A stretch of 64,000 nucleotides of DNA from Psychromonas sp. 14N.309.X.WAT.B.A12 (lineage in GTDB: Bacteria; Pseudomonadota; Gammaproteobacteria; Enterobacterales; Psychromonadaceae): NCBI RefSeq assembly GCF_030397575.1, contig NZ_JAPNXS010000003.1, positions 1 through 64,000 on the forward strand. Reading direction: 5' to 3'. A program made the translations under genes and the position numbers. Below, piece by piece: positions 1-64,000 of this stretch. Positions within the stretch are counted from its first letter, which is position 1, and every line of letters begins with the position of its first letter. The notes under the pieces are model-generated. The model was not told where the DNA came from. It did not search any database and saw only the letters and a list, made by a program, of their open reading frames with translations.

Positions 1-1
1 A

Positions 2-77
2 TGGTGCTTCGTCTCGGAATTGAACCAAGGACACGAGGATTTTCAATCCTCTGCTCTACCGACTGAGCTAACGAAGC
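2..77 (-). tRNA. tRNA-Phe (anticodon GAA)
   Basis: Read on the minus strand this is a complete 76-nt cloverleaf. The acceptor stem GCTTCGT pairs perfectly with ACGAAGC, followed by discriminator A and an encoded CCA. The D arm (TAGCTCAGTCGGTAGAGC), the anticodon loop with GAA flanked by TT and AA, and the TTC-containing T arm (GGTTCAATTCC) are all present. The sequence closely resembles enterobacterial tRNA-Phe. A partial copy of its 5' end lies about 40 nt upstream. Confidence 0.97.
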
Positions 78-115
78 ATACTGTTCCTTTTGCTTTTTAA
101 CTCTGTCTAAATCTA

Positions 116-135
116 ATCAACTGAGCTAACTAAGC
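116..135 (-). repeat. Partial duplicate of the 5' end of tRNA-Phe
   Basis: On the minus strand 20 nt read GCTTAGTTAGCTCAGTTGAT, which matches the first 20 nt of the neighbouring tRNA-Phe (acceptor 5' strand plus D-stem start) with three differences. Nothing resembling the rest of a tRNA follows. It looks like the remnant of a second tandem tRNA gene, or a rearrangement scar. Confidence 0.6.
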
Positions 136-267
136 AGGAACGAGGCGTATTAAATAGACTTTAGTGTGTATCGTCAACCTATTTTTACAGTTTTATTAAC
201 ATTTTAGTGTGTTTGCTCGTGCTTTGAACGTTAAGTGCTCTAATTGTGAACACTCAACCTTGTTGGA

Positions 268-537
268 TTAATCTTTAGGTGTAAAGCCTTCGATCTCCAC
301 ATCTTTTTCTTCAAACAAAAATCCTAGCATTGCTTCTTGGATCAGAGCACGATCTTCCGCTTGCATTAGATTTAATTTTTTCTCATTAATTAGCATAGTT
401 TGCTTATGTTGCCATATAGCCCATGCCTCTTGACTGATATTGTCGTAAATACGTTTGCCAACTTCACCTGGAATTAATTGATACGCTAAACCAGGCGCTT
501 CTTTTTTCAAATAGGTACAGAATACAGTACGAGACAT
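268..537 (-). CDS. yggX: YggX family probable Fe(2+)-trafficking protein
   Basis: This 89-aa protein has the YggX pattern throughout: [10 protein letters not shown] at the start, PGEVGKRIY, then [15 protein letters not shown], and EGFTPKD at the end. YggX is a small cytosolic protein linked to iron handling and protection of Fe-S clusters from oxidation. Two ATG codons are adjacent; the second (position 537) matches the family start, and AAGGA lies 8 nt before it. The gene begins directly after the mutY stop codon, the same mutY-yggX order as in Escherichia coli, so the two are almost certainly co-transcribed. Confidence 0.95.
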
Positions 538-540
538 CAT

Positions 541-1605
541 TTATTCCTTGTGCGTTATTTTATTAACGGTATTTAATATTTTTTTAGTTGCTGCCGCTAA
601 TCCCACTTTTTGTGGATGTTGTAAGTTATACCAAAGTTGGCCAGTTTGTTCCATGACTTGCTGACTTTCTTGCTTACCAAACTCCACTAGTATTGGCGAA
701 ATATCAAAGTGATAATGACTAAATGTATGACGGAAAGTCGGTAACTCAGTGGCATTGTATTCGGTAATACCGATATCAGATAAACTGGCTAATGCCGACT
801 CATTATCGGTGAATTCAGGGAAACACCATAATCCACCCCAAATGCCGGTTGGTGGACGTTGTATTAATTGAATACCTTGTTGCTTGTGTTTTAACACCAA
901 CATCACAGCCGTTCTTACTGGAATCTTCTTTTTGGCTTTTGGTGTTGGGTAATCAGTCATGCAATTATCTGCTAACGCTAAACAATCGTCAGATACAGGA
1001 CACTCTTCACATTTAGGTTTGCTGCGTGTGCAAATCATTGCCCCCATATCCATCATGGCTTGGTTGAAAATGTTAGTGTTTTTCTTGGGAGTCACTTTAT
1101 CTGCTAATGCCCAAAGTTGATTTTCAACTTTCTTTTCACCAGTCCAACCTTCAATTTTTTGATGGCGCGTTAAGACACGCTTTACGTTACCATCAAGAAT
1201 AGGGAAGTGTTTATTCAAGGTGAGTGATAACACCGCACCTGCAGTCGAACGGCCAATGCCCGGTAGCGCTAATACATCATCAAACTGTTCAGGGAATTCA
1301 CCATTGAACTGATCTCTGACGATTTGTGCTGCCTTATGTAAGTTACGAGCACGGGCGTAATAACCTAATCCTGTCCAGTGATGTAATACTTCATCAATAG
1401 GTGCATTCGCCAAATAGGAAATAGAAGGAAATGAGCGCATAAATTTAGTAAAATAGGGGATTACAGTCGCTACTTGCGTCTGTTGTAACATAACTTCACT
1501 GACCCAAGTCTTATATAAACTCTTATCTATTTGCCAAGGTAAGGTTTTACGGCCATGTTGTTGGTGCCAATCATTGATTCTTTGGCTAAAATGCAACTCA
1601 CTCAC
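541..1605 (-). CDS. mutY: A/G-specific adenine DNA glycosylase MutY
   Basis: MutY removes adenine mispaired with 8-oxoguanine. The helix-hairpin-helix glycosylase core carries the catalytic Glu37 (SEVMLQQTQ) and Asp138 (LDGNVKR). The [4Fe-4S] loop is C-x6-C-x2-C-x5-C (CTRSKPKC...C...C). A C-terminal MutT-like domain for 8-oxoG recognition includes the FRHTFSH segment. I chose the GTG at 1605 because it places Glu37 and Asp138 at exactly the E. coli numbers and gives 354 aa against 350 aa. GAAGAG lies just upstream. The longer frame to 1656 would start with TTG and add 17 unlikely residues. The next gene downstream is yggX. Confidence 0.95.
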
Positions 1606-1719
1606 TAGAAACTCTTCAATAATAAAAAAGAGCGCTAGTCTAGCAGAGTTGCACAATTAATATAACATTGCATAATGCACGGCTAATTAGACCAAGACCA
1701 AAAACTGAAAGGTAAGAAA

Positions 1720-2466
1720 ATGACAGAGCATGACCAGTCTGCGACAGATAATGGAACAGAAGAAAACAACATTGAAAACACGAAAGAAAAGTATATTCGT
1801 AAAATTCGTTCTTTTGTTAAACGTGAAGGGCGCATGACTAAACGTCAACAAACTGCTATTGATGATTTATGGCCAACTATGGGTGTAGATTACCAAGAAA
1901 AACAGATCGACTTTACAGCGCTATTTGGTAATGCCAACCCTGTTGTTTTAGAAATCGGTTTTGGTATGGGTAAGTCATTGATTGAAATGGCTAAAAATGC
2001 ACCAGAGAAAAACTTTTTAGGTATTGAAGTGCATGGTCCTGGTGTTGGTGCATGTTTAGCTGATGCCGGTGAAGCAGGCGTGACTAATTTACGCGTAATG
2101 AACCATGATGCCGTTGAAGTATTAGAGTTTATGATCCCTGATCAAAGCTTATCTACTTTCCAATTATACTTCCCAGATCCTTGGCATAAAGCGCGTCATC
2201 ATAAACGTCGTATCGTGCAACCTGCCTTCATTGAAAACATGCGTCCTAAATTAGCGATTGGTGGTGTTATCCACATGGCGACAGATTGGGAAAACTACGC
2301 AGAGCACATGTTAGAAGTTTTACAAGCTGCGACAGATTTTAAAAATATCAGTACTGAAGGTGATTATGCTCCACGTCCAGATTGGCGTCCACTGACTAAA
2401 TTTGAATCTCGTGGTCATCGTTTAGGCCATGGGGTATGGGATTTATTGTTTGAGCGTATTAGCTAA
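1720..2466 (+). CDS. trmB: tRNA (guanine-N7-)-methyltransferase TrmB
   Basis: TrmB uses S-adenosylmethionine to form m7G46 in the tRNA variable loop. The 248-aa protein has a charged N-terminal tail of about 35 residues, the SAM-binding motif [10 protein letters not shown] at residues 77-86, and the family signature [14 protein letters not shown] near residue 150. The C-terminal [12 protein letters not shown] is also typical. The ATG follows GAAAGGTAAGAAA, a good Shine-Dalgarno sequence. It is divergent from mutY-yggX, an arrangement common in gammaproteobacteria, and a strong intrinsic terminator follows. Confidence 0.96.
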
Positions 2467-2512
2467 ATAACATCTTAGAGTGATTTAAAGCTTAGCGATT
2501 AAGTTGACAAAG

Positions 2513-2551
2513 AAAGCGAGTATTGTTCATTATCAATACTCGCTTTTTTTA
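2513..2551 (+). terminator. Intrinsic terminator after trmB
   Basis: A 13-bp perfect stem (AAAGCGAGTATTG / CAATACTCGCTTT) with an 8-nt loop is followed by a run of T. It ends about 30 nt before the DnaJ-related gene, so that gene probably has its own promoter or depends on read-through. Confidence 0.9.
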
Positions 2552-2579
2552 TTGATATTTTTAGGTGGTTAGACTGTTC

Positions 2580-3167
2580 ATGAATAACAATATTGAAAAC
2601 CCGTTAATTTGGCCGTTGTTAACCTTAATTGAAGCCGCTGAAGAAAACTGTCAGATTCACCACCTAGCCACAGAGCTGCAAAAAAATGGATTACTGGAAG
2701 AACTAGATAAGGACCCCAATAAAGACTTATTTAAAAGAAACTTCTTGTTGATGAATGCCTTATATCAACTACAAACAATGCTATTGCCTTTACAATGGCT
2801 ACAAGTTGAAGCGATGAACATTCAACTATTTGAGCATCCACCTACGAACATTGAGGTGGCTCTTGAACAGACATCTGCATTACGCAGTTACTATTTAGAT
2901 TGGCAGTATTTTGAAACAGACTCAGATGAAATAGAAGTGATGCTGACAGGCTTTTGGGATCGTTATCATCAGACCATTAGCCCTGCGATAAATACGATTG
3001 ATAAAGCGAATGCGTTACATGTCTTCGAGTTAGATACACAAGCCTCACCACAACAGATACGCCAACAATGGCGACGACTAGCACTGAAACTGCACCCAGA
3101 TAGACCAACAGGGGATAAAGATAAATTCCTGAAAGCTTGCGAAGCGTGGCAAGTGTTAAAAGCATAG
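2580..3167 (+). CDS. DnaJ-related protein with C-terminal J domain
   Basis: The roughly 195-aa protein belongs to the DnaJ-related family found beside trmB in many marine gammaproteobacteria. An N-terminal alpha-helical region (about residues 1-130) carries no recognisable catalytic motif. A short J-like domain lies at the C-terminus (about 140-195) with the HPD tripeptide in LKLHPDRPTG, the motif that stimulates DnaK ATPase. I take ATG 2580 as the start because it gives the protein MNNNIENPLIW. A GTG at 2565 in the same frame is possible, and AGGTGG lies 12 nt before the ATG. The client or role is unknown; it probably acts as a DnaK co-chaperone in the cytosol. Confidence 0.8.
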   Translation: MNNNIENPLIWPLLTLIEAAEENCQIHHLATELQKNGLLEELDKDPNKDLFKRNFLLMNALYQLQTMLLPLQWLQVEAMNIQLFEHPPTNIEVALEQTSALRSYYLDWQYFETDSDEIEVMLTGFWDRYHQTISPAINTIDKANALHVFELDTQASPQQIRQQWRRLALKLHPDRPTGDKDKFLKACEAWQVLKA

Positions 3168-3606
3168 CCGACCAGTAATTATTTTATCTTTTGGGAACAC
3201 ATTATAGAGCTGGACATTATAGTTTGAAGGTAATGACTTCATCATTCATTTCAATTTACATATTTTTATAGAAAAATGTATATCCCTTTTTAACTAAAAA
3301 CTATTCGTAAAATTTTTCTAAATTAAGTTTTTTCAACTGATTGATTTTTATGTGTTATTGCTTATTTGTAATGCATTGTAATGGTTATTTAACGGTTTTT
3401 TCTTAAAGGATAAGTGGGTAATTACCAATATATAGCTATAATTAGGTATTTACAGTTTAATAAGTGAGCTTGTTAAACTGTTTTTAGAACCGTAAATGCT
3501 TGTTCTTATTAGCAATGCTATTTTGTAAATACAAAGTAAGTTGTGAAATTAATAAATTAACGAGATAACCTGCATTTTACAGGCTAATATTGCCTTTAAA
3601 CATTAC
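3168..3606. other. 439-bp AT-rich intergenic region, no gene seen
   Basis: No credible open frame or RNA gene was found. A TATAAT-like hexamer near 3434 could be a -10 element for the protease downstream, but no convincing -35 box is paired with it. I see no terminator for the DnaJ-related gene. Confidence 0.5.
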
Positions 3607-5073
3607 ATGGACAGAGCGAACACAACTATGACGTTAACCACTAAAATTTCAGCATTTGTAATGAGTATCACCAGCTTAACCCTAGGCTTATCAACACCAT
3701 CATTTGCCGCTGATGAATATGAGAGTTATTCATTACGATTTTCCACAGAAGTAGAGGGCACGGTCGATAGTGATACTCTTTCATTAACACCAACCACTTA
3801 TATTGTTGGTGGCGATGATGCGCAACGAGAGTACCCTTGGATGGTGGCTTTATATAGTTCAGGTAACTTTATTTGTGGCGGCGTACTAATTAGTTCTAAT
3901 TGGGTTGCAACAGCTGCGCATTGTGTTTACGACACTGATGATAGTGATGGCAATGCCACTGCTTTAGATGCTGCGGATTTTAGCGCAATCATCGGCGGCA
4001 CAACACATTACTCAACAACCAATGCAGCAGAGGGAAGTGGTGTCTCTGCTTATGAATTTAGTGATGTAATAATTCAACCTAACTACGATGATGATAGTAT
4101 TGATTATGATATTGCATTATTAAAACTAGACTCTGCTTATTATCAACCTGGTCCGGCATTACCGTTAGCGAGTCAATTTAGTGCTATAGAAGAAGGCGAT
4201 ATATTGACCGTAATAGGTTACGGAAAAATGTCAGGGGATGAGGATGCTACTCCAGAAGAATTTATCCCAACAACACTTCAAGAAGCAGAATTACCGTTTA
4301 TCCCTACTAATCAATGTCAGTGGGCAAGTTCAATGACTGATAATATGTTTTGTGCAGGTTATACAGCTGATGACGATATAGATATTGATAGCTGCTCTGG
4401 AGATAGTGGTGGTCCTGTATTTGCTGACCTTGATGGGCAGTTAACTTTAGTCGGATTAGTTAGTTGGGGAGCTACGTCTTGTTCTGACTCTCCCGCTGTT
4501 TACACTAACGTGAGTAATTTACGAACTTGGATTCTAGAGAATATTGACGGTATACAGGTAGTCGAAGAGGGAGTAGCAATCTACGATGCTGATAGTGAGA
4601 CCTATGCTTCAGGTTTATTGAGTGTTTATCAATATGGTGACGATTTAGAAACTTACTCGGATATTGGTGAATTAACTTTCGATGACGATAGCTACAGCGA
4701 TACCATTACTCTTAGCGATGCCTGCAGTGATACCTTCTTATATTCTACTGAAGAGTATATTTCAAGTTGTGAAATCGAGTTCGATTTGAATGATGCTATC
4801 ACTACCGATAGTGTATTTACCGGAGAATTATTAGTTAATGATGATAGTGACGCGGATGTAGCTGATACTGTGGATGAAGTAGCAGATGATTCATCGGACA
4901 CCACTGAAGATGAAACAGAGACTTCTGATGAGGTGATCGTTACTTCATCGGATACAACAGAAACGACAACAAGTTCAAGCAGCTCTAGTGGTGGTAGCCT
5001 TGGTTTTATCGCACTGTCTGTACTTACTTTAATCGCTATTAGACGTCGATATACTGCCTCTTTAGTTAATTAG
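3607..5073 (+). CDS. Secreted trypsin-like serine protease (S1 family) with GlyGly-CTERM anchor
   Basis: This 488-aa exported protease has a signal peptide ending near TPSFA (residue 34) and a propeptide to about residue 65. The S1 domain begins at IVGG (66-69), the usual zymogen-activation site. The catalytic triad is His105 (TAAHC), Asp168 (DYDIALL) and Ser267 (GDSGGP). Asp261, six residues before Ser267, predicts cleavage after Arg or Lys. After the protease domain come a beta-rich region and an acidic Asp/Ser/Thr linker. The end is a GlyGly-CTERM signal: SSSGGS, a hydrophobic helix and RRR. Such tails are processed by rhombosortase after type II secretion, as in Vibrio cholerae VesB. ATG 3628 is an alternative start. 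Confidence 0.93.
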   Translation: MDRANTTMTLTTKISAFVMSITSLTLGLSTPSFAADEYESYSLRFSTEVEGTVDSDTLSLTPTTYIVGGDDAQREYPWMVALYSSGNFICGGVLISSNWVATAAHCVYDTDDSDGNATALDAADFSAIIGGTTHYSTTNAAEGSGVSAYEFSDVIIQPNYDDDSIDYDIALLKLDSAYYQPGPALPLASQFSAIEEGDILTVIGYGKMSGDEDATPEEFIPTTLQEAELPFIPTNQCQWASSMTDNMFCAGYTADDDIDIDSCSGDSGGPVFADLDGQLTLVGLVSWGATSCSDSPAVYTNVSNLRTWILENIDGIQVVEEGVAIYDADSETYASGLLSVYQYGDDLETYSDIGELTFDDDSYSDTITLSDACSDTFLYSTEEYISSCEIEFDLNDAITTDSVFTGELLVNDDSDADVADTVDEVADDSSDTTEDETETSDEVIVTSSDTTETTTSSSSSSGGSLGFIALSVLTLIAIRRRYTASLVN

Positions 5074-5100
5074 TTTTAGACTTAGCTAAGAAGCTAATAA

Positions 5101-5131
5101 AAAAAGCCATCACCTTGTTGATGGCTTTTTT
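5101..5131 (+). terminator. Intrinsic terminator after the protease
   Basis: A 12-bp stem (AAAAAGCCATCA / TGATGGCTTTTT) with a 6-nt loop ends in a T-run. Confidence 0.9.
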
Positions 5132-5250
5132 GTCTCAAATTTATCTGTTATTTACTTAACTTTATTTATTGTGAGTTAGTGAATACTTGTAAAAGTGGCA
5201 ATCAAAACGTCACTTTTTAGTAATCTATTTGTAATACATTATTTATAGCA

Positions 5251-5277
5251 TCCCTGTTATCAATTATGACACAGGGA
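5251..5277 (+). promoter_or_regulatory. Hairpin that could mask the nptA ribosome binding site
   Basis: TCCCTGT (5251-5257) pairs perfectly with ACAGGGA (5271-5277) across a 13-nt loop. The right arm contains the AGGGA that serves as the Shine-Dalgarno sequence of the symporter gene at 5288. The geometry is clear; a regulatory role is inference. Confidence 0.4.
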
Positions 5278-5287
5278 AAGTTTTACT

Positions 5288-6445
5288 ATGGAAAATGTAC
5301 AAGCAGTGCTGCCTAACAGAGGCGAATCAGAAAACTCTAATAATTATGTGCAATGGATAACCGTTGCATTTTTAGTCTATTTACTTATTTGTGCCGTTGG
5401 CATCATTGGCAGTGGGTTTAAAATGTCAGTGGGTGCCCATGCAAAGGAATTATTTGCTTTTGCGAGTAACCCTTTTGCTGGCTTAGTGGTTGGTATTGTT
5501 GCGACCGCTTTAATTCAATCTTCTTCAACGGTGACTTCTATTATAGTGGGCTTAGTAGCAGGTGGTTTACCTGTTGAACTTGCTGTGCCTATGGTGATGG
5601 GAGCAAACGTTGGAACCTCTATTACTAATACGATTGTTTCACTTGGTCATGTTCGTGCGAAAGAAGAGTTTAAGCGTGCATTTTCTGCTGCAACAGTTCA
5701 TGACTTCTTTAATTTATTATCAGTGGTTATTTTCTTGCCACTAGAGATCGCTTTTGGCTTTTTAGAGCAAATGGGCGGCTGGTTAGCAAGCTTGTTTTAT
5801 GGTGCAGGTGATACCTCAATTAAAGGCTTTAACTTTGTAAAAGCAGCCACTGCTCCAGTTGTTGATTCATTTAAAAGTGTAGGTAGTTCATTAGGTGATC
5901 AAGTTGGTGGTGTGTCGTTAATTATTGTCGGAATTTTATTAATTTTTGTGGCAATTACTTTAGTTGGTAAGTTACTTAAAAAGCTAATGGTAGGTAAAGC
6001 AAAGGGCATTATGCATACCGCTATTGGACGTGGTCCGATTTCAGGTATTACGTCTGGCACATTGGTTACTATTTTAGTGCAGTCGTCTTCGACAACTACC
6101 TCATTAATGATTCCTCTCGCTGGTTCAGGTGCCTTTAAATTAAAAGATATTTATCCATTCACTCTGGGTGCGAACATTGGTACCTGTGTTACCGCGGTAT
6201 TAGCTGCTACTGCCGTTACTGGTAATGCTCAAGCGGCTTTGCAAATTGCCTTTATTCATTTGGTATATAACATTTTAGGGGTGTTGGTCATTTACGGTAT
6301 TCCAGCACTACGTAATTTACCAGTTAAAGCCGCTGAAGCATTAGGTCAAACAGCAGCAGAAAACAAGTTTGCAGCTTTGGGTTATATCCTAGGCGTGTTC
6401 TTTGTTGTCCCTGCGGTGTGTTTAACAGTGACGAGTATTGTTTAA
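5288..6445 (+). CDS. nptA: Na/Pi cotransporter family protein (NptA-like)
   Basis: This 385-aa inner-membrane protein belongs to the SLC34-type Na+/phosphate symporter family. Its two inverted repeats each carry the signature QSSST: LIQSSSTVTS near residue 77 and LVQSSSTTTS near 263. Each is followed by a GANIGT/GANVGT loop (MGANVGTSITN, LGANIGTCVTA), which builds the phosphate and sodium sites. About eight hydrophobic segments are visible and there is no signal peptide. The bacterial member NptA of Vibrio cholerae imports phosphate with sodium, which fits a marine host. It has its own leader with a potential Shine-Dalgarno-masking hairpin. A small coiled-coil gene follows and may be co-transcribed. 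Confidence 0.92.
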   Translation: MENVQAVLPNRGESENSNNYVQWITVAFLVYLLICAVGIIGSGFKMSVGAHAKELFAFASNPFAGLVVGIVATALIQSSSTVTSIIVGLVAGGLPVELAVPMVMGANVGTSITNTIVSLGHVRAKEEFKRAFSAATVHDFFNLLSVVIFLPLEIAFGFLEQMGGWLASLFYGAGDTSIKGFNFVKAATAPVVDSFKSVGSSLGDQVGGVSLIIVGILLIFVAITLVGKLLKKLMVGKAKGIMHTAIGRGPISGITSGTLVTILVQSSSTTTSLMIPLAGSGAFKLKDIYPFTLGANIGTCVTAVLAATAVTGNAQAALQIAFIHLVYNILGVLVIYGIPALRNLPVKAAEALGQTAAENKFAALGYILGVFFVVPAVCLTVTSIV

Positions 6446-6495
6446 TCTATTTTAGTTATTGGCGATTAAGAAAAAGTATTATTGAGGAAAGTCAG

Positions 6496-6720
6496 ATGAG
6501 TAATTTACAAGTGTTAACCACTGAAAGATTAAATAAATTGATTAATGAAACACAAGCAACATTAATTGAATTAAAAGCGGAAGTGGAACGTCGTGAGCTT
6601 TTAAAGCAAGAACATGAAATTAATGATTTAGACCATCATATGATGAGTGCAGAATTAAATCTGGCGGGCATTAAAAATTTCATCAGTTATTTATTAGAGC
6701 AGTCTAAAAAGAAACCTTAA
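6496..6720 (+). CDS. Small hypothetical coiled-coil protein
   Basis: The 74-aa cytosolic protein is helical, rich in Leu, Glu and Lys, and has heptad-like spacing (LNKLINETQATLIELKAEVE), so it probably forms a coiled coil. It has no cysteine, signal peptide or membrane segment. The ATG at 6496 is preceded by GAGGAAAG at ideal spacing; a longer frame back to 6418 overlaps nptA and has no ribosome binding site. It lies 50 bp after nptA with no terminator between them, so co-transcription is likely. I do not recognise the family. Confidence 0.7.
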   Translation: MSNLQVLTTERLNKLINETQATLIELKAEVERRELLKQEHEINDLDHHMMSAELNLAGIKNFISYLLEQSKKKP

Positions 6721-6741
6721 TAGCAATGAGTTGTGTATATT

Positions 6742-6770
6742 AAAAAGCGAACCATTTGGTTCGCTTTTTA
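6742..6770. terminator. Bidirectional intrinsic terminator between convergent genes
   Basis: A 13-bp stem (AAAAAGCGAACCA / TGGTTCGCTTTTT) is flanked by A and T runs. It can serve the small coiled-coil gene on the plus strand and the nucleotidase gene on the minus strand. Confidence 0.9.
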
Positions 6771-6788
6771 CGTTTATTAACCTTTAGT

Positions 6789-8834
6789 TTATTGTGCTTT
6801 TAAATCGATGTTATAAACGGCAAATCCTAAGCTATCTGGTTCACTTCGTTTGGTTAATGTACGCAGTGCATTGTCAGCGATGAAGCGATCCGCTAGCGCA
6901 CTGTCTTGTGTTTCAAAGCGAATATCTAAGGTTGTATTCGTTTTAATATCAAGAAAGTCCCAGTTATTATCTGCAGATGGATCAACTGCGCCATTGTTGT
7001 TGGTTTCTGCGCTAATGTAAGCAGATAGTACATCACGATTAGTATCAGGTTGTTCCATGACGACATACTCAGCACCTGTACCTGCAAATTTACCACCGAA
7101 TGCTCGGTAGTTATTGGTAGCAATAATAAAGTCTTGTTTCATTAATGCATTGCCCGTTAACGTTTTACCTTGGTCATCTGTATAGGCTAGATCAACGATA
7201 CGTTGAGCATCAGGGTTAATGACAGAACAATCACCATTAAATTTACTTGGTTGGGTTACATCGACTTTATAGTTGACGCCATCAATCACATCAAAGTTAT
7301 AAGTACGGTGATCCTGCCAATTAATCAGATATTGTGGCTCAGTTGAAGTGCTATCAATTTGATTAAACTGATTCATACTGCATTCCAACCAATCTTTTAA
7401 TTGTTCACCTGTTATTTTTAATGCAACTACCGTATTTGGGTAAAGATATAAATCCGCCGCATTTTTGTAGGTCAAATTACCCTTAGGCACTTCCACGAAT
7501 GCATCAACATCTGATGCCGTGCTATGGCGTCCACCGGCTTTAAAGGGAGCCGCTGCGGACAAAATAGGTAGCCCCTTTAAGGCACTATTATCTGAAGCTG
7601 CTACCTGATCTTTCATGTAGCGCAATTGTGCATCAGAGACTATTTGCACTGTTGGGTCATCTTGCACTAAGGTCAAAAAGCTATACATATTACTGTTCGC
7701 TTTACCGATAGGTGCATTTACGAAGTCTAAAGTGCCTTTATGGTCTTCAGCAACGGCATCATAAATTCTTTTATCTGCTTCTACTAACGCAACTTTACTA
7801 CCTTGTTTGTTACGTTTAAATATTTGGCGAGATTCAGATTTAGCATCATTAATAATCCAATGATTATCATGGTAGGTTAAGTCAAAGTCTATTACGCCTA
7901 AGTTATCGCCCCATCGGCCTGGCATCACCGCAGGAATACCGTTAATTAAGCCTTTTTCAATATTAACATTAGGGATCTCTGCAAACTGTTGGCTAGGAAA
8001 AACTGAATGACTATGACCAAACATAATCGCATCAATTCCTGCGACTGTGGTCAGTGCATAGGTTGCGTTTTCTGCATGAACATCATTTGGGTTTTCACTG
8101 GATCCTATGCCTGAGTGGGGTATCGCAATAATAATATCAGCACCTGCTGCTTTCATTTCAGGAATAAATTTTTGTGCTGTTTCTACAATGCCTTTTACTG
8201 TGACTTTGCCGTTTAGATTTTGTTTGTCCCATTGCAGAATTTGTGGAGGTACAAAGCCGATATAACCAATATTAATAGTGCGTTTTACACCTTCATTATC
8301 AATGATATCGGTTGTTTTAATTAGGTAAGGTGTAAATAGGTTATCGCCTTCTTTTTTATCTTCCCAACAGTCTGACTGGCAATATACATTGGCATTAATG
8401 TAAGGGAAGTTCGCACCGTTTATCGCTTTTTCAAGGAAGCGTAAACCATAATTAAATTCATGATTACCTATATTACCGACTTCATAATCTAATAGGTTCA
8501 TTGCTTTATAGCTAGGGTGGAGAGTGAACTCGCGTCCTTGTTTAAATTCGCTAGCAATATAATCACCCATTGGGCTACCTTGTAGTAAATCACCATTATC
8601 GACTAATAAAGTATTCTCAACTTCGTTTCGTGCCATATTAATCAAGCTAGCCGTTCTAGCTAGACCAATGGTGATATCTTGTTTACTTTTATAGTAATCA
8701 TAATCCATCACATTGGCATGAATGTCTGAGGTTTCAAGAACACGTAATGTTGCTGAATAACTGTCATTGTTGTCATTACAGCCTGTGATAATCAAAGTTG
8801 ATGAGATAAGCGTTGCGAGGAGCGTTTTTTTCAC
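6789..8834 (-). CDS. cpdB: 2',3'-cyclic-nucleotide 2'-phosphodiesterase/3'-nucleotidase, lipoprotein form
   Basis: CpdB hydrolyses 2',3'-cyclic nucleotides and 3'-nucleotides outside the cytoplasm, so that nucleosides and phosphate can be taken up. The 681-aa protein starts with a lipoprotein signal (lipobox ITGC, Cys19), unlike soluble periplasmic E. coli CpdB. The metallophosphatase motifs appear in order: SDIHANV, DNGDLLQGSP, GNHEFNYG, PHSGIG and GHSHSVF. The C-terminal half is the substrate-binding 5'-nucleotidase domain, with YLYPNTVVALKITG and NYRAFGGKF. It stands alone, convergent with the symporter unit. With NptA and PhoX it is one of three phosphate-scavenging genes within 13 kb. 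Confidence 0.93.
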   Translation of the reverse strand: MKKTLLATLISSTLIITGCNDNNDSYSATLRVLETSDIHANVMDYDYYKSKQDITIGLARTASLINMARNEVENTLLVDNGDLLQGSPMGDYIASEFKQGREFTLHPSYKAMNLLDYEVGNIGNHEFNYGLRFLEKAINGANFPYINANVYCQSDCWEDKKEGDNLFTPYLIKTTDIIDNEGVKRTINIGYIGFVPPQILQWDKQNLNGKVTVKGIVETAQKFIPEMKAAGADIIIAIPHSGIGSSENPNDVHAENATYALTTVAGIDAIMFGHSHSVFPSQQFAEIPNVNIEKGLINGIPAVMPGRWGDNLGVIDFDLTYHDNHWIINDAKSESRQIFKRNKQGSKVALVEADKRIYDAVAEDHKGTLDFVNAPIGKANSNMYSFLTLVQDDPTVQIVSDAQLRYMKDQVAASDNSALKGLPILSAAAPFKAGGRHSTASDVDAFVEVPKGNLTYKNAADLYLYPNTVVALKITGEQLKDWLECSMNQFNQIDSTSTEPQYLINWQDHRTYNFDVIDGVNYKVDVTQPSKFNGDCSVINPDAQRIVDLAYTDDQGKTLTGNALMKQDFIIATNNYRAFGGKFAGTGAEYVVMEQPDTNRDVLSAYISAETNNNGAVDPSADNNWDFLDIKTNTTLDIRFETQDSALADRFIADNALRTLTKRSEPDSLGFAVYNIDLKAQ

Positions 8835-8948
8835 AGAATATTCCTTTTCAATTTAATGCAGGGGTAAGAAAGCATAAAGTAAATTATTTATCTTACTGTG
8901 CTATTAAATGCCCATCAATCTGAAATTGAAAGACATTTTTTCTAGAGG

Positions 8949-9713
8949 TTAATAAGCAACACACATTGGAGTATTAGCAATCGGGTCGGGAACCACTTTA
9001 GCGGCGAGGGAGAAGACATCCTGTAATAATTGCTCTGTAAATACGACTTCTGGTTCGCCTTCCACAACGACTTCGCCTTGCTTCATGACTACTAAGTGAT
9101 CGCAGTAACGACAGGCTTGGTTAAGGTCGTGTAGTACGACAATCACGGTTTTCCCCTTGGCTTTCATCGCTTGCATTAATTTCATCAACTCAATTTGATG
9201 TGATAAATCTAAATAAGTAGTGGGCTCATCTAACATGACCACTTCGGTATCTTGTGCGAGCACCATGGCAATCCAAGCTCGTTGTCTCTGACCGCCTGAA
9301 AGTGAGCTAGCTGTCTGCGTTGCAAACTCACTGACTTGGGTTTCGAACATCGCTTGCGCTACGATTTGTTTATCTAGGCTACTTAACTTTCCCCAGTGAG
9401 AAATATAAGGAGAGCGGCCATATTCCACTAAGCGCTGTACAGTGAGACCTTCTGGCGTGGTCAGTATTTGTGGTAATAATGACAGTTGTTGTGCTAATTG
9501 TTTGTCAGCAAACGTTTGTAAAGGTTGGTTGTTGAGTAACACTTGTCCTGCATTGGCTTTATTAATACGCGCTAATGCTTTTAAAAGCGTAGATTTCCCA
9601 CAGCCATTGGGACCGATTAAGGCGGTAATTTTTCCCTTGGGCAAGGTTAAATTAAGATCTTTGATAATAGTATTGTCACCATAGGATACTGTGAGATTTT
9701 CCGTTGATATCAT
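8949..9713 (-). CDS. Iron-chelate ABC transporter, ATP-binding protein (FecE/PvuE-like)
   Basis: This 254-aa cytoplasmic ATPase has Walker A GPNGCGKST (near residue 36), the Q-loop at LLPQI, the signature LSGGQRQR, Walker B VVMLDEPT and the switch His in VLHDLN. The pattern is that of the FecE/FhuC class, which powers uptake of ferric siderophores or ferric citrate. I chose ATG 9713; its A is the last base of the upstream permease stop (TAATG), which implies translational coupling. The frame extends to a TTG at 9719. It is the last gene of a three-gene minus-strand unit that faces the receptor gene. Confidence 0.93.
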   Translation of the reverse strand: MISTENLTVSYGDNTIIKDLNLTLPKGKITALIGPNGCGKSTLLKALARINKANAGQVLLNNQPLQTFADKQLAQQLSLLPQILTTPEGLTVQRLVEYGRSPYISHWGKLSSLDKQIVAQAMFETQVSEFATQTASSLSGGQRQRAWIAMVLAQDTEVVMLDEPTTYLDLSHQIELMKLMQAMKAKGKTVIVVLHDLNQACRYCDHLVVMKQGEVVVEGEPEVVFTEQLLQDVFSLAAKVVPDPIANTPMCVAY

Positions 9714-10681
9714 TACCAAGCCTTATAACGTTGTAATAAAAAAATGAAATAGGGAGCGCCAATTAATGATGTTAATACACCAGCAGGTAGTTCCAATGGT
9801 GGCTGTAAACCTCTTGCTAATGTATCTGCAATAATTAACATCAAAGCACCTAATAAAGCAGAGGCAGGGATCAGGTATTTATGATCATGCCCAAACAACA
9901 TACGCGCAAGATGGGGAGCCAATAATCCAATAAAAGCAATCGTTCCTGCTACTGCAACACTAATGCTGGCTAAGATCACTGCCGTTAATAATGCAATTAA
10001 TTGTAACCTAGATGGACGAATACCTAAGGACGTTGCACAGTCTTCACCGAGTCCCATTACATCTAATCGCCATGCTAACCAGAAGGCAAAAGGCAGAACA
10101 ATGGCAAGTGTCGCCCAAATAATAGGTACTTGCGTCCAGTTTCTTCCCCATAAACTACCCGTTAACCAGACCATCGCAGTATTCATCTCAACAGGGTTAA
10201 CGATAATTAAAAAATCGATGCCACTGGATAAGAAAGTACTAATGGCAATACCGATTAACGCTAGTCTGATCGGTGTTGGCTTAGTTTTATAGGCGATCAA
10301 TAAAATAATTGCTGCGGCGATTAAGCCACCTGATAAAGCGGTTAATAATAATAGATAAACCGGTGCCGCAGCATAAAAGACCAATAAGGCGGTAGCGGCT
10401 AATCCTGCACCTGCACTAATTCCCATTAAATCAGGGGAAGCTAAAGGGTTACGAATAACACCTTGAATCAGAGAACCAGATAAACCTAACCCTGCACCAA
10501 CACCAATTGCCAATAATAGTCGAGGTAAACGGTATTGATTAACAATGAAATCATATTCGCCACTATGCAGTAGAGTGTCTATGATTTGTTGTCCAGAAAG
10601 TGTTGAAGCACCAATAAACAAACTGCCAACACTAATCAGTAATAAAATAAGCAACAGTGAAGTGAGCGTTAAACGACTCAT
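9713..10681 (-). CDS. Iron-chelate ABC transporter permease (FecD-like)
   Basis: The 322-aa inner-membrane protein belongs to the FecCD permease family and has about nine to ten hydrophobic helices. Family landmarks are LPRLLLAIGVGAGLGLSG, GVIRNPLASPDLMGI, the GTIAFIGLLAPHLAR loop that contacts the ATPase, and a C-terminal GVLTSLIGAPYF. It probably pairs with the FecC-like subunit as a heterodimer. Its start overlaps the preceding gene by 4 bp and its stop overlaps the next start by 1 bp, so the three genes are tightly coupled. Confidence 0.93.
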   Translation of the reverse strand: MSRLTLTSLLLILLLISVGSLFIGASTLSGQQIIDTLLHSGEYDFIVNQYRLPRLLLAIGVGAGLGLSGSLIQGVIRNPLASPDLMGISAGAGLAATALLVFYAAAPVYLLLLTALSGGLIAAAIILLIAYKTKPTPIRLALIGIAISTFLSSGIDFLIIVNPVEMNTAMVWLTGSLWGRNWTQVPIIWATLAIVLPFAFWLAWRLDVMGLGEDCATSLGIRPSRLQLIALLTAVILASISVAVAGTIAFIGLLAPHLARMLFGHDHKYLIPASALLGALMLIIADTLARGLQPPLELPAGVLTSLIGAPYFIFLLQRYKAW

Positions 10682-11679
10682 AGGGCTTTATTCCTAATAC
10701 TGAGAAATACGAAGAAAGGCGCACCAATTAATGCCGTGATCACACCAACTGGTGTTTCAGCGGGAAAGGCAATGCCACGTGATAAAGCATCAGCCCAAAC
10801 TATTAAACAACTGCCTAATAATGCACTAACAGGTAACAATAAAAGATAGTTATTACACACTAATCGTCTTGCAATATGCGGCACGATTAACCCCACAAAA
10901 CCAATTGGTCCAACGACAGAAACGCTGGAAGCGGTTAACAAAATAATTGCGATACAAGATAAAAAGCGAGTGAAGGCGATATTAATGCCCAAACTCGTCG
11001 CTACCTCATTACCTAGTGCAAGTAGGTTAAGATTTTTAGCGACATAAATAGCAATGGCTAAACCAACTAGACTGCTTGGCCATAACAACTGCCATTGTTG
11101 CCAATCCATACTTGCTAAAGAACCGGATAACCAGGTGATCACGCTATACGCTCTATCATCGGCTAAGATGATTGCTGCGCGAGTGATCCCAATTAATAAA
11201 GCATTAATCGCGATCCCGGCCAAAATTAATTTTAATGGGTTACTACGAGCAGAGAAAAAACCGCCTAGAAAAATCACTAACGCACCGCTGATCAAACCGC
11301 CAACTGATGCTGATACTAAACTCGATACCTCTCCTAAAACATTAATACCAATACTGGCTAGTGCCATAAAGCAAGCTGCGCCAGAGTTAATGCCTAATAT
11401 AGAGGGAGAAGCAAGAGGGTTGCGTGTTAAGCCCTGCATCAGCACTCCGGCTACCGCTAAATTGCTACCAATTAATATCGCAACTAATAATCTTGGGATA
11501 CGCGTGGTTGCTAATATTTGCTGCTCAATACTCTGACTATCGAAATTAAATAAATAAGCTGAGATATGTGACAGGTCAAGCGGGAAGCTAGACCAAGCAA
11601 TAAGAGAATAAGCAAAGCTAAATAAGAGCAAAGTAAATGCGCAAACAAAGAGCAAAATATATCGAATAGAGAGGGGCAT
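10678..11679 (-). CDS. Iron-chelate ABC transporter permease (FecC-like)
   Basis: The 333-aa polytopic inner-membrane protein is the second FecCD-family permease. Landmarks are RIPRLLVAILIGSNLAVAG, LTRNPLASPSILGINSGAA, VVGPIGFVGLIVPHIAR and PVGVITALIGAPFF. Its LGINSGAACFMAL and LGNEVATSLGIN segments resemble FecC of the ferric citrate system. It is the first gene of the minus-strand unit and starts about 300 bp from the divergent receptor gene, so the promoters share a regulatory region with a Fur-like site. No strong ribosome binding site precedes the ATG. Confidence 0.92.
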   Translation of the reverse strand: MPLSIRYILLFVCAFTLLLFSFAYSLIAWSSFPLDLSHISAYLFNFDSQSIEQQILATTRIPRLLVAILIGSNLAVAGVLMQGLTRNPLASPSILGINSGAACFMALASIGINVLGEVSSLVSASVGGLISGALVIFLGGFFSARSNPLKLILAGIAINALLIGITRAAIILADDRAYSVITWLSGSLASMDWQQWQLLWPSSLVGLAIAIYVAKNLNLLALGNEVATSLGINIAFTRFLSCIAIILLTASSVSVVGPIGFVGLIVPHIARRLVCNNYLLLLPVSALLGSCLIVWADALSRGIAFPAETPVGVITALIGAPFFVFLSIRNKAL

Positions 11680-11851
11680 AATATTTTGAAATACCTAAGT
11701 GAAGGAAGAAGCTACCTTGTTTATTCGCTTAGGCCTTACAACAAAAGTCATATCACCTGTTAGATGTCGAAGATTCTATTTTAAAGAGTAATAACAATCA
11801 ATATCAAATAAAAGGATTAACTTAGTCAAAACGACTTTTTGCTCTTGTTAA

Positions 11852-11866
11852 TGATATAGATTATCA
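11852..11866. promoter_or_regulatory. Candidate Fur box
   Basis: TGATATAGATTATCA matches the 7-1-7 Fur consensus TGATAATnATTATCA at 12 of the 14 specified positions. It lies between the divergent ABC transporter unit and the TonB receptor gene, where iron repression is expected. Confidence 0.7.
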
Positions 11867-11984
11867 ATATTATTCGCATATAGATTCAAACACCACTGGA
11901 ATGAGTGAGTTGAACCAAAAAATTGTATGCAGAAGGCCTTAAACGGATTTTCTATCACCTAAACTACAAAATGAGCAATCGACA

Positions 11985-14099
11985 ATGAAATTTGTTATTA
12001 ATCCTGTGACGCACAGTCTCGCCCTAATTTTGGGATTAACCTCTTACGTATCCGCTGAAGAAACGACTACAGAACTTGAAACAATGGTCGTTGTTGGTAA
12101 ACAAAACTCTTATTTAAACCCAGAAGTAAGCACTGCCACTAAGAGTAATGTAGACCCTAAAGATACACCGCTGACGGTCAATGTTATCAACCAACAGTTT
12201 TTACAGGATATCCGTGCGGAATCATTGTCTGATGCTTACGGTTATACAACTGGGTTAAGTCAATCAGGTACAAATGCCGATAGTTTTAGCTTACGTGGTA
12301 TTGATACTGACCTTAATAACATTCAAGTGAATGGTTTACCGGGTTTAGCTTCTCGTTTTGGCTCTCCAACAACGGCTAATGTTGAACGTGTAGAAATTTT
12401 AAAAGGCCCTGCTTCTATCATGTACGGGCAAGTGCAACCGGGTGGTTTGATGAACATCATCACTAAAAAACCACAAGAGGAAGCATCATTTAGTTTTGAT
12501 ATTTCAGGTAATAGCTATAGTACTGGCGTCAGTGAATTTGGTGATGACAATAGCTTTACAGGATCGATAGATGCAACAGGCCCGCTAACGGATGATAAAA
12601 AATGGTTATATCGTTTTATAGTAAGTGCTGAAGATAATAATTCATATCGTGATGATGTTGATTCTCAAAACTATTACTTTTTCCCAACGCTAACTTACCG
12701 CCCTGATACAGAAACAGAAGTGACATTTGGTTTAGAGTTACAAACTGAACAACGTGTTCCAGATGATGGTTTAGTCGTGTTAGATAACGATATCAATCAA
12801 ATTGCTAAAATAGATACACATTATCAATCTGCTGATGATAATGGTGAAGATAAAGGTTTGGTGGCTTTTGCTACTTTTAATACCATGGTCACTGATGACT
12901 TTGATATTACAGTTGATTGGCGAAGTGTGTGGCATGAAGATACTCGTGAATACTACAGAACAACTTCAGTTGATAATACTACTGATACTGTTAGCTTAGT
13001 TGACCGTGAGAATGATAATAAACGTCAATATCACTTTATTGATACTAGAACCACTGGCAGTTTGTGGTGGGGTGACGTTGAGCACCAGTTATTAGCTGGC
13101 TTAAGTTTTGGCTATGAACAAAAAGATTTTGATCGTTTAACTTATGATGATGCTCGTACTGTAGATTTCTCTAATCCAACAGATTTAACTGGGCATGAAG
13201 GCGATTCGAGTGTTAACCATCGTATTACAGACTACATGAACTACGCAGCTTATCTACAAGATACAATTTATTTAAATGAGACTTGGACATTAATGACTGG
13301 TATTCGATATGCCCGTCAAGATGCTGATTTTGAAAGAGTAGATAGAGGGACAACTGATTCAAGCTCGAGTGATGCTTTTGTTTCTCAAGCTGGTGTGGTT
13401 TATCACTTATCTGAAGCAACTTCATTATATGCTAGTTACGGTGAAAGCTTTAACCCAAATAGTATCGAAGACACTGATGCTAACGGTGACCATTTCGACC
13501 CTGAAAAAGGTCGTCAATATGAAGTGGGTACCAAGACTGATCTATTTAATAACAAAGCAAACTTATCTATCGCTTACTTTGATATTAAAAAAACCAATGT
13601 GGTTGAGGAGAACCTAACAACCGGTGAAGATGAGTTGTTAGGTGGCGTTAAGAGCACGGGTGTTGAAGTAGAGCTGTTAATGATGCCGATAGAGAACTGG
13701 CAGGTGAAACTAGGTTACGCTTACGTTGATGCTAGAGTGTCAGATAACCCTGATGATAATATTGAAGGCAACCGTACTGCTGCGAGTGCTCTGCATGATG
13801 CTTATGTGTGGACTAAGTATAACTTCCCGTACAAAATTGCTGACGGTATCGTAGGGACTACATTAGGGGCAAATTACGAGGGTTCTCGTTACACTGATGA
13901 AGACTCAACAGACCGCGTTAAACTACCAGGTTATACAACTGTTGATATTGGTCTTCATTATGAAATTGAGCATTACCGCGCATCATTAAATATTGAAAAC
14001 TTATTTAATGAAATCTATTACTACGGTGGTTCTGGTGATACTAATATTTACGCCGGTGATCCACGTAATATCACCTTCAGCTTATCAGGTAAATTCTAA
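11985..14099 (+). CDS. TonB-dependent siderophore receptor
   Basis: The 704-aa outer-membrane receptor has a signal peptide ending near SYVSA and a TonB-box-like ETMVVVG close to the mature N-terminus. The plug domain carries FSLRGIDTD, NVERVEILKGPASIMYG and QPGGLMNIITKKP. A 22-strand barrel follows, ending in the canonical aromatic NITFSLSGKF. The plug is of the siderophore-receptor type (FhuA/FoxA/PvuA-like). It lacks the N-terminal signalling extension of FecA, and no FecI/FecR pair is nearby, so a Fur-controlled siderophore receptor is more likely than FecA itself. The binding-protein gene starts 2 bp after its stop. Confidence 0.93.
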   Translation: MKFVINPVTHSLALILGLTSYVSAEETTTELETMVVVGKQNSYLNPEVSTATKSNVDPKDTPLTVNVINQQFLQDIRAESLSDAYGYTTGLSQSGTNADSFSLRGIDTDLNNIQVNGLPGLASRFGSPTTANVERVEILKGPASIMYGQVQPGGLMNIITKKPQEEASFSFDISGNSYSTGVSEFGDDNSFTGSIDATGPLTDDKKWLYRFIVSAEDNNSYRDDVDSQNYYFFPTLTYRPDTETEVTFGLELQTEQRVPDDGLVVLDNDINQIAKIDTHYQSADDNGEDKGLVAFATFNTMVTDDFDITVDWRSVWHEDTREYYRTTSVDNTTDTVSLVDRENDNKRQYHFIDTRTTGSLWWGDVEHQLLAGLSFGYEQKDFDRLTYDDARTVDFSNPTDLTGHEGDSSVNHRITDYMNYAAYLQDTIYLNETWTLMTGIRYARQDADFERVDRGTTDSSSSDAFVSQAGVVYHLSEATSLYASYGESFNPNSIEDTDANGDHFDPEKGRQYEVGTKTDLFNNKANLSIAYFDIKKTNVVEENLTTGEDELLGGVKSTGVEVELLMMPIENWQVKLGYAYVDARVSDNPDDNIEGNRTAASALHDAYVWTKYNFPYKIADGIVGTTLGANYEGSRYTDEDSTDRVKLPGYTTVDIGLHYEIEHYRASLNIENLFNEIYYYGGSGDTNIYAGDPRNITFSLSGKF

Positions 14100-14101
14100 C
14101 T

Positions 14102-14998
14102 GTGTTTAAGTTTGTTTATCAGCGCCTTCTCGGCGCTTTAATACTGCTTTGTACTGCATTGTCAGTACAGGCAAGCATTGAAGTAGAGCATGAGCTGGGT
14201 ACGCTAACTTTACAACAAGCGCCTAAACGTATCGTGGTATTAGAGTATTCATTTATTGATGCACTTGCTTCAATTGGTATTTCACCTGTTGGTGTTGCAG
14301 ATGATCTAGACCCACAAAGAATCATTCCTGCTGTACGTGAGTTACTTGATCCATGGACTTCGGTCGGCATGCGTTCTCAGCCTAGCCTAGAGGTGATTGC
14401 ACGCCTTAAACCTGATTTGATTATTGGTGATATATACCGTCATCGTGTCAGTTATGAAGATCTTTCTCAAATAGCCCCTACCATGTTGCTAAAAAGCCGT
14501 GGAGAAAGTTACTTAGATGCACTTGAAGCCGCTAAAGTGATTGGTAAAGCGGTTGGTAAAGAGTCAGAAATGTTAGCGCGTATTAGCCAACATAAACAGT
14601 TAATGAATAGTTATCGTGAACGCTTTAAGAGTGACGAAACGATTCAATTTACGACAGTTAATGAACGTGGCATGTGGATGCATGGACCGCTGTCTTTTAC
14701 TGGTAGCTTGTTTAGTTATCTTGGTTTGAAATCAGCATTACCTGATTTGCAGGATAATCATTTAATACAAGCTAACTTAGAAGTGTTGTTACGTGTTAAT
14801 CCAGACTGGTTATTCTATGTAAGGAGCAAGCCCGTCACAGTGTTGGAAAGCTGGGAAAATAATCCATTATTTAAATTACTTAAAATAAGTAAAACAGGAC
14901 AAATGGTGCAGGTGTCTTCAGCACTTTGGTCTCTCAACCGTGGCATGCTAGCCGCAGAAGGCATTGCCAAAGAATTGGATGAAGCCTTAAATAACTAA
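14102..14998 (+). CDS. Periplasmic iron-chelate binding protein (FecB/PvuB-like)
   Basis: The 298-aa protein has a signal peptide (cleavage near SVQAS) and a periplasmic binding fold of the FecB type. FecB-like stretches include APKRIVVLEYSFIDALASIG, GVADD, SVGMRSQPSLEVIARLKPDLI and QIAPTMLLKSR. FecB carries ferric citrate; the related PvuB carries vibrioferrin, a citrate-based siderophore of marine bacteria. I therefore infer a citrate-type ferric chelate as cargo, without proof. The start is GTG, 2 bp after the receptor stop, with AGGTAAA upstream. It delivers cargo to the FecCDE-like transporter on the opposite strand. A long-stem terminator follows. Confidence 0.9.
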   Translation: MFKFVYQRLLGALILLCTALSVQASIEVEHELGTLTLQQAPKRIVVLEYSFIDALASIGISPVGVADDLDPQRIIPAVRELLDPWTSVGMRSQPSLEVIARLKPDLIIGDIYRHRVSYEDLSQIAPTMLLKSRGESYLDALEAAKVIGKAVGKESEMLARISQHKQLMNSYRERFKSDETIQFTTVNERGMWMHGPLSFTGSLFSYLGLKSALPDLQDNHLIQANLEVLLRVNPDWLFYVRSKPVTVLESWENNPLFKLLKISKTGQMVQVSSALWSLNRGMLAAEGIAKELDEALNN

Positions 14999-15024
14999 CC
15001 GTTTAACTCAACCAAATAAACCAA

Positions 15025-15064
15025 AAAACTAAACTATTTTGCCGCACAAAATAGTTTAGTTTTA
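15025..15064 (+). terminator. Intrinsic terminator after the binding-protein gene
   Basis: A 16-bp perfect AT-rich stem (AAAACTAAACTATTTT and its complement) with a 7-nt loop ends the receptor and binding-protein transcript. Confidence 0.85.
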
Positions 15065-15145
15065 TCCTCTTCATGTGAGCGATTTACTTTGTTCATAACT
15101 CATCTAACTTAATTAACTTCTTTTATTTATATCGTTTTTCTAGCT

Positions 15146-15159
15146 TTGATCTAGGTCAT
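15146..15159. promoter_or_regulatory. Candidate FNR/ANR site upstream of the universal stress gene
   Basis: TTGATCTAGGTCAT fits the FNR/ANR pattern TTGAY-N4-RTCAA with one mismatch (final T for A). It is centred about 117 nt upstream of the start codon of the stress gene. Universal stress genes are often induced under low oxygen by FNR-type regulators. Confidence 0.45.
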
Positions 15160-15269
15160 TAGAATAGTAAAAAGGTCTGTAATCTTGCAGTAATGTGCTG
15201 GTGGTATCAGGTTCACTTTATCTTTAGTACTAATATTATAAAGCGATATCTTGATGAAGGAGGTTACCC

Positions 15270-15704
15270 ATGAGTTACCGTCATATTTTAGTTACTGTAG
15301 ATTTTGAAGAAGACAACCAATTAGTTATCGATAAAGGCATTAACTTGGCTAAATCACTCGATGCTAAGCTTTCACTGGTTCATGTTAATCAACTGTTGGG
15401 AGAGTATGGTTTTACAGGTTTAATGGATTTAAGCCTCGTAGGATTAGCCGCCTACCCAGACTTGGAAGAACTTACCCAACAATTAAAGACACTAGCCTCT
15501 GAACTTGATTATGATGTTGCCCACACGTATGTGGTTAATGGCGATATCAGTCATAGCTTAGAAACGCCTGTGAAAGAGGCGGGTATTGATTTAATTATTT
15601 GCGGGCACCACCATGATTTTTGGAGCAGGGTTAGTCCAACAGTCGGAGGGCTTGTTAATACGTCTTCTGTGGATTTATTGATTGTGGCACTGATTGATAA
15701 ATAA
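15270..15704 (+). CDS. Universal stress protein (UspA family)
   Basis: The 144-aa single-domain cytosolic protein starts with the family hallmark YRHILVTVDFEEDNQLVIDKGINLA. It has a Rossmann-like alpha/beta pattern with AKLSLVHV and DLIICGHHHDFW. The UspA-type end is VGGLVNTSSVDLLIV, rather than the strong G-2x-G-9x-G-S ATP motif, so it belongs to the UspA rather than the ATP-binding UspFG group. Such proteins accumulate in starvation and stress and usually form dimers. The ribosome binding site AAGGAGG is nearly perfect. It is a single-gene unit with a possible FNR site upstream and a terminator downstream. Confidence 0.93.
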   Translation: MSYRHILVTVDFEEDNQLVIDKGINLAKSLDAKLSLVHVNQLLGEYGFTGLMDLSLVGLAAYPDLEELTQQLKTLASELDYDVAHTYVVNGDISHSLETPVKEAGIDLIICGHHHDFWSRVSPTVGGLVNTSSVDLLIVALIDK

Positions 15705-15724
15705 AGCGTTTTAAAAGGAATAAA

Positions 15725-15757
15725 AAAAGGGAACCTTATGCAGATAGGTTCCCTTTT
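15725..15757. terminator. Bidirectional intrinsic terminator
   Basis: A 12-bp stem (AAAAGGGAACCT / AGGTTCCCTTTT) sits between the convergent universal stress and PhoX genes. Confidence 0.9.
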
Positions 15758-15798
15758 ATTGAGCTAATAGTTAAGTATAGTTGATCTTAATATCGGTA

Positions 15799-17661
15799 TT
15801 AGCTACCGATTACACCGCCATCATCTTTAGTGATCATCACAATAGTTGAACGTGGTTTGCTGTCACCACCTGCCGGGAAGTGGCCTGTTGGATGCTGAAT
15901 ACCCACAAACATAGTTTTTTGGTCTTCAGAGAAAGTTAAACCAGTCACTTCAGAGCCTATTGGGCCTGTTAAGAAACGACGTACTTCACCAGTTTCAGGG
16001 TCACCACATAACATTTGATTGTTACCTTGTCCTGCAAAGTCACCTTTGTTTGAGAAATCACCATCAGTTTGGATCCATAAACGACCTGCTTTATCAAAAC
16101 CAAGGCCGTCAGGGCTGTTAAACATATTGTCTTTATTAATGTTTGCGCTACCCGCGTATAAATCACCTTGGTGTACTGTAGGGTTACCAGCAATCAGGTA
16201 TAAATCCCATTTGAATGAAGCACTTGTATGGTCGGCATTAGTTGGCATCCAGCGAACAATTTGACCATAATGGTTTTCAGCACGTGGATTAACACCATCA
16301 ACATCTTGACCTTCTTTCACACCACGGTTTTTATTGTTAGTCAGTGTACAGAATACGTGTTTTTTGTCCGGGTGAACGGCAACCCATTCAGGGCGGTCCA
16401 TAGTTGTTGCACCCACTTGTGTAGCTGCTTTACGTGCAAAAATAAGTATTTCAGCTTGGCTATTAAAGCCATTCTCTTTAGTTAAACCATTTTTACCGTA
16501 GGTCAACTCTAACCATTCACCTTCACCTTCTAATTTATCTGCATCCATTTTAAACTTAGCGACGTATAAAGTACCTTCTTCAAGCAGTTGACGGTTTGCA
16601 CTGTTATTGCCTTCTTGGTATTTATTTTTAGAGATAAATTTATATAAGTGCTCGCCACGCTCATCATCACCTAGGTAAATCACAACATGGCCATCATCGT
16701 TGACAACAACCGCTGCATTTTCATGTTTAAAACGGCCTAATGCAGTACGTTTCATTGGCGTTGATGTTGGATCTTTAGGATCGATCTCTACAACCCAACC
16801 AAAACGATTTGCTTCTTGTGGGTTTACAGCAAGATCAAAACGCTTGTCTGTTGGATGCCATTGGTATTTGTTACCGTCTGTTTTAATACCGTAACGTTTG
16901 AAATTATCATCTAATGCAACTTCTTCTTCAGAGCCAAATAAACCGTTGAAGTTTTCTTCACATGTTAGGTAAGTGCCCCATGGCGTTTCACCATTTGCGC
17001 AATTATTGATAGTCCCTAATACTTTAGTCCCTGTTGGGTCCGCTTTAGTTTTTAACAAGTCATCGCCAGCAGCTGGACCTGTCATCATCATTTCAGTATT
17101 TGCAGTAATGCGGCGGTTCGCTTTACCGTTTTTATCTATTGACCATTTACCGTCTTTGCGAACTATTTCAACGATGGTATTACCATGAGCTGCTTGTGCT
17201 TTTTTCACATCATCAGCAGTCATCGCTTTACCTTGATGGTCAAAAAGGAATTGGTAATTAGTATATTCGTTGTTAATCGCCATAATGGCACGGTCTTTTG
17301 AAAGTGGGAAAATACTCATCCCATCAGTATTGTCACCAAACTGCATGGCTTGTGTTTTTGCATCTTGTTTACCGTTGGCATTGAATGCTGGCGCATCTGG
17401 GAAAATTGGGTCACCCCATGAGATTAAGTTACTTGTGCTGTAACCTTTTGGTACAACAACATTATCGCTCGTTGATGCCGGAATTTGTGTGAAGTTTAAA
17501 AGCTTACTGTCCATGCTTGCTGCAATTGCTTTTGCTACTGGGCTAACGGCTAAAAATGCACCTGCCCCGACTGCTGCTGTACCCATTAAAAAACGACGAC
17601 GTGATAAACGTGCGTCAATCATGCTGCTAAAGTCCGTTTCTTTATCTAATAAATCCGTCAT
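15799..17661 (-). CDS. phoX: PhoX-family alkaline phosphatase (DUF839), Tat-exported
   Basis: PhoX is a Ca2+/Fe-dependent alkaline phosphatase common in marine bacteria; it releases phosphate from organic esters outside the cytoplasm. The 620-aa protein has a twin-arginine signal (SRRRFLMGTAAVGAGAF). The body is the DUF839 propeller, with GTYLTCEENFNGLFG, GRFKHENAAVV, YLGDDERGEHLYKF, DRPEWVAVHP and NSPDGLGFDKAGRLWIQTDG. I moved the start from 17679 to ATG 17661 because AAAAAGGTAATAAAC precedes the latter, while the upstream ATG follows a pyrimidine-rich run. A possible Pho box lies 67 nt upstream. Confidence 0.93.
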   Translation of the reverse strand: MTDLLDKETDFSSMIDARLSRRRFLMGTAAVGAGAFLAVSPVAKAIAASMDSKLLNFTQIPASTSDNVVVPKGYSTSNLISWGDPIFPDAPAFNANGKQDAKTQAMQFGDNTDGMSIFPLSKDRAIMAINNEYTNYQFLFDHQGKAMTADDVKKAQAAHGNTIVEIVRKDGKWSIDKNGKANRRITANTEMMMTGPAAGDDLLKTKADPTGTKVLGTINNCANGETPWGTYLTCEENFNGLFGSEEEVALDDNFKRYGIKTDGNKYQWHPTDKRFDLAVNPQEANRFGWVVEIDPKDPTSTPMKRTALGRFKHENAAVVVNDDGHVVIYLGDDERGEHLYKFISKNKYQEGNNSANRQLLEEGTLYVAKFKMDADKLEGEGEWLELTYGKNGLTKENGFNSQAEILIFARKAATQVGATTMDRPEWVAVHPDKKHVFCTLTNNKNRGVKEGQDVDGVNPRAENHYGQIVRWMPTNADHTSASFKWDLYLIAGNPTVHQGDLYAGSANINKDNMFNSPDGLGFDKAGRLWIQTDGDFSNKGDFAGQGNNQMLCGDPETGEVRRFLTGPIGSEVTGLTFSEDQKTMFVGIQHPTGHFPAGGDSKPRSTIVMITKDDGGVIGS

Positions 17662-17727
17662 GTTTATTACCTTTTTCATTTATTTAAAGGGGGGGATAAA
17701 AATCGAGCTCTAGACTAAAGCAGTAAG

Positions 17728-17745
17728 ATGACAAATTTATTACCA
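17728..17745 (-). promoter_or_regulatory. Weak candidate Pho box upstream of phoX
   Basis: On the minus strand TGGTAAT-AAAT-TTGTCAT has the layout of a PhoB site: two 7-mers separated by 4 A/T bases. The second 7-mer matches CTGTCAT at 6 of 7 positions and the first at 4 of 7. Confidence 0.35.
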
Positions 17746-17840
17746 TCATTAAAACCAGTGTTTAATTAAAAGTAAGCAAAGATTAAACCTTGTCACGTGC
17801 AGGTTCGTATTAGACTTTTTAAAATTTGATGGAAAGAACA

Positions 17841-18092
17841 ATGGCACTGACAGCAAGTGAAGTATCAAGAGTGATTGAAATGGCGTGGGAAGATAGAACG
17901 CCTTTTGAAGCAATTGAAGACCAGTTTGGTTTAAGTGAAAAAGCATTAATTAGCTTTATGCGTGGGCAATTAAAGCCAGGTAGCTTCAGGTTATGGCGTG
18001 CGAGAGTCAGTGGTAGAAAAACCAAGCATTTAAAACTAAGGTCGCCTGAAGTTATCCGAGCTTACTGCTCTACACAATACAAACAAAGATAA
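17841..18092 (+). CDS. TIGR03643/DUF2805 family small protein
   Basis: The 83-aa basic cytosolic protein matches the uncharacterised TIGR03643 (DUF2805) family. Hallmarks are EVSRVIEMAWEDRTPFEAIE, FGLSEKALISFMRGQLKPGSFRLWRARVSGR and KHLKLRS. The helix-turn-helix-like layout and positive charge suggest nucleic-acid binding, but no function is established. The ATG at 17841 is preceded by GGAAAGAACA; another ATG lies 12 bp upstream. It stands alone, divergent from phoX and convergent with the patatin-like gene. Confidence 0.85.
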   Translation: MALTASEVSRVIEMAWEDRTPFEAIEDQFGLSEKALISFMRGQLKPGSFRLWRARVSGRKTKHLKLRSPEVIRAYCSTQYKQR

Positions 18093-18123
18093 AGCAGTGG
18101 TTATCATTTTACCTTCGTATTCA

Positions 18124-19053
18124 TTAATGCATTTTAAATAGTTGTGCTGACTGGCTCTGTAAAAAAGCCTGACCCACTTCAACACCTAATTGATAATCTG
18201 CCATTAACGCTTTGTCACTGCTGCCTAAAATACGGCTGGCTAGCTTTGTAGGCGGAGATATCTCAATCACTTGTGCATCTTCAGGTGGTTGCTGGATAAA
18301 ATTAATGGCTTGGTTATAAGCATTCTCATAGCCAGTAATAATATCTAATACCTTCGGGCATTTATTGGATTTACACACCCAAGACTTTAACTTTCGTGCC
18401 CACGGGTAACCTACATTGCGATCCGTTGGCGCGGTGCGTAAAACAATGATTTTCTTCGCGCCGCGGTTATATGCTTCTTGAATCGGAATAGGTAAAGCCA
18501 CGCCACCATCTACATAGTGATCAGCTCCAATTGCCACGCCTTTTTTATACAAATAAGGTAGCGCACTGGATGCCTTGAGCATGGTTAACCAGTTGTCTGC
18601 TGTAGGTTCAAGAAAAGTAGGGCAGAAGCCATTCATATTTGTCGCCGAAAAAAGTAACTGGCGGTTAACTAATTGGTTTTCTGCGCATTGCATATTGAGT
18701 TGATATTCAGGCTCGCTAACACGGTCAAAATACCAATCAAGATCCATTGCATTACGTTTAGTAAAAGAACGTTTTATACTAAAAAACTCAGGATCTCTGG
18801 AAAGCTGCATAATCGATCGTTTAGCGTAACCTGATTGACGAGTCATATAAGTTGATAGGTTTTGAGCGCCAGCCGAAGTACCAATTAAAATAGAAAAAGG
18901 ATTAAAGTCCTTCGCTAACCAACTATCTAATACGCCTGCTGTAAAAATACCACGCTGACCACCACCCTCAACAACAAGTGCGGTTTCTTTAACGGGTAGG
19001 GTTGCTTCACAGTTAGGTGTATTGGCGAATGATGGTACTGGTATTTGGCTCAT
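18124..19053 (-). CDS. Patatin-like phospholipase family protein (YjjU-like)
   Basis: The 309-aa protein has the patatin fold signatures: the oxyanion glycine-rich motif GGGQRGIFTAG (near residue 30), the nucleophile elbow GTSAG (Ser in LIGTSAGAQN) and the catalytic Asp in YVDGGVALP. These define a Ser-Asp dyad lipid acyl hydrolase. Overall it resembles E. coli YjjU. No signal peptide is visible, so it should be cytosolic or peripheral on the inner membrane. AGGGAC precedes the start. It is a single-gene unit and its substrate is unknown. Confidence 0.88.
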   Translation of the reverse strand: MSQIPVPSFANTPNCEATLPVKETALVVEGGGQRGIFTAGVLDSWLAKDFNPFSILIGTSAGAQNLSTYMTRQSGYAKRSIMQLSRDPEFFSIKRSFTKRNAMDLDWYFDRVSEPEYQLNMQCAENQLVNRQLLFSATNMNGFCPTFLEPTADNWLTMLKASSALPYLYKKGVAIGADHYVDGGVALPIPIQEAYNRGAKKIIVLRTAPTDRNVGYPWARKLKSWVCKSNKCPKVLDIITGYENAYNQAINFIQQPPEDAQVIEISPPTKLASRILGSSDKALMADYQLGVEVGQAFLQSQSAQLFKMH

Positions 19054-19402
19054 TTGATGTCCCTATTAAACTTTTTAGCTAATATACGAGTATTATTTCA
19101 ATAGGTAAAATCGTTTTAATTTTAATAATTGATAGTTAATTGTTATTTATTGTTTTGCTTATGCATAGTTTGATACCAGTATTGCCTATTAAATGATTTA
19201 ACTATCTGATTTTATATAATGTTTCGCTTCCATTAACCTGAACTGAGACTAAATAGGGGATCAGCTCACATATGGAAGAGTAAGCTATGGCATAATCAGC
19301 AATAATCAATGACTAATATGATGATACTTATTAAGATGAAATAAATCTGATTATCGATACGATAACCATTTATTTTTTACCCAAATTATACAGAAGAAAA
19401 AA
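19054..19402. other. 349-bp intergenic region, no gene seen
   Basis: This AT-rich spacer lies between divergent genes. I found no RNA gene, repeat or clear operator in it. Confidence 0.5.
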
Positions 19403-19744
19403 ATGACAGAATCTAAACTTATTCCTTACCGATTACCCTTTGCTATATTTGTTTTCTTTATTACTTATATGCTACTAACCCAAACTTTTTTCGTGCAGAT
19501 TCCTTTATTAACTAGCGAGTTAATTCATCATCTGTATGACCCATTTGTTGTTGCTAAACAAACGGATATGGTTGCACTTATTTATGGTATTTTTGCTGGA
19601 ATAATCGGACATTTTTTATTTGGTAAACGATGTGAAATTGAGCCACAAGTGAATAAAAAAGGTTTATTAAAAGGGTTAGGCGTACTGGTCTTAATTATTG
19701 CTGCTTACGGTTATAACTTAGTACAGCAGTCCTCGATTGTTTAA
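19403..19744 (+). CDS. Small membrane protein of unknown function
   Basis: The 113-aa protein has three likely membrane helices: FAIFVFFITYMLLTQTFFV near the N-terminus, MVALIYGIFAGIIGHFLFG in the middle, and LGVLVLIIAAYGYNLV near the end. Short charged loops separate them. AGAAGAAAAAA precedes the ATG. It has no metal or catalytic motif and I do not recognise the family. It lies alone, with the TetR-linked VOC gene about 370 bp downstream on the same strand; the operator copy lies between them, so it is probably not part of that unit. Confidence 0.7.
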   Translation: MTESKLIPYRLPFAIFVFFITYMLLTQTFFVQIPLLTSELIHHLYDPFVVAKQTDMVALIYGIFAGIIGHFLFGKRCEIEPQVNKKGLLKGLGVLVLIIAAYGYNLVQQSSIV

Positions 19745-19998
19745 TACCTCTAGTCTGTTTCCTTAACTGCTTTTTACTATTTGTAATGGGCAGTTAATAC
19801 TTCTATTTTTCCCCTTCTATTGTGCATATCCTAAGTGATGATCTTAATCACTTGGTTATGATCACACTTTATTATAAAAAATAACTTTTCCCAACAAAAT
19901 TTAACTTATTGATTATTAATGCTATTTAAACCCTCTTTTTGAATATTCATCACTTTTCTTGTTATTCGATAGCGTTTATTTTCAAAAAATAGTTTGAC

Positions 19999-20014
19999 TA
20001 TCTATCGGTAGGTA
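19999..20014. promoter_or_regulatory. TetR-type operator copy A, upstream of the VOC gene
   Basis: TATCTATCGGTAGGTA is a near-palindrome identical to copy B (21519) and, allowing for orientation, close to copy C (22512). It lies about 100 bp upstream of the VOC gene, in the 371-bp gap 19745-20115, which otherwise shows no gene. Confidence 0.75.
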
Positions 20015-20115
20015 TGTGAATATTCGTGTCGTTAACAACGACACAACGTTACCAAGTGGCTATTGATTGAGACTTAAATAACGTTACTTCATCTTTTTAA
20101 AACAGGGATTAAATT

Positions 20116-20484
20116 ATGATTGGATACACTACGATTGGTTCAAAAGACTTAGATAAAGCCGTTTCATTTTACGATTCATTACTTGAATTAGTTGGTGGTA
20201 AAAGAGTCATGGAAATGGACAGAATTAAATTTTACGGAACAGATGCTGGTGGCGCAATGCTAGCTGTTTGTACTCCTCATGATAACAATCCACAAACTGC
20301 TGGTAACGGTCAACAAATTGCTATTCCTGGTGGTTCAATTGAAGGTGCACAAGCGCTTTACAATAAAGCTATTGAACTAGGTGCAACAGACGCCGGTGAA
20401 CCAGGTCAACGTTTTGACTTCTTCTATGGGTCATACGTTTATGACTTGGATGGCAACAAACTTTGTTTCTTCCACATGACCTAA
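20116..20484 (+). CDS. VOC family protein (glyoxalase/dioxygenase fold)
   Basis: The 122-aa protein has the vicinal-oxygen-chelate pattern of two beta-alpha-beta-beta-beta units. It starts with IGYTTIGSKDLDKAVSFYDSLLELVGGKRVME and ends with FYGSYVYDLDGNKLCFFHM, where YDLDGNKLC is the usual metal-binding and lactoylglutathione-lyase-like ending. Members of this small cytosolic subgroup are often annotated as glyoxalase-like and linked to resistance or detoxification, but the substrate is not predictable. AGGGATTAAATT precedes the start. The shared TetR-type operator lies upstream, so it is probably repressed by the regulator at 21671. Confidence 0.88.
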   Translation: MIGYTTIGSKDLDKAVSFYDSLLELVGGKRVMEMDRIKFYGTDAGGAMLAVCTPHDNNPQTAGNGQQIAIPGGSIEGAQALYNKAIELGATDAGEPGQRFDFFYGSYVYDLDGNKLCFFHMT

Positions 20485-20502
20485 GTGAATTAGTTCATTT
20501 TC

Positions 20503-20570
20503 AGCAAGAGCAGCTTATATCAATCACACTAATATAATTGGTATCAACAGTGCTCTTGCTTTTTTCTTTT
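20503..20570 (+). terminator. Intrinsic terminator with a repeat-derived loop
   Basis: AGCAAGAGCA (20503-20512) pairs with TGCTCTTGCT (20551-20560), followed by TTTTTCTTTT. The 38-nt loop contains ATATCAAT...ATATAATTGGTAT, which matches the two ends of the dispersed repeat seen at 40.8, 41.2 and 60.9 kb. Confidence 0.75.
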
Positions 20571-20799
20571 TCTAACAGCAAAACCAATCTATCTAAACTA
20601 TCTTCTTGTCATAACCCCTTTTAAAAATCCTAGCTCAAACGTGACTTTAAACAACGCATATATTTAAATTTTTAATGTCTTTAATAATGATAACAATAAG
20701 TTATATTAAGTGATGTGTTTCTAGGTTATTAGTTTTGGGGAGTTGTAATAGCTGCTTTAAAGGAAGGAATGACCACTTAAACAGTGGCCATTTATAGGA
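20571..20799. other. Intergenic region between convergent VOC and bicupin genes
   Basis: This AT-rich spacer of about 230 bp shows no gene and no clear terminator for the bicupin gene on the minus strand. Confidence 0.4.
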
Positions 20800-21492
20800 T
20801 TATGCATTTGTTACGCGTGCTATTTGTTCTTCAACTTGTGTTAAATGTCCGGTCTTAACCCATATCGTTGCCCCTTGTTCACCCGCTTTAACCTGCAAGT
20901 TACTGCCTATTGGGGTACGTAACCAACTGTGTTTATTTAGGGTATCTGTAGACTCTTGTGCTGAGCCTTCAAGTACCAATAACTCTGCGCCGCCTTTTGC
21001 TTCAAGCGAGTAGGTCGCATTTGCTTGAAAGTGCAATACACTAACTTCTTCAATATCATCTAAATAAAGCGGAGTGACAGCAACTTGGTTATTATCATGA
21101 AGTTGTGTTTTACCCATTTTATTCATCTGTAAACGAACATGTGTACGATCATTTGCATCGAACTGCCAAAGTTTTACCAACATAGTGCAACCGCCTTTAG
21201 AGCTTGGTTGATGGCGAGACTGTGGTGGGTTTCGTATATATGAACCAGCTGGGAATTGTCCATGCTCATCTTCAAAAATACCTTCTAGCACAATAAACTC
21301 TTCCCCACCGGTGTGAATGTGTTCACTGAACTCACTGCCTGGCTCATAACGAACGATGGTAGTTGCTCTTGCTACTTCAGCGCCTACTCTATCGAGAGGC
21401 TTACGATAAACGCCCGCCATAGGTGATGCTATCCACTCTTGAAGCTGGCTGTGTACAACAGCGCGTTGACTAAAATCAGCTGCGATTTTCAT
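20800..21492 (-). CDS. Double-cupin protein with ChrR-like cupin domain
   Basis: The 230-aa cytosolic protein has two cupin modules. The first (about residues 40-115) carries the metal-site pattern GSEFSEHIHTGGEEFIVLEG and a later histidine in SRHQPS. That gives the HxH...E...H arrangement of ChrR-type cupins, which bind zinc or iron in anti-sigma factors that sense singlet oxygen. The second module (about 140-220) keeps the fold but lacks the histidines. No sigma factor lies beside it, so an enzymatic or sensor role is more likely than anti-sigma activity. GGAGG precedes the ATG. It is divergent from tetR across operator copy B. Confidence 0.85.
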   Translation of the reverse strand: MKIAADFSQRAVVHSQLQEWIASPMAGVYRKPLDRVGAEVARATTIVRYEPGSEFSEHIHTGGEEFIVLEGIFEDEHGQFPAGSYIRNPPQSRHQPSSKGGCTMLVKLWQFDANDRTHVRLQMNKMGKTQLHDNNQVAVTPLYLDDIEEVSVLHFQANATYSLEAKGGAELLVLEGSAQESTDTLNKHSWLRTPIGSNLQVKAGEQGATIWVKTGHLTQVEEQIARVTNA

Positions 21493-21518
21493 ATTACCTC
21501 CAATTTTGATATTATAGT

Positions 21519-21534
21519 TATCTATCGGTAGGTA
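21519..21534. promoter_or_regulatory. TetR-type operator copy B between the bicupin and tetR genes
   Basis: TATCTATCGGTAGGTA is identical to copy A. It sits 27 bp from the bicupin start and upstream of tetR, the standard place for autoregulation plus control of a divergent target. Confidence 0.8.
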
Positions 21535-21670
21535 GTTATATGGTTTAATTGTTTATAAGTCAACTTTAAAAGGGAACTTGGCGGTTAGCTGCCTTACTCA
21601 GAATGCATTATTACTTGTAAATAGTGATGCTCTGCTTGATAATTTATATTCAATGATGGGGAATACAAGA

Positions 21671-22189
21671 ATGAGCAAAAAAGAAGCATTATTAAAAGCT
21701 GCAGAAGATAAAGTAAGACTAGGTGGCTATAATAATTTCAGTTTCCGAGAAATCGCTAATGAAGTGGGTATAAAAAGTGCCAGTGTCCACTACCATTTCC
21801 CTACCAAAGCGGATTTAGGCGCTGAATTAGCACATCAATATACGAATGCTTTTTTAGGTGCATTAGGCGATGTAGATGAACTTAAAGCTGCGAATAAAGA
21901 TCCTATTGAAGCTTATACACAACTGTTCAGAAGTGCGTTACTCAACGATGACAAAATGTGTTTATGTGGTTTGTTAGGCGCTCAAAATGAAAGCTTACCT
22001 GAAAAGGTTCGTTCAGAAGTAAAACGTTTTTTTGACCTGAACTTAGCGTGGTTACAAAAAGCGCATATTGCTAATGGAGAAAACGAACCATTACATGCAG
22101 CTATCCTTACCGTCAGCACATTAGAAGGTGCAATGATGATCAGTAAGGCATTGAATGATCACAGCTATTTTAAACTAGCTACCCAGTAA
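21671..22189 (+). CDS. TetR/AcrR family transcriptional regulator
   Basis: The 172-aa protein has an N-terminal TetR helix-turn-helix (about residues 20-50: NFSFREIANEVGIKSASVHYHFPTKADL). A helical ligand-binding and dimerisation domain follows. A CxC motif in MCLCGLLGAQ (near residue 97) is conserved in one TetR subgroup and could be redox- or electrophile-reactive; this is inference. I take ATG 21671 because GGGGAA lies 7 nt upstream and the protein starts at the usual distance before the helix-turn-helix. Two in-frame ATGs lie 15-18 bp further up, and the longest frame begins with TTG at 21578. It probably represses itself, the bicupin, the VOC gene and the CmcJ-like gene. Confidence 0.92.
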   Translation: MSKKEALLKAAEDKVRLGGYNNFSFREIANEVGIKSASVHYHFPTKADLGAELAHQYTNAFLGALGDVDELKAANKDPIEAYTQLFRSALLNDDKMCLCGLLGAQNESLPEKVRSEVKRFFDLNLAWLQKAHIANGENEPLHAAILTVSTLEGAMMISKALNDHSYFKLATQ

Positions 22190-22597
22190 AAGTATCGTGG
22201 GTACACTTAATTCTCTGTCATGTTAAGTGTATCCAGTGTCATATCTTATTAAGTACTCCCTCACTATTTATTGCCTAAACCAAAGCATTCTAATTTCATT
22301 ATCTCTTATCCAAAAACCTTTGCCGTGAGTTTTAGGCAGAAGGCGATACTCATATCAAACTCACCTTATAGCTAGCACATTTAATTGAATTTTTAATTTA
22401 TTGATTTTTAATTACTTTTTTAATTTCACACCTTCATTTTTATAGATCGCATTAAAAAATGACTAAATATAGATTGCTATTAGTAACTAATTAATCTTTA
22501 ATAACTAAAGTTACCTATCGGTAGATAGTTTGGTTTGCATAGCTAACAACGAGAGTGAACAACAGTTGATAGTTATAGTTAAATAGCAGAGGTTGAT
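22190..22597. other. 408-bp intergenic region with promoter and operator C
   Basis: It holds operator copy C near its end. A loose inverted repeat (TGCCTAAA near 22272 and TTTAGGCA near 22331) could be part of a terminator for tetR but is weak. No gene is visible. Confidence 0.4.
22512..22527. promoter_or_regulatory. TetR-type operator copy C upstream of the CmcJ-like gene
   Basis: TACCTATCGGTAGATA shares the CTATCGGTAG core with copies A and B; the flanking TA-Y and R-TA positions keep the dyad. It lies 70 bp upstream of the gene at 22598. Confidence 0.75.
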
Positions 22598-23425
22598 ATG
22601 AGTACTAATACAGTTGAAAAAACAACACTTCATTTTATTAAGGCAAGTGCTACAGGTACACCCGTGATCAATTATTCAGGCTTTGATGAGCAGCAGGAAT
22701 ATAGCGCACATTATGGCTTTGAAGAAACGGAAGTCATCAATGCAAGGGCGGTTTCAACAGAAACTGTTTTTAACTTAGACAACGCTGGTTTTCAGCTTAC
22801 GCATTTTGAACCCAATGAAGTTGATTTTTTAGAAAGTGAAACGGTTAAAGCTGACTATTATCCGCAAGTAGAAGCTTTGATAAAAGTACAGACGGGCGCA
22901 GCGCATGTGGTTGCATTTGATCATACCGTACGTCGTGGCATTAAAGCTTCCAACCGTCATCCTGCTTACCATGTGCATAACGATTACACACATCAAACCG
23001 GACCGATAAGAGCACAAACCGTATTGGATAAAGCTATTCTAAAACGCTTTGCAGGAAAGCGCATGGTTCAAATAAACCTATGGCGTTCAATTGATGGTGT
23101 GATAGAGAAAGATCCCTTAGCATTTTTGGATTTCTCTACGCTAGATAGTAACGATTTAGTGAAGGCTAATATTTCATTTAACGATATGCACTCAACACAA
23201 AAGCATCAAGGTGAGATATTCGCACTGAAAAAGAATAAACACCAAAAATGGTATTACTACCCTGAGATGGATGGTAGCGAAGCCGTATTAATTAAAGGCT
23301 TTGATAGTGAACCCTCAAGCGCTCGCTTTGCGATGCATACCGCTTTCCCATTAGCTAATCAGGGCGAACACAACAAACCAAGACAAAGCATTGAAACAAG
23401 AACCTACGCATTTTTTGATGTTTAA
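22598..23425 (+). CDS. CmcJ/NvfI family putative oxidoreductase
   Basis: The 275-aa cytosolic protein resembles the CmcJ/NvfI family, named after a cephamycin 7-alpha-methoxylation protein and a fungal isomerase. The hallmark is the central VVAFDHTVRRG...PAYHVHNDYT segment, then MVQINLWRSIDG and a C-terminal HTAFPLANQ...RQSIETRTYAFFDV. The histidines and aspartate in FDHT, YHVHND and MHTAF could bind iron, as in Fe(II)/2-oxoglutarate enzymes; this is inference. GCAGAGGTTGAT precedes the ATG. With operator C upstream it is the fourth probable target of the local TetR regulator. Confidence 0.82.
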   Translation: MSTNTVEKTTLHFIKASATGTPVINYSGFDEQQEYSAHYGFEETEVINARAVSTETVFNLDNAGFQLTHFEPNEVDFLESETVKADYYPQVEALIKVQTGAAHVVAFDHTVRRGIKASNRHPAYHVHNDYTHQTGPIRAQTVLDKAILKRFAGKRMVQINLWRSIDGVIEKDPLAFLDFSTLDSNDLVKANISFNDMHSTQKHQGEIFALKKNKHQKWYYYPEMDGSEAVLIKGFDSEPSSARFAMHTAFPLANQGEHNKPRQSIETRTYAFFDV

Positions 23426-23437
23426 GGGTGATTGATA

Positions 23438-23475
23438 AAGCTCAATGGTGGCGGAGTTGTAACCACATTGAGCTT
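23438..23475. terminator. Possible terminator hairpin between convergent genes
   Basis: AAGCTCAATG(g)TGG pairs with CCACATTGAGCTT with one bulged base and an 11-nt loop. No strong T-run follows. Confidence 0.4.
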
Positions 23476-23549
23476 AGATTACTTTTAGCGTTTTGATAGG
23501 TGTATTTTAAAGACGCAAAGAGTTCCCCTTATTTTTCTTCGTTAATTAG

Positions 23550-24218
23550 CTATTTAAAAAAGGGTAATACTATATCGTGTAAAAGGTACTGACCTTGTTC
23601 TGTATAGATAATAAGTAAGGTGGCGATATTAAAAAATACAGTAACGCGGTAAGTACTAATAAATTCGCTTTTACTTGTTTTGTGTCGTAATACTTTTTGT
23701 GCAATTAGCGCTCCCGGCCACCCACCAATCAAAGAAAGAAAATGCAATGTCGCTACTGAAGTTCTCCAACGGCCTGTTTGTGCTGAATACTTGTCTTGTG
23801 CATAAACAAGGATAGTAATTAAGCTGATCAATACGTAGGCGAAACCAATAAAAAATGGAAGTTTACGGCTGAATACAGCAAGTACTAACCCAATACAAAA
23901 AAGTACGGTAAATATAGAACTCAATATATAGCTTTTAGGTTTACTGTTCTTAGGTTTACTATTTTTAGGGGAATGACGTTCATGGCTTTTAGTCTTTTCT
24001 TTATTATTATCTCGTGCAAATCTAATATTCGTCGCTTTATATCGATTACCACTTTCATGTACTAATTCGTAGATAATAAGTTCACCATTAACTGGCCTAC
24101 GTGATCTTGAATTAAAGGCTTTAATATGGACAAAAGCACGAGTACCGCCACCGTTTGGTTCCACAAAACCAAACCCTTTATCGTCATTCCAGTTTATTAC
24201 TTTACCTTGAAACTTCAT
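23550..24218 (-). CDS. Cold-shock domain fused to DUF1294 membrane domain
   Basis: The 222-aa protein starts with a cold-shock nucleic-acid-binding domain (residues 1-65: GKVINWNDDKGFGFVEPNGGG, RAFVHIKAF). A basic linker rich in Lys, Ser and Pro follows. The membrane part has about four helices; the third-quarter segment HFLSLIGGWPGALIAQKVLRHKTSK is the DUF1294 signature. The fusion is known in marine gammaproteobacteria, but its function is not established; RNA binding at the membrane is a guess. AAGGAACAC precedes the start. It lies immediately downstream, in the direction of transcription, of the gene-cassette array. Confidence 0.9.
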   Translation of the reverse strand: MKFQGKVINWNDDKGFGFVEPNGGGTRAFVHIKAFNSRSRRPVNGELIIYELVHESGNRYKATNIRFARDNNKEKTKSHERHSPKNSKPKNSKPKSYILSSIFTVLFCIGLVLAVFSRKLPFFIGFAYVLISLITILVYAQDKYSAQTGRWRTSVATLHFLSLIGGWPGALIAQKVLRHKTSKSEFISTYRVTVFFNIATLLIIYTEQGQYLLHDIVLPFFK

Positions 24219-24303
24219 GTGTTCCTTAAATTTAATAATTTGCGTTGCTTTAGTTTTTAAATTAATTAGTTAAAGCATGTTTTTAGTTGTGTATATTTAA
24301 GTA

Positions 24304-24382
24304 TTTTAACCTCCTCAGAGTGATGAGAAGGTGCCTACTAAAGTAGAGAAAGACTACTTTTGTTTAAATGGATTTGTTATGT
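24304..24382 (-). repeat. attC-like site of cassette A (degenerate end)
   Basis: The R'' box ACATAAC (24376-24382) complements the cassette start. The presumed R' box at the far end reads GTTAAAA rather than GTTRRRY. The middle can form a hairpin (AAAGTAG / CTACTTT). The L boxes do not pair well. Confidence 0.5.
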
Positions 24383-24384
24383 GG

Positions 24385-24618
24385 CTATAGCCACTTTTCA
24401 GCTTTCATCAGCCCATTCCAAGCTTTACCAAGTAAAGATGGAAATAATCGAGGGTAAAATAAAGAAGTAAATGCAAATAAACCAAATATTGCCCAAAAAC
24501 CTATGCTGTCCAGAAATGCATTTTCTGGACCCCAAAAAGTTAAATATTTGTTGGTTGCTAACCAAAGTAATACTGTTGTTGGCAGAGCAAATAACATAGA
24601 TGCAAATTGTCCAAGCAA
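24385..24618 (-). CDS. Cassette A small membrane protein, unknown function
   Basis: The 77-aa protein has two likely membrane helices: MLFALPTTVLLWLATNKYLTFWG, then SIGFWAIFGLFAFTSLFYPRLFP. It ends in the amphipathic stretch LLGKAWNGLMKAEKWL. The given start is a TTG with a weak ribosome binding site. The frame stays open upstream to 24669, where an ATT follows AAGGA, so the true N-terminus is uncertain. The stop is 3 bp from the attC site. No family is recognised. Confidence 0.6.
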   Translation of the reverse strand: MLGQFASMLFALPTTVLLWLATNKYLTFWGPENAFLDSIGFWAIFGLFAFTSLFYPRLFPSLLGKAWNGLMKAEKWL

Positions 24619-24677
24619 AAACTCTATAAGCTTATTCTCTGATTGTTTGATAATAAAAATCCTTAGCTAAAACTGCT

Positions 24678-24807
24678 ACATAACGAGGCTGTATAACTTA
24701 TCTAGCTTAAGTGAAAATACAGCTAATTATTAAAAATAATTGACTTTGAAAACAATAAGTTAAAAGTTATAATTTTATATTTCTTTGTAATAAACGACTT
24801 GTTATGT
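24678..24807 (-). repeat. attC-like site of cassette B
   Basis: R'' ACATAAC (24801-24807) and R' GTTATGT (24678-24684) are perfect complements and bound a 130-nt segment. It contains the internal dyad TATAACTT / AAGTTATA. The L boxes pair poorly, so recombination strength is uncertain. Confidence 0.65.
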
Positions 24808-24812
24808 GTTTA

Positions 24813-25025
24813 TTACGAACGACCAAAGCGTCGAGAGTAACAACGCTTACAAATTTCTTTGTCTTCACCTTTTATTTTGCAATGAAATGTTTTTTGACGA
24901 TGGGGTGAAAGGTCTGAATTACAGTCATTACAATGCTTGTCATTTGGCATAACAATCAACAAATAGATACCTAATGGCAAAGCAATAATTGCCAGAATAA
25001 TTATTAGCACATCATTCGAATTCAA
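24813..25025 (-). CDS. Cassette B membrane-anchored zinc-ribbon-like protein
   Basis: The 70-aa protein has one N-terminal membrane helix (DVLIIILAIIALPLGIYLLIV) and a basic cytosolic tail. The tail carries cysteines as C-x2-C (HCNDCNSD), a single HC, and C-x2-C (ICKRCYSRR), which looks like a small zinc ribbon. The start is TTG at 25025, supported by a strong AAGGAGGAG 5 nt upstream; no ATG in frame would keep the helix. It lies between two attC sites. Its function is unknown. Confidence 0.7.
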   Translation of the reverse strand: MNSNDVLIIILAIIALPLGIYLLIVMPNDKHCNDCNSDLSPHRQKTFHCKIKGEDKEICKRCYSRRFGRS

Positions 25026-25043
25026 AAATCTCCTCCTTGAAAC

Positions 25044-25143
25044 ACATAACGCCTTGCTAAGCGCGCGAAAAATTGTTGGCTAAAATAAGCGAGGAACGAG
25101 CAAAAGCCAACTGTTTTTTGTCCGTTTGAGCAACTTGTTAGCT
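25044..25143 (-). repeat. attC site of cassette C (well preserved)
   Basis: Reading the minus strand: R'' AGCTAAC (25137-25143), L'' TTGCT, an internal dyad GTTGGCT / AGCCAAC, L' AGCAA, and R' GTTATGT (25044-25050). This is the textbook attC layout and resembles attC sites of marine Vibrio and Shewanella integrons. The stop codon of the cassette gene lies inside R''. Confidence 0.85.
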
Positions 25144-25522
25144 AACCTTTGACTGCATCATTGACAGCCTCTTTACACAAGCCAATTAAAACGGCTTTTA
25201 GAACATCGAAAGGTAAACCACTTAATTTGGATGAGACAGCATCTTTAGCTTTGTTCCAAATACCATCGTTTTTAATTGAATCTGTAAAGTCATGACCTGC
25301 CCAAGTTAAACCAAAAGGAATAATTTTAACTATCCTTTCTGGAGTTGATGTTGAACAAATAGTTTCTCCACGAATTAAACCAGCCTCATATAAAAGATGA
25401 TAATGCTCAAGAAATGTTATTTGATCATAACCATCAAATGGAGCTTCAATTATTGGGTGATCATCTTCTTTTGATTCAATATATAGAAGAATCTTTCTGA
25501 CTAAATCCATATCACGTTGCAC
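25142..25522 (-). CDS. Cassette C DUF2513 family protein
   Basis: The 126-aa cytosolic protein starts with QRDMDLVRKILLYIE and contains HYHLLYEAGLI, then PFGLTWAGHDFTDSIKNDGIWNKAK. This is the DUF2513 pattern seen in many phage and integron-cassette proteins. A winged-helix-like fold is suggested for the family, but no function is established. The start is GTG with AAGGAG 6 nt upstream. The gene fills nearly the whole 495-bp cassette, from just inside the cassette start to a stop within the attC R'' box. Confidence 0.82.
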   Translation of the reverse strand: MQRDMDLVRKILLYIESKEDDHPIIEAPFDGYDQITFLEHYHLLYEAGLIRGETICSTSTPERIVKIIPFGLTWAGHDFTDSIKNDGIWNKAKDAVSSKLSGLPFDVLKAVLIGLCKEAVNDAVKG

Positions 25523-25544
25523 CGAACTCTCCTTGGTTAGCTAA

Positions 25545-26460
25545 CGGCTCATTAAACCGATAAATTCCACATTTACGGTGGAAATACGAAATATATTTAT
25601 TTGTTAAAAATTCATTAATAATACGCTAGAAAAACCTTAAAACAATCATTTAAAGGTTTTTGTCAAAATTTTATGATGTGGAAAGGTGGCGTTATTCCGT
25701 ATTAACAACGGAAAGGCGGAATAGTCTTTGTTTACTTAAACGTGCCTGATTTTAATCACGGAAAGTATGAAAGAGAAAGTAGAGTCGCCGAGAGGGCGAA
25801 ACAGTAAGTAAATAATAACCAAACTGCTTAAATGAGCGCAGACGAACCAATACTCATTATGCCTACAACTCTCCACCGTTGAGCTTTCCAAAGCAATCAA
25901 TGCATTTTAGTAAAGCCAAACAGGGAGGGATTAGTTAAAGCTAGTGCGTTCATGTAAGTCCAAAATGGTATGTTTAAAACGATAATTTTAAAGGAATATT
26001 GCTTTAGCGAGCTTATACAAATTAGAATTTTCAACGCGGCTACATTAACTTCCCCGTTATATTTTTCTGAATCAATGATTGCCTTTAGCAAGGTTAGGCA
26101 GGGATGCCGTTGCTAGCGAACTTCGCGGCATGGACGCCGCGTATGAGCGGTGCGTTAAGAAGGTAGTCATTTATTCAGATTAAAAAATATTCGGTGTGGC
26201 CTTTTCTTTGGTTACTTTCTTTTGGCCACGCAAAAGAAAGTAACACGCCGACAGGGCGGAAGACCAAGTTACAATTATTCACTAAGCAACAGTGAGCGCA
26301 GACGAATCCACTATATAAGCCTCATCGATAAATCTAGAAAAAGCATAATTGTTGCGACAAAAAAGGCCATCTATATTTCTATAGACAGCCCATAAAGCGG
26401 TGACTTATTTTAGTGTTAGAGTTTTTGGCTCCCCGACACTACAGCTTATCTATGTCTGAA
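25545..26460. other. Gene-poor, repeat-rich region beside the cassette array
   Basis: About 900 bp without a credible gene. It contains two diverged copies of one intergenic motif: about 25775-25865 and about 26230-26325 share GCCGA-G/C-AGGGCG and GAGCGCAGACGAA. There is also a GC-richer palindromic block around 26100-26150 (GGATGCCG...CGGCATGGACGCCGCG) and the hairpin at 26211. Similar blocks are scattered between genes in many marine gammaproteobacteria. This is where an integrase or attI site would be expected; neither is visible. Confidence 0.6.
26211..26244. repeat. 14-bp perfect inverted repeat
   Basis: GTTACTTTCTTTTG and CAAAAGAAAGTAAC flank a 6-nt loop (GCCACG). Hairpins of this sequence type are widespread intergenic elements in proteobacteria. 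Confidence 0.8.
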
Positions 26461-27108
26461 CTAAGCTACTTGCTCTGCTTTAATATAATTTACCAAATCA
26501 TCAATACTGACCACTGGCATATCATGTTGCTGTGCGAATTTAACGACTTCTGGTAAACGTGCCATTGAGCCATCTTCATTGCTTAATTCACAAATAACAC
26601 CTGCGGGTGCAAACCCTGCTAATGTGGCTAAATCAACTGCTGCTTCGGTATGTCCTCTTCGCACTAATACACCACCTTCAACGGCTTGTAGAGGAAATAC
26701 GTGGCCTGGGCGAGAGAGGTCATCGGCTGTTGCGTTTGGTGCAACGGCGGTTTTAATGGTGGTGACGCGATCTGCTGCAGAAACACCTGTGGTTACACCA
26801 TGTTTTGCTTCAATACTCACGGTATAAGCAGTGGTATTTTGACTGGTGTTGTTGCTGACCATTTGTGGAAGTTGTAGCTTTTGCGTGGTTTTGGTTGGCA
26901 AACATAAACACACTATGCCACTGCCTTCACGGATCATCATCGCCATTTGTGGCGTTGTTAATGTTTCAGCAGCAAAAATAAAGTCACCTTCATTTTCTCT
27001 GTCTTCATCATCAACGACCAATACACCTGAACCGTTTTTGATTGATTGAATGGCATTTGATACACGCGTGTGTGCATCACCGAATAAACTTAATAGAGAC
27101 TGACTCAT
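26461..27108 (-). CDS. ribB: 3,4-dihydroxy-2-butanone-4-phosphate synthase RibB
   Basis: RibB converts ribulose 5-phosphate to formate and the four-carbon precursor of riboflavin. The 215-aa protein is RibB throughout. The metal and substrate motif [16 protein letters not shown] lies near residues 33-48. [29 protein letters not shown] and [16 protein letters not shown] follow. There is no GTP cyclohydrolase II domain, so this is the stand-alone form. I set the start at ATG 27108 ([10 protein letters not shown]) to match E. coli and because AAGGAAAA lies 6 nt upstream; the longer frame to 27159 is unlikely. An FMN riboswitch in the leader controls it. Confidence 0.96.
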
Positions 27109-27182
27109 GGTATTTTCCTTTGAATAGTTACCAGAATCAGGGCATGAGAGTAACATCACCCAATTATTAGGCGATGCTAAAT

Positions 27183-27202
27183 AGCACTACGTATGTAGTG
27201 CT
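27183..27202 (-). promoter_or_regulatory. Hairpin between the FMN riboswitch and ribB
   Basis: AGCACTAC pairs with GTAGTGCT across a 4-nt loop, just downstream of the riboswitch aptamer and about 75 nt before the start codon. It may be part of the expression platform. It lacks a good T-run, so simple termination is doubtful. Confidence 0.4.
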
Positions 27203-27208
27203 TTGTGT

Positions 27209-27366
27209 TCTCTTTCATCCGGACTATCACCGTCGGCTCTGGAATTAAACCAGATCTGCTGACCTTTATTGCTAGTATTACTAGGTTACATAATCAATAA
27301 AGCGCTCGCGGGCTCACCTAATAAGTTTACCGCCGGTGGGGAGTTTCACCCCGCCCTGAGAATTGC
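27209..27366 (-). ncRNA. FMN riboswitch (RFN element) controlling ribB
   Basis: The minus strand reads the conserved RFN blocks in order: TCTCAGGGCGGGGTGAAACT, CCCACCGGCGGTA, GAGCCCGCGAGCGC, GGTCAGCAGATCTGG, CAGAGCCGACGGT and AGTCCGGATGAAAGAGAA. These are the near-invariant FMN aptamer sequences. High FMN should reduce ribB expression. Confidence 0.97.
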
Positions 27367-27562
27367 TAAATTAAAATTAGCTCACGGATTCTAACCTTTA
27401 GGTATTTAGGAAGATAGTTGAATTTGCTTGGATTACGTTAAATGTGTTTGGGCTTTTGCGAGCTTGCTGTTTGATCGGGGCTTAAATAGTGATTTGCAAG
27501 GTGGATAAAGTATTAAATTGCTGGCTGTTAGCTATGCTGAGAGTGAGTGTGAAAACTAAAGC

Positions 27563-27600
27563 CTGATTAATAAGCCTTTATCATCAGGCTTATTAATCAG
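27563..27600 (-). terminator. Long hairpin after the DUF2959 gene
   Basis: A perfect 15-bp stem (CTGATTAATAAGCCT / AGGCTTATTAATCAG) with an 8-nt loop is followed on the minus strand by GCTTTAGTTTT. It is a probable terminator with an imperfect T-run. Confidence 0.7.
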
Positions 27601-27609
27601 TTGTTGCTA

Positions 27610-28266
27610 TTAGCTAGCGCTGTTCATTTGTTCAATGAATTTGTTTGAATCAGCGATAGATTGGTTCATATCATTAACGAGTTGTTGAATGTCTCGCTTA
27701 AGATTGGTGAATTCACCTTTTATCTCTGACATCGCTTGCGCATTTAAATTATGTTTTAAGTACAGGACGTTGTCGTTTAGAGAAGATAATACTGGTTGCA
27801 TTTTACTTTCTGAGTTGCGCATTGAGCGCAGCATAGTATTAAATTGACGTTCTGTATTAGTTAGTTTTTGGCTACTTTGGCGTTTTAAAGAGGCGCTCTT
27901 GTATTGTTTAAGTTCTTCGCTCCACTCTGCAAACAGTGCATTGGCGACATCTTCTACTTTGTCTATGTTTTCTGAAACTTCATTAGCTGCATCTAAACTG
28001 GATTGGTAATCGTCGTTTAATGCGTTGTAGGTGTTTTGCAAGTCGCCGCCTTTGAAGTCAATTAAGGCTGTTACGCGATCAAGTGCAGATTGAAACTCTT
28101 CTTGTGACTCTTCTTGCGATTCTTTTGTTTCCTCTACTCGGTCAATAAGAATGTCACGTTTGTGAATGCCCACTTTTTCCATTGTAGAGTAATAAACGGA
28201 CTCACAGCCTGATAATAGAAAGGTGAGTGCGAGTAATGAAGTATATAAACGCGTCTGTTTTTTCAT
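27610..28266 (-). CDS. DUF2959 family lipoprotein
   Basis: The 218-aa protein has a lipoprotein signal with lipobox LSGC (Cys21). A long helical, coiled-coil-rich body follows. ESVYYSTMEKVGIHKRDILIDRVEE after the cysteine is the DUF2959 hallmark. The family is conserved in marine gammaproteobacteria with no known function; the protein should be anchored to a membrane facing the periplasm. The start at 28266 (MKKQTRLY) has ACAGGAAGTAAC upstream and restores a proper signal; the longer frame to 28317 would bury it. It is a single-gene unit. Confidence 0.9.
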   Translation of the reverse strand: MKKQTRLYTSLLALTFLLSGCESVYYSTMEKVGIHKRDILIDRVEETKESQEESQEEFQSALDRVTALIDFKGGDLQNTYNALNDDYQSSLDAANEVSENIDKVEDVANALFAEWSEELKQYKSASLKRQSSQKLTNTERQFNTMLRSMRNSESKMQPVLSSLNDNVLYLKHNLNAQAMSEIKGEFTNLKRDIQQLVNDMNQSIADSNKFIEQMNSAS

Positions 28267-28449
28267 GTTACTTCCTGTATGTATGCATAGGTGGTGTATT
28301 GCGATGCCAATAGACATTCGGATAAGTACCAGTTAATGGTATGAATGATAAGCTCTCACATTATAAACGGCAAGTTAAGCTGTGTAGCGGCTAATAAAGG
28401 TTGTGCGATCTGATGGTTCAGCTCCGAAGGTAAGGGCATATTGAGATGC

Positions 28450-29400
28450 TCAAGTGTACCTATTTAATAAATCAGGACTATGTCTGAGTTTATATTGGGT
28501 TGGGTTAACCCCGAAAAACTTTTTAAAGCTACGGCTAAAGTGACTTGTACTTAAGTAACCTGTGGCGAAGCAAACTTGCGTTACTGAGCTGTTTTTCCTT
28601 AGCATTTCTGCTGCTTTTTTGAGGCGTAGTTGGAATAGGAAGTCTTGAGGCGTGCATCCGATAGTACGTTTAAACTCAGAAAAAAACTTAGTGCGACTCA
28701 TGCATGATAGCTTGATCAAAGCTTCAATATTGATCGTTTCTCCTAAGTGTTTATATAAGTAGGCAACCACGGAATTAATGCCATTGTGCTCTGGGTCGTT
28801 GAGGCTGTGACAAATGATAAAGTCGCGAGTTTGTTCTCTCAATAATCGCGTAATGAGCTCACTCACCGCGAGATCAACCATAAAACTCCTATCTGGATGG
28901 TTCTCTGAAAAGATATTGATCATGCGATTTAATAAGGTTTGAGTCTCCGTATTATGATGCGTGTGCATTAGTTTATTGTCGTATTGCCACTCCTGTTGAT
29001 AGGTTGATAATGGCGCATTAGCGTTTAGTTTATCGCAAACTTTTTTTACTTTGTTATGGCTAATTTCAATGGCAATACAGGTGGTGGGGGTGGTTAGGCT
29101 AGCCATTGGGAAATCAATTTGAATAGGGCGATTAGGTGCCATGATGAATGATTCATGTGGAAAAAACTCTGTTTCAAAGCGTCTATGTAGGCTGTGCATT
29201 ATTTTTTTGCCTGAAAGCATGCCGCAAAACATGAGTTGATCAGAGGCGAGCTTAACGTTGCTAGCAGGTTCAAATGTGTCATATATGCTCAATTCAGCAT
29301 CTTCTCCGGCAAAAGATGTTTTGTTCTCTACCAAAACTTGAGGGTTGTTTCTTTGATCTTGAACATGTTGGCTTATCATTTTTGTCACACTCCCTGCCAT
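28450..29400 (-). CDS. AraC family transcriptional regulator
   Basis: The 316-aa protein has an N-terminal effector or dimerisation region (about 1-200). A C-terminal AraC/XylS DNA-binding domain with two helix-turn-helix units follows (about 215-308: INIEALIKLSCMSRTKFFSEFKRTIG, then VTQVCFATGYLSTSHFSRSFKKFFGVNPTQYK). The arrangement divergent from an aldehyde dehydrogenase gene, with a gap of about 100 bp, suggests it controls that gene, probably in response to an aldehyde or alcohol; this is inference. No operator was identified in the gap. Confidence 0.9.
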   Translation of the reverse strand: MAGSVTKMISQHVQDQRNNPQVLVENKTSFAGEDAELSIYDTFEPASNVKLASDQLMFCGMLSGKKIMHSLHRRFETEFFPHESFIMAPNRPIQIDFPMASLTTPTTCIAIEISHNKVKKVCDKLNANAPLSTYQQEWQYDNKLMHTHHNTETQTLLNRMINIFSENHPDRSFMVDLAVSELITRLLREQTRDFIICHSLNDPEHNGINSVVAYLYKHLGETINIEALIKLSCMSRTKFFSEFKRTIGCTPQDFLFQLRLKKAAEMLRKNSSVTQVCFATGYLSTSHFSRSFKKFFGVNPTQYKLRHSPDLLNRYT

Positions 29401-29504
29401 TTGAAACTGACAGTCAATATTTTTGAATTAACAGTCATGCATATAAAAAATCTACGGATAGGATGAATATCACACAGAGGCATACAAATAACTGAGAGGT
29501 GTTT

Positions 29505-31022
29505 ATGATTTATCCAAATCCAGGTTCTGCAGAGTCACAAATTACGTTTAAATCTCATTATGATAATTACATTGATGGGCAATGGGTCGCACCGGCTAAT
29601 GGGCAATATTTTACTAATAAAACGCCAGTAACTGGTGAAGATGTTTGTGAAGTTGCTCGTTCAGATCAGCAAGATATTGACCTTGCTTTAGATGCTGCGC
29701 ATAAGGCTAAACAAGCTTGGGCGAGCACTTCTGTCACTGAGCGTTCTAATATTCTACTTAAAATTGCAGACAGAATTGAAGCTAATTCAGAGTTACTTGC
29801 GTTAGTTGAAACGTGGGATAACGGTAAATGTATTCGAGAGACGATGGGAGCTGATGTTCCCTTAGCTGTTGATCATTTTAGATATTTTGCTGGTTGTATC
29901 AGAGCGCAAGAAGGTTCGTTAGGTGAGATTGATCAGCATACCGTGGCTTATCACTTTCATGAGCCCTTGGGTGTGGTTGGACAAATTATTCCTTGGAACT
30001 TTCCGCTATTGATGGCTGCTTGGAAAATACCCCCTGCATTGGCTACTGGTAATTGTATTGTGCTTAAACCTGCTGAACAAACGCCATTATCTATTTTGTT
30101 TTTGATGGAGATTATTGGTGATTTATTACCAGCTGGCGTGTTGAATATTGTGAATGGTTTTGGTGAAGAAGCAGGGCAAGCCTTAGCGACTTCTAAACGC
30201 ATTGCTAAGATTGCCTTTACTGGCTCTAGCCCTATTGGTAAACATATTTTGCAATGTGCGGCAGATAATTTGATCCCTTCTACTGTTGAGCTGGGCGGTA
30301 AGTCACCTAATATTTTCTTTGCCGATGTGATGAACCATGAAGATGCTTTTATCGATAAATGTTTGGAAGGTGCTGCATTAGCGTTCTTTAATCAAGGGGA
30401 AGTATGTACCTGTCCATCTCGTTTGCTGGTGCAAGAGTCAATTGCCGATGAGTTTATCGAGCGTTTGATTGCGCGCACTCAAAAAATTATACAAGGCAAT
30501 CCATTTGATACTGACAGTCAAATTGGTGCACAAGTTTCTAAAGCGCAATATGACAAGATTTTATCCTATATTGAAATCGGTAAAGATGAGGGCGCAGAAG
30601 TGTTAACGGGTGGGGCCATTGAGAAGGTGGATGGGGCACATAATGGTTACTACATTCAACCTACTTTATTAAAAGGCAGTAATCATATGCGTGTTTTCCA
30701 AGAAGAAATTTTTGGGCCTGTGATCAGTATTACTACTTTTAAAGATGAAGAAGATGCTTTAAAAATAGCTAATGACAGTGAGTTTGGATTAGGCGCGGGT
30801 TTATGGACAAGGGATAGTAATATTGCTTACCGTATGGGGCGCGGTATTCAAGCTGGGCGCGTATGGACAAACTGTTATCATCTCTATCCTGCCCATGCTG
30901 CGTTTGGTGGGTATAAACAATCTGGTATTGGACGTGAGAACCATAAAATGATGTTAGAGCACTATCAACAAACGAAGAACATGTTGGTGAGCTACGATAT
31001 TAATCCGATGGGATTCTTTTAG
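29505..31022 (+). CDS. NAD(P)-dependent aldehyde dehydrogenase (AldB/ExaC-like)
   Basis: The 505-aa cytosolic enzyme oxidises aldehydes to acids. Motifs: cofactor-binding [12 protein letters not shown] and [11 protein letters not shown], the general-base Glu in VELGGKSPN, and the catalytic Cys in [13 protein letters not shown]. The last motif, with a second Cys two residues on, is typical of acetaldehyde dehydrogenases of the AldB/ExaC class. The end [18 protein letters not shown]...GFF also fits. I take ATG 29505 because GAGAGG lies 5 nt upstream; a GTG two codons earlier is possible. It is probably controlled by the divergent AraC gene and ends at a clear terminator. Confidence 0.93.
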
Positions 31023-31051
31023 TTCATTGTGAAAGTGAGTCTGTAAAACAA

Positions 31052-31079
31052 TAAAGCCGCTTATGATAAGCGGCTTTAT
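31052..31079. terminator. Bidirectional intrinsic terminator
   Basis: TAAAGCCGCTTA pairs with TAAGCGGCTTTA across a very short loop, between the convergent aldehyde dehydrogenase and alginate lyase genes. Confidence 0.85.
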
Positions 31080-31105
31080 AACAAATAAACCTTGTAAGGA
31101 GTGAG

Positions 31106-33184
31106 TTATAGCTCGATCACTACATCTTCACCGTCGATATTCAGTGTTAATGTTGTATCTGTTAGGTTGTACGAAACTTCTGTTTTAGGACCGTTCAATT
31201 TACTTGGTACTAATAGCGTTAGAATGTTGTGCTCTTTCTTCGCTTTAAACTTCGCTTCAACATGACGATGAATTTCAAGATCTTTGTATTCGCTTGGGTC
31301 AACTTCACCAAAGCCTTCTACATTTTCAATTGAAAGTAGATCATCTTTGCTGTCATTGATAAATGAAACGTCTAGTTGTGCGTTTTCACCAATGATTTTG
31401 AAAGTGTCTGTCGCTGTTTCAGTACTAAATGTTGTATGCAGTAGCCAAGTCAGATCTTGCTCTGATTTAAGTGTTGCTAGGTCACGCATTACAAATACTT
31501 TACCTTTAGCAAACCAGATTTTACGCTTGTAAGATTCAAGATCTGGGTTGTGGAATTGGTAAGACGTTGATGCATCACCTTCAACAAATAACAGGTCTGA
31601 TTCTGTATCGAAGTCGGTAATTTTACCGCCAGCTTCCACACAGTAGCGATCTTGATGTTCGCCTTCAAAGTTAGTCGTTGTATTTTCAGCGTACTGACCT
31701 TTACCACCAAATAACGGTAAGTTTTTAGAGAAAGTACGACGACGCCATTTGATGTGCATATCTACACCGAAACCACCGTAGTAACCTGTGATAGCTGCTA
31801 AGGTATCGCCAAATGCATGAAGAGTATAGGCGTTTTGGTCACCGTGTGAGTGACTGATAGAACCGAATGGGCTACATTTGTAAACCATGTGAATATGCTC
31901 ATCACGGTTTGTCATGTTGCTATGGAAACCAGCCCAACCTGTGATTGGGAAGACTTTAAGCTGTGGTTCATCTGAAGGTTTAACTTCAGGCATATCGTTC
32001 CATAGGTAATCAAAGCGTAAGTCATCGTAACCAAAATCCCACCAACCGAAGTTGTAGAATTTAGTATGTGCTTCCGTGTCACGTGCTTTCAGTTGGTTGT
32101 AGTACCAAATGTATTCAGGTTTGTTGTTAACACCTGCAAAATGTTTGATGTTGTAAGCTAATTTCAAACCTGGGAAATCACCAATACTTGATTGATCACA
32201 GAAACTTGCACGTTTGGAGTGAACAGGCATACAGTACATGATGAAGTCACCTGTATTTTTGTAGAACTCTTTATTAAACATGTTGATAGAGGTGTAGCTT
32301 TTCAGAAGGTCAAAAGATTCACCTAGGAAGGCCATTTGCGTGTTCCAGTAATCTGGACCTTCAGCCCAAGCTCCATCTTCTCCGCCCCATGGTGGGTAAT
32401 GTACAGCATAGTATTCAATACCGTATTCAATGTATTCACGTGCTTTAGGGTATTCATTGTATAGTGCGATACAGGTTGGGATCACCGCAGATGAAATTGA
32501 ACGAACACCATGGCTATTAAGTGGGTTAGCCAGTAGATCTACTGTTACTTGTAGATGATGCATGATCTCTTCTAAGCGAATGATAAGTGCTTGTTTTACT
32601 GTTTCACGTTCTGCATCAGAGAAGTATGCATGTAGCCAATCATAACCCCAAGCCATTGCTGCAATCACACGAAACGCGGCTTCATCATTATAACCACGTG
32701 AGGTTACACCTTCTGGATCGTAAGCAGCTAATTGTAATGTCCATGCTTTTGCTTTGGCGATGATTGCTTCATCTTCTAGTACGATACCAGCGATTGATAG
32801 GTTACGAGTTGCGTTGAAAGCTTCTTGACAGCTAACGTACATTTGACGCCAGTAAGGACGCCACAATGAAGCTTTACCAACGGTTTCTTCAGGGTAAGCT
32901 TTTGGTTCTTCATAAGGTGCTACGTCTAAAAATTTATTTGTTGAGTTATTCATGAAAGCATCAAACTTGCAGTAGCCTGCATTATCTTTCAGGTTAGCTC
33001 TAAAAGCAGGTAGATCTTTACTTTGAACCAATAGACGAGGGTGCTCTACACTCAAATTATCCAAAAAAGACAGATCAATATCAGCTTTTTGAACTTGAAC
33101 TGGCATCACATCAAGAAGATTACCAGCAGATTTGTCGTTTTCTAATTTAATCGCCTTGATCGCATCAAAAGATTTGTTAGACAT
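31106..33184 (-). CDS. Exolytic oligoalginate lyase, polysaccharide lyase family 15
   Basis: The 692-aa protein resembles Agrobacterium Atu3025 (PL15), which removes monosaccharides from alginate oligomers. An alpha/alpha-barrel part (DUF4962-like) runs to about residue 400, with ASLWRPYWRQMYVSCQEA, YNDEAAFRVIAAMAWGYDWL and WAEGPDYW. A heparinase II/III-like beta-sandwich part follows, with GSISHSHGDQNAYTLHAFGD. Catalytic candidates aligned by eye are His225 and Arg228 (NSHGVRS), Tyr279 and a His at 445 or 447. It lacks the roughly 90-residue N-terminal beta domain of Atu3025 and any signal peptide, so it is probably cytosolic. No endolyase or uptake gene is nearby. Confidence 0.88.
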   Translation of the reverse strand: MSNKSFDAIKAIKLENDKSAGNLLDVMPVQVQKADIDLSFLDNLSVEHPRLLVQSKDLPAFRANLKDNAGYCKFDAFMNNSTNKFLDVAPYEEPKAYPEETVGKASLWRPYWRQMYVSCQEAFNATRNLSIAGIVLEDEAIIAKAKAWTLQLAAYDPEGVTSRGYNDEAAFRVIAAMAWGYDWLHAYFSDAERETVKQALIIRLEEIMHHLQVTVDLLANPLNSHGVRSISSAVIPTCIALYNEYPKAREYIEYGIEYYAVHYPPWGGEDGAWAEGPDYWNTQMAFLGESFDLLKSYTSINMFNKEFYKNTGDFIMYCMPVHSKRASFCDQSSIGDFPGLKLAYNIKHFAGVNNKPEYIWYYNQLKARDTEAHTKFYNFGWWDFGYDDLRFDYLWNDMPEVKPSDEPQLKVFPITGWAGFHSNMTNRDEHIHMVYKCSPFGSISHSHGDQNAYTLHAFGDTLAAITGYYGGFGVDMHIKWRRRTFSKNLPLFGGKGQYAENTTTNFEGEHQDRYCVEAGGKITDFDTESDLLFVEGDASTSYQFHNPDLESYKRKIWFAKGKVFVMRDLATLKSEQDLTWLLHTTFSTETATDTFKIIGENAQLDVSFINDSKDDLLSIENVEGFGEVDPSEYKDLEIHRHVEAKFKAKKEHNILTLLVPSKLNGPKTEVSYNLTDTTLTLNIDGEDVVIEL

Positions 33185-33512
33185 TTAAACCTCTACTTAT
33201 GAAATTAATAAATTTATACCAGCCCAGCAATGGTAAGTTACTCAACTGCAAGGAATGTTAATGAAATATCAGGTTATTAAGCTATTCAAGGGAAGTACCT
33301 TAAACAAAAATCGACATTAATTGTGTCGATTTGATGCCGTTATTAAACCTTTAATAATGATCAATTTATATCATTTGTATTACTTAATTACAATAAACTG
33401 GCGGGCGTACTATTCCAATACGAGCACTAGGTCACAGGATCAAACTTGGTTATTTGAAAATATGATTGAGGCTTAATAGGGGAGGATAAATAGGTTAGGT
33501 ATTTAGATATAA
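33185..33512. other. Leader of the PL15 gene with one inverted repeat
   Basis: No gene is visible in this AT-rich stretch. The only structure is the inverted repeat at 33308-33332, listed separately. Confidence 0.4.
33308..33332. promoter_or_regulatory. Inverted repeat upstream of the PL15 gene, possible operator
   Basis: AAATCGACA and TGTCGATTT form a perfect 9-bp dyad with a 7-nt centre, about 125 bp upstream of the lyase start. It could bind a repressor dimer or form a weak hairpin. Confidence 0.35.
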
Positions 33513-33538
33513 AAAAACGAACAAAAATGTTCGTTTTT
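33513..33538 (-). terminator. Intrinsic terminator after the DUF3461 gene
   Basis: An 11-bp stem (AAAAACGAACA / TGTTCGTTTTT) with a 4-nt loop, followed by a T-run on the minus strand. Confidence 0.85.
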
Positions 33539-33575
33539 AATAATGTCTAAGTCAATTCACATTGTGTTGATCAGT

Positions 33576-33965
33576 TTACTGCAGCTTGTCTAGCTTGCCT
33601 TCAATTTCTTGAATCTTATTATCAACCACTGACTGTAGGTGTTTTAAGTCTGATAGTACTTGTTGTTTTAGTTCTTTTTCACTACTGACTTGAACACTTA
33701 AGCTATCCAGTTCTTTAATAATTTTGTGCAGTGTTGGGTTAATCTCTGATAACTCTGTAGTGCCTTGTATATGTTGTACGTGTTGACCGCCACTCACCGT
33801 TTTGATTTGACGTTGAAATTTATATTTACTGCTACGTCCAATTAACATACCACCCGTCTTTCGGAAATATACTTTTAAAATATCCTTATCGCCTTCTTTA
33901 CGCAGTGAATAGCGTTTGATATTTTCTGGGTTACGGATCCCGATGTCTCTAAGGTTTGGATACAT
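33576..33965 (-). CDS. DUF3461 family protein
   Basis: The 129-aa cytosolic protein starts with the family pattern MYPNLRDIGIRNPENIKRYSLR, then KDILKVYFRK, and SSKYKFQRQIKTV. The second half (about 80-129) is a predicted coiled coil (VQVSSEKELKQQVLSDLKHL). The family is conserved in marine gammaproteobacteria and has no known function. AAGGAG precedes the ATG. It is a single-gene unit. Confidence 0.88.
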   Translation of the reverse strand: MYPNLRDIGIRNPENIKRYSLRKEGDKDILKVYFRKTGGMLIGRSSKYKFQRQIKTVSGGQHVQHIQGTTELSEINPTLHKIIKELDSLSVQVSSEKELKQQVLSDLKHLQSVVDNKIQEIEGKLDKLQ

Positions 33966-34114
33966 TACTTCTCCTTAAGTATATTGTCGATTGTCTATAG
34001 TTTGAACTATCACGAAAAAAGATCAATTAATTTTATGGTTAATTTGGTGTTTTTTTAGGCTGAATTTTCAATAAAAAGAAGGTTTTGGAGAGTTTATAAA
34101 AGAGAGGGGGAGTA

Positions 34115-34158
34115 ACAGACCTTAGCACATTCATCCATTTTGATGTTGTAAGGTCTGT
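34115..34158 (-). terminator. Hairpin after the alanine/glycine symporter gene
   Basis: ACAGACCTTA pairs with TAAGGTCTGT across a 24-nt loop. It could end the symporter transcript on the minus strand, but no T-run follows. Confidence 0.4.
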
Positions 34159-34170
34159 TGGGTGTTTATT

Positions 34171-35583
34171 TTACTTTTTAGGTTCCCAAACACCTGGCTC
34201 TATTTTTTTGTCTAGCTCAGGTAGTTTAGTACGATCAAAAGTAGGCACTTTACCGGCACTCAGTTGCTGGTTGTAATCTTTTGCTAACTTAATGACTTCG
34301 TTTGAAAGTAATAGTATCGCTACAAGGTTAACAATCGCCATTAGTCCCATAGAAACATCAGCTAAAGACCAGATGACATTGTTACTTTGTGTTGCACCGA
34401 AGAGAATCATTGCTAACACTGCAATACGCAAGACGATTAAACCACGTGTATTTTTATGTTGTAAAAATACTAGGTTAGTTTCTGCATAAGAGTAATTTGC
34501 AATAATGGAAGTGAATGCAAAAAATAACAGAGCAATAGCAACAAAAGAACCACCCCAGTTACCTACTTGGAAGTCTAAAGCGCGTTGTGTGATTTCTACA
34601 CCACCCATGCCTGAGAATGAATCTAGGCCACCCGATAAAAGGATGATTGAGGCAGTTGCAGTACAAATAATGATGGTATCAATGAAAACACCTAGCATTT
34701 GCACATAACCTTGTGATGCTGGGTGTGGCGGATAAGGAGAGGCTGTCGCTGCTGCATTAGCTGCACTACCCATACCTGCTTCATTAGAGAATAGACCACG
34801 TTGTACGCCCGTCATGATCATTGCACCAAATGCACCGCCTGCTGCTTCTTGCCAACCAAAAGCAGAATCAAAGATCAGACCAATAATTCCTGGTAACTCA
34901 GTGACATTAATTACCACAACAAAGGCTGCGATCAATAGGTAGATAAGTGCCATTGCTGGTACTATTCTTTCAGCTACTTTGGCAATGCCTCGAATACCAG
35001 TGAAAATAACGGCACCTGATACTAGGGCTAGTATGATACCCACGGTCATTTTGTCGATATTAAATGATTCGTTTAGTGCGGCAGTAATTGAGTTCGCTTG
35101 AACTGCATTAAACACTAAACCAAAAGCGATGATTAGAAAAATTGCAAATAAGCTACCCATCCAGCGAGCGTTCAGACCACGCTCCATATAATAAGCTGGA
35201 CCACCACGGAAATTACCTTCTTCATCGTGCACTTTATAAGCCTGCGCAAGTGTACTCTCTGCAAAGCTGGTTGCCATTCCTAATATCGCAATTAACCACA
35301 TCCAGAAGATAGCGCCAGGGCCACCCACTGTGATTGCAATAGCAACACCTGCTAAGTTACCTGTACCTACTCGTGCTGCTAAACTGGTGGAAAGAGCTTG
35401 AAAAGAAGAGATGCCTTCTTTATCTGATTGACGACTGCCTTTCATGACAGTAAAAGTATGGAAGAAATGACGGAATTGAATGAAGCCTAAACGTATTGTG
35501 AAATAAACGCCCGTACCTATCAGTAAATAAACGAGGATTTGCCCCCATAATAGACCATTCAAAGCATTAAGTACTGTTAACAT
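34171..35583 (-). CDS. Alanine/glycine:cation symporter (AGCS family)
   Basis: The 470-aa inner-membrane protein has about ten to eleven hydrophobic helices and the AGCS signatures: SSFQALSTSLAARVGTGNLAGVAIAI, PGAIFWMWLIAILGMATSFAESTLAQ, GGPAYYMERGL and GVQRGLFSNEAGMGSAANAAATA. It imports alanine or glycine with sodium (or protons), which fits a marine sodium-based host. A glycine riboswitch was looked for in the leader and not found. It is a single-gene unit. Confidence 0.95.
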   Translation of the reverse strand: MLTVLNALNGLLWGQILVYLLIGTGVYFTIRLGFIQFRHFFHTFTVMKGSRQSDKEGISSFQALSTSLAARVGTGNLAGVAIAITVGGPGAIFWMWLIAILGMATSFAESTLAQAYKVHDEEGNFRGGPAYYMERGLNARWMGSLFAIFLIIAFGLVFNAVQANSITAALNESFNIDKMTVGIILALVSGAVIFTGIRGIAKVAERIVPAMALIYLLIAAFVVVINVTELPGIIGLIFDSAFGWQEAAGGAFGAMIMTGVQRGLFSNEAGMGSAANAAATASPYPPHPASQGYVQMLGVFIDTIIICTATASIILLSGGLDSFSGMGGVEITQRALDFQVGNWGGSFVAIALLFFAFTSIIANYSYAETNLVFLQHKNTRGLIVLRIAVLAMILFGATQSNNVIWSLADVSMGLMAIVNLVAILLLSNEVIKLAKDYNQQLSAGKVPTFDRTKLPELDKKIEPGVWEPKK

Positions 35584-35964
35584 AAAGATACCTTTTAGTA
35601 GATTGCGCGGGTCCCTTTAAAATCATTTAAAACGCAATTTGATTATGAACAAGGCCGCGATACTAGCAAATCTTGATCATGATTGCTTAGGTTTATAAAA
35701 CTGCTTCAAATTCATACAAACACAGGCTATTGTCTATCCTTTGTATGGTGTTTTTATGTTCAATTACCTATTTCAATAACATGCTTGTTGTCGTTTTGGA
35801 GTTATTTAGGAATTGATGTCATTGTTTCTCTTTATTAAAATTTTATTCTTGAAATTGTGAATGACCATTTAATAAATTTATTTAATTTTGCTATATAATA
35901 CTATCCTTAAGGATTAGTTTTGCTCTTGATGAGCTATTTTATACATGCATTTTTCAAGGATAAT
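35584..35964. other. Intergenic region between divergent symporter and GGDEF genes
   Basis: AT-rich spacer. TATATAATAC near 35892 looks like a -10 element for the GGDEF gene. No riboswitch or RNA gene was recognised. Confidence 0.4.
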
Positions 35965-37557
35965 ATGCCTCGCTTAAAACATAAATTGAATTTACGAGTT
36001 GTTATCATGACGATTACCCTCACTATCATGACTGGTGTTGTGGGGATGTCTGCTATTGCTTCATTAAATGAACTTAAAGATGATTACCAACGTGTTAAAG
36101 ATGAACACTTCGATAGTTTATTGGAAATTACTCAACTCAAAATTCAAACCAATAAGATACTTGCTGCAACCAGTAATATGTTTCTTGCGGAGAATGAAAA
36201 GGATCTTGAATGGGGTGATGCATATGTTGCCGATAAAGCTAACTGGATAGTAAAAATATCAGAAAAGTATTCTAATAACCTTTACTCTTATCAGGAGCTA
36301 TTATCCCTAACCACTACTCTATCAGATCAGAGTGATGTTATTTCCGCCGCTATGATGAAAAAAATAGCATTATCTGAGCAAGTGTTATCGGATTATAAGA
36401 GTATTGAGCAATACCGAAGAGATACACTAAAACAAGGCAAAACTAAAATTGCACTGGCCATTGATGATGTACTGCTATTATTTAATCCATTGCTTAAGGC
36501 TTATTCTGAAACAGAACCATCTGCTATTGAAGCCATAATATCACCATTAAAATCAGTCATGTCGACGCAAGACTACGAAGGTTTATCTACTTTATTAGTA
36601 GGCCCGTCATCGATCTCTGTGGATTACCAAGCGTATTCTGCACAACTCGCAGTACTGGAAACATTAAAAGAAAAGCATAAAGAACTAACTCAGTCGATCA
36701 TTACCGTGATGGGAGATAGTGTTTTATCTGCGCAAAAAGCATTTTTAACGAATCTAACTAAAGTAGAAGAGAAAATTTCGGTAAGGGAATCTTTTCTCTA
36801 CCTTCTATTATTAACCTGTGTTGTGGTTGCTATCATTTTAATCGTATTCCAAACCAACCTTTTACGTAGAATTGGTTTAATTCGACAGGTTATTGATGCC
36901 GGTGACAGTAAAGCCCAATATCGTATTGCTGTTAAAGGTGATGATGATATTAGTGAAATAGCTAAGGTGATAAAAGGCTATATACAAACAATTTTAGATA
37001 AAGATAATATTATTTCGGATAATAATAAAAAACTACAACACTTAGTGACTCATGATGATTTAACTAATATTTATAATCGTCGCTATTTTGAAATTCACAT
37101 GGCGCAAGAACATATACGCTACCTACGTTATAAAGAGCCTTATTGCCTAGCGATGTTAAATATAGACTCATTCAAAGGTATTAATGAGAGATTTGGGCAT
37201 AATCTTGGCGATAAGGTGATACTTGATTTTACGCTGCGAATTGATAACCAGATGCGTCAAACAGATGTATTTGCCCGATTAAGTGGTGAAGATTTCATTC
37301 TGTTAATGCCAAGAACGGATCAAAGCAATGCTCTTATCTTAATGGAACGTATTAGAAGTGAGATTAACGCGATGCCAACGGTTGTGAATGACAGAAAAAT
37401 TGATTTCACAGTGAGTATTGGATTAATGCAAGTACAAGAAGTGGAAGAGATTGAAGATGCTTCTCAACAGATGCAGTTTGTTAAACAAGCTTTAGAAGAA
37501 GCAAAAATGACTGGCCGCAATAAAGTGTGTCGTTATCGTAGTGACGTTATCTCTTAA
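35965..37557 (+). CDS. Membrane GGDEF-domain protein with degenerate active site
   Basis: The 530-aa inner-membrane sensor has an N-terminal helix, a periplasmic helical domain of about 240 residues, a second helix (YLLLLTCVVVAIILIVF), a HAMP-like linker and a GGDEF domain from about 360. The GGDEF motif reads SGEDF (440-444), and the LDIDxFK aspartate is Asn399, so both residues equivalent to the PleD metal ligands are altered. The inhibitory-site motif RQTD (431-434) is intact at the correct distance. This suggests weak or absent cyclase activity with retained c-di-GMP binding; inference. I chose ATG 35965, preceded by AAGGATAAT; ATG 35929 is an alternative. Confidence 0.88.
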   Translation: MPRLKHKLNLRVVIMTITLTIMTGVVGMSAIASLNELKDDYQRVKDEHFDSLLEITQLKIQTNKILAATSNMFLAENEKDLEWGDAYVADKANWIVKISEKYSNNLYSYQELLSLTTTLSDQSDVISAAMMKKIALSEQVLSDYKSIEQYRRDTLKQGKTKIALAIDDVLLLFNPLLKAYSETEPSAIEAIISPLKSVMSTQDYEGLSTLLVGPSSISVDYQAYSAQLAVLETLKEKHKELTQSIITVMGDSVLSAQKAFLTNLTKVEEKISVRESFLYLLLLTCVVVAIILIVFQTNLLRRIGLIRQVIDAGDSKAQYRIAVKGDDDISEIAKVIKGYIQTILDKDNIISDNNKKLQHLVTHDDLTNIYNRRYFEIHMAQEHIRYLRYKEPYCLAMLNIDSFKGINERFGHNLGDKVILDFTLRIDNQMRQTDVFARLSGEDFILLMPRTDQSNALILMERIRSEINAMPTVVNDRKIDFTVSIGLMQVQEVEEIEDASQQMQFVKQALEEAKMTGRNKVCRYRSDVIS

Positions 37558-37561
37558 TAAG

Positions 37562-37595
37562 TGATGACTGCAGTAATAGTTTACTGCAGTCATCA
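37562..37595. terminator. Bidirectional terminator-like hairpin
   Basis: A perfect 15-bp stem (TGATGACTGCAGTAA / TTACTGCAGTCATCA) with a 4-nt loop lies between convergent genes. The flanking T-run is weak. Confidence 0.65.
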
Positions 37596-37613
37596 GTCTC
37601 TTTGAAATCTGGT

Positions 37614-37934
37614 TTATTTAGATTTCAGTTTCTCTTTAAACGCGTTTAAAGTTTTAAATAACAATTCAATCTTCACCACTAGTGCAGGTAATTGCACTTT
37701 ATATTGCTCGTCATCTTCTACTTCCATCGCTTGTAAATCTGCTGCTAGCTCTTCTACATAAGGTAAGAAGGTATTCGCATGCTGTTTAAATGGTGTGTCT
37801 TCTGTAAAAATATGTGCAAAAGTTGCATTTTTTTGTTTGCGCAATTCAGTTAACGCTTGGTCTGCATCCACAGCTCTGTGGTAAATAATCTTAATGTTTT
37901 CTTGAAGCTGTGCTTGCACGCTTTCTTTGCTCAT
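37614..37934 (-). CDS. Conserved-looking hypothetical protein beside epmB
   Basis: The 106-aa cytosolic protein is all-helical and charged, with FAHIFTEDTPFKQHANTFLPYVEELAADLQAM in the middle and a basic tail. It weakly recalls the N-terminal half of PriC-type primosomal proteins, but I do not assign it. A good GGAGAAAAT ribosome binding site precedes the ATG. It follows epmB by about 40 bp on the same strand and is probably co-transcribed. Confidence 0.7.
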   Translation of the reverse strand: MSKESVQAQLQENIKIIYHRAVDADQALTELRKQKNATFAHIFTEDTPFKQHANTFLPYVEELAADLQAMEVEDDEQYKVQLPALVVKIELLFKTLNAFKEKLKSK

Positions 37935-37974
37935 TATTTTCTCCTGTGCAATTCAATTATTAAAATAATGGTTA

Positions 37975-38991
37975 TTATAACGAATGTATTAGCGTTTTAC
38001 TTTGTTCACCTGCGATTTCTCTGCTTAATCTAGGCACTAAGTAACCAGGTAGTTCGGCTTGCATCTGTTTATGCAGCTGTTGTGCTTTTTGTTCATTTAA
38101 ATCGAAGTGTGCAGCTCCTTGTACTTTATCTAATAAGAATAGGTAATAAGGTAATATATTCACTGAGAATAAAGCTTCACTAAGCGCAACTAAGGTTGTG
38201 ACATCATCGTTAACGTCTTTAAGTAATACACTTTGGTTAAGCAGTTGAATGCCTGCCTGATGACAGCGTTGCATCGCCTCTGCAAAAGGTTTATCAATTT
38301 CCTGTGCGTGATTGATATGCAACACCATGACTATTTTCAGGCGGCTCTGTTGTAATCGCGTAGTGAGTGTATCGGTAATACGTGAAGGGATCACAACTGG
38401 TAAACGTGTATGAATGCGTAAACGTGTTAATTGCGGCAATGCTTCTAGCTGATCAAGTAACTCTGCAAGTTGTTTGTCTTTGGTCATTAATGGATCACCG
38501 CCACTTAAAATAACTTCATTAACCTGTGGGTGTGCTTGGATATAGCTGACGATATTAGTGAGCTGTGATTTATTGACACTGTTATCTGCATAGGGAAAGT
38601 GGCGTCTAAAACAGTAACGACAATTCACTGCACAACCGCTTTTTAAAATAATTAACACTCGGCTTTTATATTTGTGCAGTAATCCTTTGTGCTGGTTGTT
38701 TTGTTCAACTAAAGGGTCTGTGCTATAACCAGATATGTGTAATTCTTCATCATGAATAGGCAATACTTGCTTTAATAAAGGATCGTTAATATCGCCTTTT
38801 TTCATCTTATTGACGAAAGGCATAGGTACCAACATCGGGAATTGTTTCTTAGCAAGCTCACTTATTCGTGTCGTTTCTTGCTCAATTTCTAATATTTGTA
38901 ACAGTTGTTGTGGATTTTTGACCGCATTAGCGAGTTCCTTTTGCCATGTTGGCAAGTCAGCGGTATTATTCACGTCAATTATTTTAAGCAT
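37975..38991 (-). CDS. epmB: EF-P beta-lysylation protein EpmB (lysine 2,3-aminomutase-like)
   Basis: EpmB converts (S)-alpha-lysine to (R)-beta-lysine for attachment to elongation factor P. The 338-aa radical-SAM enzyme carries the cluster motif C-x3-C-x2-C (CAVNCRYC, near residue 120). Family stretches include [59 protein letters not shown] and DKVQGAAHF. It is divergent from its substrate gene efp with only 29 bp between start codons, so its promoter must overlap the start of efp. The third member, epmA, lies just beyond efp. Confidence 0.95.
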
Positions 38992-39020
38992 TTTTTATCA
39001 GTTCAGTTATAGAGGTTGTA

Positions 39021-39590
39021 ATGGCGACATATAGTACCAGTGATTTTAAAGGCGGGCTAAAATTCATGCTCGATAATGAACCATGTGTGATCATGGAAAA
39101 TGAATATGTTAAACCGGGTAAAGGTCAGGCATTTAGTCGTGTTAAATACCGTAAGCTTATCTCAGGTAAAGTGGTTGATAAAACATTTAAATCAAATGAA
39201 ACAGTAGAATCTGCTGATGTAATGGATTTTGATTTAGCTTACTTGTACAACGATGGTGAGTTTTTCCACTTTATGGATAACAATACTTTCGAACAAATCG
39301 CTGCTGATGCAAACGCAGTCGGTGATATGGACAAGTGGTTAGTAGAACAAAACATTTGTACTATCACTACTTGGAATGATGCACCTATCGCGGTTATGCC
39401 ACCTAACTTTGTTGAGTTAGAGGTGACTGAAACAGACCCTGGTCTAAAAGGCGACACTGCAGGTACTGGTGGTAAACCAGCAACCTTATCAACAGGTGCT
39501 GTTGTACGTGTTCCATTATTCATCCAAATTGGTGAAATCATTAAAGTTGATACGCGTACTGGTGAATATGTAGGTCGTGTTAAAAAATAA
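39021..39590 (+). CDS. efp: Elongation factor P
   Basis: EF-P relieves ribosomes stalled at polyproline stretches. The 189-aa protein has the three-beta-domain layout. Lys34 sits in the loop KPGKGQAF, the residue that receives beta-lysine from EpmA and EpmB. The C-terminal GEYVGRVKK and the middle [15 protein letters not shown] are typical. It uses an ordinary ATG with GAGG upstream and ends at a clear terminator. All three genes of the modification pathway are within 3 kb. Confidence 0.97.
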
Positions 39591-39615
39591 AGCTTAATCC
39601 ATGATTGAGTTTAAT

Positions 39616-39641
39616 AAAACCAGCCAAGCGCTGGTTTTTTT
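39616..39641 (+). terminator. Intrinsic terminator after efp
   Basis: AAAACCAGC pairs with GCTGGTTTT across a 5-nt loop, followed by a T-run. Confidence 0.88.
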
Positions 39642-39791
39642 GTATCCGCTTTCTGCTTTTAATGATTTCCGAAAAACGATGCCCATTATATTAAATAAGT
39701 ATTGTAAATTTTACGTAGGCAAAATAGAGCAGTTAATTAGTATGATTGGTATTAAAGCTTAGGTAAAATAGCGCTTCTTAAAGGAGATATA

Positions 39792-40772
39792 ATGAACTGG
39801 TTACCCAATGCTTCACTAGCTCAGCTTACTGCACGAGCTAAGATGTTAAACACGATTAGAGATTTTTTTAGTCGCTTACAAGTGTTAGAAGTAGAAACGC
39901 CTTCACTTAGCCAAGCGGCTGTCACTGATGTTCACTTACACTGTTTTAAAACACAATTTGTAGGGCGTAATATTAGCGATAAACCACTGGTGGATGGGGC
40001 TGTTCCTTTATATTTACAAACCTCTCCCGAATTTCATATGAAAAGGCTGTTAGCGGCTGGTAGCGGATCTATTTATCAAGTCTCCAAAGTGTACCGTAAC
40101 GAAGAGTCTGGACGCTACCATAACCCTGAGTTCTCTTTATTAGAGTGGTATCGTGTTGGTTTTAACCATCATCAATTAATGGATGAAATGACGCAGTTAT
40201 TAATGGCTATTTTGCACTGTGCAGAACCGACGCGATGTACTTATCAAGAGGCTTTTTTAACACATTTACAAGTAGACCCTTTAAGTGCTTCCAATGAGCA
40301 ACTTAAATCGGCTGGCGCGCACCTTGAATTAGGTGATGTTTTAGACAATGAAGATGATAAAGATACCATTTTACAGTTACTTTTTTGTATCGCTATCGAA
40401 CCTAAGATTGGCCAAGTATCCCCTTGTTTTGTTTATGACTTCCCAGCTTCTCAAGCGGCCTTAGCACGGATCAATACTCAGGATTCGCGCGTGGCAGATC
40501 GTTTTGAGGTTTACTATAAAAGTATTGAGCTAGCGAATGGGTTTTATGAGTTGAACAGTAGTGCTGAGCAATTGAAGCGTTTTGAAGCGGATAATAAATT
40601 AAGAGCCAAGATGGGATTAGATGAAATGCCGATCGATAAAAAGTTTGTGGATTGCTTAGATCATTTACCCGATTGTGCTGGCGTTGCCTTAGGTTTAGAT
40701 AGATTATTAATGTTGGCGACTGAACAAGATCATATTAATGATGTCTTAAGCTTTAGTATCGATAATTCGTAA
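39792..40772 (+). CDS. epmA: EF-P lysine ligase EpmA (GenX/PoxA)
   Basis: EpmA is a truncated class II lysyl-tRNA synthetase that ligates beta-lysine to Lys34 of EF-P. The 326-aa protein lacks the anticodon-binding domain. It keeps the class II motifs: [52 protein letters not shown] (motif 2) and [12 protein letters not shown] (motif 3). AAAGGAGATATA gives a nearly perfect ribosome binding site. It lies 200 bp after efp with its own leader. A dispersed repeat copy begins 5 bp after its stop. Confidence 0.96.
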
Positions 40773-40777
40773 CCAGT

Positions 40778-40937
40778 TACATCAATCATATTCATTAACG
40801 GATCTATTTTACTTGTTAAAATAACTTATTTTTCGTTGTAATCTTCGTAAAGAAAGTAACCCTTTACTTCAAATTACGCCTTAAACTAAGCCATTTTTTC
40901 TAGGTGAAACTAGTTCTCTTACTTAATATAATTGGTT
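40778..40937. repeat. Dispersed repeat copy 1 (MITE-like)
   Basis: About 160 bp. It shares GATCTATTTTACTTGTTAAA, ATAACTTATT, TCGTTGTAAT, AAATTACGCCTT and the end TAATATAATTGG with copies 2 and 3. The outer ends (ATCAAT... and ...ATAATTGGT) are partly inverted. It contains no open frame. Confidence 0.8.
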
Positions 40938-40957
40938 TTAATTTCAAAGGAAGATAG

Positions 40958-41185
40958 ATGGCTAAGTTATGGTTAACAGATAAGGGATACCCTATTTGGG
41001 GCTACCTATTACGTATTGTTTATTGGTTATTTGCTATCTACATTTCCAGTGAGTTTTTACAAGCTTATCAAGTATATAGTTGGTTTAAGGTTGGATTAAT
41101 CGGACTGAGTATTGTATTTGTGATAGGTTACTTATTGTTTACGCGTTTTATTGACCGCTTTATCACAAAGCCAGCAATAGACTGA
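40958..41185 (+). CDS. Small two-helix membrane protein, unknown
   Basis: The 75-aa protein has two likely membrane helices (WGYLLRIVYWLFAIYISSEFL and WFKVGLIGLSIVFVIGYLLF) and a short basic end. AAAGGAAGATAG gives a good ribosome binding site. It is enclosed by two copies of the dispersed repeat, which suggests the segment may have moved or been shaped by repeat recombination. No family is recognised. Confidence 0.65.
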   Translation: MAKLWLTDKGYPIWGYLLRIVYWLFAIYISSEFLQAYQVYSWFKVGLIGLSIVFVIGYLLFTRFIDRFITKPAID

Positions 41186-41198
41186 TGTTAAAGTCGTT

Positions 41199-41420
41199 AT
41201 ATCAATTACGCTAATTAACTGATCTATTTTACTTGTTAAAATAACTTATTCTTCGTTGTAATTTTCGTAAATAGAACAACTATTAAAGAATTAACATCTT
41301 TCCGTTAATTCTCCGGCAGACTGTTAACCAAGTTAATCGTCGAAAGGATTAAATTACGCCTTGAACTGAGTCATTTTTCCTGCGCAAAATTTAGATCACT
41401 TATTTAATGTAATTGGTATT
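41199..41420. repeat. Dispersed repeat copy 2 (longest copy)
   Basis: About 222 bp. It matches copies 1 and 3 at both ends and carries an extra stretch of about 60 bp in the middle (about 41281-41350). Its ends ATATCAATTACGCTAATTAA and TAATGTAATTGGTAT are imperfect inverted repeats. Confidence 0.8.
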
Positions 41421-41450
41421 ATCTAATTTTCGATGAAAAGTGAGGTGTAT

Positions 41451-41711
41451 ATGCCAATTAAAAAAGTGCAGAGTGAATTTGAAAAATTGACCGATATTTT
41501 AGCTAACGGTGTAATTGCAGATGAATGTACAGCAGGCGAATTAAAAACAGTCCATGACCAGTTACAACAAGCGATCCTTTCTCGCGACCCAGCGAAATTA
41601 ATCCAAGATAAAAAAATAACAGAGCAGTTAGTTGAATTTGAAGAAACAAATCCAATAGCAGGCAAGTTTGTGAAAGACTTAATTAATGCGTTATCAGGTA
41701 TGGGGATTTAA
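41451..41711 (+). CDS. Hypothetical small acidic protein
   Basis: The 86-aa cytosolic protein is helical and acidic, with KKVQSEFEKLTDILANGVIADECTAGELK and a C-terminal FVKDLINALSGMGI. ATG 41451 is preceded by GTGAGGTGTAT, a better start than ATG 41433. It is a single-gene unit between the repeat copy and a bidirectional terminator. No family is recognised. Confidence 0.6.
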   Translation: MPIKKVQSEFEKLTDILANGVIADECTAGELKTVHDQLQQAILSRDPAKLIQDKKITEQLVEFEETNPIAGKFVKDLINALSGMGI

Positions 41712-41749
41712 AACTAACCTATATCGCTCTTTGATAAATTTTGGATATA

Positions 41750-41776
41750 AAAAAACCGACGCTAGGTCGGTTTTTT
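41750..41776. terminator. Bidirectional intrinsic terminator
   Basis: AAAAAACCGAC pairs with GTCGGTTTTTT, between the small gene on the plus strand and rpsT on the minus strand. Confidence 0.9.
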
Positions 41777-41812
41777 AATATTCTAAATAAAAGACTTATT
41801 CTTTAGTAAGAA

Positions 41813-42073
41813 TTAAAGTGCTTTAATTTTAGCAGAAAGACGGCTTTTCTTACGAGCAGCCATGTTTTTGCTGATCAGACCTTTAGTTGCGTAAGCATCT
41901 AAAACTGATTGTAATTTAATGAACTCAGCCGCAGCTAGTTCTTTGTTTGCAGCTTCGATTGCAACAACAACTTTCTTGATGAAAGTACGCATCATTGTAC
42001 GACGGCTTGCATTATGTTTACGGCTTTTTTCAGATAATAAAGCACGTTTTTTAGCAGACTTGATATTAGCCAA
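41813..42073 (-). CDS. rpsT: 30S ribosomal protein S20
   Basis: The 86-aa highly basic protein starts with [35 protein letters not shown] and ends [11 protein letters not shown], the S20 pattern. S20 binds 16S rRNA and helps early 30S assembly. It is divergent from murJ, the same rpsT-murJ-ribF-ileS-lspA neighbourhood as in many gammaproteobacteria. Confidence 0.98.
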
Positions 42074-42379
42074 GACCTTAACTCCTAAATTCTGTATAAC
42101 AAGGGATAATCAAAGGTCGTGGAATATGCCTTGTAACACGTATATTGTCAAATGGTTTTTTATTAACCAATAAAATAACTGGTAAGAAACCAGGTGGATG
42201 GTTAAACTGCGCGCATTTTATACTCAACCCATTACAGATGCAAATCCAGTGTCGATTGTTTCGTTGATATATCCATTGTTATTGCTATTAAATTTAATGA
42301 AAACGTGTATTTTGTGGTTGCGAATATTATCTTTCAGTTTTCTAAGTCTTATGATGGCTTAGTTTTTAGGACATTCAGT

Positions 42380-43936
42380 GTGAGTAAAAAGTTAATAAAA
42401 TCAGGCATGATTGTAAGTTCTATGACCTTAGTGTCTCGTGTTTTAGGGTTAGTACGCGATATTGTTATTGCTAATTTAATGGGCGCTGGCGCCGCTGCAG
42501 ATTTATTTTTCTTTGCTAATAAAATTCCTAACTTTTTACGTCGTTTATTTGCAGAAGGTGCTTTTGCACAAGCTTTTGTTCCTGTATTAACCGAATATGA
42601 GAAAACTCAGTCGCGGGACAAAGTAAAAGAGCTCATTTCGGCAGTATCCGGTACTTTAGGGACGATCATCACCATTATCACTATTCTAGGGGTACTGGGT
42701 TCCTCTGTGATCACTGCGTTATTTGGTTTTGGTTGGTTCTTAGAGTGGTGGCATGGTGGCGTTGAGGCGTATAAGTTTGAATTAGCCTCAGATATGCTTA
42801 AAATTACTTTTCCTTATTTGTGGTTTATTACTTTTACGGCGCTATCCGGTGCTATTTTAAATACCTTAGGAAAATTTGCTGTTGCAGCATTTACACCGGT
42901 TTTTTTAAATATCGCGATCATCGGATCTGCTATCTATATTTCACCACAGTTATCGGAACCAGAAATTGGTTTAGCAGTAGGTGTTTTTATTGGTGGTCTA
43001 GTGCAGTTTCTATTCCAAATTCCTTTTCTTAAAAAAGAGGGGCTGTTAGTTAAACCTAGTTGGCAATGGCACCATCCTGGCGTGGTAAAAATTCGCACTT
43101 TGATGATTCCTGCTTTATTTGGTGTGTCGGTGAGCCAAATTAATCTGCTATTGGATACCTTAATCGCTAGCTTCTTACAAACCGGCTCAATCAGTTGGTT
43201 ATATTATTCAGATCGTTTACTAGAGTTTCCATTAGGGCTATTTGGTATTGCTATCGCTACCGTTATTTTGCCTAGTTTATCGTCATCTCATGTCAATAAG
43301 TCCCCTGAAGCGTTTGCTAAAACCCTTGATTGGGGAATACGCAGTGTTTGCTTTTTAGGTGTTCCTGCTATGTTGGGCTTGATGATCTTGGCTGAGCCAA
43401 TGTTACGCGTTTTGTTTATGCGCGGTGAATTTGATATTCAAGATGTGAGTATGTCTGCGATGAGTTTGTTCGCTTATGCCACTGGTTTATTAAGCTTCAT
43501 GTTGGTAAAAGTGTTAGCGCCGGGTTATTACTCTCGCCAAGATACTAGAACTCCAGTTAAGTTTGGGGTTATTGCTATGGTAAGCAATATGTTATTGAAT
43601 GTTATTTTTGCTATCCCATTTGGTTATGTTGGTTTGGCGATTGCTACTTCGTTATCCGCAACATTGAATGCGGGCTTATTATGGTTTGGTTTGTATAAAA
43701 GTGGCGTATACCAACGTCAACCACAGAGTATTAGTGTGTTAATTCGCATTGTTTGTTCGGGGGCTGTGATGGTGGCTGCTTTGTTATATGTAACACCTGC
43801 ACTAAGCCTGTGGGTAGAGTTAAGTTTATTTGATGCGGTTCTACAGTTGGTGGGATTAATTATTGGTGGTGCTTTAGTCTATTTAATCAGCAATGTTATT
43901 TTAGGTTTACGTTTATACCATTTTAAAGCCAGTTAA
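42380..43936 (+). CDS. murJ: Lipid II flippase MurJ
   Basis: MurJ flips the peptidoglycan precursor lipid II across the inner membrane. The 518-aa protein has about 14 hydrophobic helices and starts with the family pattern SGMIVSSMTLVSRVLGLVRDIVIANLMGAG. IPNFLRRLFAEGAFAQAFVPVL and APGYYSRQDTRTPVKFG are further MurJ segments with conserved arginines. I chose GTG 42380 because AGGA lies 8 nt upstream and alignment with E. coli MurJ starts there; the longer frame to 42305 is not supported. Confidence 0.95.
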   Translation: MSKKLIKSGMIVSSMTLVSRVLGLVRDIVIANLMGAGAAADLFFFANKIPNFLRRLFAEGAFAQAFVPVLTEYEKTQSRDKVKELISAVSGTLGTIITIITILGVLGSSVITALFGFGWFLEWWHGGVEAYKFELASDMLKITFPYLWFITFTALSGAILNTLGKFAVAAFTPVFLNIAIIGSAIYISPQLSEPEIGLAVGVFIGGLVQFLFQIPFLKKEGLLVKPSWQWHHPGVVKIRTLMIPALFGVSVSQINLLLDTLIASFLQTGSISWLYYSDRLLEFPLGLFGIAIATVILPSLSSSHVNKSPEAFAKTLDWGIRSVCFLGVPAMLGLMILAEPMLRVLFMRGEFDIQDVSMSAMSLFAYATGLLSFMLVKVLAPGYYSRQDTRTPVKFGVIAMVSNMLLNVIFAIPFGYVGLAIATSLSATLNAGLLWFGLYKSGVYQRQPQSISVLIRIVCSGAVMVAALLYVTPALSLWVELSLFDAVLQLVGLIIGGALVYLISNVILGLRLYHFKAS

Positions 43937-44049
43937 CTGATTTAATGGTAAATCGTTAAAATGAAAGCTGAATACTTTGTTGCCTTAATATATAATCGGC
44001 TCTTTTATATTTTCAACGCTTAGTTTTGCAATCAATTAAGACATTATTT

Positions 44050-44979
44050 ATGGAATTAATACGCGGTATTCATAATTTAAAGCATCAACCTAAAGGTTGT
44101 GTGTTAAGCATTGGTAACTTTGATGGTATTCATCTTGGGCACCGTGCTGTTTTATCGCGTTTGCTAAAAGAAGCTGAGCGTTTGCAAGTCCCGTCTACGG
44201 TGATGACTTTTGAGCCCCAACCTGCTGAACTATTTGCAGGAAAAAATGCACCTGGTCGTTTGAGTCGTTTACGCGATAAGTTTGTTCAACTTGAAAAATT
44301 AAATTTAGATCGTCTACTGTGCGTGTCCTTTACTCATCAATTTGCTAATCTAAGCGCCGATCAATTTATTGAAGAACTATTGATTAAAAAGCTGAATGTA
44401 AAATTTTTGGTAATAGGCGATGATTTCCATTTTGGTTATCAACGTTTAGGGGATTTTGCGTTGCTTAAAGAAGCGGGCAAAAAATATGGTTTTGAAGTGG
44501 TGGATACTAAAAGTCTATCGCAAGATACCTGCCGCGTAAGCAGTACACGCATCCGTAGTGCATTAGCCAAAGGTGAGTTGCAACAAGCGGAGCAAATGCT
44601 GGGTAGAAAATACAGCATTTCAGGGCGTGTTGGCCATGGTAAAAAACTAGGCCGAACTATTGGCGTTCCTACGGCTAATTTGTTTTTAAAACGTCGAGTA
44701 TCACCTGTTTCAGGTGTCTTTGTTGTGTCAATTTTAGGCATAGACAATAAGGTTTACTCTGGCGTGGCAAACATTGGTTGTCGTCCAACTGTTAATGGTG
44801 AAAGGCAACAGTTAGAAGTGCATATATTTGATTTTGAAGGTGACTTATATGGTCGCCAATTAGAAGTGTTACTTGAGAATAAATTGCGTGATGAAACTCG
44901 TTTTGAGTCATTCGCAGACTTAAAAATACAAATTGATAAAGATATTCAGCAAGCTAGAGAATGGCATCTGCTTAATTAA
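44050..44979 (+). CDS. ribF: Bifunctional riboflavin kinase/FAD synthetase RibF
   Basis: RibF makes FMN from riboflavin and then FAD. The 309-aa protein has an N-terminal nucleotidyltransferase domain (GNFDGIHLGHRAV near residue 22, then IGDDFHFGYQRLG and STRIR). A C-terminal kinase domain follows (SISGRVGHGKKLGRTIGVPTAN, NIGCRPTVNG). I take ATG 44050; the longer frame begins with TTG at 44026. The ribosome binding site is weak. It is the first gene of the ribF-ileS-lspA-fkpB-ispH run. Confidence 0.96.
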   Translation: MELIRGIHNLKHQPKGCVLSIGNFDGIHLGHRAVLSRLLKEAERLQVPSTVMTFEPQPAELFAGKNAPGRLSRLRDKFVQLEKLNLDRLLCVSFTHQFANLSADQFIEELLIKKLNVKFLVIGDDFHFGYQRLGDFALLKEAGKKYGFEVVDTKSLSQDTCRVSSTRIRSALAKGELQQAEQMLGRKYSISGRVGHGKKLGRTIGVPTANLFLKRRVSPVSGVFVVSILGIDNKVYSGVANIGCRPTVNGERQQLEVHIFDFEGDLYGRQLEVLLENKLRDETRFESFADLKIQIDKDIQQAREWHLLN

Positions 44980-45005
44980 TAGATCGTTAGATGGAATAAA
45001 AACCG

Positions 45006-47840
45006 ATGAGTGATTACAAAAGTACATTAAATTTACCAAAAACAGGCTTCCCGATGCGCGCTAACTTAGCTAATCGCGAGCCAAATATGCTTAAGAATTG
45101 GTATAAAGAAGACCTTTACGGCAAGATTCGTACGGCTAAAAAAGGTAAGAAAACATTCATTCTGCATGATGGTCCTCCTTATGCAAACGGTGACATTCAT
45201 ATTGGTCACTCGGTTAATAAAATCTTAAAAGATATTATTATTAAGTCTAAAACATTATCTGATTTTGATGCGCCATACGTACCAGGTTGGGATTGTCATG
45301 GTCTACCAATTGAATTAAAAGTAGAGCAGAAGCACGGTAAACCAGGTAAAAAGTTAACACCTGCTGAATTCCGCGTTAAGTGTCGTGAATATGCTGCTCG
45401 TCAAGTTGATGGCCAACGTAAAGACTTTAAACGTCTAGGTGTGCTAGGTGAGTGGGATAAGCCTTACTTAACCATGAACTTCGAAACGGAAGCAAACATC
45501 GTACGTGCATTAGCAAATATCATTAAAAATAAACATCTGCACAAAGGTTCAAAACCTGTGCATTGGTGTACTGACTGTGGTTCTGCACTAGCGGAAGCGG
45601 AAGTTGAGTATGAAGATAAAGTATCAGCAGCTATCGATGTTGCATTTAATGCAGTTGATATCGATGCTGTATTAGCTTGTTTTGATAAACAAGGTGATGA
45701 CTTAGGACACGGTACTATCTCGCCAGTTATCTGGACAACAACACCTTGGACATTACCTGCAAACCGTGCAATCGCGTTAGCAGCGAAAGTTGAATATTCA
45801 TTAGTACAAGCAGGCCAACGTCGCTTAATCTTAGCAACTGACCTAGTGGCTGACTGTATGGCTCGTTACGGTATCGAAGAGTTTACAGTGCTAGCGATTA
45901 CAACCGGTGCCGCGCTTGAAAAGCAATTATTCCAACATCCATTCTTAGACTTACAAGTGCCTGCTATTGTGGCTGATCATGTCACTATCGATGCGGGTAC
46001 TGGTTGTGTACATACCGCACCTGGTCACGGTCAAGACGATTACTCTGCTGGTTTAAAATATGATTTAGAAGTTGCTAACCCAGTTAATGATAACGGTGTG
46101 TTCCGTGAAGATACTGAGTTCTTTGCTGGCTTACATGTCTTTAAAGCAAATGATGCGGTTTTAGCAGTATTAACAGAGCGCGATGCACTAATTCATCACG
46201 TAAACATTAAGCATAGTTACCCACATTGTTGGAGACACAAAACGCCTATTATCTTCCGTGCAACGCCACAATGGTTCATCTCAATGAATCAAGAAGGTTT
46301 GCGTGACAGTGCGTTAAAAGAGATTAAAGAAGTTAAATGGATCCCAAGTTGGGGTCAAAGCCGTATTGAGAAAATGATCGAAGGTCGTCCTGATTGGTGT
46401 GTTTCGCGTCAACGTACTTGGGGTGTGCCAATCACTTTATTTGTTAATAAAGAGACGGATGAGTTGCATGAAAACTCTGTTGAAATGATGGAACTGATTG
46501 CACAAAAAATCGAGAAAGAAGGCATTCAAGCATGGTTTGATTTAGAACCAGAATCTTTATTAGGTTTTGAAGCTGAAAAGTTCCGTAAAGTAACAGATAC
46601 CCTAGATGTTTGGTTTGACTCTGGTACAACACACGCCGCAGTGGTTGGTGTTCGTGATGAGTTTACCAAAGAAGATGGTACACAAGCGCAAGCTGATATG
46701 TACTTAGAGGGTTCTGACCAACACCGTGGTTGGTTCCAATCTTCATTATTAACTAGTACTGCGATTAATGGTGTTGCGCCTTATAAAGAGGTGTTAACCC
46801 ATGGCTTTGTGGTTGATGGCGACGGCAAAAAAATGTCTAAGTCATTAGGTAATGTGATGTCACCACAAACGGTGATGAATGACCTAGGTGCAGATATCTT
46901 GCGTTTATGGGTTGCTTCAACAGATTATACAGGTGAAATTACTGTTTCTGATGAAATCTTAAACCGTAGTGCCGATAGTTACCGTCGTATTCGTAATACG
47001 TCTCGCTTTTTATTAGCGAACTTAAACGGTTTTGACCCAAAAACTGACTTAGTGCCTGCCGCTGAAATGGTGGCATTAGACCGTTGGATCGTTGCTAAAA
47101 CACTAACGATGCAACACGAAGTAATTGAAGCTTACGAAAGCTACAATATGCATGTGGTTTATCAAAAACTAATGCACTTCTGTTCAATTGATTTAGGCAG
47201 CTTTTACTTAGATATTATTAAAGATCGTCAATACACAGCGAAAACTGGCAGTAATGCTCATTTAAGTTGTCAAACGGCGCTTTACCATATTGTTGAGTCT
47301 TTAGTACGTCTAATGGCACCAATTCTAAGCTTTACAGCAGATGAAATTTGGGGACGTTTACCAGGTGAACGTAATCAATTTGTGTTCACTGAAACATGGT
47401 ACGACGGCTTATTTGGTTTATCTGATAATGAAGTATTAGATAACGATAAGTGGTCTCAACTTATTTCAGTTCGTGCAGAAGTAAACAAGGTATTAGAGCT
47501 GGCTCGTAAAGAAGCGGTTATTGGCGGCGGATTAGAAGCTGAAGTGACACTGTATGCTTCTGATGAAATCAATGCGTTATTATCTACATTAGATGATGAA
47601 TTACGTTTTGTATTAATTACTTCACAAGCTGTAGTGAAACCTTTAGCAGATGCTCCTGCAGATGCTGTTGCTACAGAAGTGGCAGGCTTATCTGTTACAG
47701 TACAAAAAAGTGCTGCTGCGAAGTGTGATCGTTGTTGGCATCACCGCGAAGATGTTGGTCAAAGTGAAGAGCATCCTGAACTATGTGGTCGTTGTATCAC
47801 AAATGTTGATGGTGAAGGTGAGTCTCGTCAATTCGCTTAA
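45006..47840 (+). CDS. ileS: Isoleucyl-tRNA synthetase
   Basis: The 944-aa class I synthetase charges tRNA-Ile. It carries the HIGH motif in [16 protein letters not shown] (near residue 60), a CP1 editing domain with [11 protein letters not shown] and [11 protein letters not shown], and KMSKS in [10 protein letters not shown] (near residue 605). A C-terminal zinc ribbon follows (C-x2-C in KCDRCW and LCGRC). It lies 26 bp after ribF, so the two are probably co-transcribed. A terminator-like hairpin sits between it and lspA. Confidence 0.97.
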
Positions 47841-47874
47841 ACTTCGTTAAGCTGTAAATTAATCTGATAGCAAG

Positions 47875-47910
47875 CGCCTTAGTTATGAAAATGATTTAAG
47901 GCGTTTTTTT
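47875..47910 (+). terminator. Intrinsic terminator in the ileS-lspA gap
   Basis: CGCCTTA pairs with TAAGGCG across a 15-nt loop, followed by seven T. The T-run ends next to the lspA ribosome binding site (AGGAAA), so it may act as an attenuator rather than a full stop. Confidence 0.65.
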
Positions 47911-47921
47911 TAGGAAATACT

Positions 47922-48461
47922 ATGACAAACAATGTTTCAGGTTCAGCTGTTAAATCTTCAACAGGTTTAGCATTTCTATGGTTATCTTTGGTTGTGTTAA
48001 TCATTGACCAACTTACTAAGTATTTAACAATCGAGATGTTAGATCTTTATGAATCTTACGAAGTACTGCCTTTTTTTAATTTTACTTATGCGCGTAACTA
48101 TGGCGCTGCCTTTAGCTTTTTAGGTGATGCTGGTGGTTGGCAAAAATATCTATTTACGGGGATTGCCTTTGCAGTTTCTGGATATTTGATATATTTATTG
48201 AAAACGACTAAAGCGAATTATCGCTGGATGAATAGCGCTTATGCCTTAGTCTTATCTGGTGCTATTGGTAATGTAATTGACCGTTTAATCTTTGGTTATG
48301 TAGTTGATTTCCTAGATTTTGATTTAGGCTTTTATCGTTGGCCTGTATTTAATGTTGCTGATATTGCTATCTTTATCGGTGCCGCAATGATTATTATCGA
48401 CTCTCTGTTTTGGGCTGAGAAACGTGAAAAAGCAAAGGAAGAAGCAAAGAATGACAAATGA
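47922..48461 (+). CDS. lspA: Signal peptidase II (lipoprotein signal peptidase)
   Basis: LspA cleaves the signal peptide of lipoproteins after lipid modification. The 179-aa inner-membrane protein has four helices. The catalytic aspartates lie in GAIGNVIDRL and FNVADIAIFIG. The loop YARNYGAAFSFL is also conserved. A short N-terminal extension and a charged C-terminal tail (EKREKAKEEAK) flank the core. TTAGGAAATACT precedes the ATG. Its last 11 bp overlap the start of fkpB. Confidence 0.96.
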   Translation: MTNNVSGSAVKSSTGLAFLWLSLVVLIIDQLTKYLTIEMLDLYESYEVLPFFNFTYARNYGAAFSFLGDAGGWQKYLFTGIAFAVSGYLIYLLKTTKANYRWMNSAYALVLSGAIGNVIDRLIFGYVVDFLDFDLGFYRWPVFNVADIAIFIGAAMIIIDSLFWAEKREKAKEEAKNDK

Positions 48462-48894
48462 AAAAAAAGTAATTGCTGCAGATAGCGAGGTGTTGATGCA
48501 CTTTTCTATTAAATTAAGTGATGGTTCAGCAGTAGATAGCACTAAAGTGGATAATAAACCTGCTAAGTTTGTCATGGGTGATGGTAGCCTTACTGAGGGA
48601 TTTGAAGCTTGTTTACTAGGGTTAACTGAAGGTAGCTCAGAAAGTTTTACTTTGGCTCCTGAGTCGGCATTTGGTTTACCAAATCCAGATAATTTCCATT
48701 ATATTGAATTAGGCAAGTTCTCAGCAGATGTTCCTGCTGAAATAGGTACTATTATTAGCTTCACTCAACCCGATGGAACTGAATTACCGGGTATTATCCG
48801 TGAAGTTGTAGCCGATAGTGTTACAGTTGATTTTAACCATCCGTTAGCAGGTCAAACCGTTACCTTTGACGTAGATGTATTAGAAGTTTTATAA
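48451..48894 (+). CDS. fkpB: FKBP-type peptidyl-prolyl isomerase (FkpB/SlpA-like)
   Basis: The 147-aa cytosolic prolyl isomerase has an FKBP core interrupted by an IF (chaperone) domain, as in SlyD and SlpA. Visible signatures are VLMHFSIKLSDGSAVDST, GDGSLTEGFEACLLGLTEG, APESAFGLPNPDN and VDFNHPLAGQTVTFDV. The His-rich tail of SlyD is absent, so SlpA/FkpB fits better. I chose ATG 48451, which overlaps the end of lspA and has GAAGAAGCAAAG upstream; the longer frame to 48424 begins with GTG and is less likely. Confidence 0.93.
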   Translation: MTNEKKVIAADSEVLMHFSIKLSDGSAVDSTKVDNKPAKFVMGDGSLTEGFEACLLGLTEGSSESFTLAPESAFGLPNPDNFHYIELGKFSADVPAEIGTIISFTQPDGTELPGIIREVVADSVTVDFNHPLAGQTVTFDVDVLEVL

Positions 48895-48963
48895 AGCAAA
48901 TATAAGCTAGGTTGTTACACTTTTATCAACCTCATTTGCCCATTATTTTATATTGAGATTGTT

Positions 48964-49908
48964 ATGAAAATTATTTTAGCTAATCCACGTGGTTTTTGTG
49001 CCGGTGTGCATCGTGCTATCAATATCGTTGATCGCGCCCTAGAGATTTTCCCTGCACCGGTTTATGTTCGCCATGAAGTGGTACACAATCAATATGTAGT
49101 AGATGATTTAAAGTCTCGTGGTGCTGTATTTGTTGAAGAGCTTGATGAAGTACCAGATGATAATATCGTTATTTTTAGTGCGCATGGTGTGGCACAAAGT
49201 GTACGTGAAGAAGCAAAACGCCGTGAATTAAAAGTGTTCGATGCCACTTGTCCTCTGGTGACTAAAGTACATATGGAAGTAACACGTGCAAGTCGTCGTA
49301 ACCAAGAGTGTATTTTGATCGGGCATCAAGGTCATCCTGAAGTGATTGGCACAATGGGACAATATAATAGCGAAGAGGGCGGCATTTACTTAGTTGAATC
49401 TACGGAAGATGTGGATAAATTAACGGTAAAAAATCCGGAAAGCTTATGTTATAGCTCGCAAACAACCTTATCTGTTGATGATACGGCACATGTGATTGAT
49501 GCTTTAAGAATGAAGTTTCCACAGATTGAAGGACCGCGTAAAAATGACATTTGTTATGCAACACAAAATCGTCAAGATGCGGTGAAAGATTTAGCAGATA
49601 AAGCGGAATTAGTGTTAGTTGTCGGTTCTCCTAATTCGTCAAACTCAAATCGTTTACGTGAAAAGGCATATAGCGTAGGTGCAAATGCTTATTTGATAGA
49701 CAATGAATCAGATATTCAGGAAGAGTGGTTTGAAGGAGTTAACTCTGTTGGTGTGACAGCCGGTGCTTCTGCGCCTGATGTGTTAGTTCAAGCTGTGATT
49801 AAAAGGTTGCAAAAACTAGGCGGTGATATCGCTATCGAAAACCCAGGTGTAGAAGAAAATATAATTTTTGAAGTCCCTGCGGAATTGCGTATTAAGCAGG
49901 TTGATTAG
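48964..49908 (+). CDS. ispH: 4-hydroxy-3-methylbut-2-enyl diphosphate reductase IspH
   Basis: IspH makes IPP and DMAPP in the last step of the MEP isoprenoid pathway. The 314-aa protein has the three [4Fe-4S] cysteines: Cys12 ([11 protein letters not shown]), one in [10 protein letters not shown] (near 96) and one in [10 protein letters not shown] (near 197). It also has the catalytic-site motifs GHQGHPEV and [11 protein letters not shown]. It ends the housekeeping run. A weak hairpin (AGGTGTATT / AATACACCT, 49934-49959) follows. Confidence 0.97.
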
Positions 49909-50146
49909 CCAGCCTTCCAGATTATCTCTTAAGAGGTGTATTGAATTTTTAATACACCTTATATACTTCTCAACTTTAATAAGAAAAATTACCTCTTTAT
50001 TACCTTCTAAATTTGAATTTGCTCTCATTATCATTATTACTATTCTTTTAGAGTAAAAACTATATTCTTTTTATATAAAATTCATTGTATAAAGAGTAAT
50101 CTAAGAAAGCATCTTCAAAGAACATATAATTATAACAAAGGATGTT

Positions 50147-50665
50147 ATGAACCTGTTTATTAATTCAAAAGAGCATCAACAAGGATTTACGTTAATCGAG
50201 ATGCTTATTACTATTGCTGTTGCAGCGATTCTTCTCAGTATTGTGGTTCCCTCTTTCAATAGCATTATTGAGTCGAGCAAAGAGCGCACGACTCGAGACT
50301 CTTTAGTAAGTGCAATTTATTCAGCTAAGCAACAAGCCCAAAGTGAACGAGTCAATGTTTATCTATGCAGTAGTAATGACGGTGAAAGTTGTGCAGATAC
50401 AACGGATTGGGGAAGTGATTGGTTAATTTATCAAGACGATGATAGCAGTGGCGATTTGGATGAAGATGATACAATTATTGCCAATATTAGCTCTAAAACC
50501 GATGCAATAACTAGCGAGATCAAAGAAGTTAAGTTTACTCCTACAGGGCATTCTCTAGCCAATACATTCAAAATTTGTAGTAATACTGACAATGCGGTGG
50601 TGTATAAAATGGTATTAAGTAGGATGGGGCGCATTACATATGAAGAAGCATCAGGAGACTGCTAG
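50147..50665 (+). CDS. fimT: Type IV minor pilin, FimT/GspH type
   Basis: The 172-aa minor pseudopilin has a prepilin leader of 13 residues ending in G (KEHQQG|FTLIEMLITIAVAAILLSIVV), with Glu5 conserved. The GspH-type globular domain follows, with four cysteines. Such minor pilins form the tip complex that primes type IV pilus assembly. AAAGGATGTT precedes the ATG. It is the first gene of a six-gene operon in which every spacing is 10 bp or less or an overlap. In Pseudomonas the comparable operon also lies next to ispH. Confidence 0.9.
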   Translation: MNLFINSKEHQQGFTLIEMLITIAVAAILLSIVVPSFNSIIESSKERTTRDSLVSAIYSAKQQAQSERVNVYLCSSNDGESCADTTDWGSDWLIYQDDDSSGDLDEDDTIIANISSKTDAITSEIKEVKFTPTGHSLANTFKICSNTDNAVVYKMVLSRMGRITYEEASGDC

Positions 50666-50667
50666 GG

Positions 50668-51159
50668 ATGAAAGCTCAAAAAGGATTTACATTAATTGAG
50701 GTGTTAATTGCATTAATTATTGTTGCAATAGGCGTGTTAGGACATGCCAAAATGCAAGCTAAGTCAATGAATGTTGCTCAACAAGGTTTTTTTGCTCAAA
50801 CTGCTAATACTGCTTTATTAGATTTAGCACAACGAATGCGTGCTAACTCAGATCTTGCTGGTAGTTTTGTTTTTAGTAATTTAAGTGATGGTGCTGATAT
50901 TGTGGCGACCAAGGATTGCTCTGAAAGTAGTTGTGATGAAGATGAATTTGCTACTGAAGAGCTTGCTGAGTGGTTTGATCATTTACAAAATAATTTACCA
51001 TCACCACGTTTTTCTGTCGAAGTAGATTCTTCTGATGCAAATCTCTATAACCTGATGTTAATTTGGGATGCAGCTAAAACCGGTGTTGGCAGTGGTGTTT
51101 GTGATACAACAGCATTAAATTCATACCAATGTGGGAGCATGTCAGTATGGGTTCAATGA
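50668..51159 (+). CDS. pilV: Type IV minor pilin PilV
   Basis: The 163-aa protein has a very short leader (MKAQKG|FTLIEVLIALIIVAIGVLGHAKMQ) and the PilV pattern GVLGHAKMQAKSMN and AQRMRANSDL. It has four cysteines in two pairs. It belongs to the tip-complex pseudopilins of type IV pili. It starts 2 bp after fimT. Its stop overlaps the likely pilW start as ATGA. Confidence 0.9.
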   Translation: MKAQKGFTLIEVLIALIIVAIGVLGHAKMQAKSMNVAQQGFFAQTANTALLDLAQRMRANSDLAGSFVFSNLSDGADIVATKDCSESSCDEDEFATEELAEWFDHLQNNLPSPRFSVEVDSSDANLYNLMLIWDAAKTGVGSGVCDTTALNSYQCGSMSVWVQ

Positions 51160-51908
51160 GAAAATCGAATGCTGGTTTTAGTTTAATTGAGTTAATGATT
51201 GCCTTATTGGTGTCGCTATTCATCCTCGCTGGTTTATTTTATTCAGTGATGGGCGATATGCGCTCTTATGAATCAGCAAGAAGCACTCAAGGGCTAGTGA
51301 CTAAAAGTCGTATGGCTATTCAGACAATAAGGCTGTACATACAACAAGCTGGCTTTAGAGACTCAGCAGCATTAAAGAATGAGACAACATTTAGCTCTGG
51401 TACATCTAATGCTGGAGAAACTTGGGAGTATGGGCAAGTTATTCAGGGGATGACTAGTTCGAGTGAAATAGATGATGAAAAAGCTGATTCTGATATTTTA
51501 GTGGTACGTTTTTTAGGGGCAGCAGAAGCTGGAATTGTTTCTTGTGTTGGTGATGATTTAGATGAATCAACCAACAATGAAGTGCTTTTATATGTCAATA
51601 CAAGTAATCAGTTAATGTGCCAAGATAATAATGATGACCCTGTTTTATTAGATGAAAATGTCGAGTTCATGGAGTTGTTGTATGGCACTGAGGACGATTA
51701 TCGCTATTTTACTGCTTCAGAAGTTTCGGATTGGACCGATATTAATAGAGTGAAGGTGGGATTATTGATCTCTGAAGACGTATCTGCACATGGATTAACA
51801 AATGCTAATGCTTACACGATTTTCAATCAAACTATTAGCGCTGCAAACGACACCAACTATAGAAGCGTTGTGATGGAAACTGTGATTATAGGTAATCAAG
51901 GAGGGTAA
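51156..51908 (+). CDS. pilW: Type IV minor pilin PilW
   Basis: The roughly 250-aa minor pilin has the leader MRKSNAG|FSLIELMIALLVSLFILAGLFYSV and then the PilW-like MRSYESARSTQGLVTKSRMAIQTI and IQQAGFRD. I chose ATG 51156, which overlaps the pilV stop as ATGA and gives a standard 7-residue leader. ATG 51147 and ATG 51129 are in frame and possible; GGGAG lies 9 nt before 51147. It joins PilV and PilX in the pilus tip complex. Confidence 0.9.
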   Translation: MRKSNAGFSLIELMIALLVSLFILAGLFYSVMGDMRSYESARSTQGLVTKSRMAIQTIRLYIQQAGFRDSAALKNETTFSSGTSNAGETWEYGQVIQGMTSSSEIDDEKADSDILVVRFLGAAEAGIVSCVGDDLDESTNNEVLLYVNTSNQLMCQDNNDDPVLLDENVEFMELLYGTEDDYRYFTASEVSDWTDINRVKVGLLISEDVSAHGLTNANAYTIFNQTISAANDTNYRSVVMETVIIGNQGG

Positions 51909-51912
51909 TAAG

Positions 51913-52395
51913 GTGCAAAAAACATATAAAAAGCAGTGCGGTACTGCGTTAATTACCTCGCTATTGATGGTCGTAGTAATCGCGATTTTGGGGATCGCAG
52001 TGAGTCAACAGGTTATCTCTTTACGAAAAACAACCACGGCTAATTATGATCAAACTTTAAGTTTAAACTCAGCGGAGTCAACTTTATCTGCAGCCTATAG
52101 TGTCATGTCAGAGAACTTTCTTGATCCACCAACATTACAAGCATTAGCTGTTGATATTAACACTGGTACTAATTGGTGGAAAAATTCCAATAACTGGAGT
52201 GGTGCAACTGCTATTAGCAGTTTAATCTCTGCTGGTTCTGAAACGCCTTCATATTTAATTGAAGATGATGGTACGGGAGGTCTTGCCGTAGGTACTGGTA
52301 ATTTGACCAAACGTTTTTATCGTGTGACAGTTAAAGCACAGGGGAAGGGGAATTCAGTTGCTTATTTACAAAGCTACTACATCACCTTAGAGTAG
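51913..52395 (+). CDS. pilX: Type IV minor pilin PilX
   Basis: The 160-aa protein has an N-terminal leader and hydrophobic helix (KKQCG|TALITSLLMVVVIAILGIAVSQ) of the PilX type, in which the usual FTLIE is replaced by an ALI pattern. The globular part follows, with two Trp-rich turns. The start is GTG with GGAGGGTAATAAG upstream, an excellent ribosome binding site. A cysteine directly before the cleavage-site Gly is unusual. Confidence 0.85.
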   Translation: MQKTYKKQCGTALITSLLMVVVIAILGIAVSQQVISLRKTTTANYDQTLSLNSAESTLSAAYSVMSENFLDPPTLQALAVDINTGTNWWKNSNNWSGATAISSLISAGSETPSYLIEDDGTGGLAVGTGNLTKRFYRVTVKAQGKGNSVAYLQSYYITLE

Positions 52396-52402
52396 AAAAA
52401 AC

Positions 52403-52819
52403 ATGCGAAAATTGAATAAAAATAAAACAAAAGGTTTTACGCTAATTGAATTACTTATTGCTGTCGCTATTGTTGGCATTTTAGCCTCTATCGCCTATCC
52501 TAGTTATAAAGGCGTATTAGAAAAGACTCGAAGACAAGAAGCAATACGTACATTATTAGAAGCATCACAATTAATGGAAAGTTATTACTCCATGAACCTA
52601 GATTACAGTGGTGCAATTTCCAGTGATGATGAGGTTACAGACTTTATTGTTAGTGATGACTTCAGTGAATATTATGAATTAACGGGTGCTGCGACAGCAT
52701 CAACATTTACTTTATCCGCAGCACCTTTATCAACAGGTGCACAAAGTGAAGATGAGTGTGGAACATTAACGATAACACATACTGGTAGCACAGGGGCTGA
52801 TGCATCAGATTGTTGGTAA
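52403..52819 (+). CDS. pilE: Type IV pilin-like protein PilE
   Basis: The 138-aa protein has a basic leader and a classic class III methylation site (KTKG|FTLIELLIAVAIVGILASIAYPSYKG), then TRRQEAIRTLLEASQLMESYYSMN. The latter is the PilE minor-pilin pattern (Pseudomonas PilE, not the Neisseria major pilin). Two cysteines (DECGT and DCW at the end) form the usual C-terminal disulphide loop. Its stop overlaps the pilY1 start by one base. In Pseudomonas pilE follows pilY1; here it precedes it. Confidence 0.9.
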   Translation: MRKLNKNKTKGFTLIELLIAVAIVGILASIAYPSYKGVLEKTRRQEAIRTLLEASQLMESYYSMNLDYSGAISSDDEVTDFIVSDDFSEYYELTGAATASTFTLSAAPLSTGAQSEDECGTLTITHTGSTGADASDCW

Positions 52820-55800
52820 TGAATAGGGATATTATTGTGGGAAAAAAATTACTAAGGACAGTGTCATTAACAACAGGTTGCTTACTGTCAATAACTGTCA
52901 ATGCGGCAGATCTTGACCTTGCCACTAAACCGCTTTATACAGGAACTTCAGAAGCACCCATGATGATGCTTACTATGGGGCGAGACCATACCTTATTTTA
53001 TGAGGCTTATAATGATGCGTCTGACCTTGATGGTGATGGAGAGCTTGATACTACCTTTAAGCCAGATTATACCTATGAAGGTTATTTTGATTCTACGGCT
53101 TGTTATAAATACAGAAGCGGAAAATCCAGATTCCAACCTAAAACAATTGAATCCACTTGTTCAAACAGTAATCGTTGGAGTGGTAACTTTCTTAATTATT
53201 TAACTATGACGCGTATGGATGTGTTACGTAAAGTACTTTACGGCGGAACGCGTAGTACGGATGACGAAGATACAACTGTTTTAGAACGTGTATTTATTCC
53301 TCAAGATGCACATAGTTGGGCAAAATCTTATACATCAGTAGCAGTGGATGGTTATGATATATCAGATTATACACCTTATTCTATTCCCAACTCAGGTAAG
53401 CAGCATTTCTTCGGTACAGTGACTTACACTGGTTTAGGCGAAGACCCTATCTTACGTGTACGTGAAAATGTTAGCTATTCTAGCGATGACTGGGGAGTCT
53501 GGAGTTGGGCATCAACTGAGCGACCTGTTCTTAATGCAAGTGGCGATGATTATGTTGTTAGAGTAGAAGCATGTGTTGATGGTTTTACAGAGGGCACTAA
53601 TTGTGATTTGTATCCGAGCGGGTATTATAAACCAACTGGGCTATTACACGATTACGGAGAAAGTGACCAAATGCTATTTGGTTTACTAACTGGTAGTTAT
53701 AATAAGAACCTTTCTGGTGGTGTATTGCGTCAAGCAATTAGTGAATTTTCTGCAGAAGTAGATGATGAAACTGGGCAATACACTTCTACTGAAGATGGTA
53801 TTGTGGCAACCATTGATAAATTAAGAGTACATGGTTTTAAATATAGTAATAAAACTTATGCTACAAATTGTGGATGGGTCGTTGATGGTGCTATTTCAGA
53901 CGGACAGTGTGCTTCGTGGGGAAACCCTGCTGGTGAAATGCTTTACGAAGCGATGCGTTACTTCTCAGGTGCGGAATCTGCAAGCCCAAGCTATTCGACA
54001 TCAGGTGGTTATGATGAAGAAGTTGGTTTAACCAGTCCTGATTGGGATGACCCTTATGATGGCCGTGGTACGTGTGCAAATCCAAATGTGTTATTGATTA
54101 GTGACATTAATCCATCCTATGACTCTGACCAGCTTCCTGGTGCATACAGTCAATTTACGAGTTCAAGTAATAATGATGAAACATACGATGGCACTACATT
54201 ACCAGGTTTCAGTGTTACTTCATTATTGTCTACAATTTCAAATTCAGAAGGAAAAACGTCTGGGCAATTTTTCATTGGGCAATCAGGCTCAGACAACGAT
54301 GGGGCACCTACTGCAAAAGACATTTCTGGTTTAGGCTCTGTTCGTGGTCTTGCTCCGGCAGAACCAACTAAAAAAGGTAGTTATAGTTCTGCAGCTGTCG
54401 CTTATTATGGCCATAATAATGATATTCATCTAACTAAAGACGAAGATCAAAAAGTAACCACTATGGTTGTTGCATTAGCTTCTACTTTACCTGAGATTGA
54501 AGTGGATGTTGATGGTGAGATTATTAAAATAGTGCCTTTCGCAAAATCGGTCGGTTGGGGGAATAACATATCTGATGATGAGGGCGATTTTCAACCAACG
54601 AATACTATTGTTGACTGGTATATTGAATCGATAACCGATACAACCGGCGTGTTCCGTATCAACTATGAAGATGTTGAACAAGGGGCCGATCATGATATGG
54701 ATATGATTGTAAAATATTCATATGAAGTGTTAGATGGACTTTGTAAAGAGTACAGCGGTAATCAATGTGTAGAAACAGGTAAAGGTGTACAAATATCCTT
54801 AGACTCAACTTATGCCGCTGGTGGTGTTGATCAACATGCTGGTTATATTATTTCTGGTACCACTAATGATGGTATGTACTTAGAAGTTAAAGATGTAAGT
54901 GGTGCAGATATTGAATATTATCTAGATACGCCTGATAGTACAGTATTTGAGAGTCGTAAAGAGAGCGGAAGTGAGACTGAATTAGGTTTACAAGCGACTC
55001 GTAACTTCTTCCCTAGTGATGATCATGCTGCTGAATTCTTACCTTCACCACTTTGGTATGCTGCAAAATGGGGCGGCTTTAATGACGCAGATGGCGATGG
55101 AACCCCTAACCTTGATAGTGAATGGGATACAAGTGGTGCAGATGATGGTGGTGCTGATGGTGATCCGGATAACTACTTCCCTGTAACTAATGCTGGTGAG
55201 TTAAAAGATCAATTAGCCGCTGCATTTGATTTAGCTTATGACGGAGTATTGACGGGATCATCGGTTACTTTCTCTTCTAATTTATTAACTAGTGGCTCAT
55301 TGGCTTACCAATCATCTTTTGAAGAAGAAACATGGAATGGTGATGTTAATGCTTATAAAGTGAATTCTGTTGGAGACTATACAAGTAGTGCAACTTGGAG
55401 TGCAGCAACGCAATTGGATGCAATGTCTCCTGATGACCGTCTAATTTATACACGCAGTAATGAAGCGTTATATTTAGGTGGCCAAGGTAATGTATTTGAG
55501 TTTAGTACCGATGCGATCAGCGAATCAGTATTAAATAATTTACTGACAAGTATCATATCGGCAGATCTTAGTTCATTAACCAGCGTCTTTACCGATAGCC
55601 AATTACTTAGCCTATTGGGTGATACAACAGGCTCGACTACAGAGAAACTCGCTTACCTAACCAATGTCGTTAATTATATTCGCGGTGAGCGAGATAACGA
55701 AGTGACAACTACGTTAGATGGCTTTAGAGAGCGCAGCAGCATTATGGGGGATGTTATTAATTCTAGCCCTTATTATGTTTCAACTTCGAAAGGTCATACT

Positions 55801-57318
55801 GTTGGGACAGAGGTTGTTGCCTTTGCAGCCAATGACGGCATGGTACATATTGTTGATGCTGATGATGGAGAGGAGTTAGTCGCTTATATTCCAAGTGGTG
55901 TGTATGACGCTCTTGGTAATATTGTTGATTCTGCTTACATTCATGAATATTCAGTAGACGGTGGCATTAATGCCTACTCTGATGATAATGATATGATTGA
56001 TATTGATATCGATGGTGTATCAACATCCGTTGCAAGAACTACCTTAGTAGGTCGTTTAGGGCTTGGTTATAAAGGACTTTACGCAATTGATGTTTCTGAC
56101 ATCGGTACCCCTTCAACGGATATGATGAAGTGGGAAATTACCACTGATACTGATGGTTTTGAAGGGTTGGGACTAAGTATTTCTGAGCCAACTATTGTTG
56201 AATTAGCAAATGGTACTGCAAGTGTTGTTTTTGCCAATGGTTATAACTCTTCAGATGATGATGGCGCCATTTATATTGCAGATTTGTCTGATGGTAGTTT
56301 AATTAAAAAATTAACTGTTGGCGCTCAAACTGACCCAACGGGCGAAGGTAGACCAAATGCACTAGCACAGCCCTTATTGGTTGATAATGACAGTGATGGT
56401 ATTGCTGATTATATTTATTCAGGTGACTTATTCGGTAATATGTGGGTATTTGATATTTCAAGTTCAGATACATCCGACTGGGGAATTAAGAAAACTAACG
56501 GCGCTCCTTTATTCACTGCTGTCAGTCCAACATTAGATGGTGTTGAATATATGTCTCAGCCTATTACTAGTCGTCCATCTGTTGTTCGTCATCCTGATGG
56601 TGAAGGTGTATTAGTTGCCTTTGGTACAGGGAAATATGTTGAATCAGACGATACGTCCACTGATGATCAGGCTACACAAAGTTTTTATGTGGTCGAGGAT
56701 AAACTAGGTAGTACCGTGGTCACTGCATCACGTTCAGCTTCTGGCTTTAGCAATTTACAGAAACAATCAATTACTAAAGAAAGTAGTACTAACCGTCTGT
56801 TGTCTAGCAATTCATTAGATTGGGATAATATTAGTGGTTTCTATATTGATTTAGTGAATACTGAGGATGGTAATACTAATAACTATGGTGAACGCCAAGT
56901 GGTTGCTAGTACTATCTTAGGTACCAAGGTCAGTTTTGTAACGCTAATACCAGGGACTGACCCTTGTGTTGCGGGTGGTAGTGGTTGGTATATGGAATTA
57001 AATCTTTATACCGGACAAACATGGGATACAGGGACTGAAGTTGAAGATGATCCATCTACAACAGTAGATGAATCTGAAGAGATTCCTGAAGATAGTTCAA
57101 ATACTTATATTGATGGTGTAGCAACAGGTTTAACTTCAGTTGCTTCAGTGACAACTTCAACTGAAACCATCACTAATGAAGATGGAACTACTGAGGAGAT
57201 AACAGTGTTTGAAAGTGCAGAGGGGTTAACATGTATTACCTTAAGTACTAACGAACAAACTTGTTTTGATGATGATTTAAATATTACTGGACCAATAAGC
57301 TGGCGCCAGCTGTATTAA
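52819..57318 (+). CDS. pilY1: PilY1-like type IV pilus assembly and adhesion protein
   Basis: The roughly 1499-aa exported protein has a signal peptide (LLSITVNAA). A large N-terminal region follows with PNVLLISDINPS, possibly a divergent von Willebrand-like part. The C-terminal beta-propeller of the PilC/PilY1 type (about 950-1350) includes GDVINSSPYYV, VAFAANDGMVHIVDADDGEEL, GLGYKGLYAIDVSD and FGTGKYVE. The calcium site DNDSDGIAD (near residue 1190) matches the functional site of P. aeruginosa PilY1. Asp-rich loops near the N-terminus (DLDGDGELD) and DADGDGTPN may also bind calcium. It sits at the pilus tip or the outer membrane. The ATG overlaps the pilE stop (TAATG). Confidence 0.93.
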   Translation: MNRDIIVGKKLLRTVSLTTGCLLSITVNAADLDLATKPLYTGTSEAPMMMLTMGRDHTLFYEAYNDASDLDGDGELDTTFKPDYTYEGYFDSTACYKYRSGKSRFQPKTIESTCSNSNRWSGNFLNYLTMTRMDVLRKVLYGGTRSTDDEDTTVLERVFIPQDAHSWAKSYTSVAVDGYDISDYTPYSIPNSGKQHFFGTVTYTGLGEDPILRVRENVSYSSDDWGVWSWASTERPVLNASGDDYVVRVEACVDGFTEGTNCDLYPSGYYKPTGLLHDYGESDQMLFGLLTGSYNKNLSGGVLRQAISEFSAEVDDETGQYTSTEDGIVATIDKLRVHGFKYSNKTYATNCGWVVDGAISDGQCASWGNPAGEMLYEAMRYFSGAESASPSYSTSGGYDEEVGLTSPDWDDPYDGRGTCANPNVLLISDINPSYDSDQLPGAYSQFTSSSNNDETYDGTTLPGFSVTSLLSTISNSEGKTSGQFFIGQSGSDNDGAPTAKDISGLGSVRGLAPAEPTKKGSYSSAAVAYYGHNNDIHLTKDEDQKVTTMVVALASTLPEIEVDVDGEIIKIVPFAKSVGWGNNISDDEGDFQPTNTIVDWYIESITDTTGVFRINYEDVEQGADHDMDMIVKYSYEVLDGLCKEYSGNQCVETGKGVQISLDSTYAAGGVDQHAGYIISGTTNDGMYLEVKDVSGADIEYYLDTPDSTVFESRKESGSETELGLQATRNFFPSDDHAAEFLPSPLWYAAKWGGFNDADGDGTPNLDSEWDTSGADDGGADGDPDNYFPVTNAGELKDQLAAAFDLAYDGVLTGSSVTFSSNLLTSGSLAYQSSFEEETWNGDVNAYKVNSVGDYTSSATWSAATQLDAMSPDDRLIYTRSNEALYLGGQGNVFEFSTDAISESVLNNLLTSIISADLSSLTSVFTDSQLLSLLGDTTGSTTEKLAYLTNVVNYIRGERDNEVTTTLDGFRERSSIMGDVINSSPYYVSTSKGHTVGTEVVAFAANDGMVHIVDADDGEELVAYIPSGVYDALGNIVDSAYIHEYSVDGGINAYSDDNDMIDIDIDGVSTSVARTTLVGRLGLGYKGLYAIDVSDIGTPSTDMMKWEITTDTDGFEGLGLSISEPTIVELANGTASVVFANGYNSSDDDGAIYIADLSDGSLIKKLTVGAQTDPTGEGRPNALAQPLLVDNDSDGIADYIYSGDLFGNMWVFDISSSDTSDWGIKKTNGAPLFTAVSPTLDGVEYMSQPITSRPSVVRHPDGEGVLVAFGTGKYVESDDTSTDDQATQSFYVVEDKLGSTVVTASRSASGFSNLQKQSITKESSTNRLLSSNSLDWDNISGFYIDLVNTEDGNTNNYGERQVVASTILGTKVSFVTLIPGTDPCVAGGSGWYMELNLYTGQTWDTGTEVEDDPSTTVDESEEIPEDSSNTYIDGVATGLTSVASVTTSTETITNEDGTTEEITVFESAEGLTCITLSTNEQTCFDDDLNITGPISWRQLY

Positions 57319-57343
57319 ATCATGGTTTTCTTAGCGAACCATT

Positions 57344-57384
57344 AAAAAGGGGGGGCAAATTGAAAAATTTGTCCCCCCTTTTTT
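57344..57384 (+). terminator. Intrinsic terminator after pilY1
   Basis: A long stem of AAAAAGGGGGG and CAAATT pairs with AATTTG and CCCCCCTTTTT, followed by a T-run. It ends the minor-pilin operon. Confidence 0.9.
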
Positions 57385-58017
<633 letters not shown>

Positions 58018-58091
58018 TTTTTATCGCAATTAGATCATTATAAATACATTTTTATAATGTAATTGTTTTAAATATTTAGTGAACGGATCAA

Positions 58092-58117
58092 AAAAGGAGA
58101 ACTATGTTCTCCTTTTT
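58092..58117. terminator. Bidirectional intrinsic terminator
   Basis: AAAAGGAGAAC pairs with GTTCTCCTTTT across a 3-nt loop, between glnB (plus) and bamD (minus). Confidence 0.92.
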
Positions 58118-58139
58118 ATTTATATACTAACGAAGGATA

Positions 58140-58931
58140 TTACCAGTCAAATAGTTTCAGGCTTCCACCGCGTTTTACTATCTTATTATCAGGGTAATTT
58201 AACGCTAAAATAGCCAATGCATTTTTCTTCGGCTCTTCTAAACCTAACTCTTCGTAAGCTTCTATCATAATCTCTAACGCATCTTTTACTGATTCTGTAT
58301 CAGGATAGTTATTAAGTACTATTTTACTTCGATTGATGGCAGCAATATAAGCTTCACGTTTGATGTACCATTCAGCAACAGCCACTTCATATCTTGCTAC
58401 ACGGTCTTTTAAGTAAACCATACGTTGACGTGCATCTTTAGCGTATTCACTATCTGGGTAGCTTTTTAAAATACGATTAAAATCTTTAAAAGCACGTTGT
58501 GAGTAACTTTGATCTCGGTTGAAACGATCGACACCAAATAGGTTTTGGAAAAATTGTTCATCAACGGTTAGATTGGTTAAACCACGCATGTAATATACAT
58601 AATCCAAATCTTTATGGGTTGGGTTTAAACGGATAAATTTGTCTATGTTTGCCAGTGCAAGCGCCATGTCACCTTGTTTATAGTAAGCATAAATAAGATC
58701 TAATTGTACTTGCTCTGAGTGAGGGCCAAATGGGTAGCGGCTATCTAGGGCTTCTAAAATTTCAGCGGCTTTTTCAAAGTTAGCTGATTCCAATGCATTA
58801 GATGCATCTTGATATAATGCCACTGGCGGTTTATCAGCTACTTTGGGTTTAGTATTTTTTTTCGATGAACAGCCCGAAATAAAAATGGCAATAAAAAAAC
58901 TGGTCGTTATTAGTCTAAGGATTTTATTCAT
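58140..58931 (-). CDS. bamD: Outer membrane protein assembly factor BamD
   Basis: BamD is the essential lipoprotein partner of BamA in outer-membrane protein assembly. The 263-aa protein has the lipobox ISGC (Cys21) and then about five TPR repeats (ALESANFEKAAEILEALDSRYP, QLDLIYAYYKQGDMALALANIDKF, YYMRGLTNL). I chose ATG 58931; the longer frame begins with TTG at 58952 and would place odd residues before the signal. No ribosome binding site is obvious. It is divergent from rluD, the usual bamD-rluD-pgeF-clpB neighbourhood. Confidence 0.95.
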   Translation of the reverse strand: MNKILRLITTSFFIAIFISGCSSKKNTKPKVADKPPVALYQDASNALESANFEKAAEILEALDSRYPFGPHSEQVQLDLIYAYYKQGDMALALANIDKFIRLNPTHKDLDYVYYMRGLTNLTVDEQFFQNLFGVDRFNRDQSYSQRAFKDFNRILKSYPDSEYAKDARQRMVYLKDRVARYEVAVAEWYIKREAYIAAINRSKIVLNNYPDTESVKDALEIMIEAYEELGLEEPKKNALAILALNYPDNKIVKRGGSLKLFDW

Positions 58932-59091
58932 AAGTGTTATAATGTCGGCCAATATTAAAAAGTAACAGTATCAGCTATCGTTGAACGAAATAAAAGTAAA
59001 AAAAGACAAAATGTGACAAGATTAGGTTGTTAAACGATATACTGTTTAAAAAATACATTATTACAGCGCAATATTATAAGAAGAGAACATT

Positions 59092-60075
59092 ATGAGCCAA
59101 GCAATACACCTAACTGCAGAAGTAACAGATGAACAGTTAGGACTTCGATTAGACCAAGCGGTTGCAGCACTTTTTCCTGACTATTCACGCTCTCGTATCA
59201 AAGAGTGGATTTTAGCCGGTTTGGTAAAAATCGATGGCGCGGTCTCATCCACTCCTCGTGAAAAAGTATTTACAGGGCAAGTCATAGACGTTAATGCAGA
59301 ATTAAAAGATGAAGTTACTTTTGTTGCGCAAAAAATTGAAATCGACATTGTTTATGAAGATGAAGATATTCTAGTGATAAACAAACCTGCTGGGTTAGTT
59401 GTTCACCCTGGTGCAGGTAATGCGAGTGGTACATTGTTAAATGCACTGTTATATCATTATCCAAGTATTGCTGAAGTACCACGCGCCGGTATTGTGCATC
59501 GTCTAGATAAAGAAACATCGGGATTAATGGTGGTTGCTAAAACCGTACCTGCTCAAACGCATTTAGTTACTAGTTTACAAGCACGCCAAATGACGCGTGA
59601 ATATGATGCTATTGCAACAGGTTGTTTTACGGCTGGTGGTAAAGTAGATGCACCGATTGGTCGAGATAAAGTACATCGTACTAAAATGGCTGTCAATCAT
59701 ACTGCCGGTAAAGAAGCGATCACGCACTATCGTATTTCAGAAAAATACCGTGCTCATACGCGCTTACGTTTACGCTTAGAAACAGGCCGTACTCACCAAA
59801 TCCGTGTACACATGATGTCTATTAGCCATGTGTTAGCAGGTGATCCTGTCTACGGAGGCCGACCTCGTCCACCAAAAGGTGCTTCAGAAGAGTTAAGTAA
59901 TGCACTACGTGGCTTTAGACGTCAAGCGCTACACGCAACTATGCTTCGTTTAGATCACCCTATTACAGGTGAAGAGATGGAGTGGCATGCAGAACCACCA
60001 GAAGATTTTAAAGTGTTAGCTGCTGCGTTACGTGCTGATGCCATTGCACATGAAAATCAAACTCAAGACTATTAA
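59092..60075 (+). CDS. rluD: 23S rRNA pseudouridine synthase RluD
   Basis: RluD makes pseudouridines 1911, 1915 and 1917 in helix 69 of 23S rRNA. The 327-aa protein has an N-terminal S4 RNA-binding domain (RLDQAVAALFPDYSRSRIKEWI). The catalytic domain has the nucleophile Asp in IVHRLDKETSGL. Later signatures are GRDKVHRTKMAV, GRTHQIRVHM and AGDPVYGG. GAAGAGAACATT precedes the ATG. pgeF follows after 8 bp. Confidence 0.96.
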   Translation: MSQAIHLTAEVTDEQLGLRLDQAVAALFPDYSRSRIKEWILAGLVKIDGAVSSTPREKVFTGQVIDVNAELKDEVTFVAQKIEIDIVYEDEDILVINKPAGLVVHPGAGNASGTLLNALLYHYPSIAEVPRAGIVHRLDKETSGLMVVAKTVPAQTHLVTSLQARQMTREYDAIATGCFTAGGKVDAPIGRDKVHRTKMAVNHTAGKEAITHYRISEKYRAHTRLRLRLETGRTHQIRVHMMSISHVLAGDPVYGGRPRPPKGASEELSNALRGFRRQALHATMLRLDHPITGEEMEWHAEPPEDFKVLAAALRADAIAHENQTQDY

Positions 60076-60083
60076 GTCCTGCT

Positions 60084-60827
60084 ATGCAATTAATTAAACC
60101 TAATTGGGATGCTCCTGCTCATATACATGCTTACTCTACCACTCGTTTAGGTGGAGTGAGTGAGCAACAGTACACGGGGTTGAACTTAGGTTTACATGTA
60201 CAAGATGATCCACAAGCGGTTATGACTAACCGCCGATTACTGAGTGAGCAAGCACAGGGTGCTGGCGACTTTTGTTGGTTAAATCAAACCCACAGTAATA
60301 GATTAATAAAGGTATTCCCTTCAACTGAGCAAGGTATTGACGCTGATGCGAGTTGGACAACCTCACCACAACGCACATGTGTGGTGATGACTGCGGACTG
60401 TTTGCCTGTATTAGTCACTGATAAACAAGGCTCCTTCGTTGCTGCAATACATGCAGGCTGGCGTGGTTTATATGACGGCATCATCGAAAATAGCATCACT
60501 GATATTTGTAAAGAACTGGAAATACCTAGTCAACAATTACTCGTGTGGTTAGGTCCTTGTATTGGTCCTGATGCTTTTGAGGTTGGTGATGAAGTGCGTT
60601 GCTTATTTGTGGAACATAATCCATTAGCTGCACACGCTTTCATTGCAGGCTCTCCTAGCAAATGGTTTGCTGATTTACACGCTTTAGCAAGACTGCGTTT
60701 AACCTCTTTTGCTGGCATTAATATTAGCGCCACGCCATTATGCACTTACAGTGACTCAAGTTTATTTTATTCCTACCGCCGAGATGGTCAAACAGGGCGC
60801 TTAGCAACATTTATCTATTTAGGTTAA
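60084..60827 (+). CDS. pgeF: Peptidoglycan editing factor PgeF (YfiH, laccase-domain family)
   Basis: The 247-aa protein has the metal-binding pattern of the multicopper polyphenol oxidase (DUF152) fold: NQTHSN, TADCLPVLVTD, AAIHAGWRGLYDGIIE and WLGPCIGPDAFEVGDEV. E. coli YfiH prevents misincorporation of serine into peptidoglycan; purine nucleoside activities are also reported for the family. It starts 8 bp after rluD with a poor ribosome binding site, so translation may be coupled. A repeat copy begins about 90 bp downstream. Confidence 0.93.
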   Translation: MQLIKPNWDAPAHIHAYSTTRLGGVSEQQYTGLNLGLHVQDDPQAVMTNRRLLSEQAQGAGDFCWLNQTHSNRLIKVFPSTEQGIDADASWTTSPQRTCVVMTADCLPVLVTDKQGSFVAAIHAGWRGLYDGIIENSITDICKELEIPSQQLLVWLGPCIGPDAFEVGDEVRCLFVEHNPLAAHAFIAGSPSKWFADLHALARLRLTSFAGINISATPLCTYSDSSLFYSYRRDGQTGRLATFIYLG

Positions 60828-60916
60828 CCCTAACGCCTTTTCTTTCCTTGATTAACGTTGTGCTGATTAAATAAGAGGCAATTGGCGCTTGTTAATTGCA
60901 CAATTTATTTTTAATT

Positions 60917-61078
60917 TATACCAATCATGCTAATTAATTGATCTATTTTTCTGGTTAAAATAACTTATCTTATTGTTGTTATTTTCATAAATATAACAAC
61001 TGGTTAACTCACATTACGCCGTGAATGAAATCCTCTTTCCTACGCAAAATTTGCATTACTCATTTAATATAATTGGAA
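60917..61078. repeat. Dispersed repeat copy 3, next to the clpB promoter
   Basis: About 162 bp. It matches copies 1 and 2: GCTAATTAAT-TGATCTATTTT, TTAAAATAACTTAT, CATTACGCC, CCTACGCAAAATTT and the end TTAATATAATTGG. The outer ends ATACCAAT and AATTGG are inverted repeats. It fills most of the pgeF-clpB gap and stops 4 bp before the heat-shock promoter. Confidence 0.8.
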
Positions 61079-61082
61079 CGAC

Positions 61083-61110
61083 CTTGAATTTATAATCTTT
61101 ATACCCATTT
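61083..61110 (+). promoter_or_regulatory. Sigma-32 (RpoH) promoter of clpB
   Basis: The -35 CTTGAAT and the -10 ACCCATTT are separated by 13 nt. They match the heat-shock consensus CTTGAAA-N11-16-CCCCATnT with one mismatch in each element. It lies about 32 bp before the clpB start codon. Confidence 0.85.
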
Positions 61111-61141
61111 ATAAAGAGTAATCTTTGTTGGGAGAATTAAG

Positions 61142-63712
61142 ATGCGTTTAGATAAATTAACCAGTAAATTTCAATTAGCATTAGCTGATGCTCAGTCTAT
61201 TGCACTAGGTCGTGACCATCAATATATTGAGGCCACGCATGTTCTGTTAGCCATGTTAAATCAAGACGGTGGAGCAATCCGCGGTATCTTGTCTGATCTT
61301 GAAATTAATATAAATCTACTGCGCTCACAACTATCAACTATGCTCGATAAATTACCTAAAGTATCTGGCATCGGTGGGGATGTGCAGCTATCAAGTCAGC
61401 TGGGTATTACCTTCAACCTATGTGATAAATATGCTCAAAAAGCAAAAGATAAATTCATCTCTTCTGAACTGTTTTTAGTGGCAGTGTGCGAAGATAAAGG
61501 TGAATTAGGAAAAGTACTCAATGAGTTAGGTCTGACGAAGCAAAAAGTCGAAGAGTCTTTAAAGAAAATTCGTCAAGGTCAGCATGTCGATGATATCGAT
61601 GGCCCTGAAAAAGTATTAGATAAATATACTATCGACCTTACTGAACGCGCCGCAGCAGGTAAACTAGATCCTGTGATTGGTCGTGATGATGAAGTGCGCC
61701 GTATGGTGCAGGTATTACAACGTCGTACTAAAAATAATCCAGTGATCATTGGTGAACCAGGTGTAGGTAAAACCGCAATTGTAGAGGGGCTTGCCCAACG
61801 AATTATTAATGGTGAAGTACCTGAAGGTTTAAAAAATAAACGCGTTCTATCATTGGATATGGGGTCGCTAATTGCAGGGGCTAAATATCGAGGTGAGTTT
61901 GAAGAGCGCCTAAAAGGTGTATTAGCTGAACTCGCTAAAGAAGAAGGGCAAGTGATCCTATTCATTGATGAGTTACATACCATGGTCGGCGCAGGTAAAG
62001 GCGATGGTGCAATGGATGCTAGTAACATGTTGAAACCAGCTTTAGCCCGAGGTGAATTACATTGTGTAGGCGCAACAACCTTAGATGAATATCGTCAGTA
62101 TATTGAGAAAGATGCGGCATTAGAGCGTCGTTTTCAGAAAGTACAAGTTGATGAACCTACTGTCGAAGATACCATCGCTATTCTACGTGGTTTGAAAGAG
62201 CGTTATGAGCTACATCATAAGGTGCAAATAACAGATCCGGCAATTGTTGCGGCGGCGACTTTGTCACATCGTTATATTTCGGACCGCCAATTACCTGATA
62301 AAGCTATTGATTTAATTGATGAAGCTGCATCTAGTATCCGTTTACAAATGGACTCTAAGCCGGAGAATTTAGATAAATTAGGCCGTAAAATAATTCAATT
62401 AACCGTAGAGCAAAAGTCATTACAAAATGCGACAGATGAAGCAAGTTTGCAACGTTTAAGTGATTTAGATCAAACTCTTAAAAGCAAAGGCAAAGAATAT
62501 AAAGAACTCGATGAAGTATGGAAAACTGAAAAAGCCGCCTTATCGGGTACTCAAAATATTAAACAAGCCCTAGAACAAGCTCGTTTAGACCTTGAGGTCG
62601 CCAGTCGTGCTGCGGATTTAACGCGTATGTCTGAATTGCAATATGGTCGTATTCCTGATTTAGAAAAGCAGTTAGATCTTGCTTCTCAAGCTGAAATGCA
62701 AGAAATGACACTGCTAAAACATTCTGTGACTGAGAATGAAATTGCGGATATCTTAGCGCATTGGACTGGGATCCCTGTGTCTAAAATGCTCGAAGGTGAG
62801 CGTGATAAATTATTAAAAATGGAAAAACACTTACATTCGCAAGTGGTTGGACAAAATGAAGCGATTGAAGCTGTTTCTAATGCTATTCGCCGAAGCCGCG
62901 CTGGACTAAGTGATCCAAATCGCCCGATAGGCTCATTTTTATTCTTAGGTCCAACGGGGGTAGGTAAAACTGAGTCTTGTAAAGCATTAGCAAGTTTCCT
63001 CTTTGATAGTGTTGATAATATGGTGCGTATCGATATGTCAGAGTTTATGGAGAAACATGCGGTATCTCGCTTAGTAGGCGCACCTCCTGGTTATGTGGGG
63101 TATGACGAAGGTGGGTATTTAACCGAAGCAGTAAGACGTAAACCTTATTCTGTCATTTTATTGGACGAAATAGAGAAAGCGCATCCAGATGTGTTTAATA
63201 TTTTGTTACAAGTATTAGATGATGGACGTTTGACTGATGGTCAAGGACGTACTGTTGATTTCCGTAATACTGTGATTATTATGACCTCGAATATTGGCTC
63301 AGAAGTGATACAAAATGCGTTTCCGCGAGCCGCTTATGATGATGTTAAGAATCAGTTATTAACTATTTTAGGAAATCATTTTAAACCTGAGTTCTTAAAT
63401 CGTATCGATGAAACAGTGGTATTTCACCCATTAAGTGAAAAACACATTAAATCGATTGCGACGATTCAGCTTCATACGTTACAAACTCGTTTGAAAGCAA
63501 AAGGGTACCAGTTGATGTTTAATGATGCGTCTATTGAGTTATTAGTAGAAGCGGGTTATGACCCAGCTTATGGTGCTCGACCATTAAAACGTGCAATACA
63601 GCAGCTACTAGAAAATGCTTTAGCACAGAAAATTTTATCCGGTGAGTTAAGTACTAGCCATCCTATTTTAGTGGATGTGAAAGATGGGCAACTGGTATTT
63701 GTCGAGCAGTAG
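61142..63712 (+). CDS. clpB: ATP-dependent disaggregase chaperone ClpB
   Basis: ClpB is a hexameric AAA+ machine that dissolves protein aggregates with DnaK. The 856-aa protein has an N-domain (about 1-150). The first AAA+ domain has Walker A GEPGVGKT near 205 and Walker [12 protein letters not shown] coiled-coil middle domain (about 400-530) has the typical [15 protein letters not shown] region. The second AAA+ domain has Walker A GPTGVGKT near 605 and [16 protein letters not shown]. The arginine-finger segments and the C-terminal [18 protein letters not shown] are intact. TTGGGAGAATTAAG precedes the ATG. A good sigma-32 promoter lies upstream and a terminator downstream. Confidence 0.97.
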
Positions 63713-63737
63713 TTCGCTCAAAAAAAAGCGACCATTT

Positions 63738-63768
63738 AAAAACCTGAGCATTATTGTTCAGGTTTTTT
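63738..63768. terminator. Bidirectional intrinsic terminator
   Basis: AAAACCTGAGCA pairs with TGTTCAGGTTTT (one G-U pair), with A and T runs, between clpB and the ROK-family gene. Confidence 0.88.
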
Positions 63769-63779
63769 GTTTTAAAGCC

Positions 63780-64000
63780 TTAAACTTTAATTCGTTGTAG
63801 TAGATCGCCTTCATAAATGGCTTGTTTGGTTAAAGCAAAAGCCGCGAGTGTTAGGTCTGCTGTTAATTCAGTGGGAATCACTGATAGTTGATGGTGAAAA
63901 TCAGGTAGGGTTTGAGTATCAGTACATTGTTTAATTGTATCGAATACTAAGTTGCCGGATAAAATAATCTTACCTGTGATCACAATCTTTTCCGGACTTA
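63780..64000 (-). CDS. ROK family protein, C-terminal part (Mlc/NagC-like), cut by the window end
   Basis: Only the last 73 or so residues are present; the frame is open to the edge. SPEKIVITGKI, LPDFHHQLSVIPTELTADLTLAAFALTKQAIYEGDLLQRI corresponds to the C-terminus of Mlc and NagC regulators (FNPEKILIG..., LPAY...VESTQ, AGAALIKDALYNGSLLIRLL). The apparent GTG start at 63983 is not real. Whether the N-terminal helix-turn-helix is present cannot be seen, so a sugar-responsive repressor is likely but a ROK kinase is not excluded. Confidence 0.8.
   Translation of the reverse strand, partial: SPEKIVITGKIILSGNLVFDTIKQCTDTQTLPDFHHQLSVIPTELTADLTLAAFALTKQAIYEGDLLQRIKV

Follow-up and report, generated by a model that had tools for sequence, protein, structure and literature searches.

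A TetR-family protein probably acts at three copies of a 16-bp near-palindrome to control genes for a vicinal oxygen chelate (VOC) protein, a ChrR-like bicupin and a CmcJ/NvfI-like oxidoreductase in Psychromonas. On our preferred reading, which we hold to be probable, an electrophile or oxidant releases this repressor through its thiols, and the induced enzymes detoxify or transform the class of compounds that induced them. The arrangement links one regulator and its defined operator with enzymes that have no assigned role: a ChrR-like bicupin, a bacterial CmcJ/NvfI oxygenase and a VOC protein that lacks the metal site of glyoxalase. The window analysed is the whole 64,000-nucleotide stretch of Psychromonas DNA; the features discussed below are as follows.

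19994..19999, + strand: VOC promoter, -35-like hexamer TTGACT, read from the sequence; operator 1 fills the spacer behind it and the -10 is weak
19999..20014, no strand: operator 1, TATCTATCGGTAGGTA, upstream of the VOC gene; counterparts lie 5' of the VOC orthologue in relatives
20116..20484, + strand: VOC-fold protein, 122 aa, PF00903
20800..21492, - strand: ChrR-like bicupin, 230 aa, PF12973 in two stretches
21519..21534, no strand: operator 2, TATCTATCGGTAGGTA, in the intergenic region common to bicupin and tetR
21535..21540, - strand: bicupin promoter, -10-like TATAAC, read from the sequence; abuts operator 2
21558..21563, - strand: bicupin promoter, -35-like TTGACT, read from the sequence; 17 bp from the -10
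21671..22189, + strand: TetR-family regulator, 172 aa, PF00440
22512..22527, no strand: operator 3, TACCTATCGGTAGATA, upstream of the CmcJ/NvfI-like gene
22598..23425, + strand: CmcJ/NvfI-family oxidoreductase, 275 aa, NF041278

The four gene calls of the first-pass annotation (VOC, ChrR-like bicupin, TetR and CmcJ-like) hold by profile matches. PF00440 scores 37.9 bits on the TetR protein against a cut-off of 24, and NF041278 (CmcJ_NvfI_EfuI, NCBIfam) scores 231 bits on the oxidoreductase against a cut-off of 80. The predicted TetR structure has a pLDDT of 95, and the top PDB matches listed for it are regulators of the TetR type. We placed the tetR start at a conserved Met and set aside a longer open reading frame (ORF) beginning with TTG.

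Three copies of a 16-bp palindrome

Both the sequence and a pattern search confirmed the copies that had been annotated at 19999-20014, 21519-21534 and 22512-22527. The symmetric form, TAYCTAYCGRTAGRTA, has exact matches at these three sites only in the 3,773,730-base genome (3.77 Mb), and the 16-bp motif is in this sense not scattered at random. Its next-best match has one mismatch and lies within an ORF (G000:C7:58044); this is an exact match to the generalised pattern TAYCTAYYRRTAGRTA. Allowing up to three mismatches, the annotation's own pattern gave eight hits on both strands of the window against a shuffle mean of 1.07; these represent five places, as each of the three sites was counted on both strands.

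The annotation had noticed no other copy in the window. This does not hold for the 10-bp core, CTATCGGTAG, which recurs at 4802-4811 within an ORF whose translation we read as a trypsin-like protease. Over the whole genome, 8 matches to the core compare with 6 to a reversed control. This is near background, which leaves the 16-bp palindrome as the sole informative form, and we dropped the core as evidence. The frequency of the core would suit a view of the repeats as chance occurrences that regulate nothing, but conservation, the 16-bp search and the cross-genome tests contradict that view, and we give it practically no credence.

Pairing of site and regulator across genomes

Our genome set comprised 295 genomes of the order, an even draw from the larger order, in which TetR was scored as present at a threshold of E 1e-25 and weaker TetR proteins were counted as absent; G021, which was part of a 24-genome pattern search, lies outside this set. 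The generalised site was found in 12 of the 13 TetR-positive genomes, the genome under study included, versus 12 of the 282 TetR-negative ones (Fisher 4.7e-14), with the pattern having been generalised from sites in some of the same genomes that were later counted. The motif thus tracks TetR in related genomes, and the earlier proposal that shared sites and a local tetR gene mark one regulon is upheld, on comparative grounds, as the likely arrangement. Not every match in TetR genomes is at a promoter, since G001:C275:7099, like the match at G000:C7:58044, falls within an ORF. The 80 loci that we fetched contain 125 sites at up to one mismatch (reversed control, 0). Of 25 loci from distant relatives, among them rhizobia, Pseudomonas and Herbaspirillum, 23 have such a site no more than 500 bp 5' of tetR (shuffle mean, 0.0).

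Alternatively, the palindrome could belong to another regulator, with tetR a mere neighbour. The pairing of palindrome and TetR is deduced from sequence comparison, and sites also occur upstream of genes that do not adjoin tetR. We nevertheless regard this as very improbable: site and TetR co-occur across genomes and stay paired in distant lineages with differing neighbours, and no site at up to two mismatches was found in five stretches carrying homologues from TetR-less genomes (three VOC at 51-56% identity, one cupin at 54% and one CmcJ at 29%). Even where tetR is located elsewhere, the operator is found at the three genes. In G154, a probable metagenome bin, exact sites number just three, one each ahead of the VOC, CmcJ-like and cupin genes; these genes are on three contigs and tetR is on a fourth.

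Co-conservation of the target genes with tetR proved partial. Close homologues of VOC (at least 82% identity; 7 genomes) and of CmcJ (at least 63% identity; 5 genomes) are confined to TetR-carrying genomes, but 6 of the 13 TetR genomes have no close VOC and 8 of 13 no close CmcJ. Near tetR in the 80 loci, VOC genes occur 11 times and GST genes 42 times, with an overlap of 0. GST, SDR, FAD-dependent oxidoreductase and Tat-type alpha/beta hydrolase genes behave as exchangeable partners, and in relatives they take the place of VOC and CmcJ beside the same regulator and operator. The gene order SDR-cupin-FAD enzyme is present in L158 and L172.

Promoter geometry

In 14 of 15 distinct VOC contexts, the operator takes up the spacer between -35 and -10; in 8 of 11 distinct cupin contexts, it follows TTGAC at a distance of 28-31 bases (offsets -28 to -31). 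At both genes, most sites thus fall within a sigma-70-type promoter or directly behind it, where a repressor would be expected to act. The same geometry is seen in 25 of 53 GST, 4 of 15 FAD-enzyme, 3 of 6 CmcJ and 0 of 13 SDR contexts; overall, TTGAC stands at offsets -5 and -28 to -31 in 55 of 88 contexts, which are related by descent. No good -35 was found for the CmcJ gene in the window. The TATAAC of the bicupin promoter was missed by a generic promoter scan, whose pattern has to end in T, and generic scanning of the locus gave no excess of promoters (8 versus 12.5 in shuffles) or terminators (2 versus 2.6). Comparative evidence supports the candidate operator, its pairing with the regulator, the putative target genes and the promoter geometry at VOC and cupin genes.

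The candidate target genes

The metal ligands of E. coli GloA are H5, E56, H74 and E122. In an alignment that is approximate, the proteins being distant, H5 lies opposite Tyr4 of the VOC protein and E122 opposite Cys117, and neither E56 nor H74 faces a Glu or His. The GloA metal-ligand positions are thus missing from the VOC protein, and we rejected the name glyoxalase I as unwarranted.

The first cupin domain of the bicupin carries H58, H60, E64 and H94, an H-x-H-x3-E motif with a His 30 residues on. This is the spacing of the zinc ligands in the cupin-like domain of ChrR, the RpoE anti-sigma factor, as far as the available part of the source describes them (PMC6852236), and the four positions are retained in 54 of 54 bicupin homologues. 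Unlike ChrR, the protein has two cupin domains and begins at the cupin, with no anti-sigma domain; the NCBIfam ChrR model reaches 34.7 of 124.5 bits, far under its cut-off. We therefore rejected the bicupin as an anti-sigma factor.

It could still be a stand-alone ChrR-type sensor or enzyme if the regulon, under TetR control, corresponds to a portion of the RpoE-ChrR response; the conserved cysteines of TetR would then sense oxidised lipids or singlet-oxygen products. The retained zinc-ligand positions and the SDR-cupin-FAD enzyme order of the two loci named above accord with this idea. We consider it improbable, given that the bicupin lacks the anti-sigma domain and that no finding links the inducer with singlet oxygen.

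The CmcJ/NvfI-like protein matches its family model above the cut-off, and H127, D129, H247 and R262 are invariant in 11 of 11 CmcJ sequences, which include one contig twice (L044 = L123, both also in the cluster counts). Its metal-site positions align with residues 135, 137 and 250 of NvfI, counted by chain position; NvfI is a fungal endoperoxide-forming Fe(II)/alpha-KG oxygenase whose metal residue types are given as His-His-Asp in the available part of its description (PMC8292354). The relationship to NvfI and CmcJ is, however, distant, with PDB hits at E values of about 1e-15, and the window gene would belong to a stress-type regulon. In the neighbourhood table, a site lies within 450 bp upstream of 7 of the 11 CmcJ sequences and was not found within that distance for the other four (L120, L041, L129 and L140), so the case for CmcJ as a member of the regulon is weaker at these.

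The regulator and its thiols

The TetR protein of the window has just two cysteines, both in an M-C-L-C-G motif: Cys102 and Cys104 when numbered from the ATG at 21656, or 97 and 99 from 21671. This C-x-C is invariant in 76 of 76 sequences (five of the 80 TetR translations, from L136, L139, L170, L186 and L187, contain stop codons and do not enter the residue counts). Among the matches listed, NemR of E. coli (4yze, TM 0.81) is the closest characterised structure to the TetR model. The two share the TetR fold, and the position of the redox-active Cys106 of NemR is retained, aligning with Cys102 (Cys in 76 of 76). K175, the lysine that partners Cys106 in the NemR sulfenamide, aligns with Lys164; this position is mostly but not uniformly Lys (44 Lys, 23 Arg, 7 Ile and 2 Asn of 76; Lys in the window protein). 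The neighbours of nemR include nemA and gloA (lactoylglutathione lyase), and NemR too controls a VOC-family enzyme; both genes are described as NemR targets in a response to reactive electrophiles and bleach in the available parts of two reviews (PMC5297802, PMC7464077).

NemR and the window TetR also differ, with an identity of 23%. Only Cys106 of the NemR cysteines has a counterpart here: across the 76 sequences, no Cys occupies the position of either electrophile-responsive cysteine of NemR, Cys21 (69 Val, 7 Ala) or Cys116 (53 Asp, 17 Glu, 4 His, 1 Arg, 1 Asn), whereas the window protein has its invariant second Cys two residues on. NemR governs one operon, and the set around the window TetR consists of other genes (bicupin, CmcJ, GST) with three separate operators. 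A cysteine at the Cys106 position is found in another TetR protein as well (3dpj). Given this, and that Cys21 and Cys116 are not retained, a thiol switch is not proven. The literature matches listed held no usable information on the cysteines of CifR.

TetR proteins mostly bind their ligands non-covalently. A TetR with a plain, non-reactive ligand could run a real regulon for the breakdown or synthesis of one metabolite, in which VOC, bicupin, CmcJ, GST, SDR, FAD enzyme and hydrolase serve as alternative steps. As cargo, these genes would fit catabolism under such a ligand equally well. The GST and hydrolase matches lean weakly toward catabolism (maleylacetoacetate isomerase, 3-oxoadipate enol-lactonase), far under cut-offs, and NvfI is a biosynthetic oxygenase in the part of its description at hand (PMC8292354). 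We judge a dedicated pathway to be the less likely reading, though one of appreciable weight. Gene content varies strongly between loci, which suits a general response better than a single pathway, and the invariant C-x-C together with NemR as the nearest characterised structure also argues against it.

A NemR-like, thiol-sensing response to electrophiles or oxidants is, by analogy, our best reading. The detoxification role guessed at in the annotation gains an indirect basis from NemR as nearest characterised structure, the invariant counterpart of Cys106 and the exchangeable GST, SDR, FAD-enzyme and hydrolase partners. We infer direct binding, thiol sensing, the nature of the inducer and the substrates. 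The local repressor would bind TAYCTAYYRRTAGRTA at the VOC, bicupin and CmcJ/NvfI-like promoters, blocking sigma-70-type promoters, and would probably repress its own gene through the site in the bicupin/tetR intergenic region. Its release from DNA would be triggered by an electrophile or oxidant, most likely through the C-x-C thiols as in NemR, and the induced enzymes could then transform or detoxify the inducing class of compounds. One reporter strain could reveal the inducer and hence the substrate class.

In bacteria as different as marine species and rhizobia, one small repressor paired with a 16-base switch seems to govern exchangeable detoxification-type enzymes. More tentatively, as a conjecture that may well fail, these proteins could form a widespread and so far undescribed class of TetR regulators with a thiol switch. 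Its members, in marine Gammaproteobacteria as in soil Alphaproteobacteria, would share the invariant motif M-C-L-C-G and a 16-bp operator of their own. Each would govern a plug-in cassette (a metal-free VOC, GST, NvfI-like oxygenase, SDR or FAD enzyme, with a ChrR-type bicupin usual in marine members) acting on one endogenous electrophile class, such as lipid peroxidation products or endoperoxides.

Comparison with other TetR proteins

Next to NemR and AltR, the thiosulfinate-responsive TetR repressor of Pantoea, the system adds a further case in which thiol sensing within the TetR family can be tested. In the available part of its description (PMC13178969), AltR resembles the window TetR as a local repressor with a key cysteine and a repeated palindrome across a tolerance cluster; going by that description alone, it differs in its target genes and in its operator, CAATCTAC-N6-GTAGATTG, whose spacing is unlike that of TAYCTA-YYRR-TAGRTA in the window. 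Among the literature matches listed, we found no description of the present regulon, a weak result as subscription literature is poorly covered, and no paper that by title links the operator string to a bacterial regulator. Nor did any title among them describe a function for 3on4 (Legionella) or 2g7s (Agrobacterium), the uncharacterised TetR structures that are closest in sequence and fold among the matches listed. As in the window TetR, 2g7s has the C-x-C and 3on4 its first cysteine.

Operator and regulator

The regulator gene and its neighbours are arranged with three 16-bp near-palindromes:

19999-20014, operator 1, upstream of the VOC gene
20116-20484, + strand, VOC protein
20800-21492, - strand, bicupin
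21519-21534, operator 2, between bicupin and tetR
21671-22189, + strand, TetR
22512-22527, operator 3, upstream of the CmcJ-like gene
22598-23425, + strand, CmcJ/NvfI-like protein

Domain and family searches agree with these identities, which the first-pass annotation had assigned, and a pattern search of the window places its three 16-bp copies where it had reported them. The best placement of the TetR start is 21671, where Met is invariant in 13 of 13 orthologues. The symmetric form TAYCTAYCGRTAGRTA fits all three operators, with exact matches nowhere else in the 3,773,730-base genome. The annotation's statement that the window holds no other copy fails for the 10-bp core: this recurs at 4802-4811 within a trypsin-like protease ORF. 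This core is uninformative by itself, because it has 8 matches genome-wide versus 6 for its reversed control.

The window-derived pattern is present in 5 of 24 genomes of the genus, all 5 with the TetR; among the 24, the TetR is present in 8 and absent from 15, and one (G021) lies outside the 295-genome TetR search set. After inspection of relatives, the site was generalised to TAYCTAYYRRTAGRTA. At E 1e-25, the TetR occurs in 13 of 295 genomes of the order (own genome included), and the generalised site in 12 of these 13 versus 12 of the 282 others (Fisher 4.7e-14). The 12 TetR-less genomes do not exceed background, since the reversed control occurs in 29 of the 295, none of the 29 a TetR genome (counted from the table). 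The thirteenth TetR genome, G276, carries a one-mismatch site directly upstream of its tetR. Because TAYCTAYYRRTAGRTA was derived partly from the genomes then tested, the 25 distant loci unused in its derivation (rhizobia, Pseudomonas, Herbaspirillum and others, 41-54% identity) are a stricter test. With one mismatch allowed, tetR is preceded by a site within 500 bp in 23 of 25 (mean 0.0 in 100 shuffles) and in 43 of the 55 nearer loci (0.02 in shuffles). All 80 fetched tetR-homologue loci together contain 125 sites versus 0 for the reversed control, with at least one site in 74. By both comparisons the motif tracks with this TetR, in line with the shared-palindrome regulon first proposed. We conclude from these sequences that the regulon is real and its operator defined, and that it occurs in both Gamma- and Alphaproteobacteria as well as Herbaspirillum. 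In L186 (Hahella MAG) and L187 (uncultured Marinomonas), tetR is seemingly broken, by an in-frame stop and a frameshift; sequencing error is possible.

Target genes

Co-conservation of the target genes with tetR stands in one direction. Close VOC homologues (at least 82% identity; 7 genomes; Fisher 4.8e-11) and close CmcJ homologues (at least 63%; 5 genomes; Fisher 7.2e-8) are confined to TetR genomes, but 6 and 8 of the 13 TetR genomes, respectively, lack them. Of the 11 genomes with a cupin match near full length (at least 54% identity), 10 carry the TetR; weaker cupins are frequent (at E 1e-30, found in 108 of the 295).

Genome G154 (82% complete) is probably a metagenome bin, with binning error possible. 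It has the four genes on four contigs (tetR C91, VOC C62, CmcJ C78, cupin C209), and a search of the whole genome returned three exact sites, one in front of VOC, one in front of CmcJ and one immediately before the predicted cupin start. That the three sites coincide with these three genes argues strongly for a regulon that acts in trans. Genome G023, with VOC, cupin and TetR and without CmcJ, has just the two matching sites. Weaker homologues in TetR-less genomes were checked in five stretches (three VOC, one cupin and one CmcJ), two of which belong to one genome; none of the five has a site at up to two mismatches. A point against the regulon reading is that 4 of 11 CmcJ sequences (L120, L041, L129 and L140, the last on a short contig) lack the site that the other 7 have within 450 bp upstream; another promoter may drive CmcJ in these four.

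In genome G275, two exact sites (L113, 8159-8226) precede, by about 400 bp, a VOC gene with 48% identity that is on a separate contig from tetR; this gene is a possible further member in trans.

Enzymes within 4.5 kb of tetR at 80 loci (domains assigned from representatives)
Cupin: 49/80
GST: 42/80
FAD amine-oxidase-like enzyme: 18/80
Tat-type alpha/beta hydrolase (Tat signal by reading sequence): 15/80
SDR-cluster proteins: 14/80
VOC: 11/80
CmcJ: 7/80
None of these: 8/80

The cupin belongs chiefly to the nearer set (47 of 55 loci versus 2 of 25 distant). No locus has both VOC and GST (hypergeometric 1.1e-4, uncorrected for phylogeny). At E 1e-20, the window genome lacks a GST of the tetR-linked kind, and genomes G005 and G018 have the GST and no VOC match. 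VOC therefore seems to stand in for GST.

Promoter geometry

Across 113 distinct contexts of the site, each oriented toward its target, there are 88 occurrences of TTGAC, of which 55 fall at offsets -5 or -28 to -31 relative to the operator. TTGAC adjoins the operator in 14 of 15 VOC contexts, so that the operator fills the -35/-10 spacer; in 8 of 11 cupin contexts it is found 28-31 bases upstream, which places the operator after the -10. The window cupin promoter reads TTGACT, 17 bp, TATAAC, operator. In both the VOC and the cupin case the layout is that of a steric repressor. One of these offsets is also found in 25/53 GST, 4/15 FAD enzyme, 3/6 CmcJ and 0/13 SDR contexts. No good -35 was found in the window CmcJ promoter, and a generic scan of the locus gave promoter-like sites no more numerous than in shuffles. 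A little upstream of operator 1, a small ORF (19403-19744), about 61-63% identical in three congeners and without a match in domain and family models, probably encodes a membrane protein.

Sensor and enzymes

We lean modestly toward an electrophile or oxidant response as the best reading of the regulon's function; the main rival is a regulon for catabolism whose ligand is inert. The TetR AlphaFold model (pLDDT 95) matches two uncharacterised TetR structures and then E. coli NemR (4yze, TM 0.81), which we take to be the first characterised protein among the matches. Its only cysteines, Cys102 and Cys104 (numbered from the ATG at 21656), lie within M-C-L-C-G, invariant in 76 of 76 stop-free translations. 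Cys102 aligns with NemR Cys106, and Lys164 with NemR Lys175; these two NemR residues make up the bleach switch described in PMC5297802 and PMC7464077. Of the 76, 44 have Lys at the Lys175 position, 23 Arg and 9 another residue. NemR's electrophile-responsive Cys21 and Cys116 have no conserved counterpart in the TetR set. AltR is a second TetR that relies on a single essential cysteine and a palindrome present in several copies (PMC13178969). The regulator is not a NemR member, and probably works in a NemR-like way. Thiol sensing by this TetR is putative, because another TetR structure, 3dpj, also has a cysteine at the Cys106 place.

Bicupin residues H58, H60, E64 and H94, conserved in 54 of 54, are spaced like the zinc ligands of the ChrR cupin (His141, His143, Glu147 and His177; PMC6852236). 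In all 11 sequences the CmcJ-like protein, aligned with NvfI, conserves H127, D129, H247 and R262; by counting chain positions, its metal positions correspond to NvfI iron ligands 135, 137 and 250, as named in PMC8292354. The VOC protein is not a standard glyoxalase I, because in alignment the GloA metal-ligand positions are not conserved.

Elsewhere in the window

8949-14998, iron-siderophore uptake set: ABC ATPase and two permeases (-) and TonB-type receptor (+), by reading ORFs; periplasmic binding protein PF01497 (+), by domain match
15799-17679, PhoX-type alkaline phosphatase (643 bits)
23550-24218, N-terminal cold-shock domain fused to DUF1294 in one protein (domain search)
28450-33184, adjoining AraC-type regulator, aldehyde dehydrogenase-like ORF (by reading) and DUF4962/heparinase II/III-like protein, possibly for polysaccharide use
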